Shown: one piece after another, positions 1-64,000 of the stretch
Numbering within the stretch: position 1 is the first letter of the stretch
How the letters are laid out: every line of letters begins with the position of its first letter
From: Siphonodentalium dalli
Lineage: Eukaryota; Mollusca; Scaphopoda; Gadilida; Siphonodentaliidae
Length of the DNA stretch: 64,000 bases
Reading direction: 5' to 3'
Assembly: GCA_032622095.1 (NCBI GenBank)
Contig: CP136064.1
Span: forward strand, 279,333,614 to 279,397,613
The notes under the pieces: generated by a model
What the model saw: the letters and a program-made list of their open reading frames with translations, nothing else
What the model was told of the DNA's origin: nothing
The model's database searches: none
Made by a program: the position numbers and the translations under genes

Positions 1-140
1 ACCTAAGGCAGGGATGGGTCAATTACTTACCCAAAGTAATTAATTACAATTACTTTTGAAACACTCAATTACAACTAAATTACTTTCAAAACAGAAAGTA
101 ATCAATTACAATTTATACAATTACTTTATAAAGTAATTAA
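1..140. repeat. TAATTACAATTACTTT-rich repeat end
   Basis: Starts within CAGGGATGGGTCAATTACTT and is followed by repeated TAATTACAATTAC motifs. The CAGGGATGGG start resembles a hAT terminus, but no partner end is visible. Confidence 0.4.
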
Positions 141-699
141 TAAATTTTCAATTAATTTTGTGTGATTTTCAAAATTGTTCCATGTGTAATTGCGAACAGT
201 CTTGTAAATGCAAATATTGAGAATGTACCAGAAATTCGTAGTTCACTATAATCAGCAAAAAACAAAAATTGTAGCCTTTGTTTACATTTTTTAGTTTCTC
301 ATCAGAGACTGCAAATTTGGTAAGGAAGTTAGGGAACACAGCTTCGGAATTTCTATCGACTTGAAGTGTGTTGATGACAATAGATGTTCTAGAATAGTTT
401 TTAAATAAGGTAATTTTACACCAGAAAGTACAATTTAATAGTTTACAGGTGTGGCGTCTGCTTTTGTGTAGTTTATCATTGGAAACAGAGATCGAATTGC
501 GTGTATTTTATAAACTTCCAGATAGTATTACTATTTTACAAAGATCAGATGATGCATATCAATAAAGATGGGTCATAGTTATCCTTATCCATAATAATTC
601 ATTTCTATGATGACGGGCCATTCCTGTCGTAGTAAATGTTTGTGAGAATCATAGTATTTAGAAATAGTTATAAATACAACTAGATGCGAAAGAATAATC

Positions 700-1010
700 A
701 GTCATGAATATCGTTGACTGATAAAAAACTTGAAGATGGTGTCTCATATATTAAAATGAGTATAATCAATTATGGATATATTGCCTGTATTCAGTTTTCC
801 AACAACAGTTGAGTTTGACAATGCATGGGAAAATTGTCAAGACGTCATTGACCTCTGATCTCTGACGTGATCTGCTATGCCATAAACCAATGAAATCGCA
901 TGCAGTCTTGCGCCACTCTCCACTAAAATGGAGGGAATCCCTTCAATACAGAACCTAATTTTAAGAGAGAGTTCTAGAGACATACATTCGATATAGGATT
1001 TTCGTCGGCT
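700..1010. repeat. Dispersed repeat shared with 49360-49640
   Basis: The stretch around ATAATCAATTATGGATATAT, CATAAACCAATGAAATC and CTCTCCACTAAAATGGAGGG reappears in reverse orientation near 49360-49640. No ends or coding potential were identified. Confidence 0.7.
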
Positions 1011-1070
1011 TTTCATGGAGACTGATCATTAGGTACCCAGCAGGGCTGAGAATATAATGCCAGACATTTC

Positions 1071-1163
1071 CAGAATGAGGTCCCCCAGAGGGTGAATTTA
1101 GTGACACTACCCTGCCCAGTGGGCTAACATCAATAAATTCACCCTCTGGAGACCTCTTTCTGC
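1071..1163. repeat. GAATGAGGTCC hairpin module
   Basis: One hairpin of the foldback MITE family (CAGAATGAGGTCC .. ACCTCTTTCTGC), in the part of DEPDC5 that continues off the left edge. Confidence 0.75.
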
Positions 1164-1495
1164 TTAGGCCTCATCTTCTCCAGAAAGTATCTTTATTATC
1201 AAATTAACAAGTTTTTTTAGTTTCTTTAGAAACTTCTTCACAAATATTCTTTTTAAGATTAGTTTATCTATATCCCCAAATTGGCAGACAACACATTGCA
1301 TAATCGAGGTGCCCAATGGGTGCACATCACATTCTGCTTAGGCCTCATATTCTGGGATGTATCTAACGCCTCAAATTAACATTGTTTTTATTTACTTTTT
1401 CCTTTCTGTTCAGTTTCTATATCCCCTAATTTGCAGAAGATAAATTAGGTGATTTGGTCTCATGTATGTATTTTGGTGCCCCAGACAAGAGCAAG

Positions 1496-2334
1496 CAAGC
1501 CTTGGAATAGCATGTCTGTTATTTTCAGAATGAGGTCTACAGAGGGTGAATTTAGTGAAGCTCTCCCACATAGCGGGCTAGATTCACTAAATTCACCTTC
1601 TGAGGACCTCATTCTGCTTGGGTCACATTTTCTGGGAAGTATCTATAGTCTCAAATTAACATTGTTTTTAGTTACTTTTTCCTTCTGTTCAGGTTCTCTA
1701 TCCCCTAATTTGCACAAGATAAAATGCATAATCAAGGTGATTAACCCTTTACCCAACAAACCGGCCATAACCGGCCAAATAAAGCTTCAACAGCCTAAAA
1801 TATCTTCGGTCTGTCTCAATAGAACCATACAAATATGGATATCATTGGAACTGGCTCCTTGACCACATTGTGATAGTTACAGTTATGCCCTGTGCCAATG
1901 CATTCTCTTATATATGCGAGTCGACCATAGGTCGCCTCGCATATATAAGAGAATGCATTGGCCTAAAAAAAATCTTTTTTTAACACTTTTTACCATTTTT
2001 TCTTACATTCTTTAACAATTTTATAATTTTTAATGTGTTAAGCCAATGCATTCTCTTATATATGCGAGGCGACCTATGGTCGACTCGCATATATAAGAGA
2101 ATGCATTGGCACAGGGCCGTTCTGTTGGGTAAAGGGTTAATGGGTGAACATCACCAACTTCAACTGGGGAACTTCAATCTGATCCAAGGTCTCCCATAGC
2201 AGTTGAGGCCTCAGCAGAATGAGGTTCCCAGAGGGTAAATTTGGTTATAATAGCCTGCTGTGCGGGATAGCATCACTAAATTCACCCTCTGGGGACCTCA
2301 TTCTGCAAATGACAGACACACATTTCAAGGCTTG
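1496..2334. mobile_element. Foldback MITE carrying an inserted piggyBac-like MITE
   Basis: The ends CAAGCCTTGGAATAG (1496) and CATTTCAAGGCTTG (ending 2334) with hairpins at 1526-1617 and 2214-2306 mark a GAATGAGGTCC-family element. A 400-bp TTAA-flanked element (1741-2140) lies between them. It ends 44 bp from exon 12 of DEPDC5. Confidence 0.7.
1741..2140. mobile_element. piggyBac-like MITE, 400 bp
   Basis: TTAACCCTTTACCCAACA at the left and TGTTGGGTAAAGGGTTAA at the right: inverted repeats bounded by TTAA, the piggyBac target. Two 70-bp hairpins (about 1893-1963 and 2041-2110, CCAATGCATTCTCTTATAT arms) lie inside. A sister copy is at 27290-27680. Confidence 0.85.
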
Positions 2335-2377
2335 CTGCTAACAAGATGCAAAAAGCAGTTAAGCAATTTATACGTAC

Positions 2378-2512
2378 CACAATCTATTGTTCTTTGCTTC
2401 GTAATGTTCGTGAGTTCTCTGTCCACCTCAAACACGCCGACACCAGGAGTTATCACGACCGATACCTTACCCGTTCTGTCGAAATTTCTGTCAATGTAAT
2501 ACTGTTCAAACA
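2378..2512 (-). CDS. DEPDC5: DEPDC5 coding exon 12 (last in window)
   Basis: Forty-four codons with [29 protein letters not shown] and [12 protein letters not shown]. This is near-identical to the DEPDC5 core strand that follows exon 11. It ends with one base before gtacgt. I could not find the following exon (expected to encode a GIG.DLVC..GEQP-like motif) in 1-2377, so it probably lies outside. Confidence 0.96.
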
Positions 2513-5500
2513 CTGAAATAGTTTAAATTGAGGACTATTTGATGATTTAATGGGAAAATATCAACACTGAATGTCCATTTAATACGGGAAAATTTTCTTG
2601 CTAAGACATGTAATATATCCATGATGAGAGCTTCCTGAAATTTTGCGAAAACACTGAGCCAATGTATTCTCTTATATATGGGAGTCTCCCATATATCAGA
2701 GAATACATGGCCTGACGATATTTACCTTAACCTTGTAAGCCAGTGTATTCTCTTATATATGTGAGGCTCCCTATGGGAGAATCGCATATTTTAGAAAATG
2801 CACTGGCATAGGATCTTTAATGCTGCACCAGCACAGCTCTCGTCATGAAAAGGTTAACAAGAGCTACGCTGGGCGTGCAAAATACACCCTCTCTTGGGTC
2901 GGCGGAAACTGGTAAAAAAGGGGCATAACTCTGGTAAAAATTGGCGGACGGAACTCAAATTTGAACTTGACCTGTGTTTTGGTGGGAGAAAGTAATATAC
3001 CAAATTATCATTGAATCCGATAAGCTCTAGTAAAGTTATCATCCGGACAACAAATTTCAGGGATTTTCTAAGTCAAATTACGTCAAATAAAGGGCATAAC
3101 TCCGGTGAAAATTGGCCGACGGAACCCAAATTCGAACTTGAGCTGTCTTTTCTCCTAATAAACCCACATACCAAATTTGATTGAAATCGGTTCACTTTAA
3201 CTAAAGTTATCATCCGGACAACAGGTTAACGGACGGACGCCCGCCCGCCCGGACGGACAGACCAATACTATAATACGGCCTTTTTTTCAAAAGGGCGTAT
3301 AAAAAGGAAGATTGTGTATATTCAGGTTCATTTTGCAAATTGTTCCAACATATATAGTATGCATAACTTACCATAGCTCAAAAACTGTTGTTGGACCACA
3401 TATATAATTAAGTAACAAGGTTCAACATAATCATGTCAATAAAACACTATAATTTGATGTCATCTGTTAAAGAGAACTGGGCAAACAGTTGAGTAAAAAC
3501 ACATGACAACCTCCTATATATGGACCTGACAGAAGCGAAGAATGTGAGAGAATGTTGTTGCATTTCAGTTCCAATTACATAAGGCCATTATTTTGGTACT
3601 ATTTGGTTTAGAGATAATTTTTTCAAGAGGTTTGGGTCTGCGGGTCGGTAGATCAGAATAAAATATAAAATATAAATGGTGTTTCAGGTTTATTTATTCG
3701 CTGAGCAGCAAATGGGTGTCTGTAGGCAAAAAAAAAAATGGAAGCATCAGCAGGGGGGCGTTTGATTATAAAAACTGGACAAGCACAAAATTGTGTAATG
3801 CAAAGTCATTGCTGAGACGAGAAGTAATTCACGATTAATACATTAAACCTTACATGTGTTTACATGTGTTAAACTTTATAAACACATTTTTTTTATTTGC
3901 TACCCATCTTGTTTGGAGTCAGCGGAAAAAAAATAAGCACTGATCAATAAATTTAATTTTGTTTAATTCCTAATTGATACTCTCCCAATAGCCTTAGGCC
4001 AAAGCGAAAAATAGGCATGTTTCCACTCCCCCGCCCGCCCCACCTCAAAACCCCCCGACGAAACTCACTTTATTTATTTTCCAAATCCCGAAAAATAAAA
4101 TACGATGTATTTACTATTTCCACGTGAATTAATACTACACTATTTATATTGTTATATATAGACCTCTCACATAAACAAGCATACTAAAATTGTCTCCTTA
4201 CTTGGTTATTAAATCGATCCACTGACAATAAAATTCCGTGTTGTGACCGATATAGCAACAGATTGTAAACAAAAACAAACGCGCACGTGGTTTTCAGACA
4301 CACTGTAAAATGAAGCTCCATGGCGGCATTATGGTGATGAGTTTATGACCGCATTATTAATTTCAGGCCTCTCATTATCACGAGGCCGGTCAAGAGGACT
4401 CAATCCGGGGTCCGGAACGTGCATCTAAATAATAATTGTAACCGTAATTATTTTGATCACAACTGAATGACAATAATAAAAAAGTTTTTCAAGTTTCATA
4501 AAATTATTGTTTTAATTGTTTCTAATTAAATTCTGCAGTATATATCTGAATTTTAATCCTTTTTAAGACGTTTGAAAATTAAAATAATGAAATAAGTTTG
4601 TAAACATAATGTAAGATCCGCAGTCGAAAATCCAAAATGGCCGACAATTTAAGAAAAATATTTTTAGACAATTATTTATATGAAAGATCTGCATTTTACC
4701 AATGCATTAACTAATTTAAACATGAAAGTATGACAACCTGACATTACAATAAAGATTATGTGTACTTTAGATTGTTTTATTAGTTTTGTTAATAGTCAAA
4801 ATTGCCGTTTTTGCTGAATGAATCACCTATTTTTCAAGGTAAAAACGTAATTCATTAAAACAAACGGCGTGATTATAAACTCCCACAGGCCCCAGCGTGC
4901 CTCAGTGACAGTTTAGACCACATGCATATGTGTCATTTCTGTTATTGTATTTATAGCACACTGATGATAAGCTTGTAGTTAGAGATTTAATTATATATCA
5001 CAATTTTTTTATTTTTTTTTGACAGTCAAAATTGCCATTTTCCTCAATTAAAAAACCTAGCTATTTTCTTAGTAAACTGTCGCAACTAAAGTCTAAATCG
5101 GCTGCTGCATTGTGTAGCTCGTCACATATGCTCCAGCTATAACAGAACTAGACCCTAATTTACTCTTACAAGTTTTTAAAATGAGAAAGACAGTAGAAAG
5201 ATTTATCAGATCATCATCGTTGGAATACTGTCTCAGAAAACCAATATTGAATATAGCAGGTTGTGGGCCATTTTTCAATTGGATTATTGCAAAAAATCCT
5301 TATCTGGAGTTATTTCCCTTGGGTTACAAGGAGTTATGCCCCTTAATTGTCGTGAAAATTCTTCGGCAAAATATTCACCCGCAATTCTTTGGCTAATCAC
5401 ATACATACATGTCCTTGATATTTGAAACATTATTTCATAAGAAGAAGACTATTCATTGTATCATACTTTTCCACAATAAAATCAGTTTTCTCATAAATTC

Positions 5501-8500
5501 TCCGGCAATTTAAGTGTAAAATTAGCTTGGCAACGAAAGAGTTAAGAAAGACAAAACAATTCTTGCCTCTACGTTTGACAAATTTACTTTTAAAGACAAC
5601 TTTGAAATTAAAACAACAGTTGATGATAAAGGTCGGTCATTTGTCACGAAGGCATACTGCAAACTATGTCGAGGAAATGCATCAACAATCAACATTAATC
5701 TCTCGCCTAAACAAAATAGTAGTAATTTTACTAATTTAGTAAAATATTTATGTCACTGTCGGTTAGCAGTTTTGGAATAGCCAATTTTAGGTTAATTTGG
5801 ATTCTATAAACAAATGTAGGCCCCCAACGAACAAAAGCAGCCTCGTAAATTCTTTTGCGGGGCCTCCTTGGCAGCCTCGCACTGATTTTGATAATGCGAG
5901 GCCTGTATTAATGTACGTCAACTAACGACATGCCCAAATATACCGGCAAAATAATGCTACACAATATTTACGCGAACGCAATCGCAAAGAATACATCTGT
6001 CCCAAAACTTCCAACGGTGTCTGAAAAGAACGGACTGTAACAACCGGATGATATAGGCCTACGGTAATTTACCGAACGGAAGCCGGAGTGTATATTTACC
6101 GGAAGATCTAAAACAATTTTGCCAACATCCGGGAAATAGTGTCAACATGTCGTCCCAAACAAGTGCCAGCAGCGTGTTGGCACTTAAGTTTTTTAAATGC
6201 ATACACAAGGCGCAAGGCAGAAACAAAATGACAAAGGTTCCCCACTGCAACACCTTTTTTCAAGTCTATGAAAAGAATCACCCCAAAGGCCTTGACGCCC
6301 AATTATGTGGAAAGTTATTCTACACTGTTGTAAATATTGAAATTAGTTGTTTTATTGAATATTAATGAACATATGTACAATTTGCACATGTAGATTAAAT
6401 ACAAGGCACTGAAATTCAGTACATACATTGTTAGCCTTCACAATAAGTTCATAAATGACATAATTATTAGAAAGATAGCACAAATATGATATTTGAATTT
6501 CCCCGTGAAAAAATAAAGTGAAAAAAAAAAATAAAGTGAAAAGACACCCCCCCACCCCTGTTTTTTTTATGGATGGGAGTGGAAACACACCTATTTTTCA
6601 CTTTGGCCTTATATTGAAGACTAGCTGAAACAGGCTCCCTTTACTTTATTCAGCGACGACGGGGCCATCAAGGAGGGGCATCACACCCATTTTGATTATT
6701 TTTTTTAGATTGAACTCCTTGCTTTATTTAACAAAACAAATGTTTTTTTTTTTAAATCAAAATTTTGAAAGAACAAATCTCATTATAAATCTGCTGGGTA
6801 CCCCAAGTTACCACACCACATTTGGTTGAAATTGGTCCAGGGGTCTGGGACAAAAATCGCAATCAGACAGACAGACAGACAAACGGATCCAACACTTTTA
6901 CATATATAGATGATTATGAGTGTACTTACGATTAAGTGACATATTGAGAGTTTCAAGTAAGTTTCCTTGAGCCGCTGTTGAATTCTTAGATTTCGGCACC
7001 TTGTAGTATCCGTCCGACTGATGGTAGTTGAATACTTTATTCGGATAGTCATTAAATATCTTCCGTAACTTCTTCAGAGTTAGAGTCCACTCCTCATATC
7101 TCTCATTCTGTAATACTATCCTGATATTGAGAAGAAAACAAACTATCAAATTAGGGAACTAGGAGTACGATTAGCAGTAAATCAGGCCTAAAAAAAATTA
7201 TCAGTGTCTCTGATAACTGAGTAGGTAGGGAATTCATTTTTATTTTATTTTTTATTTTTTCCGGCCATTGGGAACCTTGTAACCAGTCCAATTTCCACAA
7301 AGCGGTGATTTCTTTGGGCAGATATAACATCCCACATACATAGACATCATGTTTGCCATATTAAAATAGGATTTAGAGTAACAGGACTCCTAACTTATTG
7401 CCAATTGAGGGGATATAGAGAAACTAAAAAACAAGTTAATATGATAATAAAGATAATTTGCAGAGAAGATGAGGACTAAGAAGAATGAGGTCCCCAGAGG
7501 GTGAATTTGGTGATGCTAGACCACTGTGCGGGGTAGAGTCACTAAATTCACCATCTGGGGACCTCATTCTGCAAACATCCGGCACCACAAGTTGATGTCT
7601 GTATTCCCAACTTTAATTTGATTTATGACCTATAGCATGGAAATATAAAAAAAATGTCCAGCACCCTAATTTGATGTCTGTATTCCCAACTTTAATTTGA
7701 TTTATGACCTATAGCATGGAAATATAAAAAAAATGTCCAGCACCCTAATTTGATGTCTGTATTCCCTACTTTAATTTGATTTATGACCTATTGCACCCAG
7801 GGCCGATAAGGTTCGGGGTGATTTATGTGGTTCTTTGATCCTGTCATCCGGCAGACATTCCGGTTTTTCGGTACGATCCGTTCCGTATCGGCCGAACTTA
7901 AAGTCCGCATTTTACATCCGCCCGGAATGCTGCCTCCTTCCGGTAACTGAGAAAGCAATTCACTTTTGAATTATACGCATCGCGCTCGGTTGTGTGTCGT
8001 CAAATCCTATCTGTTTCCATCCGTCACCGTGTTTCTTCGCCAGCCTTCATTTATTCGTCTATCATCTTGTTCCTTGTGCGTTCTGTCTGCGTCCTGTTCC
8101 GTCGGCGTTACCTATTTTCGTGGGTAGCGCACGTGTTTCCCTGTTTGTGTTTGTCGTTCGGTGGCAATCACATATTTCTCTTATGGTTCGTACGGGATCT
8201 CGCGGTCGGGCCCGCGACCGTTCGTCTCGTAGCAGTCGCCAGGATGCGTCTGCCAGCTCGTCTCGTGCTGGTCCTGCTTCCAGTGACCGTGTTGGGCCTT
8301 CTTCTCGGGGTTCGGCCAGTGTGTCATCTGTGGCTGATTCACGGGTGCGCGGCCGTGGTCAGCATTCGCGTGGCAGGCCTGCTCGTGGCTCTGGACGGGG
8401 ACGCCGCGCCTCCCGTGGCCGGGTTTCCCATTCTCGTGGCCGCGATCCTGTTCGTCAGCCTCGTCGTCAGCCCAGTCGTCAGTCTCGTCGCCAGGCTAGT

Positions 8501-11500
8501 CGCCGACAGGATGGTTTTCCGCGCCCCAAGTTTCCGCGCTATGGATCCACGTCACCATCAGCGTCTCCTTTGTCGACCCGTCGTCGCAGCAGTTCTGATG
8601 ACAGCTCCACTTCTCTCCGCCGCCGCGAGGATTCCCGTGTGGCTTCAGTGATCCACCGACCGAACGCTCCGGCAAGAGACAGAACTGATCCGGGTAATGC
8701 CTTATTTAGTTTTCCATCCTCGCTGGTCTCCCCTTGGGACGCCCCCTTGCCGATTCCTACGGCGGCAGATGGCTATGGGTCTCATGTTTCCCGATCTATT
8801 CGCGACAAAATTTTCCGGGGCGATTTTATCAATTTGGATCAGCTGCAGGAACCTGCCGCCTCTATTCATACCGTTGACCCCCATCAGTTGGTTGTCTCTG
8901 CTTCCGGGCGAATCCGTGTTGCGCCAAGCGGGCATGCTGCTCCAATAACGTCTGTTGACTCGTGGACCGATGCTTTTCTCACTTTCATTTCGGTATACCT
9001 CGACGTTCACCCTGAATCGTCGGCCCAGCCCCTTTTGCGTTACCTGCGCACCATTCGTTGGGCGGCTGCGCACCATTCGTTGGGCGGCTGCTAAATGTGG
9101 GGGATCTGCCTGGCAGGTGTACGATACCCAATTTCGGTTGAAGTGGGATGGTAATACAGCTACTCCTTGGGAGACCATCGACCCTAACATTTGGCTGCTG
9201 GTCATGACGCCCCAGGTTCGGCAACCTCCGCAGCCGACTCCGCCTCCGGTTCGTGCCTCCGGGCGTGCGGACAATTTTCCCATGCGTCCGGGCCGTCCCA
9301 GTCCCATCTGTTTTGAATTCAACGCCGGCCGCTGCTCCTGGCCAAACTGTCGTTTTCGACACATCTGCAACATCTGCTCAGAGCCTCATGCCGCAACCGC
9401 TGCCCATGGACAAGACTTTCGCCGCTCAGCCCGCGGCGGTCGCCAGCAGCGTCTACCAGCTCGCCCCTTCCGCCGTTAATCTAGACTATTTGTGTTGGTG
9501 GCTTGGGAGGTACCCTCGCCACCAAGTCGCGCGGGAACTCCGGTTCGGTTTTACTCATGGTTTTCCACTCCATTATACTGGCCCGCGTATGCCAACTCCG
9601 CGTGTCGCCGCTTGGACTGGTGCCTAAACATGAACCTGACTCATTCCGTCTCATCCATCACCTCTCCTATCCGGCAGGCCAGTCGCTCAATGATCATATT
9701 CCGCGCGAATTCACTACTGTCACATATACCAGTTTTGACGCTGCTGTTGCCACCATCCAGTCCCTTGGGGCCGGGACTTTGCTCGCGCGCGGGGATTTGG
9801 AGGCTGCTTATCGTAATCTTCGCATCTACCCGGGCGATTTCGATCAACTTGGTTTTAAACTGGACGACATGTATTATTTCGACAAATGCTTACCTTTCGG
9901 CTGCAGCGTGTCGTGCGCAACTTTTGAAAAATTCTCGACATTTTTGGAATGGGTTGTTAAGCAGCGGTCCGGCAACCCACACATCTTGCACTACTGCGAT
10001 GACTTCCTGTTCTGTGGTCCGCCAGCCACGTCCCAGGCCTCAGACAGTCTTGACATGTTTCATCGCGTTTGCTCTGATCTTGGCGTACCTATTGCTCATG
10101 AAAAAACGGTCTCGCCCACCTCGAAGCTCTGCTACCTTGGTCTCGAACTCGATACGTTGGCTTTCGCGGTGCGTCTCCCTGCTGAGAAGCTCACAGCCAT
10201 TCAGTCCAAAATCTCTATGGCTTTGCGCTGCCGTAAAATCTCGGTCCGTGAACTACAGTCGCTCATTGGCTCATTACAATTTGCGTGCAAGGCGATTCGT
10301 CCGGGCCGCCCATTTTGTCGTCGCCTGATTGATGCCCTGCAGGGATTTTCTAAGCCGCATCACAAAATCCGAATTAATTCTGGCATGCGTGCCGATTTGG
10401 CCACGTGGTTACAGTTCTTCACGTCATTCAATGGGATCTACCTTTTCCCTTCTGCGACCTGGCTCCATGATACCGACATCAATTTCCACACAGACGCTTG
10501 TGGTGGTCAGTCCGGCGGCTTTGGCGCTTATTTCAACGGCCTTTGGGCTTTTGGCAAGTGGCCCCTTCCTTGCCATGCTTTGGGCCTGACCCGCAATATG
10601 GGTGTCCTCGAGATGTTCCCAGTCTTAGTGGCCATCAGCGTCTGGGGGCGTCGCCTCCGGAATCATCGCCTCCATTTACACTGTGATAACATTACCGTGG
10701 TCCGCGCCATCAACGACCAAACTTCCAAATGCAAGCCGCTCATGGCCCTGTTGCGCCAGCTGGTCCTGCTGCTCCTGTCTCACAACATCTCCTTGCGTGC
10801 TTCATGGATCGCGTCTCGTGATAATGCTCTCGCTGACAGCCTCTCTCGTTTCCAGATGAAACGTTTCCGTCGACTGGCGCCGTCCGCCGCCCGAACGCCA
10901 ACACCATTTCCCAGGTGCCTGTGGACCTGCGTCGACATGTAACGCTGCTTTTGACTTCCTCCCGGGCGCCAAAAACTCATCGCACGTATCGCACCGCCAT
11001 ACGGGCTTATCTCGATTTCGCACACCAGCATCGCTTGGCCGTTTCCTGGCCGCTCCCGGAACACGCTATCGTCGGGTTTATCGCGGGGCTTCATCGCTCC
11101 CAGCATTCTGCTTCAACCATTTCCACCTACCTGGCTGCCATCGGTCGGCAGCATCGACTCCGGGGTATGCGAGATCCCACTTCGACTTACCTCATTCGCC
11201 AACTATTGACCGGGGTCAGTCGCTTGACGCCTTCATCATCTCGTCCTGCTCCAGTGACAATACCTTTGCTGCGCACCTTGCTCCGCGTGCTTCCTCGCAT
11301 ATGCTCGTCGCCACATGAGGTCGCTTTGTTTACGATGGCCTTTTTTGGACTGTTCCGCGTGGGGGAACTGGCCGCTGTGTCCAAGGCCGACTTTGGACAT
11401 GCTATATTTCTTCGCGATGTCTCGTTGTGCGGCTCCGCCATTGACGTTTGGCTCCGGCATTCTAAAACGAACCAATGTGGTCCTCCCGCTCATATTCGCA

Positions 11501-14500
11501 TTCCGTGCCTGCCGACTGATCCACATATCTGCCCGCTGCGCGCGGCCACCACATTTCTTGCCATTCGCGGCTCCCGGTCGGGACTGTACCTTTCTCACCA
11601 GGCTCAGACCCCGCTCACAGTCGCGCAGTTTCGGGCCGTGCTCCATCAGGCTTTGCGTACGTCCGGCTCTCGACAATATATCACGCCGCATTCATTTCGT
11701 TCGGGTGGTGCTACCTATCTGGCGGATCTGGGCACCCCTTACCATGCCATCCAACACCGGGGTCGTTAGCGGTCTGATGTTTGTCGTCGATACATCCACT
11801 CAACATCTGCTTAGTCTCGTTTCAGTAGCCATTATCTGGGTCTTGGGTTCGTCCCACGTCTACTGGGCTCACCAGCGTGCTGTGCGGCGTCCTGTTGGCC
11901 AACATCTCCAGCTGTCCAGCCGCGGCGCTTCTGTTAGATGGATCGGCACTCGTGGGATGCTCTGGGGCGATTTCCACGCCACGTTCGACCGGGAGCTCGC
12001 CGCTTGTCCGCAGTCTCGGCATCCTACCCACATCATCAACCAGCTTGGTTCTAACGACATCACAGCCGGTGGGTACCGTGACCTGCGTGCCAGTGTTAAG
12101 CGGGAACTTTCTTATGTGCAGGAAACTTTGCCTGACTGCACCCTTATTTGGTCACACGTGTTCCCGCGCCGCTATTGGCACAACGCCCATCGCCCGAGTA
12201 TTGGTGCTCGCCAGCGCCGGGACTTTAACCAACGCATGTTGGGCTTCGTCTTGCATCACGGGGGTCGTGGCATCAAGCACCCAGACATTTGCGCTTCTGA
12301 TAAGGGCATGTATCGTTCAGATGGGATCCATCTCTCCCCCGTCGGCAACGATATCTATCTGAATAGTCTCCAGGGCGCCCTGGAGACCTTCCTGGCATCT
12401 GACACTATGGTTTTCCCGGTGGTTTAACTGTTTCATTGATGTATTTGGGCATGGAGCTCCTGGTTTGGGGGAGTGCTGCGCACTCTATGGCGGTCCTGCA
12501 GATAGTGGTAGTGGTAGTGTCGCCATAGCGTTATAACCTGTCTGGTAACTTTGATGGGTGGCTTATCAATAGTAGCTTAGTATGTTTATGACTGCGCAGT
12601 CATCTTATGCTTATTTGAGAGTGCTCTCGATCTGTAGCCTGAGTGTAATATTCCAGGCCTGTGCTTAGCCATAGGGAGTTGGGCTGTCCAGTGGTCTCTA
12701 CTGCCATTCCTGCGTCGCACTCGTTGGGCTTCTCCCTGGTGGCCGTGTGTGCTTATTGCTTAGGGCGCCTCATAGCAATTCTTGGGCGCCGGCTCCGAAT
12801 CGTACCTTAGCTCGTCGGGCCATGCTCGTGCCTGCGCTGTACAGCAGTATTTCTTCAGCGTTCTCTGCTTCGGCTTCTCGTCAGAGCGAAGGCTCTGCTT
12901 AATTGGTTTTCCATGCGTATGGGCTATCTGCAGGACAAGCTTATAATTTCATTAAAGCTGAGATCATAACCCACTCATGTGTTGTCATTTAAATATTCCA
13001 TGCAGTAGTGGCAGGGCTGTCACTGGTGGGGGTAGTGTCTCTTGGATCTGAGTGATCACATAATGCACCCAGGGCCGATAAGGTTCGGGGTGATTTATGT
13101 GGTTCTTTGATCCTGTCATCCGGCAGACATTCCGGTTTTTCGATACGATCCGTTCCGTATCGGCCGAACTTAAAGTCCGCATTTTACATCCGCCCGGAAT
13201 GCTGCCTCCTTCCGGTAACTGAGAAAGCAATTCACTTTTGAATTATACGCATCGCGCTCCCTCCCTCCCCCTTGGAGCTCCATGCCCCGCTTTGTTCGGC
13301 GTCCCGAGTGGCCCGCCATATTCATTGTTCTGTGATGCCTGTTTTGTTTTGGGCCTAGGGCCCTGTGTATTTGCATCTCGTTGCTGCTGTTTGTTTTCCC
13401 TTTCAGGTGCTGTGTCATCAGTGCCATTGATCCAGCTTTGGTGCGTCCTGCAGGGGTAACTTTGGTGTTGCCCGCCCATACCACGGTGCTTAGCCATAGG
13501 GAGTTGGGCTGTCCAGTGGTCTCTACTGCCATTCCTGCGTCGCACTCGTTGGGCTTCTCCCTGGTGGCCGTGTGTGCTTATTGCTTAGGGCGCCTCATAG
13601 CAATTCTTGGGCGCCGGCTCCGAATCGTACCTTAGCTCGTCGGGCCATGCTCGTGCCTGCGCTGTACAGCAGTATTTCTTCAGCGTTCTCTGCTTCGGCT
13701 TCTCGTCAGAGCGAAGGCTCTGCTTAATTGGTTTTCCATGCGTATGGGCTATCTGCAGGACAAGCTTATAATTTCATTAAAGCTGAGATCATAACCCACT
13801 CATGTGTTGTCATTTAAATATTCCATGCAGTAGTGGCAGGGCTGTCACTGGTGGGGGTAGTGTCTCTTGGATCTGAGTGATCACATAAAGCATGGAAATA
13901 TAAAAAAATGTCCAGCACCCTAATTTGATGTCTGTATTCCCAACTTTAATTTCATTGATGGCCTATAGCATGGAAATATAAAAAAAATGTCCAGCACCCT
14001 AATAATTTGATGTATGTATTCCCAACTTTAATTTGATTGATGACCTATAGCATGGAAATATAAAAAAAATGTCCAGCACCCTAATTTGATGTATGTATTC
14101 CCAACTTTAATTTGATTGATGACCTATAGCATGGAAATATAAAAAAAATGTCCAGCACCCTAATTTGATGTCTGTATTCCCAACTTTAATTTCATTGATG
14201 GCCTATAGCATGGAAATATAAAAAAAATGTCCAGCACCCTAATTTGATGTCTGTATTCCCAACTTTAATTTGATTGATGACCTATAGCATGGAAATATAA
14301 AAAAATGTCCAGCACCCTAATTTGAGGCCTGTCATTTGCAGAATGAGGTCCCCAGAGGGTGAATTTAGTGATGCTATCCCGCATAGCGGGCTAGCATCAT
14401 CCTCTGGGGACCTCATTCTGCTTAGACCTCATCTGCTATGGGAGACAGGCCTGCAAATTTGAGGTGAACAACTGTTCAGTTCGCCTGGAGGTTATCTAAA

Positions 14501-17500
14501 ATCAAAATGCCATGAACGAAAAACAGGTTATACTAAAGTTTTATAAATGCAGGTCTCGCGATAACTAATTCTCACCTTAATTTTTACTCAATCAAGTCCC
14601 AAACTGAGACATTCAAATTTATTATGGTAGCTCAATGAGTTGTCCATCTGTAGTTCATAACATGAGTTGTAGCGATTATAACAGTTTGTGTAACTCTCCT
14701 ACTAACCTATGGTATGGGTTACCTAAGCACAAACCAGGCGAACGAAAAATAGGTTACACATAATTTTGAAACATGCAAGCCTGGGAGACATAGACTCAGA
14801 TTGAAGTTCCCAAATATTGTGATGTACACCCATTGGGAACCTTGATTATGCAATGTGTCATCTGCCAATTTGGGGATATGGAGAAACTAAACTAAAAAAG
14901 AAATAGAATCTATATGAAGAGTTTCTATAGAAATTTAATAATAAAGACTTTCCAATGAAGATGAGGCCTAAGCAGAATGAGATCCCAGAGGGTGAGTTCA
15001 GTGATGCTAGCCAGCAATGCACGATAACGTCACTAAATTCACTGTCTGGGGACCTCATTCTGCAAATGACAGGCACGCTATAATCAGGCTTGCTGTTCAC
15101 TTGTATAATTTATGTACCTGTAGAAATCCTCGTAGAACTTTCCAGAATAATCCTGAAGAATACAGTCTCTCATGTGAACTGGGAATTCATCTGAAAAAGA
15201 GATAGAAAATAAATACATCTCTACAACCAGTGAATTCAACTAAAATTTAACCCTTTCATGATGGGAGCTGCGCTGCTGCAGCATTAAAGATCCTGTGCCA
15301 GTGCACTTTTTTATATAAACAAGTCCTCCCATAGGGAGCCTTGCATATAGAAGAGAATGCACTGGCTTCACGGATCAAGATAAATTTCTTAGGCCAATGT
15401 ATTCTCTTATATATGCAAGGCTCCCTATGGGGACTCACATATATAAGAGAATGCATTGGTACAGGGTTTTTGCAAAATTTCAGGAAGCTCCAATCATGGA
15501 AGGATTAAATAAGGTCACAGAACATGAGTATATCACCAGGTGGACTTGAAATATCGCTTCAACAAACAGCAAATAATTATATGATACAAAATGTTGTATT
15601 AACCAATTCTATACTAAAGCATCATTGATGAGTAGTTATCTCATAGGAAATGTTCAGATAATAAGTTTAACCTTTCTATTCTAAAGCATCATTGATGAGT
15701 AGTTATCCCATAGGAAATGTTCAGATAATAAGTTTAACCCTTTCTATACTAAAGCATCGTTAACAAGTAGTTATCCCATAGGAAATGTTCAGATAATAAG
15801 TTTAACCCTTTCTATACTACAGCATCATTGATGAGTAATAATCCCAAAGGAAATGTTCAGATAATAAGTTTAACCCTTTCTATACTAAAGCATCATTGAT
15901 GAGTAGTTATCCCATAGGAAATGTTCAGATAATAAGTTTAACCCTTTCTATACTAAAGCATCGTTAACAAGTAGTTATCCCATAGGAAATGTTCAGATAA
16001 TAAGTTTAACCCTATCTATACTAACACATCATTGATGAGTAGTTATCCCATAGGAAATGTTCAGATAATAAGTTGAACCCTTTCTATACTAAAGCATCAT
16101 TGATGAGTAGTTATCCCATAGGAAATGTTCAGATAATAAGTTTAACCCTTTCTATACTAAAGCACCATTAGCGAGTAGTTCCCATAGGAATTGCTCAGAT
16201 AATAAGTTTAACAAACATAGGTTGTTTGTTAAACTTATTATCTAAACAATTGCCTCAATAAATAAGACTCCTGCTGTACTTTTATTTATATCCGTAGTGC
16301 GCAAGTTAAAAGTGCACAAATTTAAAACCTAGCTAAAAATAGAACTGCACGAATTTAAATACGAGTAAGGTATATACTTTAGTGACATCACTCTGGATAG
16401 ATTACTGATAACTACTAATTTACCTATTGATTTAGCTTCATAGAAAGACCTCGAGAACATTACTATTGTCACATCATGTATACAGTTCTGCTCCTAAACA
16501 GAAAGAGGGAAAGGTGGTGATGATAGCCATTAATATATAATAGTGGTATATGTTAAATAAATTCACAGACAAACATAATAGTCAATGCCATGTAATCTTA
16601 TGATTCATTTGTATGCACCGAAAGAAGGCTTATCGCCAAATGCTTTGGACTATAAATAAGTAACATTATTTCCATTTGAACAATTTGTTTCATGCTCCGA
16701 GGCAACCAACATAAGAAGTTATTTTCCATGACGAAAAACTCTCATAACTCTCGACAATAATCATCGAACCAAACCGTGATTTGATCTCAGTCTGTATTTC
16801 TTTTCAACCGATAAATGAATTTTGTTCATCAAACTACAGATAACATCTCGAAAGAAAGAATGGCCATTGAATAGACAATAACCTAACAATTTTTCAAACA
16901 TGGTACTCATATCATATGTGCTAAGTAAACTTATTTGAATGTATTTTGACCCAGATAATATCACACAAAATATTTTGACCCAGATAACATAACACAAAAT
17001 ACATTGATCCAACTAATAATATCACACAAAAATATTTTGACACAGATAATATCACACAAAATATGTTGACCCAGGTAATATCACATAAAATATTTGGACC
17101 CAGGTAATATCACACAAAATATGTTGACCCAGGTAATATTACATAAAATATTTGGACCCAGGTAATATCACATAAAATATTTGGACCCAGGTAATATCAC
17201 ACAAAATATGTTGACCCAGGTAATATCACATAAAATATTTGGACCCAGGTAATATCACACAAAAATGTTGACCCAGGTAATATCACATAAATATTTGGAC
17301 CCAGGTAATATCACACAAAAACATTTGTTGACCCAGATAATATCACATAATATATTTTGACCCCAGATAATATCACACATATGTCAACTCAATAAATGCA
17401 AACCTTCCATTTTGCGAACAAATCAGTGAAAAATCCATCCACTGCCTTCTCGAAGTAGAGGTCGCCATATATGTCAAAGTCCCACATCTCAGCACTCATC

Positions 17501-20500
17501 TGAATAAATATCTGTACCACGGCTGTTGAAGACCGGAATACAACCTGTAAAAAATAAAGAAAGTTACAATTCAAAGAGAACTATCAAAGGCCAGAATATA
17601 ACCCAGTAGAAGATATATAATCAAGATGGTTTCTCAAACTCCATACAGGGTTTACCTCCCTTGATCACTCGATAAGACCGGCACTACAGGCAACATTTTA
17701 CCCACATTTGGTGGACAATATTAATATATAAACTAAGCAAACAGAGCAACATGTTGCACTTAATAAGCACACAAAATATCTAGAAAACATTGTGGAATTT
17801 AACTTTAAGTTTGGAAAGTCCCACTAGAGCCAAAGAACTATATTGCGAAACAGTGTGATTTGGTTCTCCCATTATTTTACCAACTCAAAAGTCTAAACGC
17901 ACATGGACAACATTGACACGACAACACACATGAGTTTATTTTCTGCAATTTTTCCTAGTAGCTTGCAAAACTGTAATTCTCCATTCTGTCATTAAGTTTG
18001 TAGTGCGGAATAGTTCTCAAAGCACATAGGAAATTTGACTTTGGCAGTCCTTCAATTTTCGAAAAATGCAGGTGCAGTTTATTGTGCACGTGATTTTGGA
18101 TCCAGGCGCGCAATTTTGCTTTGGTGCAACTTAACTGGAAATACAAGTTATAACTGATGGTTGTGCACATAAAAATGTAGCGGTATATAACACACTCAAA
18201 TAACATTGATTTGTGCTATTTTAACAAAATAAGACTCCAAACAAACTAAAAGTGTTCATTGTTCGTTTACTTCAACATAAAGTTCCTTCCTGGGATCGTC
18301 TTTTACACAGCCGACTCAAGGGAATATATTTTCTGGCCGACCCCCAAGTCATTATGGCGAATTGGTAATCCAAACCATTTACTCTTTCCTGTTTCATATG
18401 GACTGGTGTGTGTTACATTGTGACTCGGAACTGTTACCACATGCTTACAGGTATTGAGCGATGATGTAATATAATTGATTGTTTTGACAATGTTGTCTCT
18501 TTGATTGTATTGATGATCACATTGATTGTCTGCGATACGAACACATTGAACAGTACGCACAGACCTTTACGGGTTAAACAACACTCCAGTGTATAACCTT
18601 TGATGCTATGACTTCTATGACGATCGTTGTTATCCCAACCCTTTTAAACAGTGCATTCTCTTATATATGTTAGGTGCCCTATGTGAGACTCGCATATGTA
18701 AGAGAATGCACTGGCCCAGGATCGCTAATGCTGCACCAGAGCAGCTCCAGTCAAGAATGGGTTAAAGTTATACTGACCTTGGTATCATCTGTAACATAGC
18801 CACAAGTGACCTTTTCCCCTCTGGACCACAGCTCATTAACATTTGCCCTAAAAGTTAAAGGGATATGGTCAGTGCGCTTCTAAAATGTCTGGCATGACAG
18901 CACTTTTTTTTTGTAAATTTATAATTTACAGGTTCGATTACATAAGTTCCTCAAATATTAACTTGTCAATTTTTCAAGGATAAATGACATTTTCATCATG
19001 TTCTAAAATGTCGTCAAAATTGTCTATTCTATTGCTAGAGATAAATAATTTTTTGTGTCTCATACAAGCTGCTGGAATCCACAAATAATTTCCTGCAAGT
19101 ATCACAAATGTAAGGCCGATAATTAAAGTCCGTTCTTCCTGAACATTTTAGACAAGGCTGATTTCTTCTACTTAGGCAAACATATTTCATCGGCAGCTTT
19201 TCCTCAATTCCCAGGGCTGCTCACTTACCAACAAATATGTTGCTTAAAACTTATTTGTCATATTCAAAGCAGGTTTTCAAAGTCCCTGAATTAAGATAGT
19301 TCTTCTGTCGCGCAAAGTCTCATGATAAAAAATAAGCTAAACTTTATCTAGCAAGCTTCAACAATTTTGTAGAAAATTATGGTGTTGAATTAATTTATCT
19401 AGTGATTAGGGCATGATTAGACTGTCATTATCTGTCACATGATCAAGTCACGTCATTCGTTAGTTGATAACCAGGCCTCAAAATATGGTGCTGGTCATTT
19501 GCAGAATGAGGTCCCCAAGGGTGAATTTAGTGACGCTACCCCACACAGTGTCACCAAATTCATCCTCTGAGGACACCATTAGGATAGGATAATTTTATTT
19601 ACAATACACATACATGGAAGGTACAATTACAAATAAATATAATATTAATAGACTATACATGTATATTGCTAGGGGTGATATAGTCATGGCTGACTGTCTT
19701 CCTATCACCCCTATTATGCATGGCCACAACTGCTTAGCATGGGAGACCTAGACAGACTTAAGATCCCAGATGGTGAAGATGGCGATGTGCCCCAAATGGG
19801 CACCTAGATTATGCATTGTGTCAACTGCCAATTTGGGGATATAAAGAAACTAAACTAAAAAAGAAAAAGATTATTTCTAAAGAAGTTTCTAAAGAAACTA
19901 AAAAACTGGTTTAATTGATAATAAAGATACATTCCAAAGAAGATGAGGCCTAAGCAGAATGAGTTCACCGAGGGTGAATTTAATGGTGCTAGCCCATTGT
20001 GCGAGGTAGCATCACTAAATTCACCCTCTGGGGACATCATTCTGCAAATGTCCAGTACCATATTTAGAGGCCCTATGATCAGGGGCGCAGGAAGAGGGGG
20101 GCAGAGGGGGCAGCTGACACCCCTGCCCTTGACCAAGGGGGGGGGGGGAGCAGGGGCAGGACTTGCCCTTTTTCTGGAGACAGAAAATGCTTTTTGTGTG
20201 TTTAATCTCGTGTTTTTATAGCAAAATGTGACTTTTTTGGTCCAAATACCACCAATTTCACAAGGAAAATTAATTTTTTGTCAATTTTATCACAAAACGG
20301 CCATAAAAACCGACAAATAACATTAAAATAGGGATTTTTGCCACAATTAATTTATGGTTATTTTCCCGAGTTTGGGGAGAAAATGCCCTTTTTTGGGGAA
20401 AAGTGCCCTTTTTATAGGCTCTGCCCCCCCCCCCCCTGCCCTTGGATGCTTCCGGCGCTCCTGCCCTTTGATAATAGTGTACAAGCACAGTGTACTAACT

Positions 20501-23500
20501 TCATTTCAGCATAATCTATCTTCTTGTTGAGGTAAATACAGCTGTTGACCTGAAGTTGACAAGATTAAAATTCATGTTAGTAGTTATCACATATCAACTC
20601 AAACAGGGACCAGTCTAAAGGTTACACATTGGGAGGAGTCACTTCTCCCTGCTTGGTTATTTGGGAGAAGAGGACTATTATCCTTGCCTCCAAAGTCGCC
20701 CTCTGTGCTGATCCCTGTCTCCCAAGTTGCCCTCTAGACTGGTCCCTGTCTCCCAAGTCACCCTCTAGGCTGATCCCAAACTCCAGGCAGAGTTATCTCC
20801 CATCGCTCTACTGAGATATCACTGCCATAAGGACATTTGGTAAGGATTTCTTATGTGTTCTTAGTTCTTATGTTTTAAGATTAAAATTGTCTATGTCTGG
20901 CTCAGTCTATATCATTCGTATCAATACCGAAGGAATTACCATTACCATGAAAATAAGATAATAGTTGACTAAATATAGTTCCGACGATACGTAAAAATTG
21001 ATGTATCGGTCCGCAAAGTACCATCCTTGTGGCAGTGCTCTATTGCAATGCTAACGTAGACGGCGCTGCATAGAGTTTGTGCTCATCCCTGTCTCCCAAG
21101 TCACCCTCTTGACAGGTCCCTGCTTCCCTAGGCTGGTCCATGCCTACCAAGTCGCCCTCTAGGCTGGTCCATGCCTACCAAGTCGCCCTCTAGGCTGGTC
21201 CCTGCCTCCCAAGTCGCCCTCTAGGCTGCTCCCTGCCTCCCAAGTCGCCCTCTAGGCTGGTCAGTGTCTCCCAAGTCGCCCTCTAGGCTGGTCCCTGCCT
21301 CCCAAGTCGCCCTCTAGGCTGGTCCCTGCCTCCCAAGTCGCCCTCTAGGCTGGTCCCTGCCTCCCAAGTCGCCCTCTAGGCTGGTCCCTGCCTCCCAAGT
21401 CACCCTCTAGGCTGGTCCCTGCCTCCCAAGTCGCCCTCTAGGCTGGTCCCTGCCTCCCAAGTCACCCTCTAGGCTGGTCCCTGCCTCCCAAGTCGCCCTC
21501 TAGGCTGGTTCCTGCCTCCCAAGTCACCCTCTGGGCTGGTCCCTGCCTCCCAAGTCGCCCTCTAGGCTGGTCCCTGCCTCCCAAGTCACCCTCTAGGCTG
21601 GTCCGTGTCTCCCAAGTGGCCCTCTAGGCTGGTCCCTGCCTCCCAAGTCACCCTCTAGGCTGGTCCCTGCCTCCCAAGTCGCCCTCTAGGCTGGTTCCTG
21701 CCTCCCAAGTCACCCTCTAGGCTGGTCCCTGTCTCCCAAGTCGCCCTCTAGGCTGGTCCCTGCCTCCCAATTCGCCCTCTAGGCTGGTCCCTGTCTCCCA
21801 AGTCACCCTCTAGGCTGGTCCCTGTTTCCCAAGTCGCCCTCTAGGCTGGTCCCTGCCTCCCAAGTCACCCTCTAGGCTGGTCCCTGTCTCCCAAGTCACC
21901 CTCTAGGCTGGTCCCTGTCTCCCAAGTTGCCCTCTTGGCTGGTCCGTGTCTCCCAAGTCACCCTCTAGGCTGGTCCCTGTCTCCCAAGTCACCCTCTAGG
22001 CTGGTCCCTGTCTCCTAAGTCACCCTCTAGGCTGGTCCCTGTCTCCCAAGTCACCCTCCAGGCTGGTCCCTGCCTCCCAAGTCGCCCTCTAGGCTGGTAC
22101 CTGCCTCCCACGTCACCCTCTAGGCTGATCCCTGCCTCCCGAGTCACCCTCTAGGCTGGTCCGTGCCTCTCAAGTCGCCCTCTAGGCTGGTCCCTGTCTC
22201 CCAAGTCACCCTCTAGTCTGGTCCCTGTCTCCCACGTCTAGAGATGGGCGGTTTTTATTTTTTACGTTCGGTTTCGGTTTCGGTTTTTTTGGGAGAAAAA
22301 ACCTCGGTTTCGGTTCGGTTTTCGTTTTTTTTTTTACTAGATAGTGAAATTATACTGAAATACATACAATTTGAGTATATACTTTCAAAGTAACCGTAAT
22401 TAGAGTCAATAATGTCCCAATAATGTTGAATATTTGAGGAAGGAACTGCGATCACCGGTAAACAACGGGACAAAATGCCGACGCAAAATGAATCCAATGC
22501 GATAAGATCATAAAGATGATACAATTCGGTATTTAAAAAAATAAACACCCCCATCTTCACTGTTCAATGTTCATCCCTTTCTGACATGTTTAAAACATAT
22601 TTATCATATTATATGCATTATAGTATCTGAGAATTCAACCGCAAACAGCTAATTCACAAACAGTGGGCGTCCTTGACCTGACTGTGTAACAATTCTTGAC
22701 ACGTGCATGATTGACCCACATTCAATGACTGCGGTGTGATCGCTTTGATGTTGCGACATAGTTTACAAGCTGCACATGGTTTGCCCAGATCGGAATGTCC
22801 AGACGATCAAAGTGTTCATACCATTTACTTGGTTTAGTTTTCGACTGACTGGCCAGGTTGCTGGTATTTGCATGCTCTATTACGTTTTAATGACATATTA
22901 AGCAGCGACATTTTTTGGAGTCGTCTCCAGTTAGACGCGTAAAATAACTCCAAACGGGGCTTTTTGTTGAACCCTAGCTGTACGTTATTTTGTTCGGCAA
23001 TGTTTTGAAAAAGAACAAAAACAGTCGCCTACGATATTATAACAACACATATCTGAGACGAAATGGACACATTCCGATATAATATTGATCAGAGAGGCCG
23101 ATAATTTGATAACAATATCAACTAATAAGTACCTGGGGAGGTATAATAAGTAGATTTAAGAGTGAAAAATAAACATATATAATAAAACCGTAATGTCGGT
23201 TTGAGCAGAATCGCGTCGGTCGGTTTTCGGTTTATTGTCAAAAACCGAAACCGAGTTGTTTTCTCGGTTAACCGCCCATCACTACCCACGTCGCCCTCTA
23301 GTCTGGTCCCTGTCTCCCAAGTCGCCCTCTAGGCTGGTCCCTGTCTCCCAAGTAGCCCTCTAGGCTGGTCCCTGTCTCTCAAGTAGCCCTCTGTGCTGGT
23401 CCCTGTTCTCAAGACAATTTCCAATTCTCATAACAGTTGTAATTCTCAACAAAACAAATGTAATACTTAGAAGTGGCAAAACTTACACATTTTGTGAAAC

Positions 23501-25490
23501 GAGTATTAGAATAAGTTGTTCACAATGACTAATTGTAAGAAGAGCATGAGGATCAGCTAATCATTTTCTTAATTGTAGTCATCTACTTCATGTTGTAAGC
23601 CTGCAAGTCACTTTTTAACACATTTTTTTTTTTTTTTTACAAATTTATTTTTTCGTAAGTTTTTTTGTCATAACATCAGGCATTGCAATAAAAAAGCCAA
23701 ATGCGGCGGGGCCTGAGAACCAAAACCTTTTTTGTTTTTGGCCTAAGCCATTGAATTATCTTATATATGCGAGGCTCCCTATGGGAGACTCAGATATATA
23801 AGAGAATGCACAGGGTCTTTAATGCTGCACCAGCGCAGCTCCCGTCATGAAAGGGTTAAGGAATTGTGTTACCACTGAAATTTACAAGTTACTGCTATCC
23901 TCCTGAAGACAACTGAATGTTTAACATTGATTACGAGAAACACTACCCTTATTTCATGAGTAAATAACAATGAAAGTTTCAAAGATACTGCAGCTCAACT
24001 TGGAGTGGGGGAAATGGCCTACATTACAGTCAATGGAGCTACGGAAAGAATAAATGTCTAAGTAATACCAGAGGTCAATCCGAAGAGCCATATGAAGTTT
24101 GGGATCAATTGGATTAAAATGTTGGTTGTAGGGCATGCGAAAGTATTTAGACATGCAAAGAGTAAAATCCAATATTGCTGCCAGCCACAATGTTTTTGAT
24201 TGACTATCATTCAAATTTGATAGCTCCCATATAGAAGTGATCCTGAACATGCCTCTAAATTAAAAAAAAATTCTCAAAAAAATGTCAGCTGCAGCTGCAG
24301 GGTGTGAGATGGTCGCTGCCAGCCATGGTTTTTAATGAAATTTTGAAACATTTTATGGCTTCCATTTAGTGGTCGCCCCAAAGATCCATATGAAGTATTT
24401 AGTGACAATCGGATGAGGGATGTGGCCTATAGGGTATGGTGAAAGATTTAGTCATGCCAATAGTAAAATCCAAGTTGGCCGCTTGTGAACATGTTTTTCA
24501 ACTAAATTCACAAGAATTTGATGACACCCATCTAGAGGTCACCCAGAAGATCCTTATGAAGTTTGGTGATGATTGGATGAGGGATGTGGTATGTAGGGTC
24601 TGCCAAAGGATTTAGTCAGGCCAAGAGTAAAATCCAAGATGGCTGCCGGAGGCCATGTTTTTCAATGAAAATCATTCAAATTAGATAGCTCCCATCAAGA
24701 GGTGACTCTATACATGCCAATTAATTTTAAAAACAATTCTCCGATAAATGTGTGCTGTGATGGATTCAAATTTTAAATCCAATATGGATGCTGGTGGCCA
24801 TGTTTCTTAACGAATTGCAGAAAAATTTATGGCTCCCATTTAAGAGGTCATCCCGAAGATCCATAAGAAGTTTGTTGATGATAGGATGAGAGAGTGTGAT
24901 AATGGAAATTATTGACGGACGGACAGATGTCAACCCATGGCAATAGCTCAAACTTTACTTTTTCAAGTTGAACTAAAAAATGTGTGATGTGAACACTACC
25001 TCATTCTCACAATAATTGACTTATAATGCCATAATTACTTAGCCAATTGGCAATAAGTTTAGTATGTTGCAAATTTGATAAATGACATTCGAAACCTTGT
25101 ATGCTACTGAGCTACTCACCAGACTGTTTTTGAACCTCCACATGTCACTGCGACTGAAATACTGATCTTTGTAGAGGAATTCAATAAGCTCCAACTTAAC
25201 ACTCTGAAATATAAAGAGAGAAACCCATTTATTACTGGCTGAAACAGGCTCATTTAGAAGCCTATATTCAGCGGCATAAGGGCCTGTGTCTGACCCCTAG
25301 GCTCATTTAGAAGCCTATATTCAGCGGCATAAGGGCCTGTGTCTGACCCCTTTTGTATGTTATGAGCACACTTTGATCTTGTGAACATTTTGATTTTTTG
25401 TTTTAACCCTTTGAGTGCCAGGGGCCGATCTCATCGGCCCTAAACCTACAAAATAAGTCTGTTAAAGAATATAAGAATAAATTATTAAAA

Positions 25491-25525
<35 letters not shown>

Positions 25526-28500
25526 TTAGGCCAATGCATTCTCTTATATATGCGAGGCGACCTATGGTCTGTTGATTCAAATTTTTTAAATTAACGCCAT
25601 TATAACATCCACCTGAGTCACCACAACGAATTTGTGATCAGTCTAACGGAAGGACAGATAGATAGATACATATACTAGCTGAAACAGGCTCCCTTCGGTA
25701 GCTTTTCTTCAGTCGGAGGACCATCGACATTGGTCGACTTCCTTTCAAACTTCACAATGTCCCAATATAATTATATATGTAACAATATTTCATAAATATT
25801 ACCTGACAAACTCTATTTAAATGATTAAACTAAACAAGCAATACAGTGTCGTCGCCAAAACCCAGATCTGGACTTCCAGCACTCTTACACAGGGTCCAAA
25901 TATGGACTTTCAGCACTGAACCAGTTAAACAGAGTTAAATTTTAATAATTTAAACAGTTTGATTTTTTTTTTTTATTTATTTAAATTTTTTTTAAAGTTA
26001 ATTTTTTTTTATAGATTGAGCTCCTTGCTCAAATTAACAAACATTTTTTTTTTAATTTAATATTTTCAAATATTTTGAAAAACTAATGCCATTATAACCT
26101 CCGCGGGGGTACCCCGAGTCACCACACCAAATTTGGTTGAAATCGGTCTAGGGGTCTGAGAGAAAAACGGACAGACAGATCCTACTCTATATATAGATAT
26201 ATTTCACCTCACCCAGAAATGGCAGCTTCTGATTGGTCAAAAGCCATGCACTATAATGGTATACTGTTGTGCTAAGGCCAAATGAAATTACAACAATACT
26301 GTGAAAATATTTTTCACAGGAACGACATCAACTTGCGAAGTGGCAACATTTCTGTTGAATTCAACTTGTAATACAGTTTCAGGTTTTCGTGCTTCAAAAC
26401 AGAACCTAAATTCTGCGCGTTTCTGTTAATTGAACTTGATTTCAACACAACCTTGCAATGATTATGTTTCTCTCAAACTGTTTATCGTTAAGTTGATGAT
26501 CATACAGTGTTTTTGTTCTCAGTAAAACAAGTTGTACATGATTTCTCTTAACGTCTTATGAAGGGAATTTGAAGAGTCCAGCAGTTGGTGCATGTTTGTA
26601 GGATACGGTTATGTAGTATGCATGCTGCAAGTTCAAATGTTCGTTGAAATATGTGACCCGCCATATCAAATCCAGTCGTAAGTCGGGATTTTTTTACCCT
26701 GTGCCAATGCATTCTCTTATATATGCGAGTCGACCATAGGTCGCCTCGCATATATAAGAGAATGCATTGGCCTAACAATTTTTTATCATTTTTTTTAAAT
26801 AAATGTTTCTTACAATTTTTAGGACATAAAATAAAAAACATCCATTACCCTGCAGGGAGCCCCACACATATTATAGAAGCATATAGAAGAGTGTCGTCTG
26901 CTCATGTTTGTCTGGGGCTCTGTATGGGTGAAATTATAAAATTGTTAAAGAATACAAGAAAAAATTATTAAAATTGTAAAAAATTGTTAGGCCAATACAT
27001 TTTCTTATATATGCGAGGCGACCCATGGTCGACTCGCATATATAAGAGAATGCATTGGCACTGGGTAAAAAAATCCCGACTTACAACTGGATTTGATATG
27101 GCGGGTCACATATAATAAACTAGTTGAACTACCCTCATAGTCAACTCCAAGCCATGCTCTATTTATTAAATATATATATGTCATAGTAATGGAGGACTCA
27201 GTATGAGTGCACATGTAACGCAGACGGATATTTCCATAGAACAATGTAAAAAGAGGGATACGCATTTATTACATGCTTGTTAACCCTTTACCCAACAAAC
27301 CGGCCAAAACCGGCCAAATAAAGCTGCAACAGCCTAAATTATCTTGGGTCTGTCTCAATAAAACCATACAAATATGGATATCATTGGAACCGGCTCATTG
27401 ACCACATTGTGATGGTTACAGTTATGCCCTGTGCCAATGCATTCTCTTATATATGCGAGTCGACCATAGGTCGCCTCGCATATATAAGAGAATGCATTGG
27501 CCTAAAAAAAAATCTTTTTTTAACACTTTTTACCATTTTTTCTTACATTCTTTAACAATTTTATAATTTTTAATGTGTTAAGCCAATGCATTCTCTTATA
27601 TATGCGAGGCGACCTATGGTCGACTCGCATATATAAGAGAATGCATTGGCACAGGGCCCTTCTGTTGGGTAAAGGGTTAATAGAATTACAGTGTTATTGC
27701 TGTGTTGTATTTACAAATCTGTGTGACCCACAAGCCTTGAAATAGTGTGTCTGTCATTTGCAGAATGAGGTCCCCAGAGGGTGAATTTAGTGATGCTACC
27801 CCGCCATCACCAAATTCACCCTCTGGGAACCTCATTCTGCTTAAACCTCAGCAGAATGAGGATCCCAGAGGGTGAATTTGGTGATGCTTGCCCACTATGC
27901 GGGGTAGCATCACTAAATTCACCCTCTGGGGACCTCATTCTGCAAATGACAGACACACTATTTCAAGGCTTGGTGACCCATTGGGTCATAGCATTCCGCT
28001 GATGTCACACGACATAAATGGCGTTCGCCTTAACCATGAAATCAGAAAAATAAAATAAAAGCATCATCACAAATGACCAAGAAAAGCCGTGTATAAAGCC
28101 TGAATAAACCTTGTGAGTCTGCTGTTTTAATTAACAAATCATAGGACGAGTGGGGTGTAATAAACACAGAATGACACATGTGTTAATAGGTATGTTGATA
28201 TGGCACTTGTGCCATCGCAGGACGATAGATCTCTTGAGGGTGTGTCCTCTTTTTCTTTCGCATTGGCACTCATGCCGTATCGACAAAACCATAAACACAC
28301 TCATGTCGTTCTGTATATATATGATACAGCACATCCGTAATTGGGGACACAAGTTTGCTTATTAATTTTAAAGGACTGAAAGTGTTCAAGTCTTGAACTT
28401 TCAAGTTTTCATTGACTGTCATGGAACTTTATAAGACCAGATGAAATATATTGTTCATTAAGACTGTTTGTGAATTAACCTCTTCACTGCTCAGTGACGT

Positions 28501-31500
28501 CACATGCTGGGCCATTGACATTAGTCTTGAACATTCACCCATTTCATTTACAGTCATGGAACTTTTATAAGACGTCATGTGCTCGGCCATTGACTTTATG
28601 GACATTATCCAGTGAAAAAAATAATGGGAATATCTAGAAAACCCTAAAAGTGTGACTCCATTCAAAAGCTATAATCATTCAAAATTGTGGAAGTACTAAG
28701 TATGGACGTATAGCGCATAGCATGAAATTTTACATCTGTATTCAATAAGGATGTATAGCACCCAAGAGGTTAAGTAGGTGAGTTACAGAATGCTCGGGAT
28801 GAGGCAGTTATCTACAAGGAGATTCTTAGTGCATAAGGGTCATACTCACACTCGTTTCAACTTTATTGACGATAACATCATTATAATTTCGCAACAGGAA
28901 TGCGTTCCCAACAGTCTGCTCAATACTAACAACATCTGAAATTCAATAGCAAATCTATTAGTATCTGTATAGTGCCACCCTCTTAATTCAGATTGTTTGG
29001 CTTCAGCAATCCGCTATGGCAATCCTTTACCATGGCCCAGTTTACTTCAGCAAATGGCTTTGGTATTGCTGATTGCTGTAGCCAATTATAAGGGCTGATA
29101 GTGTGATCAGCAACAGTCTGCTCAATACTAAGAACATCTGAAATTCATAATAAATTCTACCATCATTCCTATGCTTGTGATAAAGGTAATCAATCAGATT
29201 AATTGGAAGGTTCATTGTTATCTTGAATTAGTCAGAGCACTAGACTAATAAAACTTCTAAACGTTTTTATAGGAGAGGTTTGAAAATTTATAAGTTACCT
29301 TTCGATGCCCTTCCTACTGAACAAAACCAAACTATCTGCGTCTCCAGTCCAATAAAAAGTTTTGGGTAGGCACCTTTTTCTATGGTAAGTAGGGAAACCC
29401 TAAACAGGTATTTTTTTTCTTCCATATTGATATGACTGATAAAGCTTTTTTGTTTTATATATTTTTATTCAGACAAAATCATTTATACAGTACACATTGT
29501 AGATACATTATCTCAATAAACTTGTTAGACTAAATTAATTAAAGCATCATTGTCTCATATTGTCTGGGATTTGTTTTTTTCTTTGGGGGGAGGGGAGGGG
29601 ATTGGGCTGGCTTGAACTTGAAATTATCAAGAAATGTGTTGTTTCTTTGAGTGTATGTAATATATGTTAACCATACCCCGCTGGACAAAACAAGTGTCCA
29701 ATGCCACCGCGGTGTACTTGCCGTTCGGCCCGCGGTGTCACTTTGTGGAACCGCGGCTGAGCACCGCGGCCGAACGGCAAGTACACCGCGGTCGAACGGC
29801 AAGTACACCGCGGCCGAACGGCAAGTACACCGCGGCCGAACGGCAAGTACACCGCGGCCGAACGGCAAGTACACCGGGGTTAGATTCCTGGTTTGTATCG
29901 TCTTTTTTTCTCGAGTTTAAAACATGTTTTATTAGTAGAAATATACGAAGGTTAGTATTTTTAATTACAGGAAATTTAAATCCGTACATAATATCGGCTT
30001 TAATGTCATTATGCAAATCACATTTATATTTAACCCAACTGTTTCAACGATCTAACGTACCGGTAGATTTTAATGGAATTTTGTAGTCAAATATAAAAAA
30101 AACTTCATGCGTCGATCCTGTGCATGCTAGCACGTCGACATACACCTGTTAATCATCCAGGATTAGTTTGTGAGATTTTATTCTCTGCTTCAATTGGTTG
30201 GCTGTGGGAGGAGCTTACCGATATTTTGTTCTAATGCGGTATGCTTTGACACCATAACCGAGATTTGGTAAATAAAATGATTCCCATGTTTTTATTAGAG
30301 TTGCTATTATTTTTGAAAAAAAATATGATCAAATGAGCATATTAAATAAAAGTGTTATTTTATCGATCCATATATGTGGCAAATCCATTGCCAAGTAAAA
30401 ATTAATTGCCAGAAACTGAAAATACGCGACATTTTACACTTTGCTCGATCTATAAGTCCACGGTATTTGCCACCAGAGTAATGAGAGGATGGACTGAATA
30501 AAGATTACACAAACAATGTGTGTTGAAAAACAAATTAGAAGTGTGATGGGACACGTGTATATAAGGTCAAAAGGAATAATGCACACGTTTCCCCGAACGG
30601 ACACCCCGAAATTAGGGGTGGGCGGTAAGCTTTTCAATTCATTTAATGTTTTCCGTTTTATTATGCATTAACAAGCTATTGAAAATACACCATTTATTGT
30701 ATTCTCTACCAACATTCCTAAATATAAGAATTTAGTCATCATATTCAAATAAAAAATTTCATGTTGACAAGTTTTGAAAACCACTAGCCCTGATCAGAAA
30801 ATGCAGATAATTCGGGGAAAACCTCGCGTGCACAAACAACCACGCGGTCAATACGTCTGACATGCATGCGTTTATTACTGGTATAATTTATGTAGGAATC
30901 TGGATTTTAAAAACCAGACATATATTGACAAGTATAGTATCTCAACAAACATGCTTACTCTAATAGAGTTTCATAAATAAATAACCATTGGAATACACAG
31001 CGGCGCCGTATACGCCAATAAAAAAAACAGAGAACCACGATTCTTTTGTTTTCGCAACAGCAGTACATTCTCAGATATTCCCGTTTTGTTGAAGCGATGC
31101 GCTCTGGTGCCGTGTTTCCCAGAAAGCCGATTAATTTAGCACAATTCTAATGATCCCATGATCTCCCTCCCATATCCGATCTATTGCAAATTCACAAAAA
31201 CGAACCACGTGGTCGCTTTTATTCAATGGATGTATAAACCATGCATGCCTCATTAAATTTTTATTTTGTTATATATCCATTATAAAGTATTGTTTACGTA
31301 TATTGCCACAAAAAATTGAGTGAAACCCTCGATTGGGAGGTTGATAACCGCCGTTAATTTTGCGCACATCTGTACATCTCAAATGCCAGGTGCACGCGAT
31401 TACGTCAGCATTATTCAGAAACTGGGCGCGAGGAATGTAGCAATGACATTGTTTGCTACATCGTAACTGTTTGAGTTAACATGATTATGACATGTCACTT

Positions 31501-34500
31501 TCTCCTCGATATTCCCTTTCAAGTTTTATCAAAGTTCAATTGGCATGCTGTCGCAGTTTTGTCTTTAAAGTAACCACGGTATTGAAAGGATTTGAATATT
31601 TAATAGGTTCATAAAATCTTCGCGGGAGAAAAATACCTGATCACGCACAAACGCTCTTTATGGTTCATTCTGAAGACAATTCTGGCACAGATTTTTATAC
31701 ATTCAATGGACGGCAGTGAATTCCAAAAGGAGGTCCACATGGGTGGATGTTGTCAGTATATAATTCAAACCAAATAATAGTTTTAATTAATGTAAAAAAA
31801 ATAATATTTAACAAGAGAAAACAACATCACAATAACAAATATTTCAACATGGGCAAACAAACAGTCCAAAGTAGGATGCGACAATCCTTATTTTATAATC
31901 AGTCTTAAATGACAGCATAGTCATGATGAGGCTGCCACGTGTGCACGACATTCCAATGCTTATTTCTCAAAAAGACACGTGCTGCCAAATCTAGATGAAG
32001 TCTGTTGTCGGCAACATCACACTTCCGTGTCACCTAATAATTATCAGCGGGAGCCTTTTCTAATTAGGATGGATTATGACACCTTGATTTTATGACAGTT
32101 TACTGGTGGGACGTACGTTGACTACTTAAAAGATTATCACACCTTGTCACCAGACAGATTAACCCTCAAACTTATAATAGATCGTCTGACGGACGGTATT
32201 TAGACAATGGCCTCAATCAAGCCTCATTTATGGTGCCCTCTTTGTGTTTTTCAACATCATTCCAAGAACGGCAAGTACACCGCGGTCGAACGGCAAGTAC
32301 ACCGCGGCCGAACGGCAAGTACACCGCGGCCGAACGGCAACTACACCGCGGCCGAACGGCAAGTACACCGCGGCTGAACGGCAAGTACACCGCGGCCGAA
32401 CTGCAATCAGCCGGTGGAGCCGCGGTGTTGTTGCAGTTCGGCCGCGGTGGCAACGCAAACCGCACCGCGGTTAAGTGGACACTTGTTTTGTCCAGCGGGG
32501 TATGTATGTAATTTTCTATCAAAGACTTAATAAGATAAAGAAAAACAACGTTATAATTTGTTTGCAGGCAGATTGGATATGTATTTCGTTGGAATAGTTC
32601 CATTTTAAACCTTGTTATTATTATAACTGTTGGCTGAATAATAGATTATTCAATTAAATATTTTAAGTATGACCATCTTTCTGTGAATTGTTTATATCGG
32701 CCTTGGTTATAATAACATATACGTTCAGCAAGGTAGTATGCCTTTAGTTCTCTTTGCAAGCATAGATAATTTGGTATGTGTTCATTTAATTTTGACCTAT
32801 ATATATGGTATCTGGTAAATAGAAGTAAAAATTGTATCCACGGTTCAAGGTTTTTCTCTGGTGTGTTGCTAAAAATAGCTATTATATTATTTAGTTTAAT
32901 TCTTTGGCTTGTTAGATTGTATATCCACATCTCTACAGTCCGCCAAATTTTTTTTATGACATGACATTCCCAGAAGATATGAAGTATTGTTTCGATTTTG
33001 TTTTTACAGAATGTACATGTATCTTCATCTTGGATGCCTATTATTTTCAAAAATTTATTTGTACATAGTATATGTGTGTTAATTCGATATTGAAACCATT
33101 TAAGTTTTGTATCTGTAACATTGTAAAAGGGACATTCAAAAACTTCTTTCCACCATTCCATGCTATATGTTTTGTTTAGTTTATCCTCCCATTTAGCTAT
33201 TTGTTTGCTTTGATTTTCATATGGGATCATTATCTTATATACATTTTTTTTGCTAGTTGTATTTAGAATGTTTTTTAATTGGAATGGAATAAATGGATAA
33301 TCCACAGTCATTTTGTTATCACATTTCTTTAATGATTTTTCGTAGTTTTTTATTAATTTTACTATTCCATGAAATGTTACAAAATTCAATTTTGATTTAT
33401 ATTTTAAAGTAAACTCATTGTATGACATGAAACTCCCAGATGGGATTTTAAAATCTGAAATAGTTACTATCCTTTCGGTCATAAACATGTTTATTCGTGG
33501 TTCAACAAATTTAGCTGTGGCATTAAAACCAATCAATGGTAGGGTATCAAAGTCTATCTGACTTATAGGATGTAATTTATTACAGTATACCATCCATGCG
33601 TTAATTACATCTCTCCAGAAAGGATTATCAACAGCTTGAGCATGCTTCTTTAAAATAGATGGGGTCATTAGGTACCAACATGTATTAAATATGGGGGCAG
33701 AATTTTCAAGAATGATAGTCCATGATGTATCTTGAACTATACATCTTTTAATCCATGATATTTTCATTGAGTTCATAAATCCATTTAGATCAGTCATTGC
33801 ACATCCACCATTTGTATAATCTTGTATAAGTTGTTTCCTACTAATTCTATCTGGACCATTCTTCCAAACAAAACCAAAAAGAGTTTTATTTAGTTCTTTA
33901 ATGAATTGTGCTGGAGGGTTTGGTAATGCTAGGAATAAGTGTACAATTTTTGAAATAGCTAGGGATTTTACTACAGTTATCCTGCCCAGTGCAGTCAAGT
34001 TTCTTCTACCCCATGTTGAAAGTATGTTTTTTATTTTATTTAATCCATTAGAGAAATTTATATCGATCATTCTGTTAATATCGTGATTAAATTCAATACC
34101 CAATATTTTGAATGTTTCCGGATTCAATTTTAATTTCCACCTGTCACAAATAGTCTCTGTGCAATCTGATTTGGTACCTATCCAAACTGCCTGCGTTTTA
34201 TTGTAATTAATTTTCAGTCCTGAAACGTGTTTAAATTTATCAAGGATATACATGGTTGCTTCCAGTGACTCGGGTGACCCGTCCAAAAATATGGATGTAT
34301 CATCAGCGTATTGAGATATTTGTATATTTTTATTACCAACATTGATTCCATTAACTGTCTGAGAGTTTCTCACCATAATACCTAGGATTTCACCACATAA
34401 TAGAAATATATATGGGGATATAGGATCGCCTTGTCTGCACCCCCGCTCTAAGTTAAAAAATCTGGATATCTGACCATTCATGTTTATACATGACGATGAA

Positions 34501-37419
34501 TCACAATAGAGGGTTTGTATATAATTGATGAACGTTTGACTAAACTTGAAATATTTCAAAACAGCGATAATAAATTTCCAAGAAATCGAATCAAACACCT
34601 TCTCAAAATCAATCATTAGCATAAGTCCAGGTATTTTGTTTTTCTTTGTAAATGACATCATGTCCATCATAAGCCTTATGTTTTCCCCAATATATCTACC
34701 GGCTATAAATCCAGTTTGATCTGGATGTATTAATGTAGGTAAGAACTTTTTCAATCTATTTGATAACACTCCAGTAAGTATTTTGTATGTTACATTTAAG
34801 AGGGAGATCGGTCTCCAATTTTTCAGAAATTGTCTAGGTTTGTTATCTTGTGGTAACAGTGTGACAATACCCTGCCTTTGTGTAGTCGACAGCTTTCCTA
34901 TACTTAAACCATAATTCATTGATCTGACCAGGTAGGCTCCCACATCAGTCCAAAAAAATTTGTAAAACTCTACACAGAAACCGTCATTTCCCGGGCATTT
35001 ATTGTTTTTCATATTTTTAAGATAATTAAGCGCTTCACCGTATGTAATGGGATTATCCAAGTAGTCGCAGTCATTCTGTGTAAGTTTTTTTACATTTTTT
35101 TCCTTTATTTCATTCACATCTTTAAGTATTGCCTCAATATCAAGAGGTAGACTTTCATCGTCTTTATTTTTATATAGAGTTTCATAAATTTTGGTTGTTT
35201 CATCTAATATTTCATGTTGTTCATATATTGTTTCACCCGTCTCCCGTTCGAGCTTTTGGATTATTTTAGATGTAAAGTTACGCTTTTCTAAATTTAGAAA
35301 ATATTTCGATGGTTTTTCACCATCGCTTTGCCATCTTGCAATACTTATTTTGCAAACGAAAATATTTCTTGTTGATGTTAGAAGCATTAAAGCAATTGTA
35401 CAATCGGTATGCATTTCTGCTTCCAGATGTTCTTTAGTATGATCTAACAAAAATGCCATTTAATTTCTCTTCTCTCAATGTTTCTAATTCATGTTTTATT
35501 TTTTTGCTTTCGGCTAACTCAGTTTCTGTTGGGTTAACTATTTGTTCTAACAGGTCTATTTTTGTTGTTAAGTCCAATTCTTTGCATTTTCTTTTTTTTG
35601 ATAGATGAGCACAAAAAGGTATTGATACACTGCGTATTTCCATTAGAACCATTTAAAAAAATAGTTGGTCATTTATACTAAATTGCACTACATTTTGGTC
35701 TATTTCTTCACTGTTTCTTGTTCTTGCATATTGGTTAATAACCTTTTTTATTGTGTCCTTCACTAACTGTATATATTCCTTATTTTTCAGCAATGAATTA
35801 TTAAATTTCCAGAATCCTCTTTCTCTCTTAAAATTGTTAAATTTTAGTAATACTGATATTGATGACTGATAAAGCTTAGTCTGCATGAAAACTAAGCATT
35901 TAACCAATTTTCACAAATTACTTTCTCAAGCGGAGATAGACCATTAAAAAATACTGAACATAACACTACATAATAAATTATTTTGAGAAACTAACCCTTT
36001 TGTTGACCTTCGAACAATGATGAAACTTTCAACAGTAGCCGACTGAAAAAACAAACAAATAACTACAATGATAACAATAAAATAAACGAACAAAAATAAT
36101 GTATATAGCAAACTGCTTTATTTGACCAGTGGCTTTGTTAGAAATAAAAAAATTATTACGGGAACAATCATTGATTCAAAGTTCGCTTCCAACTGTCTAT
36201 ATTAACTATTTCTGAATCACGCCATGACGGACACCCAATTCATTGGATGTATTCTCAAATTATAAATCGTCACACAAAATTCATTGGATTCAGATATATT
36301 ACTGTTTATATTACAAAGACTCGGTCCAGACCTAATTTACTGGACTCGTTTTGTAGAATTTCGCTATAAACTGGGGACGAGTTGTAGATCCACTATATAA
36401 TTAATACATGTACCTGTACTGGTCGTCTGGATGGTAAATCTCAACAACATCACCAACTGATAAATCTGGGAAATCCTTTGGGTTTATCAAGAAATCATCA
36501 GCTGTAATAAACAAATAACAGGCCGAAGGTTAGGGCTGTAATGTATCGCAATACACTATCCAATGATATATGTATCGTATCGAGATACAGGAAATTATGT
36601 AATTTCTGAATGTTCATGAGATACCGATACATACATGTACTATGTCAAATTTTAACCCCCTACCGAGCAGGCGTATTAATGCCATGATTTCCACAAATCA
36701 AGACCCACTGTCTCAGACGCTATGACCCCGTGCCTCAGAGGCTAATACATCTGTCAGGATCCAGAACTGAAACCTTATACAGATACTACAGAGGCTACCA
36801 TGATGGGGGGGGGGGGGGGGGGGCTAACCCTCACCAACGGGGGGAGGCTTCCAAGTCTGACTCCCACCGCTTCTGAGGTCAGCCCAGAATTTACAGGCAA
36901 TCTCACAGGACTTCCCAATCAAGAAACTTTTGGGCTGAAGTTTGTTAGAATGTACCCCCGACCTACCCAAACCCACCACCCTGACGGGTTTAATAATTAT
37001 TTTCTATAGTGTTCTTGAAATGTTTCTCTCTGTGGTGTGATTCTTTTGGTGTGCAGGCTATTTAGTAAAGGTGATTTTTCACTAAATAACGGGTATGTTA
37101 GAGTTATATTTCTTTGAAAAACTCAAAACATTGGGCGACGACAGGGAAGTCGTGTGACATTGCCAATTTACAGAAACCAACTAAGCTATCCACCCTTCAA
37201 ATATGCAAAAGAACTAGACGATGTGTACATATCTTCTTAATTAGATATAGCAGTAACAGCTAATTTATAATTTCCCATATCCAATCACAAAACAATTTGC
37301 ACGACGATAGGTAACGTATAATTCGATGAAACCCGGTGTATAATTAGAAACTAACGAATATGAACTCATTGCATACGTTTAAAACTATGGAGGTGCATAT
37401 GAAGTTTGAACGTCTTCAT
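2378..37419 (-). CDS. DEPDC5: DEPDC5/Iml1 (GATOR1 subunit), 5' half, 12 coding exons
   Basis: DEPDC5 with NPRL2 and NPRL3 forms GATOR1, the GTPase-activating complex for RagA/B that switches off mTORC1 at the lysosome when amino acids are low. Twelve minus-strand exons join in frame into 359 codons: 37377-37419, 36414-36501, 35996-36042, 28850-28935, 25120-25203, 20500-20549, 18778-18847, 17404-17544, 16424-16493, 15118-15190, 6930-7120 and 2378-2512. They cover the N-terminal domain and most of the SABA domain. Landmarks are [49 protein letters not shown] and [14 protein letters not shown], all matching animal DEPDC5 in order and spacing as I remember the human protein. The SHEN, DEP and C-terminal domains lie beyond the left edge. 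Introns contain a Ngaro element, a LINE and many MITEs, but no coding exon is broken. Confidence 0.95.
2620..2857. mobile_element. piggyBac-like MITE variant
   Basis: Two hairpins (2657-2712 and 2739-2807) with GCTTCCTGAAATTTTGCGAA on the left and GCAGCATTAAAGATC-type sequence (inverted) on the right, ending GGTTAA at 2857. The left TTAA is not clear. Confidence 0.65.
2855..3310. repeat. Two-unit dispersed repeat ending in GGACGG runs
   Basis: Two units of about 195 bp, each with AGGGCATAACTC, AAATTGGC.GACGGAAC and AAGTTATCATCCGGACAAC. The second ends in a GGACGGACGCCCGCCCGCCC run. A 62-codon ORF on the minus strand is a by-product of the repeat. Confidence 0.75.
3311..6600. other. DEPDC5 intron 11, mostly unassigned
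   Basis: AT-rich with no exon found. Short repeated stretches (AGGCC.AAGCGAAAAATAGG near 4000 and its reverse near 6590) suggest old mobile DNA. ORFs here are short and unconserved to my eye. Confidence 0.5.
6620..6912. repeat. SINE-like repeat abutting exon 11 donor
   Basis: Starts AGCTGAAACAGGCTCCC, has CCACATTTGGTTGAAATTGG and CAGACAGACAGACA, and ends CTTTTACATATATAGATGA. Relatives are at about 25660-26200 and 43175-43390. It stops 18 bp short of DEPDC5 exon 11. Confidence 0.65.
6930..7120 (-). CDS. DEPDC5: DEPDC5 coding exon 11
   Basis: Sixty-three codons, from [20 protein letters not shown] to [17 protein letters not shown], with one leftover base at each end. It matches VVVQNERREEW..STSAQGNYLEAINLSFN in the human SABA domain. 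A dispersed SINE-like repeat ends about 18 bp beyond the donor gtaagt. Confidence 0.97.
7480..7572. repeat. GAATGAGGTCC hairpin module
   Basis: A near-perfect palindrome just left of the 79-bp minisatellite. A second module (14338-14421) lies at the other end of that array. Confidence 0.8.
7792..7987 (+). repeat. Ngaro A1 repeat
   Basis: A 196-bp left terminal repeat starting TGCACCCAGGG and ending CGCGCTC. It is the same length as A2 at 13064-13259 and differs at one position seen (cggtacg versus cgatacg). It probably carries the promoter, by analogy with related elements. Confidence 0.93.
8183..9479 (+). pseudogene. Ngaro Gag-like ORF1, frameshifted
   Basis: The likely start is the ATG at 8183 ([15 protein letters not shown]), although the frame is open from 7994. 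The N-terminal half is very rich in Arg and Ser, like a nucleic-acid-binding Gag. A 22-bp tandem duplication near 9047-9090 shifts the frame and ends this ORF at 9094. The downstream part continues in another frame to 9479. It contains a Cys-His cluster C-x7-C-x4-C-x3-H (about 9307-9365, [14 protein letters not shown]) typical of Gag proteins in DIRS and Ngaro elements. The lesion is seen directly; the Gag role is inferred from position and the zinc cluster. Confidence 0.8.
9503..10942 (+). CDS. Ngaro reverse transcriptase-RNase H
   Basis: A 479-residue intact ORF. RT blocks in order are SPLGLVPK (35-42), GDLEAAY (97-103) carrying the first catalytic Asp, LPFGCS (130-135), and YCDD (164-167), where Cys replaces the common second residue of YxDD. 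RNase H follows with HTDACG (Asp331), LEMF (Glu370), HCDN (Asp395) and LADSLSR (Asp445), so all four acidic residues are present. The layout and motifs match DIRS/Ngaro RT, which sits before a recombinase and has no integrase or protease. The true start may lie further upstream, overlapping the end of Gag. Confidence 0.93.
   Translation: MGGTLATKSRGNSGSVLLMVFHSIILARVCQLRVSPLGLVPKHEPDSFRLIHHLSYPAGQSLNDHIPREFTTVTYTSFDAAVATIQSLGAGTLLARGDLEAAYRNLRIYPGDFDQLGFKLDDMYYFDKCLPFGCSVSCATFEKFSTFLEWVVKQRSGNPHILHYCDDFLFCGPPATSQASDSLDMFHRVCSDLGVPIAHEKTVSPTSKLCYLGLELDTLAFAVRLPAEKLTAIQSKISMALRCRKISVRELQSLIGSLQFACKAIRPGRPFCRRLIDALQGFSKPHHKIRINSGMRADLATWLQFFTSFNGIYLFPSATWLHDTDINFHTDACGGQSGGFGAYFNGLWAFGKWPLPCHALGLTRNMGVLEMFPVLVAISVWGRRLRNHRLHLHCDNITVVRAINDQTSKCKPLMALLRQLVLLLLSHNISLRASWIASRDNALADSLSRFQMKRFRRLAPSAARTPTPFPRCLWTCVDM
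10915..11814 (+). pseudogene. Ngaro tyrosine recombinase with premature stop
   Basis: Begins [10 protein letters not shown] and overlaps the RT ORF by 28 bp. The core-binding part ([25 protein letters not shown]-like) precedes the catalytic domain with the first Arg in GLFRVGEL and the H-x-x-R box in [19 protein letters not shown] at 11767-11769 stops the ORF where related enzymes carry Trp. The same frame continues with the active-site Tyr in RRYIH (codon 11791-11793) and ends at 11812-11814. The stop removes the nucleophile, so this copy should not integrate itself unless the stop is read through. Confidence 0.88.
11777..12427 (+). CDS. Ngaro SGNH-hydrolase ORF
   Basis: An intact 216-residue ORF from ATG 11777, overlapping the recombinase end in another frame; the frame is open from 11315. 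It shows the SGNH/GDSL esterase blocks: VLGSSH (22-27, nucleophile Ser26), QLGSND (89-94, Asn93) and [12 protein letters not shown] (181-192, Asp182 and His185). SGNH-type ORFs after the recombinase are known from some animal Ngaro elements, and their role is unclear. The family assignment rests on these three spaced motifs. The start codon is my choice. Confidence 0.85.
   Translation: MFVVDTSTQHLLSLVSVAIIWVLGSSHVYWAHQRAVRRPVGQHLQLSSRGASVRWIGTRGMLWGDFHATFDRELAACPQSRHPTHIINQLGSNDITAGGYRDLRASVKRELSYVQETLPDCTLIWSHVFPRRYWHNAHRPSIGARQRRDFNQRMLGFVLHHGGRGIKHPDICASDKGMYRSDGIHLSPVGNDIYLNSLQGALETFLASDTMVFPVV
12428..12660 (+). other. Ngaro non-coding stretch before B1
   Basis: About 230 bp between the SGNH stop and B1. 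I see no ORF or clear signal, only a short GTAGTGGTAGTG-type run near 12505. Confidence 0.6.
12661..13063 (+). repeat. Ngaro B1 repeat
   Basis: A 403-bp repeat from GTGCTTAGCC to CACATAA, joined directly to A2. It has the same length as B2 at 13486-13888 and no difference was noticed by eye. Confidence 0.93.
13064..13259 (+). repeat. Ngaro A2 repeat
   Basis: The second copy of the 196-bp A repeat. The B1-A2 joint (CACATAA|TGCACCC) equals the element's right end fused to its left end, as expected if it copies a circular or end-joined intermediate. Confidence 0.93.
13260..13485 (+). other. Unique spacer between A2 and B2
   Basis: 226 bp not repeated elsewhere in the element. Simpler Ngaro maps place A2 next to B2. 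It is Pyr-rich at the start (CTCCCTCCCCC) and holds no convincing ORF. Confidence 0.7.
13486..13888 (+). repeat. Ngaro B2 repeat (right end)
   Basis: The right terminal copy of the 403-bp B repeat. It ends CACATAA, directly followed by host agcatgg. Confidence 0.93.
14330..15080. mobile_element. GAATGAGGTCC composite element near exon 10
   Basis: Hairpins at 14338-14421 and 14972-15063 with inverted CTGTCATTTGCAG / CTGCAAATGACAG ends. The interior (14440-14790) is a dispersed repeat shared with 59829-60149. It ends about 40 bp from the donor of DEPDC5 exon 10. Confidence 0.7.
15118..15190 (-). CDS. DEPDC5: DEPDC5 coding exon 10
   Basis: Reads [20 protein letters not shown] then DFY plus two bases. 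The family signature GRFYEDFY is conserved as GKFYEDFY. The acceptor is cttttcag and the donor AG|gtacat. The 3' end of a foldback MITE lies about 50 bp downstream. Confidence 0.95.
15247..15508. mobile_element. piggyBac-like MITE, intron 9
   Basis: TTAACCCTTTCATGATGGGA at the left and ATCATGGAAGGATTAA at the right; TTAA on both sides. Hairpins at 15297-15365 and 15393-15461. It lies 57 bp from DEPDC5 exon 10. Confidence 0.8.
15600..16245. repeat. 68-bp minisatellite, about nine copies
   Basis: Units of CTATACTAAAGCATCATTGA .. CCCATAGGAAATGTTCAGAT .. AAGTTTAACCCTTT. The last unit runs into a palindrome (GTTTAACAAAC .. GTTTGTTAAAC, 16205-16245), so the array may have grown from one arm of a foldback element. 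A relative is at 51690-51775. DEPDC5 intron 9. Confidence 0.9.
16424..16493 (-). CDS. DEPDC5: DEPDC5 coding exon 9
   Basis: Reads [20 protein letters not shown] then KSI plus one base, matching HEVTVVLFSRTFYDAKS in human DEPDC5. The acceptor is gtttag and the donor gtaaat. It was too short for a simple ORF scan. Confidence 0.95.
16925..17388. repeat. About 27-bp minisatellite next to exon 8
   Basis: About 16 units of GACCCAGGTAATATCACA plus a variable AAAATATTT segment. It reaches to within about 15 bp of the donor of DEPDC5 exon 8. Confidence 0.9.
17404..17544 (-). CDS. DEPDC5: DEPDC5 coding exon 8
   Basis: Forty-seven codons from [15 protein letters not shown] to [10 protein letters not shown], including [16 protein letters not shown]. 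This is the most diagnostic Iml1-family block in the window, at the start of the SABA region. A minisatellite of about 27 bp begins roughly 15 bp past its donor. Confidence 0.98.
17545..18629. other. DEPDC5 intron 7, nothing recognised
   Basis: I see no repeat, exon or RNA gene. Two 83-85 codon minus-strand ORFs have no features suggesting a gene. Confidence 0.5.
18630..18765. mobile_element. Short piggyBac-like MITE next to exon 7
   Basis: One hairpin (18650-18716) and the GCTGCACCAGAGCAGC tail ending GGGTTAA. It stops 12 bp before the end of DEPDC5 exon 7 and so abuts its donor. Confidence 0.65.
18778..18847 (-). CDS. DEPDC5: DEPDC5 coding exon 7
   Basis: A 70-bp exon reading [20 protein letters not shown] then DTK. 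It matches the ELWVKNEKVMCGYISEDT segment. The donor is gtcagt and the phase fits both sides. Confidence 0.93.
19487..20070. mobile_element. GAATGAGGTCC composite element, intron 6
   Basis: Starts with ATGGTGCTGGTCATTTGCAG and ends with CTGCAAATGTCCAGTACCAT, imperfect inverted repeats around two hairpins (19501-19580 and 19954-20044). The hAT-like element at 20080 follows directly. Confidence 0.7.
20080..20463. mobile_element. Small hAT-like element 36 bp from exon 6
   Basis: The ends CAGGGGCGCAGGAAG and (reversed) CAGGAGCGCCGGAAG match at 13 of 15. Flanks CCCTATGAT and CCCTTTGAT look like a slightly decayed target duplication. The interior repeats TGCCCTTTTT-like motifs and carries poly-G and poly-C runs that could pair. 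It is inserted 36 bp past the donor of DEPDC5 exon 6. Confidence 0.75.
20500..20549 (-). CDS. DEPDC5: DEPDC5 coding exon 6
   Basis: A 50-bp exon reading [16 protein letters not shown] plus two bases, equivalent to VSTCAYITQKVEFAG in human. A hAT-like element (20080-20463) sits only 36 bp beyond its donor. Confidence 0.9.
20690..23415. repeat. 31-bp GC-rich minisatellite, about 45 units
   Basis: Unit GTCGCCCTCTAGGCTGGTCC plus CTGCCTCCCAA. Parts are at 20690-20790, 21080-22238 and 23285-23415. The last two are separated by the hAT element at 22239-23284. No spacers, so not a CRISPR array. DEPDC5 intron 5. Confidence 0.92.
22239..23284. mobile_element. Non-autonomous hAT element, 8-bp target duplication
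   Basis: 1,046 bp with terminal inverted repeats TAGAGATGGGCGGTT and (reversed) TAGTGATGGGCGGTT. It is flanked on both sides by CCCACGTC (22231-22238 and 23285-23292), an exact 8-bp duplication as made by hAT transposases. It sits inside the 31-bp minisatellite of DEPDC5 intron 5. Near the ends are runs of CGGTTT/AAACCG repeats. No transposase ORF is present. Confidence 0.92.
23740..23859. mobile_element. Half piggyBac-like MITE
   Basis: One CCATTGAATTATCTTATAT-type hairpin and the conserved right end GTCATGAAAGGGTTAA. The left half is missing. DEPDC5 intron 5. Confidence 0.6.
23952..24975 (-). repeat. CATGG.CGCCAG.AGCCATCTTGG repeat element
   Basis: A minus-oriented copy of an element bounded by TTTACTTTGTAAAGTTTGAG-like and AGTTGAGCTACAGTGTCA-like ends. 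The interior is imperfect tandem units of about 190 bp, each with a motif like ATGGCTGCCAG/CCATCTTGGATT. Small ORFs here come from the repeats. Confidence 0.7.
25120..25203 (-). CDS. DEPDC5: DEPDC5 coding exon 5
   Basis: Exactly 28 codons with [19 protein letters not shown] and FKNSL. This is the conserved KDQY..R.DMWR block of the N-terminal domain. Borders are atttcag|AGT and CTG|gtgagt. Confidence 0.95.
25403..25568. mobile_element. Broken piggyBac-like MITE
   Basis: Left end TTAACCCTTTGAGTGCC, a long poly-A near 25495-25523, then half of the hairpin module, ending abruptly at GACCTATGGTC. DEPDC5 intron 4. Confidence 0.5.
25660..26200. repeat. SINE-like repeat relatives, intron 4
   Basis: AGCTGAAACAGGCTCCCTTC at 25677 and, from 26010, ATTGAGCTCCTTGCTCAAAT with CCAAATTTGGTTGAAATCGG and ACGGACAGACAGATCC. 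The pieces are those of 6620-6912. Confidence 0.6.
26653..27109. mobile_element. Long-TIR MITE with shared hairpins
   Basis: Outer inverted repeats of about 50 bp (GTGACCCGCCATATCAAATC .. and its mirror), flanked by ATAT on both sides. Inside are two copies of the 70-bp CCAATGCATTCTC hairpin (26703-26772 and 26992-27060), the same module found inside the TTAA-bounded elements although the outer ends are unrelated. Confidence 0.8.
27290..27680. mobile_element. piggyBac-like MITE, sister of 1741 copy
   Basis: Same ends (TTAACCCTTTACCCAACA / TGTTGGGTAAAGGGTTAA), same two hairpins and nearly the same sequence as 1741-2140. DEPDC5 intron 4. Confidence 0.85.
27731..27972. mobile_element. Complete foldback MITE (GAATGAGGTCC family), 8-bp duplication
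   Basis: A 242-bp nested palindrome. The outer arms CAAGCCTTGAAATAG are perfect inverted repeats. The inner parts are two hairpins built on GCAGAATGAGGTCCCCAGAG and GGTGAATTTAGTGATGC. GTGACCCA flanks both sides (27723-27730 and 27973-27980), an 8-bp duplication that points to hAT mobilisation. This is the best copy of a family seen at more than 15 places in the window. Confidence 0.88.
28000..28849. other. DEPDC5 intron 4, segment before exon 4
   Basis: Contains a partly palindromic area (28150-28340) where ORFs on both strands mirror each other, and a short duplicated motif (GACGTCA.TG.T.GGCCATTGAC near 28495 and 28575). No gene seen. Confidence 0.45.
28850..28935 (-). CDS. DEPDC5: DEPDC5 coding exon 4
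   Basis: Reads [12 protein letters not shown] followed by [16 protein letters not shown], with acceptor atttcag and donor gtgagt. It corresponds to ISVDQTV..YQDVYVNVV in human. A partial copy of its 5' end and acceptor lies upstream at about 29107-29147. Confidence 0.95.
29107..29147 (-). repeat. Partial copy of exon 4 acceptor
   Basis: CAACAGTCTGCTCAATACTA .. AACATCTGAAATTCA repeats the exon 4 start and acceptor (28908-28945). It lies about 200 bp upstream of exon 4 on the gene strand and could act as a decoy acceptor. Confidence 0.8.
29676..32500. mobile_element. TA-flanked element with GC-rich arrays, apparently split
   Basis: The left end CCCCGCTGGACAAAAC (after TA at 29674-29675) and right end GTTTTGTCCAGCGGGG (before TA at 32501-32502) are inverted repeats. 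Next to each end is a tandem array of about 21 bp (GGCAAGTACACCGCGGCC-type, about six copies each), in the same orientation. The complete relative at 48557-48732 has left end, array, short tail and right end in 176 bp. Here the left half lacks the tail and the right half lacks the left end, so 29877-32265 looks like a 2.4-kb insert. The TA ends suggest a mariner-like MITE. Confidence 0.65.
29877..32265. other. 2.4-kb sequence between the two GC-rich arrays
   Basis: AT-rich intron DNA with no convincing ORF, exon or known repeat. It is either an insert that split the array element or ordinary intron between two truncated copies. Confidence 0.4.
32646..35459 (-). pseudogene. LINE ORF2 reverse transcriptase, truncated
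   Basis: A long open frame encoding RT and the C-terminal domain. The [15 protein letters not shown] motif near residue 48 shows where the normal protein should run on from the upstream linker. Here the linker ends in another frame about 100 bp earlier, so an insertion or rearrangement separates them. RT catalytic motifs are intact, including YADD. It cannot make a complete ORF2 because the endonuclease part is absent. Confidence 0.9.
32646..35907 (-). mobile_element. 5'-truncated L1-type LINE
   Basis: A non-LTR retrotransposon in DEPDC5 intron 3, same strand as the gene. The main reading frame is 32646-35459 (937 codons). It has the L1-type RT blocks [52 protein letters not shown] and QYADDTSIF (the YADD box, near 34300), and a C-terminal zinc-knuckle-like [19 protein letters not shown]. 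Two upstream fragments (35434-35652 and 35653-35907) carry the linker motifs [11 protein letters not shown] and [13 protein letters not shown] in other frames. The endonuclease domain is missing. The clade (L1/Tx1-like) is inferred from motifs. Confidence 0.93.
35996..36042 (-). CDS. DEPDC5: DEPDC5 coding exon 3
   Basis: A 47-bp exon read as [15 protein letters not shown]. It matches the LLLQVKSL segment of DEPDC5, and its phase fits both neighbours (AG|T before, G|AT after). The truncated LINE in intron 3 ends within about 90 bp of its donor. Confidence 0.9.
36414..36501 (-). CDS. DEPDC5: DEPDC5 coding exon 2
   Basis: An acceptor ttattacag and donor AG|gtacat frame 28 codons with [20 protein letters not shown] and HPDDQY. 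This is the start of the Iml1 N-terminal domain, equivalent to the human segment DDELVVNPKVF..GDIVEI..NDEY. Confidence 0.95.
36502..37376. other. DEPDC5 intron 1
   Basis: Contains a run of 18 G at about 36805-36822 and a TAGGGCTGTAATGTATCGCA stretch that looks like a hAT-type end (36530), but no pair. No exon seen between the two coding exons. Confidence 0.5.
37377..37419 (-). CDS. DEPDC5: DEPDC5 coding exon 1 (start codon)
   Basis: The ATG is at 37419-37417 and opens MKTFKLHMH, resembling the short basic N terminus of DEPDC5 (Met-Arg-Thr..Lys-Leu..His in human). Fourteen codons plus one base precede a donor reading C|gtatgc. The single leftover base fits the two-base start of exon 2 and gives a Pro codon. 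This is the weakest exon call because it is short, but start, donor and phase all agree. Confidence 0.75.
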
Positions 37420-40236
37420 TTCGGACAGTTAATCCTTGATGGCTGAATGAATTTCGTCAAAACTCTCGAAGATTTTAACCTCAACCCATAATATAAAAAT
37501 AGGGTTACTTCTCTTGACAGGTGCCCCCGGATCCGATTTCAATGCCCGGATCTGCAATAATTTCGTTCCGCCGGTTCTGTTTAAATTTCATTTAACCGAA
37601 CGGAAGTTCATTTGTTGGCGCCTTGTTTGAAAATTCGCAATAGGTAAACACCAAAATCAACACCGAATTAAACGATTAAATAGATAAATTCTCTTTAGAA
37701 TAAAGTTGTTCAAAGACAGTTACTAACATCACTTTTGATTAGTCATTTTCATTGATTACTTGAAGTTGAGTTTTAAATCACAGCATTGCTGTCAGATAAG
37801 AAAATTCTCAACCAATGCGGTAGTCCAAAATCAGGTCTGGCAAATGTGAGAATATAGCTACAATAGCTGTATTCAGCTAACCTAGCTGTATTCAGCTATA
37901 TATTATACTCTCAAACCGGCTGTTTTCGATAATAAACTAGAAGCGCTAATTTGCGCATCGAATTTAGGCTACCATATTCTCCGGTCACCCTCAACCAAAT
38001 AAAAATCATCGCTTGTTTTCTGACAAAGTGTTGCCTTTTGTCGGCACTGCGATTATGTGTGAAAACTTACTACGGCGGTCGATGTCGGTCATAACGGTTT
38101 AATAACTCTCTTATGCAATATGGAATACCTTGAAAAAATACATTAAATACAATATTTATCACGGTATCACCGAAGATGGAACATCTTAATCATTCCCGGA
38201 AGTATCAATATGATGCTGCTAAAACGCAGTTTGGTTGGTGCATTAAAACAGGTATAAAGGGGAACATCTCTACTATTCTCTAGCCAGAGTTTAACCGAGC
38301 GAGTTCCACTCACTGCTGCTAATGGGGTCGTAACGTTTTATACATAAATGCACACCGTGTGCATTTATGTACATAAATGCACACCAGTCTCAGTCGGCGC
38401 GAGATTGAAACGTTACCGTAAATAATTGCCGTCTGCTTCAATTCATAACTGGTTTTATGTGGTGGAGGAAACCGGGTGTGCGCTACGATTACGGTACAAC
38501 CGTGATGAACACGCGAACCATCACAGACCTACCTGCAGGTTGTATGAGTTGCACTGACCTTCCACGAGTAACCAGCGCTGGGATTGGGAGGCCAATATAT
38601 ATATGAGCAGTGAGCTATTGGGCAACTTACCCTGTACACATTGGACCACAGAGGTCCCAGATGTTCGCTGAAGGCAACTCAGGTTCAGTATTGGGGACAT
38701 AATGAAATTTTTTATAGATATTAAAATGCAGTCTATTCCCGGTGATAAAGGACTTGTATATAACGATTCGAAATATCCCTAATAACCCGACCGCTTTCGA
38801 ATCGAATCAGAACGTAAGATTCGAAATCGAATCGAATCTCGAGGCTTCGTCTGGCCCTACTGTACTCCCATTAGGAGAGGAAGAAATACGGAAGCACGAG
38901 CAGTCAATACATTCGTATTCTACTGTACATGTATAATTTTACGCATCGCTTAATGTGTTTTCTATTTTGTCCATATGGTTAAGCACTTAGCTTCCATACA
39001 TTCTAACCGATGAAATTAAATTAAAATCATACTTATAAACACATAGAGGGAGCCTATTTACTTGTATGTTGGTCCAGTAAAAGTCAATTCCCTTTGCGAT
39101 AATGCAATGTGCTGTGTTGAAATTGACTTAAATCACATTAAAAATTTATCTCGATTTAGCTACACGACCTCAAATGAGCTATTTAGCTCATAAGGCACCT
39201 GTGCCCGACCAGAGGGGAGCAGATAGCTTAGTTGAACAGGTCAGGCACACATCTAAAATGAGCTATATAGCTCTATCATAGACGTTGAGTTTATAATTTC
39301 TTTGAAGACTTTATAGCGGTACCCAACTAACAAAAGTCAATTGCTCTCTTGCTTTTTCGTGCTGGTGTCCAAAATCGAATGAGACATGTAAATCACATTA
39401 AAAATAGTTGGGCTATGATAGACAAAACGAGCTATATAGCTCATTTTGGATGTGTGCCGACCTGTTGGTTTGTGGGCTGACCTCTGAGCTACACCTTCGA
39501 CATGGTCGAAGGTTCGTTTCCAAACATACTATCGGTTGGACATCTGCATACCCAGTCCCATGGGCATCATGAATGAATCATCTATGCCATGATCAGAGTC
39601 TGAGAACAATTACAGAAGCAAAAGAATGTACTGGGCATATTTTGTACGTCCGTTCCTCTTGTAATGTCATGACCAGTGATGACAATACGCTCGGCACACT
39701 GTCGGAACCAGTCTGAGTGCCTTACGAATAATTTATTTCATATACCTGTTCTCCAAGTTCTTGATTTCCTTCCACTTTATAGTTTACATGTATTCAGCAT
39801 GTATTAATATATTCCCAAGGATGTTTTAAAAACAAAATTCCTCTTGCCCCCCCTCCTTTTTTCCATCCATTACCTGAAGCATCTTTTTTAGGCCCTATGT
39901 ACACGCAGGTACGTCATGGTACTTGGTAATAGCAGACAAGGCAAAGGATTTCTCTTAAATAATACCATGAATGCCTCTCAATTCCATAGCATTTAATTTA
40001 TTTTTGAACACCGAATATCGTCTCAGAAGGATGTCATTTATCCAGGTTGATCTCACTCAAACACTTAGATGTCAGATAATTCACATATTTTTACCCCCCC
40101 CCCCCCCCAAGCCAAATCAAAATTTGTTAAAACTTATCACAATTTCATTTAAACGCAAAATGCAGACATATGATAATTTATCTACACATATATAAAACCA
40201 AACCATGTGTGTTTTTCTAATTACTAGCAATACAAG
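37420..40236. promoter_or_regulatory. Divergent intergenic region, DEPDC5 / NCAPG2
   Basis: This 2.8-kb gap separates the two divergent start codons, so it must hold the promoters or 5' UTRs of both genes. A probable UTR acceptor for NCAPG2 is at 40221-40227. I see no clear TATA box or CpG block. It contains a short palindrome built on a TGCATTTATGTACATAAATG-like run near 38340-38390, repeated GAGCTATATAGCTC-type palindromes at 39170-39480, and a poly-C run near 40095. Confidence 0.5.
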
Positions 40237-40365
40237 ATGCCGCCCCGGAATAGGAAAACAGCAAGTACTAGTACCACATCTTATTCAACTACAGCTGTCC
40301 GAGAGAATCTTCTCAAGTTAGTTGATGGTGGTAATCATGATGAACTAGTTGATTTCATCAGAAAT
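40237..40365 (+). CDS. NCAPG2: NCAPG2 coding exon 1 (start codon)
   Basis: Begins MPPRNRKTAST, is Ser/Thr-rich, and continues VRENLLKLVDGGNHDELVDF. Forty-three codons end at the donor gtaagt. A good acceptor (ttactag at 40221-40227) just upstream suggests that the ATG exon follows a non-coding 5' exon. The N terminus is poorly conserved in the family, so the start rests on the first in-frame ATG after that acceptor. Confidence 0.8.
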
Positions 40366-43300
40366 GTAAGTATTTTAATTCTGCTATGTATATCTTGTTA
40401 AGGCCAAAACAAAATGAATGCGTGTTTCCCGTAACCCGTCCGACCGTCTTCAAAACCTCCCGACCCAAGTTCATTTTATTGGTTTTAAATAAAAAAAATC
40501 AATCTATAAACCGACCATCCGTACTGATAACCAAACTATGTACGTGTGGTTCGTCACTCTTCAAACGGAAGCACATGTTTGTGTTCATATGGAGTATTTA
40601 TATTACGCCTAAAAAAAATTACATTTGTTTCCGCTAACGAGCTGAAAACAATTAGGGTAGGTAGGTAGGCTTAACTTTTTTTTTTGTTAACTTTTTTTTT
40701 TCAGTATCTTTAAAAATAACTGTATAATACTTGTCAATAACCCAAACTATGCACTTCTTAGCAGCCCCAATCAGGTTAACCCAGATGACAGAGGAACTAG
40801 AAACTCCAATTCAATTTTACATATGCTTTAATATTTACATATATACTAGTCTATATACTAATATAGTCTTTGTTAATCCTAATATTTCCCATATGGTCTG
40901 GCGACAACTGGAGTCAATCCAGCACCATTGCTCTGTTCACATATTGGAGTGACCGTCTTGTACCCACAGTACCGATCTCTTAATGATGGCTTCACAATAC
41001 TACCTTCTCTTCCGCATTCAGTGAAGGATCTAGGTATTTTTTGGGGACACCTGTTTTTGGGCAATGATATGCCGAAGGCATAACCTGAAGGCCTGAGCGA
41101 AGGAAGGTTTGGGAGGGGTGACCCCCTGCTGATGGTGGGGATTATCCCCCTGGAAATTTTTTGAAAATCATTGCATTTAGAGCTAATCTAGGGCACTTTG
41201 AGTCAGCATTTTGAATTTTACTGAGAGGTCAATTTGATCAAGTTTCTCAAGCATAACTTTGGAAATTTTTATATATGTATGGATTGGAAATGCTTATAAG
41301 TTATTGTCAGATATCTTTTGGTTCAATGGATTATGCTTATCCTACTTGAAATGAGACTTTAATACCATTATCACTCTAATTCATATAATAGGCAATTTTA
41401 TAAAATTCAAGTGAGACACATACATAATATACTACATGTAGTACAGAAACAATGTCTATTAAGTTAGTAAATACTATTTATAGTACTAATTTCTATGTTA
41501 ATTTTTCATTTGATATTATGAGAACCCACCTGATAACCAGGTCGATTCGATCAAATTGTTAATGTTCCTGTACTGTATTTGATTGAAATACTGAAGGCTG
41601 AATGATAACAAACCTGAACTGAAACTATTTGAAGTTTTCACAGATGAACGCTAGATAAAGTCAAACATACTTTACAGTTAGATTCCAACTGTTAAACTTA
41701 AATCTTTTTGGAAACTTAAATTTCTTATGTCAATATATATAAATGTTTTGCATCTTGTTATGATATGAATTGGGACCTAAATTAAAAAAACAAATTAAAA
41801 AAATTTAAATATAAAAATATATTATTTTTTTTCTTTTTGGTCCAATTTATTTTTTTTGCTATGGAAATAAAAAGTTTAGGGTCGGGGGTTTAAAATTAGG
41901 TCGGTCGCGTTAACGGAAACAAACATTTTTTTTAGGCATTAAACATGGATGTTCTCCGAAATTCGAACCCGGGAACAAGTTCATTTCAACGATGGCGGTC
42001 GCACATGGGTCGATTCCCATGTGCATAATTCACGACTGCTGTGGGAAAAAAAACCCGCATTTTAAAGATTATAGACATAAAAAGTAATTAACGATGTAAT
42101 AGCTGATGCTCACGGAGCCGACACCAGGTCCAATGTTAAATCAAAGGTGAAGTTCGCAGCGGCAGAGAAAGGCCCGTACATTTATCTATTGTACACGAAT
42201 TTGTGTTAGGTTTCCGTGACCTCACGATAACTTTAGTCCCTGTGCATTATATATCAGGGACGTACCTGGGGGGGGGGTAATGGTTTAGAAATGAATATAA
42301 ACCTACGAGTTTCTAACTATTAATATTTTCAATTGCATCTCCTCTCCCTTGAGACCACTACCAAACTTCAACTTTTGTTGAATTTATCATTTGCACCCCC
42401 CCCTACCCATTGGATGGGCACCCCCTACTCATTGGATGGGCACCCCCTACTCATTGGATTGCACCCCCTACTCATTGGTTGGCAACTAAATTTTCATCTA
42501 TGTTATTTAGGGCTGATGAATTGCCAACTTGTACATATTGCATATTTTAGGTATTAATTTATCATATTTGAAGTTTATAAATAATTTACATTTACTTAAT
42601 ATTTTGGATTTTCCATCTATCGAACATATAGGCATCAAATTTTTAACCATTGATCCCCCCACACACACCCCTGCCATTGATCCAAACCAAACTTGGTAGA
42701 TGTATTTGATAAAATCATATCAAAATACAGATCATTACGTTTTATATGAATTTCTTTGTTTCCACCTGAAATCTCGAGTCATGGTGTCAGATTTGATTCA
42801 AACCAAACTTGGTATCTAGTTCAATCGGGTCAAAATAAAGGTCAAGTTCACATCCTATGGGTTAGTTTTACAGAAGTCTCAGTTATATTGTATGGCCCCT
42901 TCTCAACTTCGAAAAATCACAGGCTTTGGCTATACCTGTGGTGCACTACGGCTCCCACCTGACCATAGCCAGGCTGCAAGGATGGTGGTGCAGCGGGATA
43001 TTGTTTGTCGGTCTCCATTATAATTGGGATATTATGGGGCAGCCCTTGGGGCCATTGATACATGTGCCCATTCAGGGATTTTTTTATGGAAGGCTGTCTG
43101 TATCTTTAACATTTTAATTTAAAAAAAAAACATTTTAATGATTGTTTTTTTTTTAATTATATATATTTTTTTTTAATTGAGCTCCTTTTAATTTTGTATT
43201 CCTGTTTGTAACATACTATTATTTATTGAGCGGCGGATGGTCTTGCCGCCCCTGCATATTTTTTTTTTTTTATTTTTTTTATTTTTGAAAAACTTAACGC

Positions 43301-46300
43301 CATTTTAACATTCGCCATGGTACCCCCGAGTCACCAAACCAAATTTGGTTGAATACAGACAGTCAGATCCTACTCTTTTATATACCGGTATTTGGATTTG
43401 CTAGATTTTTGGGAAGCAACAATACTGACAAGTTTGCCAAATTATTTGACGCTTCTCGGGGAAATGTAATTGCAATTTGAATGTTGTTGAAGGTTGAATG
43501 TGCAAAAACAATAAAAGTCTGTAAAAACATCACCATTAAGAAGAACATAGAGAAGTAGATAATCTTTGCTTATGTTCATTATTGATAGTTCTGAAATAAT
43601 GAAATTTCGCATGTTGAAACCATTGTTTATGTAAACTATTTTAACAAGACTGTTACAGTGATATGATTTGTCAACAAAAATTGCTAAATGTGTAATAAGT
43701 TTAAATATTTTTGTCTGAAAATGATTTTTCAATGCTTTGACCTTTTCCAATGTTTACCATTAAGTTTTGATTAAACTTAAACATCGTTTTGGACTAATTG
43801 GACTTTTATTGGTAATATCATTGTAACAGTAATGTTTATATGACAATAGTTTTGAATTTTTGAGTTTCTAACAATGAAAATAAGAACAAAGTTGATTCTG
43901 AGGTTCTCCCAGTAGTTGTGTAATTGTGCTGATTAATGATTATGTATATCTTTTGATATCCAGGCAAAACAGACAAAGATTGATCTGGACGATGTGATTG
44001 GGAATTTTACAAACACACAGCTCAATCAACTATGGGAAGATCTGCAGAAGATAAACCTAACCACTGTTATGGAACTTGGAACAGAAGATGAGGACCAAAC
44101 AGAAGAAACTGTAATTATGCTATCACTTATTCTTTGTTAAAGACATATTATGTACTTGTTCGGGTGCGCAAAACTGATAAGCTAGTATTCAGGTGCTATG
44201 CCAACTGGAGGAATGTAGCATTCTACTAACATCGCGGAAAATTTCAAGCAAATTGAGGTACCACTCCATAGAAAACTTTGTAACTTCTCGATTCGGGACG
44301 CAACTATCGGCGATAAACTAACGAAAATGATTTCGTCATCGAGAGTCACTGCATTTAATTAATATATAAGAATGACGGTGTGTGTTGTCAAGTTGGATAT
44401 ACTATTTGTAAAAAATAACTACTTTGAGCAAGATTTTGCTCCATTTCTATTTGATCACCCTGCCGGAGTGTTTCACATCACTTTAAACAGTACCTTTATT
44501 CATGTTTATTCAGTTAATTTACATCAGATACAGCATGAAACTTAAATCAACTTAAACTCAAGATATGATGCTGGACATTTGCAGAATGAGGTCCCCAGAG
44601 GGTGAATTTAGTGATGCTACCCTGCACAGCAGGCTAGCATCACTAAATTTACCCTCTGGGTGCCTCATTCTGCTTAGGCCTCATCTTCTATAGTCTCAAA
44701 TTAATATTGTTTTAGTTCGTTTCCCCCTTCTGGTCAGTTCTATATCCCCTAATTTGCAGAAGATAGCATGCATAATCGAGGTTACTAATGGGTGAACATC
44801 AACTTCAACTGGGGAACTTCAATCTGATCCTAAGTCTCCCATAGCAGTTGAGGCCTCAGCAGAATGAGGTTCCCAGAGGGTAGTGCTGGGCGGTTTCCAG
44901 ATTAATCGTCAATACCCGGTTAATATTTCAATATCGTCAGTAATATCGTCTAAACTAAAATAATCGTAATATCGTCGGCAATAGAGGGTGCCAGACCATC
45001 ATAAGCGTATACAAACAAATAGCTTAAATCGAGTTATTTAAGTTTTAAATTCCAACTAAATCCCTGTGTCCTGACTTTTTCAATATTCAATAATCATAGT
45101 AAACAACGTTTAGGACGACTGACGAAATTAGGGGGATATGAAAACCCCGAATACGTCCCCCTTTCGCTCACAATATTACACAAACCCTCCGACTTCCCTG
45201 CGTACTTTTTATTACAAGAGAATTCACCAAATGATTGAAGACTGATCGGGTGATAGATCAATATGAATGTCAGTTTTGCCACGCCTCTTCCTTCAGTACA
45301 ATGATGCACATGTACCGTCAATCAAAATAGTAAATGAGCGAAGATACCGCCGCCTTCTCGTCTAGAAGAAACCACTCACGGCGATTGGTTAAAACCAATA
45401 TTATAGAATTAGGGCTTCAAACCCGCCCAAAATACATGGTGTCCTTGCTTGGCCGAATTCCAAAAGTTATGTACTACGTGTGTGTGTGGACTTCGCTAAA
45501 ATTTGTCTTGACGGTAAACCATATTCCATTTGTCAAGCGACGCAAGTGTCATCGGGAACAACATATGTATTTGCTCAACATAGTTGAATATACCGAGTTA
45601 GAAAAGGATACTATATAGTATAGAACACTTTTAGTTTTGGCATAGACTAGATAATGGTTTTATTAATTATCGGTATATACCAGAATTTGTCAAGTCACCG
45701 GAAAGAAATTGTCCGAATAGCGGAATTTAACCGGTGAATTTACTTTTCATTCCGAATATCGATCGAGCATGAGGTTGTCACTGGTTGAAAGGTTGTGTAT
45801 GTTATTATTGACGTCAACTTGTCAAAATTAATGACAATGATGTGATTCTAGCGAACAGTGAGAAACTGTTTAAGTTACTAGTATCTGATGTTTTAAAAAA
45901 CCGCGATTATATCGTTAACCGCGGTTTTAATTTGAACCCTGAAATTTATATTACTTCTATGTCCCTAATATCTTATCTGAACCTTTTGTTTTCAGAATAA
46001 GAAGCTGATCGATGTTTTGAACTGTATTGTTGTGCTCGCTCACTCCAGTATCCAGGTCGACAAACCGTATATTCCCGAGTCCTTGCTGGAAGCTGCGATC
46101 CTCTTAGATGGTAGGTATATTCCCGAGTCCTTGCTGGAAGCTGCGATCCTCTTAGATGGTAGGTATATTCCCGAGTCCTTGCTGGAAGCTGCGTTCTTGT
46201 TAGATGTTAGGTATATTCCCGAGTCCTTTCTGGAAGCTGCGATCTCTTAGATGTTAGGTATATTCCTGAGTCCTTGCTGGAAGCTGCGATCCTCTTAGAT

Positions 46301-49300
46301 GGTAGGTTATTCCCGAGTCCTTTCTGGAAGCTGCGATCCATTTAGATGGTTGGTATATTCTCGAGTCCTTGCTGGAAGCTGCGATCCTGTTAGATGGTAG
46401 GTATATTTGAGGCTGATGAGCCATGCAAAGTAAATTTCCCTTTTCTTTGAAAAGCCTGCATGCGTGCTGTTTTTAATTTAATTCTTTATTTCTGGGGAAC
46501 ACGCCAATGAAGCATTCAAACTCAGCATCGGGTAGCTCCGCATTTAATATCCGTCGCCATTATTACCCAAACAGATGTCCATAAAAGTAGTTGATATATG
46601 ATTTATTTTGTCAAAAATCACCCAATAAAGTATCATTGACACAGTTTTAGTTCAACTTTACTTTGTAAAGTTTGAGCTATTGTCATTGGTTGGTGTCCAT
46701 CGGTCGTGCATCCGTCCATCAACAATTTCCTATCGCTCACCTTACAGGCCACATCCCTCATCCGATCATCACCGAACTTCATACGGATCTTCGGGGTGAC
46801 CTCTAGATGGGAGCCATCAATTTTTTTCAGAAATTTATTGAAAAACATGGCCACCAGCAGCCTTGTTGAATTTTGAATTTGAATCCATCGACGGAATCCT
46901 TGCAGCCCGCATTTATTGGAGAATTGTTTTTTAAATTTACAGACATGTTTAGGATCACCTCTAGATGGGAGCTATCAAATGTTAATGATTTTTTATGTAA
47001 ATCATGGCCACTGGCAGCCATCTTGGATTTTAATCTTTGCATGACTAAATCCTTTGGCTCACCCTACAGACCACATCCATGATCCGATCATCAACAAACT
47101 TTGTATGGGTCTTCGGGTGACCTCTAGATGGGAGCCATTGATTTTTTTTCGAATTTCGATAAAAACATGGCCACCAGCAGCCATCTTGGATTTACGACTT
47201 TCCTTCTTTATTATTCTATTCATTGCTCAGCAAAAAACAAACTCATTCCCAAGTATAGCTACAGTGTCATTTGACACTTTCATTTAATGAGTTTTCAGAC
47301 ACAATGCACCACATGTTGGAACATACTTGTCAATTACAGTAAATTTGAATCGGGAAATGGGACTGTTTGATGTCACTTCCATGCACGTTTGTATAAAAAC
47401 ATTCCACAATTGTTTTGTACCGATTAAAATTTTTCCAACAGTTCACATGTGAATAAAAGGGTTGCACATGCGGGGTTTCGGAGCCCCGTGGATTCCCATT
47501 TGATCATTTGTAATCATAATGTTTGTTGACTGCTCACCAATGTGAAGCTCTTGATAAGTGGTTAACCCTATCATAACTGGAGCTTCCTGAAATTTTGTGA
47601 AAACCCAGTGACAATGCATTCTCTTATATATGCAAGTCTTCCATAAGGAGCCTTGCATATATAAGAGAATACATTGGCCTAACAGTATTTACATTGACCT
47701 TGTAAGCCAGTGAATTCTCTTAGAAATGCGGGGCACTGGCACATGATCCTTAATGCTGCACCAGCTCCCATCATGAAGGTGTTAATACAACCAAGTAATC
47801 ATCATTTTACTGGGAGATCTTGTGATTCAGAGAGAAGCAAAAGTTGGCCACAAAATAATTTAGGAACAAATTTGGCCTCAAAATTAATTTTCATGCCACT
47901 GCAGATGGTGATAACATATTTATTGCTTATTTACTCTCAGGTACCTAATAATAGTGTCAGCAGGATTATTAATTTGAGAGAAAATTCTCAGTGATCACTA
48001 ATATTTGGCATTGAGACATAGAGTGAAATTGCCATCTCTATTATTAATTTCAGCCTAAATCCCCACCAATCACGATTATTGGGCACCTGAGAGTAATAGC
48101 CTTATTTCAAAAGGTTATTTTAGTTTTTAAATCTCATTTTCCTTCCATCAGGTATAATTCCATCCATTTTCCTTCCATCAGGTATAATTCCATCCATGCC
48201 AGACACTGCTGAGCATTTTAAAGTCAGCTGTGTTAAGCTCTTCGAGCTGTGGTGGACAAAGAACTTGGAGCATCGAGAAGAAATAATCTTCAATACACTG
48301 TGTTATTATCTAAGGAAATGTCAGAATGAGAATGTCATAGTGAGTATTACTCTCTCCCATCATAGTGAATACTCATTCTATCTACCCCCAAACATAGTGA
48401 TTACTTCAAACTCCCCGCCCCCGAACATAGTGAGTACTTCATACCCCCCCCCCCCCCCCAGAATGGGAATGTTATATTGAGTACTTCATACTCTCTCCCA
48501 CTGAATTATTGTGATGTTATGTCATTATACCCCCATAACAAAGTTATAGGGAGTACCCTGCTGGACAAAACTGGACACCGTGGCCGAATGGCAAGTACAC
48601 CCCGCCTGAACGGCAATTACACCCCGGCTGAACAGCAAGTACACCACGGCCCAACTGCAGTTAGCTGGTGGAGCCACGGTGGCAATGCAAACCGCACCGT
48701 GGTTAAGTGGACACTTGTTTTGTCCAGCAAGGTATATTGGAATCAACGATTATATATGAGTTCTGTCCAACTTTTTTTAGTAGAGTCCCCATTTTTCGAC
48801 TTAGAAACATATATGTTAATATGGCTACCCTTAATCCTTAATTATTTGGCATCTTCAGTGTTATTGAAATAACCTAGAGATCTTCAAGCATGGTACTGAA
48901 GAGACCCTTTAACCTTAAACTACTGTCAGAAATCTTTTTCCTTCTTGCAACAGGTTTAGAAGATTTACTAACTAATTTTCATGTGTTTTGAGTAGCTCTA
49001 TGTTCTTTATGATATTAAATATAAAGAATTTACATGACTTCCTTTTAGAGATTTAGGGATGTCCTTTAAACTCGTTAAGGAAAGTGTCTTTCTTCCTGGC
49101 TGCATACCAGTTACGACAATTATTTTTTCATTTTAATTTTATTAGTTGGTTTACAAACATAGAAGGGGAAAAAATCTCTTAATGGAGGAGTGAATAAATA
49201 TGAAAAACCAACGCATTAATATCTAAAATATTCTCATTTTCATATGCTACTAGTATTATAACTGAGAGAGTTGTTTGCAGTCTCTTTAAAAAGCTGACGA

Positions 49301-52300
49301 AAATATTACAATATTTACATCTCTGGATATCTCATTCATAGTCAGTTACTGAAAAGATAGGATTCCCTCCTTTCGTTGGAGAGTGGCGAAGCACCTGCGT
49401 GATTTCATTGGTTTATGGCATGACAGATCACTTCACAGATCAGAGGTCAATGATGTGTTGACAAGTTTCCCACGCGTTGTCAAACTCAACTATTGTTGGA
49501 AAACTGAAAACAGGCAATATATCCATAATTGATTATACTCATCGCAATATCGGAGACATCATCTTAAGATTTATCAGACGATATATTTCGTGACTGATTA
49601 TTCTTTCGCATTACTATTTCTGAAAACTACGATTCTCACAAATTTACTATGCCAGGAATGCACTCCATATTTGGAAATGGTTTATTACGTCGTGTCATTG
49701 TAGAAATGAAATATAATGGACACCTCGAGAAGCATACATCCATTAGGATTATCATCGGCTTTTAAAAGAGACTGAGGGGTTTGGTGATACAGTAATGCTC
49801 TAAGTATTAAATCGACTCCTTAACCATAGCAGAATTATGGGTAACTTTTCAGGATTTAGTCGGAAATATGGCTTGTGCATTCATCGGAAAGCTCTCAGGG
49901 AGAGCTTTCCGATGAATGGCAACAAGCCATATTTCCGACTAAATCCTGAAAAGTTACCCATAATTCTGCTGTGGTTAAGGAGTCGATTACTTAGAGCATT
50001 ACTGTAAGTCTTACTGTACACAAACTGAACACCATGGGCCAATTGTTTTTTTTTAATTTCTTATTTGTATAATGATTTGGGCATTTTGGGCAGGATCCAC
50101 GCTGGACCGAAAATTACTTTTGCAAAATATTTTGCCAAATGAAAATAATTTTTTGCCAAATGCTGTTAGAAGTTGCCAAATGCTATCAGTTTCTACAACA
50201 TTGTTTCTTTTATTTTGACTTTTTCGACAATTGTTGCTTGAGCGACCTTTGATATCGATAGAAAAGCAGTTAGTTATTAATATTTCTCGCCTCTATACGT
50301 GGGTTTATCATAAAACAATAAACCAACAACATAACAATGAAATTGTAGAAGGGTTCTTCATCAGAAAGGCACATCAAAACAAAGAGGATTAGCTATGTAA
50401 ACACCACCACCAGACATACGAGCAATCCCTCCTCCCGTCGATACTAATGATATCCGATTAATTGCATCTTGATAGAGGTGTTAACTTTTCAGAACCTTAT
50501 TAATCACCACTAATAACATTAATAATGAATGACTTTCCGGAAATGAGTGGTATTGATTGACAAATATTAATAAACTTTCTTGAGGAATCAAAAGTGACTT
50601 GCCAAAATTGTTGCCAAATGAAAATATTTTTTGCCAAATGTGAATTATTTTTGCCATTGGCAAATTTGGCAAGTGGCAGCGTGAACCCTGATTTTGGGTT
50701 TCATTAGACTCAAGTCACATTTGTAATTAAAAGCTGTAAACTCCTGTCTTACATAATAATCTTGGATCATTTCACAGATTGCAGATGTGAAAAGATTGTG
50801 GAAGATGCACGATATTCTGAAGAATATAAATTTTGATGGCGAGAAATCATCAGAAGTAAAGCAGCTTCTCTTCAGTTGCTTCGAGAAGAACAAATTCTAC
50901 AAAATTGACGAGGTTAGTATAATAATTATATCGATATTGACGAGGTTAGTATAATAATTCTGTCGATATTGACGAGGTTAGTATAATAATTCTATTGACG
51001 AGGTTAGTATAATAATTATATCGATATTGACGAGGTTAGTATAATAATTCTATTGACGAGGTTAGTATAATAATTCTATTGACGAGGTTAGTATAATAAT
51101 TATATCGATATTGACGAGGTTAGTATAATAATTGACGAGGTTAGTATAATAATTCTATCAATATTATGACGAGGTTAGTATAATAATTGACGAGGTTAGT
51201 ATAATAATTCTATCGACGAGGTTAGTATAATAATTCTATCAATATTTTGACGAGGTAAGTATAATAATTCTATCGATATTATGACGAGGTTAGTATAATA
51301 ATTCTATCGATATTTTGACGAGGGAAGTATAATAATTCTATCGATATTATGACGAGGTTAGTATAATAATTCTATCGATATTATGACGAGGTTAGTATAA
51401 TAATTGACGAGGTTAGTATAATAATTGACGAGGTTAGTATAATAATTGACGAGGTTAGTATAATAATTCTATCGATATTTTGACGAGGTTAGTATAATAA
51501 TTCTATCGGTATTGACGAGGTTAGTATAATAATTCTATCGATATTTTGACGAGGTTAGTATAATAATTCTATTGACGAGGTTAGTATAATAATTCTAATG
51601 ACGAAGTTAGTATAATAATTCTATCGATATTTTGTGATCAACTTATATGGACTCTTATTGTATTTATGCACCCTTTCTTTACTAAATTACTTATTGATGA
51701 GTTATTCCCTTTGGAAATGTTCGGATAATAAGTTCACAGTCCATTTGTTGAACTTATTATTTGAATATTTCCCTCCAATGAATAGGAATCCTTCTGCATT
51801 TGTATTACCGGTATCTGCCATCTGCTTTTATTTCATGGTCATCCCGCCAAATGTATAATAGACAATGTATTTTATTACTGATGGGAGAATCCATGGACCA
51901 GCCTAGACTTGGGAGAAATCTTCTCCCTAAAGCCACTTCTCCATATTTTTGTTCTGGGGAGAAGTTACTTCTCTGTCATAAACCAGTATGCACATGTATC
52001 AACAGCATTTTAAAAGTATATTCACTGTTTATAATGGTGTTCTTACTCACTATAATCATTTTATAAATAGGCTATTGTATTGCATAATACTTATTGGATG
52101 ATAGAATGATGATGTTGAGGTGTAAATTGAACTTGATAAATTATGACTTCTCCCCAATAATCTAATAGGGAGAGGTGACTTGAACGACTTCTCCCTATTA
52201 GAAACCTATAGGCTTTTTAGCTCAACTTTACTTTGTAAAGTTTGAGCTATTGCCATGGCTTTGTCGTCCGTCGTCCGTGTGTGCGTGTGTACGTAAGGCG

Positions 52301-55300
52301 TCAACAATGCAGTCTACAGGTCGTACCTTTGGTCGGATCATTATGAAATTTGTCATAGCTGTTGACATCAACATTTAGACCAGAATGATTAATTTTGGGG
52401 TCATTCGGTAAAAAAACATGGCCGCCAGTGGCCATCTTGCATTTCAAAATTCAATCCATTAGCACGGGCTACAGGGCGTACTGTTTGTCTGATCGTCATG
52501 AAATTTGTCATGGATGTTAATATTGACATGTAGATGGGAACGAGTAATTTTGGGGTCATTCGGCCCAAAAACATGGCCGCCAGCAGCCATCTTGGATTTT
52601 ACTCTTTGTATGACTAAATTCTTTAGCACGGGCTACAGGTCGTACTTTTAGTCTGATCATGATAAAATTTGTCAAGAATGTTAATAATGACATGTAGATG
52701 GGAACGAGTCATTTTGGGGTCAATCGGCCAAAAAACATGGCCGCCAGCAGCCATCTTGGATTTTACTCTTTGTATGACTAAATCCTTTAGCACGGGCTAC
52801 AGGCCGTACCTTTAGTCTGATCATCATAAAATTTGTCATGGCTGTTGAAATTGGAATGTAGATGGGAACGAGTAATTTTGGGGTCATTCGGCAGAAAAAC
52901 ATGGCCGCCAGCTGCCCAGCAGCCATCTTTGATTTTACTCTTTGTATGACTAAATCCTTTAGCACAGGCTACAGGTCGTACATTTAGTCTGATCATCATA
53001 AAATTTGTCATGGCTGTTGAAATTGGAATGTAAATGGGAACGAGTCATTTTGGGGTCATTCGGACAAAAAACATGGCCGCCAGTGGCCATCTTGGATTTC
53101 AAAATTTAATCCATTAGCATGGGCCACAGGTCGTACTGTTCGTCTGATCATCATGAAATTTGTCATGGTTGTTAATATTGGATTTTACTCTTTGTATGAC
53201 TAAATTCTTTAGCATGGGTTACAGGTCGTACCTTTAGTCTGATCGTCATAAAATTTGTCATAGATGTTAATAATGACATGTAGATGGGAACGAGTCATTT
53301 TGGTGTCATTCGGCCAAAAAACATGGCCGCCAGCAGCCATCTTGGATTTTACTCTTTGTATGACTAAATTCTTTAGCATAGGCTACAGGTCGTACCTTTA
53401 GTCTGATCGTCATAAAATTTGTCATGGCTGTTGAAATTGGAATGTAAATGGGAACGAGTCATTTTGGGGTCATTCGGACAAAAAACATGGCCGCCAGTGG
53501 CCATCTTGGATTTCAAAATTTAATCCATTAGCATGGGCCACAGGTCGTACTGTTCGTCTGATCATCATGAAATTTGTCATGGTTGTTAATATTGGATTTT
53601 ACTCTTTGTATGACTAAATTCTTTAGCATGGGTTACAGGTCGTACCTTTAGTCTGATCGTCATAAAATTTGTCATAGATGTTAATAATGACATGTAGATG
53701 GGAACGAGTCATTTTGGTGTCATTCGGCCAAAAAACATGGCCGCCAGCAGCCATCTTGGATTTTACTCTTTGTATGACTAAATTCTTTAGCATAGGCTAC
53801 AGGTCGTACCTTTAGTCTGATCGTCATAAAATTTGTCATGGATGTTAACGATGACATGTAGATGGGATACAATCATTTTGGGGTCATTCGGCCGAAAACA
53901 TGGCCGCCAGCAGCCATCTTGGATTTTACTTTTCTCTTCATGTCTATAAACTAGTATTAGACATTCAACTTTCCACATTCCTAATCGCTCCATTGACTGT
54001 AATACATTAAATTATTCCCTTTCCAAGTTGAGCTACAGTGTCATTGACACTTTCATTTATTAATTACTGTGAATCATGGACGAAAAATGTCCCAAAATTA
54101 CAACAACGTTAATTATGTCGAAATTTTACCTATTTTACATAATAAGGCCACATTGACCTAATTAAGCTACATTGACATAATAAGTGTGGCGTTTATTGGG
54201 CAGGCTTTATTTTGGCAATAGACGTAGTGATCGGTAGATAAATATATTTATTGTACTAAACTTAATTTTAGAATAATCCACGATTGGCTGTCTGGTTTAA
54301 TCATGTCATGCTGTGATTTTGAGGTGTATGTATTTTTTTTTTCAGGGGAGAAAATTACTTGCGTTCATCTTTTCATTAGAAGCATCGTCTATTCAACATA
54401 TCCATGAAATCATGAAGAATACTCTAGCTACTGTTCAAAAGTATGTAGATTAAAGTATGTAGATTAAAGTATGTAGATTAAACTTTAAACGTATGTAGAT
54501 TAAACTTTCTGTAGTAAGTTTTCTAAAATGAATGGTATGGATTGACTGATATTTTTCAACTTTATTGAGGAATTAAAAAGTGACTTGCCAAAACTTTGAA
54601 AAATATGCCAAATGTGAATTATTTTTGCCATCGGCAAATTTGACAAGTGGCAGCGTGAACCCTGAGCTACATTCTATTTGCCACTTGAAATATTCATACT
54701 ACATCCATTCATTCTCAAATTTGATTTCACAACTTCACAGGATGCAATGGCCTCAGGTTGAACTGATCCGTACATGCAACGACACCATTATCTTTAAAAC
54801 ACTGACGTCTAGTGTAAATAATGCAGATCAGCGATGGATCAGGACAGTTTTACAGAGATCTATATATGCATTTTTTTTTTTGGTTTTGGTCGCGTTTTAT
54901 TTTATTTTATTTTACAGGGGTCGATAACATTAGTAGAGACGGAGGTCTGGACTTTGGGTGGGCGGGTTTATACAGACATCACTATTATTTTTTTAGGCCT
55001 AATGTTCTAATTGTCTGTCTGTTTTGAAACATTAATCTGAGTGAACATTTCAGATCTAATGGCCACTTTTATGGTGAAGTATACTTCAGAGCATGGCAGA
55101 GAGCGGAAGGAAATATTCAAGAGGTGAGTATTCTGTATACGAAAGAACTTAAAGATGGTCTATCTCTTCCTATAACACGTTTTATATAGTTCCCTGGGTA
55201 TATAATAAAGATGGTCTATCTCTTCCTATAACACGTTTTATATAGTTCCCTGGGTATATAATAAAGATGGTCTATCTCTTCCTATAACACGTTTTATATA

Positions 55301-58300
55301 GTTTCCTGGGTATAAAATAATAAATATGAATCAAAGACCCCTGTCCTGAAACTCTTCTATCAATCAATATTAATATTATTTCAAATTTTCTGGAATAATA
55401 CATTTTACGGCTCACACAAACTTTCGGAGCATAGCAAGGGGAGAACTCTATCTCTATCTGAGATTGCCTGAACATTTCATGTTTTAAAAATTGTAATGAA
55501 ATAATTTCGCAATTGATTATTGCATTATATAAAAAAATATCAATATAAAATCAATATTAATTGATAGACGCGTTTCCGGACAGGTGTTTTTACTCATATT
55601 TATTATTTTACACCCAGGAAACTATATTAAACTTATTTAGGAAGAGATAATCCATGATCCATTTTTAAAGATGGCTGAATGGCTTTCTATAGCAAGTTTT
55701 ATGTAGATTCCACAGCTGGATTCCATGGTATTTAATAATATATATGAATTGAGGACACCTGTCTGGAAACGCTTCTATCAATTAATATTGATTTTATTTA
55801 GAATATCTTATGACATTCCACATTTTAGCGGCGAATTTCAGAGGAAGACATTCAGAGCGTACCAAGAGCATATCAAGAAGGAGAATACTATCTTATTAAC
55901 AGCCTGAATCATGGAAACTTGTAGATCAGCTGAGGGACCGCAAATTACGATCGAAATAAACCACTTTATTATGCCTTTATAGACAAATAATATACCCTAT
56001 CTTCAGTTTTATATGTATTTTATTCACAAAATTGCTATTAAATTATAGTTTTGAAACCAGGATTTATAAAAATGATGTTATTGTTGTAATTTTTATTCGG
56101 AAGAGATGGACCATCTTCAATTATTCTTATTTTTTGGGGGTCTATTTCTTGCTAAGTGTATAGCCTATAGCACCTCATGACATGTCACTAAACCTATTTT
56201 GCTACTGCATATATATGATACATGTGATTAGCAAATAATATGTGCAGTTATTATTTGTAAATTGAAATACAATATAAATCTATACATGTACTTGTATGAT
56301 TATCTAAATATGATATAACATTAATAATTAGTTCCATGCTTCAAGGAAACCAGAGCCCATAATCAAGTTTATGTATCGATATATTCAACTCCTGGAAAAC
56401 CCTTGAAAATTGCCCCCAAATACTTCTGCAAACTCCTTGAATATCATTTCAAAATTGGTGCAAGAATCCTGTCATTAGCTGCTAGTTACTAGTCCTGTAA
56501 TGATTCACTGACATCTCATTGCATCACGATTCATTTGTCATGATTCGATTCACAATCTATTTCGTCACACATTCGACACACAATACGTTCCATCTCTCAT
56601 TCACTTCTTTCAGCTGTTGATTAAATTTGGTTCATGTAATTTAATTGTCAAATCAGTACCGTATGTTTCTGTAACTCTGTGTGCATTGATGAACTGCACA
56701 TTCACGATTTTGAATACTAGGCATAATTTGAATGTCTCCGCTTATTTAAATAATATACACACTCCAACTTCACATTTGATGCATTAAAATTATCCATAAA
56801 GTGACCCTCGTAACTATGACAACAACCATATTATATTAAAGTAATATTTTGATAGGGTGCTCTGGATTTCTTTAGCCAATCGAATGTGCTGTGTTGAATT
56901 CACATCCCCAATTATTATTACAACAACAACACAGATGAGAACAAAATAAAGAAAAAACAAAATTATTAAAGACTGTCTGCCAAAAAAAAGGTTAATATTA
57001 GTACATCTCGTGAGAAATTGTATCATTACAGCCCGTCTAGTTACTGTAATGAATCATTAGCATAATGAATTAAAAATTCATAAACTGATCTTGATGTAAG
57101 GTATCTGTTTTCTTGATATCTTTATCTAGCATGACCCCTTTCATTGACCCTCTCTTTAGCAGTCACATTTCCAACCCATCAGTTAGACCCCTTTCATTGA
57201 CCCTCTCATCAGCTGTCGCATCTCAAATCTTTCATTGAGCCTCTCTTTAGCTGTCACATGACTCATAACTCCAACCATCATCTCATGCAACATTGGTTTT
57301 CAGTTATTTTCATGTTCCTGTTGTATTATGTCATACTGTCAGACCATGTCTACATAAATACAATTCTTTTTTCAGGTGATTGAAGTTAAATGTATCCAGG
57401 ATCTGATGTATTCTGCCATTCATTGTGACAGATCAGTGTCTGATTTATATTCCGTTCTCCGAAAGGTTTGTTACTAGTATAAGTAATAGCACATGCGCTG
57501 TTAAACTTTAATGCCATGATGCCAAAAAAACTTTTTAGAAAACTCCCAACATTTTGTGTTTTCATAAGAAAGAAGCATTATTTTCACTGAAAATTAAATG
57601 TAACTGCAGCAATTTGTTCAGATGCACTTTAGAAAAGTCATTCTTGCATTAGGCAACACATAGCTATGTAGATGCAGCTTTTTGTGTCAGTAAAACCTAT
57701 AAGTTTATTACAATCAATGCACCTAAAGTCGGTAACAGCTCCTGCATTATTACAACTGCAGATGCAGATTCTTGATAGATTTCATTCAGTTCATAGCCTT
57801 GAAATAGTGTCTGTCATTTGCAGAATGAGGTCACCAGAGGGTGAATTTAGTGACGATGGGCTAGCATCACCAAATTCACCCTTTGGGCACCCCATATTTT
57901 AGAACTTTTTCTGGATTTAAGATATTGAAATGGATTTTCTGTGCTGAATTCAGAATTTAATAACCTTTCCAATTGTATAAAATTATGGTAGACAAAATGA
58001 ACATACCCAACACCCATGCACATGAAAAATGTCCACAATAAGTCAAAATACTACTGGGATCCCAGGGTCAGGATGTTGATCATTATAATGTTGTATATGA
58101 GACGCTTGTGCTTTGTTGTAGGTGCTCGGAGTATTCCACCAGAATAAAGAACAAAGAACAGTTGACGCGATGATGCTCAAACTGTATGAGCCAATACTTT
58201 GGAGATCACTAAAGGTCAGTAAGTGCTTCAAGCCATCAGTAATACGACAAGCAGAGAAACGACCTACAGTAATACCCTAAGTAATCGACTCCTTAACCAC

Positions 58301-61300
58301 AGCAGAATTATGGGTAACTTTTCAGGATTTAGTCGGAAATATGGCAACAAGCCATATTTCTGACTAAATCCTGAAAAGTTACCCATAATTCTGCTGTGGT
58401 TAAGGAGTCGATTACTTAGGGCATTACTGTATTGGTTTCTAAGGATGTTTAGAAAATATATCTGATAGTTATAAAACATATTAGTTGAACATCCATGCAA
58501 AGTGAAATCTCCTTGGTTTGCAATCAGTAAAATCAGGTATCAATTATTTAGGGCTACAATGATATATCGCGATTTCAAAGCATCATGATTCTTTCTCTGC
58601 ATTGCATAATCAGGATGATACCACGATTCAGGTTTTGAATAGAAACAGCAGCTTCCTACTCATCACAGTTGTTGGAAATTTGTGTCAAAAGCCCGAAAAA
58701 ATTTATATTTCCACTGCTACAGTTTCTATACAGACTCTGTAGTAACTATAGCCATGGAAATGTTTACTTATTCAGGTTTTTTGACCCAAATAATAAATAG
58801 TAACAATCAGATATAGAAAAATTTACTGTTTAGAGCTACATGTCCATTCATTATTCTGGAGTGATAATTAATCAGGTTTATCAACTGAATTTTTCATCAT
58901 AATATTGTGATGTGCATGCATTGTGAACCCTCTGCATCATTGCAGCCGTACAATTATTTTAGAAAATCAGGACTGGATAGACTGACTGCGATCTAGTTAG
59001 ACTCATCTTTTCTAACATATTGCAGAAAATAATAACAGTGTTTATGACACTAGAGTTTTAACAGATGTCAAACTTTTATTTGGAGCTGTTTTTGTAAGTA
59101 TGTATGTAATGCTTTATTCTCAGCCATTATTCATGGGATGTGAGAAAACATATTCACTATTCACAAATGACAACGCTCCAGTGGTTTGTTCCAAATATTT
59201 GAACAGTAAATAGATGTACATAAATTAAACACACATTGAAAGCAATCATGAACACAATCCAATATTACATTAATATGTCTGAAATAGAAGTGAATTTTTT
59301 TTTTTACAGATATATCTTAAGCACATATTTGAATAGACACATGCAGCGTACATATTCATAAATAAACACTCGCCATAGAACTAGAGTCCATTACTCTAAA
59401 CAAAAAGAGTCTTTAATTCTGGTACAGCATTGTCAAGAGACACTAAAATGGTGTAGATAGCCAAAAATGCTGTGAGAAAAAAAACGATAAAAAAAACATA
59501 GGTTGTACACTGATTAAAGGTAATTCATTAGGCCAAAAAACAAAAATTATTTTTTTCTGAATCAATGAGGGAGGAATGACTTAATTTTTTATTTTTTGTA
59601 AAATTAAATTGTGCTACTGGTATATATACCAAAGGGATTACCTATAATGTTGTGTGACTATTCACAATTGTTATTGTTGTCTATGAATTGGCACCTCTCA
59701 TAACATGTGATCCTAAATTTCATCCAGTGCCTGTCAATTTTTCTGGAGCTAGTGCACCATACTATGATGATCAGCTAATCATTTTCTTCAATATAGTCAT
59801 CTACTTAAGTTCTATGTCACTATATGTAGGTCTGCAAATTTGAGACAAACGACTGACTGTTCAGTTCACCTGGAGGTTATCTAAATTAAAAATGCTGTGA
59901 ACGAAAAACAGGTCACGCCAAAGTTTTATGTAGGTCTCGCTATAACTGATTCTCACCTTAATTTGAGACATTCAAAATTATTATGGTATTTCAATAAGTT
60001 GCCAGATGCCCATCTGTAGTTAATAATACCAGTTGTAGTGATTATAACAGTTTGTGTAACTCTTCTGCTAACCTATAGTATGGGTTACCTTAGCGCAAAC
60101 CAGGCAAACGAAAAATAGGTTACACATAATTTAGAAACTTGCAGGCCTGATATGTATCCATGATAGTCAATATTTACAAATTACACATAGATATGTTAAG
60201 AGTTCATGTATTTTGCAATTAATGCTCAATACGTATGGACATGTTTGATAAAACAGACTGAAATAATTTTGGAAAATAAATTGAATTTTTTTTTTTACTT
60301 TTTTGTCATACGGTTATATAAAAAATTGAACTAAAACGTCCAATGCGGGCCATTTAATTAAGCGATGATGCACTAATATGCATATTACCTACATTTATTT
60401 CTGATCATCAACCTTGTTCTTTTTTATGCAGGTGGCAAATTCTAAGGTGAGATGTAATGCAGTCAATCTTCTCACAGATGCTTTCCCATTACAAGATCTC
60501 ACATACAGAGTTGCTGAATCTGATGCCTTGCTGCAGAAACAGTTTGATACTCTGATGGTATGTGTTCGAACAATATATTAATTTTCTCAAAACAATATCC
60601 TTCACAGTTCTATAATTCCATAATAAAAATCATATTAATGTCATAAACAAATATCACTTTTACATTACAAATTTTTGTTATACAATTTCAATTTGTTAGA
60701 GGATCTGTTACAAGTCTGAGTTTAGTGTGCCTGTCATTTGTAGAATGAGGTCCCCAGAGGGTGAATTTAGTGACACTATCCCGCATTGTTGGGCTAGCAT
60801 CACCAAATTCATCCTCTGGGGACCACATTCTGCATGGCCTCATCTGCTATGGGAGACATAGATTCAGATTGAAGTTCCCAAATTGTGAATATTGTGATGT
60901 ACACCCATTGGGAACCTCAATTATGCAATGTGTCGTCTGCCAATTTGGGGATATAGAAAAACTAAACCATAAATGAAATAGAAAATGTGAAGAAGTTTCT
61001 ATAGAAATTTGATGCTGAAGAAACTTCCAGAGAAGATGAGGCCTCAGCAGAATGAGGTACCCAGAGGGTGAATTTAGTGATGCAAGTCCCTCTGGGACCT
61101 CATTCTGCTAATGACAGGCACACCAATCTCAAGCTTGATCTGTTATACAAATTTTTTTTCCATAAACTGCCTCTTCAGATTTTTGCTCAAAATTCAAAAG
61201 ATAACCACCAACACTGGCAATATTTATTATTAAATAATGTCCGCCAGTTTGTGTAATTGTTTGGCTTAGCATTGTGAGAGGGCACTGAATTATTACCACT

Positions 61301-64000
61301 TCCATTGAAAGAATAACATAGAATGCAGTCTGTTTAAAAAATGGGACACTTTTTCTAATGTATCACAAAAATGGGACCCTTTTTTTAAAGTAAATCTTAC
61401 TATTTTGAATATTGTGATTACAGTTATGCAATCTTAACAATGACCTGATATAAAAACCCTGGGTCCCAATTTTCTCCATCTTACACCAGTCTGGTAGTGT
61501 AAATGATGATTTTACAAAAATTGTTCGAACACTATTTGTCAGTTTAAGTCTCTTGCTACATCTTGACCAGACTTTTCCGATAATACAACATGCAAGGATT
61601 CTGAACAATATAGACAAATGATGTCATGACGCAGTGCTCAGAGTGTGGAATAATATACTAACAGTGTAATAACTCTTTAGGGATTCTGGGAGTGGGAATA
61701 CAATTTATATGTTGCCGCAAAGTTGTTGAGAATATAATAATTATGAAATCTTAACCTTTCCAGGATTTGCTACAAGATCCATGTCATCGAGTGAGGTGTG
61801 CCACCATCGAGGGGACGTGTAAGATCCTGAGCCGGTACTGGGAACACATGCCTGGAGCAGTTCTCAAAGACTTCCTTCAGCTTCTAATACAAAAACTAGC
61901 ATTTGATGCATCGTCGGCCGATATTAGAGAACTTAGCGTCAGAGTAAGGAATAGATAAACAATCGTTAAATATGGAATACTAGTGGATTGTTCATAAAAA
62001 AATACATTAATTGTATGTGTTTATTCCATCACAAAATAACAATTGATGAAAGAAAATATGATAATCATGCATCACATATTACAACACATCAGATATATTT
62101 CCCAACCCTTTACAATGAATGCTAACGCCGATAGCAATGTAACTGTTTTGAGAAACCTGCTAAAACCCTAGAGGGTGAATTTCATTATGCTACCCTACCC
62201 AGTGGGCTAGCATCACCAAATTCATACTCTGGGGACCTCATTCTGCGTGGCCTCATCTGCTATGGGAGACCTGCAAATAGATTTAAGTTCCCAGATGGTG
62301 AAGATGATGATGTGCACCCATTGGGAACCTCGATTATGCATTGTATCATCTGCCAGTTTGGGGATATAGAGAAACTAAAATGAAAAAGAAAAGTAAACTT
62401 TCTAAAGAAACTAAAAAACTTGTTAATCAAAACAATAAAGATAGGACTCATCTTCTCTGGAAAGTAACTTTATTGTCAAATTAACAAGTTTTTTTAGTTT
62501 CTTTAGAAAGTTTCTTTAATAGTTTAATATAGTTTCTCTAGATCCCCAAATTGGTAGACAAAACAATGCATAATCAAGGTGCCAAATGGGTGCACATCAC
62601 CATCTTCACCATCTGGGAACTTAAATATGAGTCTATGTCTCCAATAGCGGATGAGGCCATGCAGAAAGAGGTGTCCATCCGGTAGCATCACTAAATTCCC
62701 ACAGGATTAATTTGATGCTAGCCTGATGTGCGTGGTAATGTCAGTAAATTCGCCCTCTGAGGACCATATTCTGCAAATGTCCGGCACCATATTTTCAGAC
62801 CTGTTATCACAGAGAAGCAAGTGTGTGAAATTGAGGCATCTTATTTACAGGGTATAAAGTTACTTCTGGAGAATCGATTAGCACAATCAACACTCGAACC
62901 ATTCTTATTTACAGGGTATAAAGTTACTTCTGGAGAACCCATTAGCACAATCAACACTCGAACCATTCTTACCAAAGCTTCAGAATTTTATCCACGATAA
63001 CTCTGAGCCAGTCAGAATCGCTATTCTTGATCTGCTGCTTTCTGTGAAAAACATGAGATCAATCAAGGTGAGAGGATATACAAACAATACTTATCCATTT
63101 CATGGCTGGAGCTGCAGCAATTCATTCTCTTATAAGGAGCCTCACATATATAAGAGAAATCACTGGCGTCAAGGTAACTATTGTTATGCCATTGAATTCT
63201 CTTATATATGCGAGGCTCCTTATGGGAAACTCGCATATAACAGAATGCATTGGCACAGGATTTTTACAAAATTTCAGTACGCTCCAGTCATGGAAGAGTT
63301 AAAGATACTTAACCACATCAAACTACTGTAAAAAGCCCTGCAAATCTGTGTAATATACATATAGAATATGTAGCTAGTGCCATCATAAACTGTTTATGTC
63401 CGTGAGGGGGATTAGAGTATCTATTGGATGATAATAATGGCTTTGAGCGCATTAGCATGGTAATTATAATGAAAATGAATTCATGAATGGAGTCATAAAT
63501 TCATTTTCATTATAATTAGCATTTTGATTGCATCGTTCACAGAGTACACAAGTGTATTTTGCATGAATCCATGGCTCAAATTCATTCATTTGTTTGCATA
63601 TATTCTGTTGAGTATAAAAGGAGATGGTCCCATTAATGGCCAGATTTAGTGTACAGTACCCTTTAAAGGCACCTAATAATTTCAAATCAATGGCTCTATT
63701 GGTTGTGAAATTTGAAGATCCATCTCAATAGTGTGGACAATTCATATGACCATCGTTATAAAGCCATGTATTTTAAGTTTATGTTTACATATTGCAGTAC
63801 TGGCAGATAGTTCCATTGGAGCACATTATGTATAGGCTGGAGGTTGACGAGAGATCCGTGTGTGAGCGGATTGTGAGGCTCGTCGGCAGCACATTCTGTC
63901 CTAAAGACCAACCCCTCGATGTGCAGTCGGAGTGGTGTCAGAAACTAATTCTCATGTACCCAGACAGTGTGCGACACTTCTACACCTTCATCAAGAATGA
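40237..64000 (+). CDS. NCAPG2: Condensin-2 complex subunit G2, 5' part, 13 coding exons
   Basis: NCAPG2 is the HEAT-repeat subunit of condensin II that binds the kleisin NCAPH2 and helps compact chromosomes in the nucleus from early prophase. Thirteen plus-strand exons join in frame into 564 codons: 40237-40365, 43964-44110, 45996-46110, 48182-48339, 50778-50912, 54346-54440, 55054-55123, 57376-57465, 58122-58214, 60432-60557, 61764-61943, 62915-63067 and 63798-64000. Matches to vertebrate NCAPG2, as I recall it, run through the whole length: EVYFRAW, LYEPILWRSLK, VRCNAVNLLTDAFP, RYWEHMP and LAFDASSADIR. The gene continues past the right edge. Five junctions lie within tandem duplications. 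Confidence 0.95.
40366..42380. other. NCAPG2 intron 1, first part
   Basis: Holds repeat pieces: GTAACCCGTCCGACCG-type sequence at 40430 and a related stretch at 41880, and a GCCGAAGGCATAACC.. block at 41070-41160. No coding exon seen. Confidence 0.45.
42390..42485 (+). repeat. 22-bp tandem repeat, about five copies
   Basis: Degenerate units of CACCCCCTACTCATTGGATG with gaps. NCAPG2 intron 1. Confidence 0.8.
43175..43390. repeat. SINE-like repeat relative, NCAPG2 intron 1
   Basis: TTGAGCTCCTTTTAATTTTG, ACCCCCGAGTCACC, CCAAATTTGGTTGAA and CAGTCAGATCCTACTC, ending in TATATACCGG. Truncated and poly-T rich. Confidence 0.55.
43964..44110 (+). CDS. NCAPG2: NCAPG2 coding exon 2
   Basis: Forty-nine codons with IDLDDVIGNF and QLNQLWEDLQKINLTTVMEL, then an acidic tail EDEDQTEE. 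It matches the SLNELLDELS..QKEELWQRLKNLL region of human NCAPG2. The acceptor is tatccag and the donor gtaatt. Confidence 0.9.
44566..44880. mobile_element. GAATGAGGTCC element, right part interrupted
   Basis: A full hairpin at 44581-44673 and the first arm of a second at 44860-44880, which stops abruptly at GAGGG|TAGTGCTGGGCGGTTT, the start of another element. NCAPG2 intron 2. Confidence 0.7.
44881..45950. mobile_element. Probable hAT-like element (TAGTGCTGGGCGG end)
   Basis: The left end resembles the hAT terminus at 22239 (TAGAGATGGGCGG) and cuts a foldback MITE. Motifs such as CGGTTAATATTTC and CCGCGGTTTTAA near 45915-45935 suggest an end around 45950, but I could not find a matching right inverted repeat or duplication. 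A 94-codon ORF at 45334-45618 has no recognised domain. Confidence 0.35.
45996..46110 (+). CDS. NCAPG2: NCAPG2 coding exon 3
   Basis: Thirty-eight codons plus one base: NKKLIDVLNCIVVLAHSSIQ, then ESLLEAAILLD. The last 44 bp and the donor G|gtaggt are the first unit of a seven-copy 48-bp tandem array in the intron. A donor in copy 2 (after 46158) would add 16 residues in frame. Confidence 0.9.
46067..46408 (+). repeat. 48-bp array of exon 3 end plus donor, seven copies
   Basis: Units start at 46067, 46115, 46163, 46211, 46258, 46306 and 46353. Each contains the last 44 bp of NCAPG2 exon 3 and the bases GTAG. Copy 1 is the exon itself. Copy 2 keeps G|GTAGGT; copies 3 and 4 read GATGTTAGG. The frame stays open from 46017 to 46250 and would encode repeats of RYIPESLLEAAILLDG type. 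Confidence 0.93.
46640..47286 (+). repeat. CATGG.CGCCAG.AGCCATCTTGG repeat element, short copy
   Basis: Starts AACTTTACTTTGTAAAGTTTG and ends GCTACAGTGTCATTTGACAC. About three interior units. NCAPG2 intron 3. Confidence 0.75.
47562..47785. mobile_element. piggyBac-like MITE, NCAPG2 intron 3
   Basis: TTAA at both ends (TTAACCCTATCATAACTGGA left, ATGAAGGTGTTAA right) with a hairpin at 47608-47677 and a decayed second one. Confidence 0.75.
48137..48196 (+). repeat. 30-bp duplication of exon 4 acceptor
   Basis: Two identical units (TTTTCCTTCCATCAG then GTATAATTCCATCCA). Each contains a complete polypyrimidine tract, AG and first exon bases. Confidence 0.95.
48182..48339 (+). CDS. NCAPG2: NCAPG2 coding exon 4
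   Basis: Fifty-two codons with IIPSMPDTAEHFKVS, FELWWTKNLEHREEI and CYYLRKCQNENVI. It matches ..LCVTWWEKGLPAKE in human. The acceptor is tandemly duplicated in a 30-bp unit. The distal acceptor used here gives the family length, and the proximal one (exon from 48152) would add ten in-frame residues. Confidence 0.93.
48557..48732 (+). mobile_element. Complete 176-bp TA-flanked MITE with short array
   Basis: Left end CCTGCTGGACAAAAC after TA, three degenerate units of the GGCAAGTACACC array, a tail with CAACTGCAGTTAGCTGGTGG, and right end GTTTTGTCCAGCAAGG before TA. It is in NCAPG2 intron 4 and is the reference for interpreting 29676-32500. Confidence 0.8.
49360..49780. repeat. Dispersed repeat, inverted copy of 700-1010
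   Basis: Contains GGAGAGTGGCGAAGC, GATTTCATTGGTTTATGG and ATATATCCATAATTGATTAT, the reverse of the left-edge copy. The mariner-like MITE at 49790 follows. Confidence 0.7.
49790..50004. mobile_element. Palindromic mariner-like MITE
   Basis: Flanked by TA. The ends CAGTAATGCTCTAAG and CTTAGAGCATTACTG open long inverted arms that meet at an extra inner hairpin (GGAAAGCTCTC/GAGAGCTTTCC). NCAPG2 intron 4. Confidence 0.85.
50091..50690. mobile_element. Non-autonomous hAT element, 600 bp
   Basis: The ends CAGGATCCACGCTG and CAGCGTGAACCCTG are imperfect inverted repeats (12 of 14). ATTTTGGG at 50083-50090 and 50691-50698 is an exact 8-bp target duplication. The interior repeats TTTGCCAAATG-like motifs. 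It is in NCAPG2 intron 4 and ends 87 bp before exon 5. A shorter relative is at about 54515-54664. Confidence 0.9.
50778..50912 (+). CDS. NCAPG2: NCAPG2 coding exon 5
   Basis: Forty-five codons: IADVKRLWKMHDILKNINFD then LLFSCFEKNKFYKIDE, matching ADVCRLWRIHQ..LLECFIN in human. The donor GACGAG|gttagt is repeated about 25 times in the intron that follows. Confidence 0.93.
50897..51630 (+). repeat. About 25-copy array of exon 5 donor
   Basis: Units of about 20-35 bp, each with GACGAGGTTAGTATAATAAT, the junction of exon 5 with intron 5. By eye I count 25 copies; one has the stronger GAGGTAAGT, one the broken GAGGGAAGT. Unit length varies through optional TCTATCGATATT segments. Confidence 0.95.
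52212..54062 (+). repeat. CATGG.CGCCAG.AGCCATCTTGG repeat element, expanded copy
   Basis: Starts AGCTCAACTTTACTTTGTAA, ends GCTACAGTGTCATTGACAC. About nine interior units (ACATGGCCGCCAG.AGCCATCTTGGATT, TAGTCTGATC.TCATAAAATT). A block of about 410 bp from near 52970 is repeated almost exactly from near 53390, a higher-order duplication. NCAPG2 intron 5. Confidence 0.85.
54346..54440 (+). CDS. NCAPG2: NCAPG2 coding exon 6
   Basis: Reads GRKLLAFIFSLEASSIQHIH and EIMKNTLATVQ plus two bases, matching GRRFLSCLFNW..IHGTIKNQL in human. The donor gtatgt starts a 14-bp unit repeated four times. Confidence 0.9.
54439..54506 (+). repeat. 14-bp repeat of exon 6 donor, four copies
   Basis: GTATGTAGATTAAA at 54441, 54455 and 54469, and again at 54491 after an 8-bp spacer. 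Each starts with a possible donor preceded by AAA or AAC. Confidence 0.9.
54515..54664. mobile_element. Truncated copy of the 50091 hAT element
   Basis: Matches the last ~150 bp of the 600-bp element (GACTTGCCAAAA .. TTTTTGCCATCGGCAAATTT .. CAGCGTGAACCCTG). The left part is missing. It is in NCAPG2 intron 6, just after the 14-bp donor repeats. Confidence 0.8.
55054..55123 (+). CDS. NCAPG2: NCAPG2 coding exon 7
   Basis: Reads SNGHFYGEVYFRAWQRAEGN then IQE. The EIYFRAWKKA motif of the family is clear. The acceptor is atttcag and the donor gtgagt. Confidence 0.95.
55152..55322 (+). repeat. 56-bp tandem repeat, three copies
   Basis: Units of AGATGGTCTATCTCTTCC .. GTTTTATATAGTTCC .. GGGTATATAATA. 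Starts about 30 bp after the exon 7 donor but does not include it. Confidence 0.9.
55323..57375. other. NCAPG2 intron 7
   Basis: AT-rich. Parts of 55560-55900 repeat 55150-55450 imperfectly (CCTGGAAACGCTTCTATCAA-like). A direct repeat of CCCCTTTCATTGACCCTCTC occurs near 57135 and 57190. No exon seen. Confidence 0.45.
57376..57465 (+). CDS. NCAPG2: NCAPG2 coding exon 8
   Basis: Exactly 30 codons: VIEVKCIQDLMYSAIHCDRS then VSDLYSVLRK, matching AIENDCIQDFMFHGIHLPR..KVREVL in human. The acceptor is tttttcag and the donor gtttgt. Confidence 0.95.
57805..57900. repeat. GAATGAGGTCC hairpin module, intron 8
   Basis: A single shortened palindrome preceded by AGCCTTGAAATAGTGTCTG, the family's left end. 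No right end was seen. Confidence 0.7.
58122..58214 (+). CDS. NCAPG2: NCAPG2 coding exon 9
   Basis: Thirty-one codons: VLGVFHQNKEQRTVDAMMLK then LYEPILWRSLK. The YKPILWRGLK motif is nearly invariant. The acceptor is gttgtag and the donor gtcagt. A palindromic mariner-like MITE lies 52 bp downstream. Confidence 0.96.
58267..58429. mobile_element. Palindromic mariner-like MITE, 163 bp
   Basis: TA on both sides. CAGTAATACCCTAAG and CTTAGGGCATTACTG begin arms of about 75 bp that are almost perfectly complementary. It is the same family as 49790-50004 but lacks the inner hairpin. NCAPG2 intron 9, 52 bp after exon 9. Confidence 0.88.
58432..59828. other. NCAPG2 intron 9, middle part
   Basis: No gene seen. 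A TAGGGCTACAATGATATATC stretch at 58549 resembles a hAT-type end without a partner. Confidence 0.45.
59829..60149. repeat. Dispersed repeat shared with 14450-14790
   Basis: About 320 bp with TTCACCTGGAGGTTATCTAA and GGTTACACATAATTT near the ends. The end sequences GCAGGCCTG / CAGGCCTGC suggest a TIR. The copy at 14450 is nested inside a foldback MITE. Confidence 0.7.
60432..60557 (+). CDS. NCAPG2: NCAPG2 coding exon 10
   Basis: Forty-two codons with VANSKVRCNAVNLLTDAFPL and LLQKQFDTLM. It is a HEAT repeat matching ARNSEVRSNAALLFVEAFP in human. The acceptor is ttatgcag and the donor gtatgt. Confidence 0.96.
60728..61124. mobile_element. GAATGAGGTCC composite element, intron 10
   Basis: The ends GTGCCTGTCATTTGTAG and CTGCTAATGACAGGCAC enclose hairpins at 60741-60831 and 61048-61110. 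The interior includes GGGGATATAGAAAAACT, shared with the other composite copies. Confidence 0.75.
61764..61943 (+). CDS. NCAPG2: NCAPG2 coding exon 11
   Basis: Sixty codons: DLLQDPCHRVRCATIEGTCK, ILSRYWEHMP, LAFDASSADIRELSVR. It is a HEAT repeat equivalent to LLEDPYPMVRSTGILGVCKITSKYWEMMP. The acceptor is tttccag and the donor gtaagg. Confidence 0.96.
62170..62800. repeat. Degenerate GAATGAGGTCC elements, intron 11
   Basis: Hairpin remnants at 62170-62246 and 62650-62773 with an inverted interior (GATATAGAGAAACTAAAA at 62364, mirrored near 62530). They end about 50 bp before the duplicated acceptor of exon 12. Confidence 0.65.
62840..62978 (+). repeat. 64-bp duplication of exon 12 acceptor
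   Basis: CTTATTTACAG|GGTATAAAG occurs with exon starts at 62851 and 62915. The copies differ at a few bases (GAATCGATT versus GAACCCATT). Confidence 0.93.
62915..63067 (+). CDS. NCAPG2: NCAPG2 coding exon 12
   Basis: Fifty-one codons: GIKLLLENPLAQSTLEPFLP and HDNSEPVRIAILDLLL, a HEAT repeat with the family HDNSE.VR motif. The first 64 bp and the acceptor are duplicated just upstream (copy at 62851). Using the upstream acceptor would shift the frame, so 62915 is the sensible start. Confidence 0.93.
63092..63302. mobile_element. piggyBac-like MITE, NCAPG2 intron 12
   Basis: Two degenerate hairpins (63116-63163 and 63187-63254) and right end CCAGTCATGGAAGAGTTAA. The left TTAA is mutated. Confidence 0.65.
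63798..64000 (+). CDS. NCAPG2: NCAPG2 coding exon 13 (cut by window end)
   Basis: Reads YWQIVPLEHIMYRLEVDERS, then VCERIVRLVGSTFCP, and continues to HFYTFIKNE at the window edge. It matches FWKICPMEHILVRLE..RRLVSLIFNSFLP in human. The acceptor is attgcag. Confidence 0.95.

Follow-up and report, generated by a model that had tools for sequence, protein, structure and literature searches.

Tandem repeat arrays spanning five splice junctions of the NCAPG2 gene in Siphonodentalium dalli

Introduction

Five splice junctions of a single gene in Siphonodentalium dalli lie within short tandem arrays, and in each array the repeated unit straddles the exon-intron border. This raises the questions of how such arrays could arise on exon edges, whether their overlap with splice junctions exceeds chance, and which of the duplicated sites the gene would have to use. 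The analysis covered one window, the whole 64-kb stretch of DNA that contains the first 13 exons of this gene, together with a neighboring gene that served as a control.

Results and Discussion

Gene models and other features of the window

The exons of the gene carrying the arrays were placed by splice signals and reading frame, giving 13 exons with 24 internal sides (Table 1). Joined together, the exons encode 564 amino acids without a stop codon. Residues 36 to 561 of this model aligned to condensin-2 complex subunit G2 (PDB 9f5w_G; E value, 8.5e−111), and the model also matched the Pfam family Condensin2nSMC (PF12422; E value, 3.4e−55). On these alignments, the gene that carries the five arrays is NCAPG2. 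Its exons are 70 to 180 nt in length and its introns 613 to 3,598 nt. A candidate exon between exons 6 and 7 (54741-54769) was dropped, as including its 29 nt would shift the reading frame; it was also ruled out by the join of exon 6 to exon 7, which aligns gap-free to condensin-2 G2.

The control gene, DEPDC5 (GATOR1), lies on the opposite strand, and the two genes form a head-to-head pair across 36501-40237. Nine DEPDC5 exons were located, supported by matches to PDB 6ces_D (E value, 2.7e−113) and Pfam IML1 (E value, 1.7e−79). The control therefore consists of 18 located sides, as the start of the protein and two internal segments of the human protein were not located.

Mobile element sequences and additional repeats were also identified. 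The region at 9485-11766 (+) carries a reverse transcriptase open reading frame (ORF) (RVT_1; E value, 4.8e−10) and, downstream of it, a tyrosine-recombinase-like ORF (Phage_int_SAM_1; E value, 3.8e−07), a gene order that suggests a DIRS-like element; an ORF upstream of it (7970-9091) had no Pfam match. Within the DEPDC5 span, an open reverse transcriptase ORF of 937 amino acids at 32649-35459 (−) (RVT_1 E value, 2e−37; zf-RVT E value, 1.4e−06) is, by our own reading, of the LINE type. One minisatellite unit of 22 bp is present as rotations at two sites and as a close variant at a third (29762-29876, 32266-32406, and 48591-48650), and a 79-bp unit is found at both 7578-7795 and 13874-14332. 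Two ORFs 825 bp apart (12675-12899 and 13500-13724) have identical translations and probably reflect a larger local duplication. In DEPDC5, two repeats lie just short of exons, namely, a 29-bp array at 16942-17379, separated from a donor by 24 bp, and a duplication of 53 bp at 25246-25351 that lies 42 bp away from an acceptor.

Five unrelated arrays on NCAPG2 junctions

Arrays were called with TRF and their coordinates merged, and the copies were counted separately. A sequence-only reading of this DNA had placed the donors of exons 3, 5, and 6 and the acceptors of exons 4 and 12 in tandem arrays; both TRF and the copy counts confirmed all five junctions and the copy numbers given for them (Table 1). 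In every case, the unit extends across the exon-intron border.

The arrays differ in their internal regularity. In the exon 3 array, the six spacings include two of 47 bp, and copies 3 and 4 carry TT where the donor GT would be expected. The exon 5 array is built on a 22-bp core (TGACGAG followed by GTTAGTATAATAATT), with five differences across 550 bases, and its four spacings result from differing amounts of spacer after this core. A GT is present at the donor position in 24 of the 25 copies, the remaining copy having GG. Three of the exon 6 donors are arranged head to tail, with the fourth 22 bp further on, and the exon 12 unit of 64 bp comprises 12 nt of intron and 52 nt of exon.

Searches with the five units using blastn-short identified matches elsewhere in the window over 9 to 12 bp only (E values up to 1). 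The proposal that the units are unrelated in sequence was thus upheld, and the lack of longer matches between the units and the rest of the window indicates that the five arrays are separate events.

Table 1. Gene models, junction-spanning arrays, and diverged junction copies in the window
Feature	Position	Strand	Description
NCAPG2 (condensin II subunit G2)	40237..64000	+	Exons 1-13; exon 13 cut by window end
NCAPG2 exons 1-6	40237-40365, 43964-44110, 45996-46110, 48182-48339, 50778-50912, 54346-54440	+	
NCAPG2 exons 7-13	55054-55123, 57376-57465, 58122-58214, 60432-60557, 61764-61943, 62915-63067, 63798-(window end)	+	
DEPDC5 (GATOR1)	2378..36501	−	Control gene; 9 exons located
DEPDC5 exons	36501-36414, 28935-28850, 25203-25120, 18847-18778, 17544-17404, 16493-16424, 15190-15118, 7120-6930, 2512-2378	−	
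Exon 3 donor array	46067-46407	+	7 copies; 48-bp unit across exon end; donor after 46110
Exon 4 acceptor array	48135-48197	+	2 identical copies; 30-bp unit; AGs end at 48151 and 48181
Exon 5 donor array	50904-51631	+	25 copies; spacings of 21, 26, 32, or 34 bp
Exon 6 donor array	54438-54508	+	14-bp unit; 4 GTATGT donors
Exon 12 acceptor array	62839-62971	+	2 copies; 64-bp unit; AGs end at 62850 and 62914
Exon 4 donor (48339) copy	48334..48500	+	Diverged copy 137 bp downstream; 22/25 bases alike
DEPDC5 exon 28935-28850 acceptor region	28957-28909; diverged copy 29159-29111	−	43/49 bases alike; 202 bp apart

Diverged copies of further junctions

To extend the comparison beyond arrays called by TRF, all 42 located sides of the two genes were scanned for ungapped, border-spanning copies up to 1,500 bp away. 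The donor of exon 4 has a diverged downstream copy with a score of 19, which was reached by none of 300 flank shuffles (highest score, 17), and partial CATAGTGAGTACT-like copies lie between the donor and this copy (TRF 48385-48455). This donor probably represents a sixth, older junction duplication, absent from the list of the sequence-only reading. The score of the diverged copy at one DEPDC5 acceptor was likewise reached by none of 300 flank shuffles. Self-matches at the acceptors of exons 6 and 11 (scores of 14 and 13) were attributed to chance, as 13 and 11 of the 300 shuffles, respectively, reached them. A DEPDC5 donor with a score of 13 and two NCAPG2 sides with a score of 12 were left out of the counts without shuffling.

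Origin of the arrays

The ends of the arrays were compared for short direct repeats. These were found at the exon 3, 4, 6, and 12 arrays (GTATATT, CAT, AAA, and TCTTA; 7, 3, 3, and 5 bp, respectively), where the chance of at least three matching bases is 0.064 for each array, and the ends of the exon 5 array match by eye over three to four bases. End repeats of 3 to 7 bp are a usual mark of slippage or microhomology-mediated duplication. For other arrays, the comparison consisted only of array length modulo period (0 in 3 of 36) and is not a clean one.

These features fit a simple origin, in which slippage or microhomology at short direct repeats would seed a tandem duplication, and independent duplications without any junction-specific machinery would suffice to produce the arrays. 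We consider it fairly probable that the arrays are small minisatellites derived from independent local tandem duplications, whose founding units happened to straddle an exon edge and of whose sites the one nearest the exon is chosen.

Overlap with splice junctions relative to chance

The window contains 36 merged TRF arrays (period of ≥10 and score of ≥50), and local repeats cover about 10 to 24% of noncoding positions, depending on region and range. How strongly the arrays are associated with junctions depended on the null model. Under a coverage null, in which the map of the 24 NCAPG2 sides was shifted, five sides fell in arrays versus 3.6 expected (P = 0.31); counting arrays hit instead of sides gave five versus 2.16 expected (P = 0.033). 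A founding-unit null, in which each array was collapsed to one unit, was also applied because a long array grew from one unit and hence had one unit's chance of meeting a border. Under this null, 5 of the 15 NCAPG2 arrays lay on a junction versus 0.74 expected, with P = 0.0003 by both random placement and circular shift, and for the whole window the count was 5 of 36 versus 1.17 expected (P = 0.0047). None of the 19 DEPDC5 arrays did so, although with 0.45 expected this comparison has little power; correspondingly, no TRF array was found over any of the 18 located DEPDC5 sides. When proximity rather than overlap was considered, 9 of the 36 arrays in the window were within 50 bp of a junction versus 2.5 expected (P = 0.0008).

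A positional, score-based test gave a similar spread. At a threshold of 16, 6 of the 24 NCAPG2 sides had copies. The collapsed background within the NCAPG2 span was 3.9% when copies up to 150 bp away were considered (P = 0.00025) and 7.2% when the range was extended to 1,500 bp (P = 0.0059). The same counts set against the raw background gave P values of 0.047 and 0.51, and a threshold of 20 (5 of 24 sides) raised the raw-background P value to as much as 0.6. Pooling both genes against the collapsed background yielded P values of 0.005 to 0.056, weaker than for NCAPG2 alone.

Overall, P values for NCAPG2 ranged from 0.6 to 0.00025 depending on the null and threshold, and as the excess was noticed after the fact in one gene, they flatter it. 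The junction excess is unproven and moderate at most. The original description of five in 24 sides as far above chance is therefore not supported as it stands; an excess appears in NCAPG2 only when arrays are counted by founding unit, and it weakens when both genes are considered. Similarly, the idea of a repeated process stands insofar as the unrelated units point to separate events, whereas the coverage result (5 of 24 sides versus 3.6) gives no indication that the process is aimed at junctions.

Neutral placement leaves the founding-unit excess in NCAPG2 unexplained. This excess, together with the clustering of arrays within 50 bp of junctions and the probable additional cases at the exon 4 donor and one DEPDC5 acceptor, would be accommodated if splice junctions were hot spots of tandem duplication in this genome, owing to some property that exon edges have in transcription, splicing signals, or chromatin. 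However, the DEPDC5 arrays miss every located side (with the little power noted above), the coverage nulls and raw backgrounds give P values of 0.033 and 0.31 and of 0.047 to 0.6, respectively, the excess was found afterwards in a single gene, and the units share no sequence with one another in the window search. Such hot spots therefore appear unlikely, and independent duplications that by chance included an exon edge are retained as the preferred origin.

Reading frame and predicted strength of the duplicated sites

The sequence-only reading had suggested that redundancy keeps splicing intact, since one site of each set is enough. One site per set does give an open frame, so that redundancy can account for the tolerance of the arrays, but in exons 5, 6, and 12 this must be the copy nearest the exon rather than any copy. 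In exon 5, each of the 24 remaining copies (including the GG copy, which is no donor) fails to give an open frame, all three other exon 6 donors lead to stops, and use of the upstream AG at exon 12 would lengthen the exon by 64 nt and bring in a stop. As no other copy keeps the frame, production of the protein would require that some transcripts, at least, use the exon-nearest site of these three exons. Visual inspection revealed no obvious branch point belonging to the second AG of exon 12. The remaining two exons are more permissive; exon 3 has a second donor (+48 nt) that is in frame and open, while its three later GT donors are not open, and the upstream AG of exon 4 adds 30 nt, also in frame and open.

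Predicted pairing with U1 was −8.7 kcal/mol in 22 of the 25 exon 5 copies, the first included, and −12.6, −8.5 (the GG copy), and −3.6 kcal/mol in the other three. As these decoy donors are, by this prediction, no weaker than the real one, position must decide the choice between them. Equal predicted pairing was also found for three of the four exon 6 copies and for three of the seven exon 3 copies, so that donors at exon 3 are only partly equal. The setting of exon definition, with a short exon, long flanking introns, and donors of equal strength, is thus present, in exon 3 only in part.

These data also bear on whether the copies were kept by selection, either because extra U1 sites strengthen exon definition or because copies that stay in frame, in exons 3 and 4, yield additional protein variants. 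The near identity of the 25 exon 5 cores despite variable spacer length, and the open in-frame extensions offered by the first extra donor of exon 3 and the upstream acceptor of exon 4, could be read in this way. However, recent expansion or homogenization would yield the same core pattern, use of the alternative copies in exons 5, 6, and 12 would run into stops, and the GT has been lost from exon 3 copies 3 and 4. A special RNA fold of the exon 5 array was also rejected, as the array is predicted to be less stable than shuffled sequences (z = +3.28), 20 of 20 shuffles folding at least as well. Retention by selection is accordingly quite improbable. An assembly or sequencing artefact that multiplied single junctions is more improbable still for, although long repetitive arrays are error-prone, the copies in exons 3, 5, and 12 differ among themselves, and the exon 4, 6, and 12 arrays span only 63, 71, and 133 bp, lengths that fit in single reads of common platforms.

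How splicing may tolerate the arrays

If the arrays are minisatellites of independent origin, the gene must still be spliced across them. With short exons and long introns, splice sites would be paired across the exon (exon definition), and the site nearest the exon may be favored over equal sites further out, as suggested by the reading frames above and by human data. In the available part of one study of human splice site choice (PMC9225289), five exon-definition minigenes, each carrying a pair of identical strong donors, were spliced exclusively at the upstream one, and natural near-equal pairs in a long-intron context favored the site nearest across the exon, that is, the upstream donor. 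According to the same source, the downstream donor had the advantage in about 60% of human events until pairs were filtered for equal strength, and in the larger constructs identical donors that had been weakened mostly resulted in skipping of the exon.

Under such a proximity rule, extra donor copies would be nearly neutral, and donor arrays could grow (7, 25, and 4 copies). A weaker rule at acceptors might, as a conjecture, hold acceptor arrays at two copies. The difference in copy number between donors and acceptors (7, 25, and 4 versus 2 and 2) has an exact Mann-Whitney P value of 0.1, based on five arrays and noticed afterwards. The acceptor half of this model is weak, since acceptors are described in the available part of PMC9225289 as preferring the upstream site, a preference that is reduced under exon definition.

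Comparison with known systems

The arrays resemble intron gain by tandem duplication (the Rogers model) in that a local duplication copies splice signals. Intron gain of this kind has been argued for Drosophila (PMC2891723 and PMC2809761, as far as available). In the potato RdRp gene, the tandem-duplicated segment crosses an intron-exon border (PMC4974935, in part), as do the duplications at NCAPG2 exons 4 and 12, and the same source cites fission yeast genes in which a 24-bp AGGT segment is repeated several times in tandem and an intron extends across the copies. Unlike intron gain, the NCAPG2 copies sit within the introns of an otherwise collinear gene, with no new intron indicated, as a gene model lacking one has an open frame and aligns collinearly with condensin-2 G2. 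Nor do the available portions of PMC4974935 and PMC2891723 describe arrays on the donor side that reach 25 copies.

Intronic minisatellites or variable-number tandem repeats, such as the repeat in TERT intron 6 (PMC3948165, in part), share with the NCAPG2 arrays head-to-tail units of tens of bases. The NCAPG2 units, of 48, 30, 21 to 34, 14, and 64 bp, are arranged head to tail and fall within the range of about 10 to 100 bp typical of minisatellites, but unlike the TERT repeat as described there, they include the exon end and the splice site itself. The exon 5 array in turn parallels the minigenes of PMC9225289, as far as that source is available, in presenting equal-strength donors after one short exon between long introns. 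It differs in that the NCAPG2 arrays are natural, reach 25 copies, and are not in a human cell. Taken together, the arrays are, judged by their sequence features, best filed as minisatellites with a splice site in the unit. None of the open-licence papers listed, judged by title and opening of the abstract, counts tandem arrays at splice junctions across a genome, which is not proof of absence.

Implications

On a broader reading, exon edges in this lineage could be recurrent birthplaces of minisatellites, and splicing could determine which of these grow, with donor arrays expanding as the nearest donor continues to prevail, acceptor arrays held at two copies, and introns lengthening from the donor end through mutation combined with exon definition; we regard this as rather doubtful. 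Counts of repeats at exon edges hinge on the null that is chosen, coverage or founding units. The 25-copy donor array of exon 5 amounts to a naturally occurring counterpart of the minigene experiments on spliceosome choice among identical donors, and the reading frame in that array tells which donor must be chosen. The NCAPG2 case suggests that repeats which overlap an exon edge can be nearly neutral.
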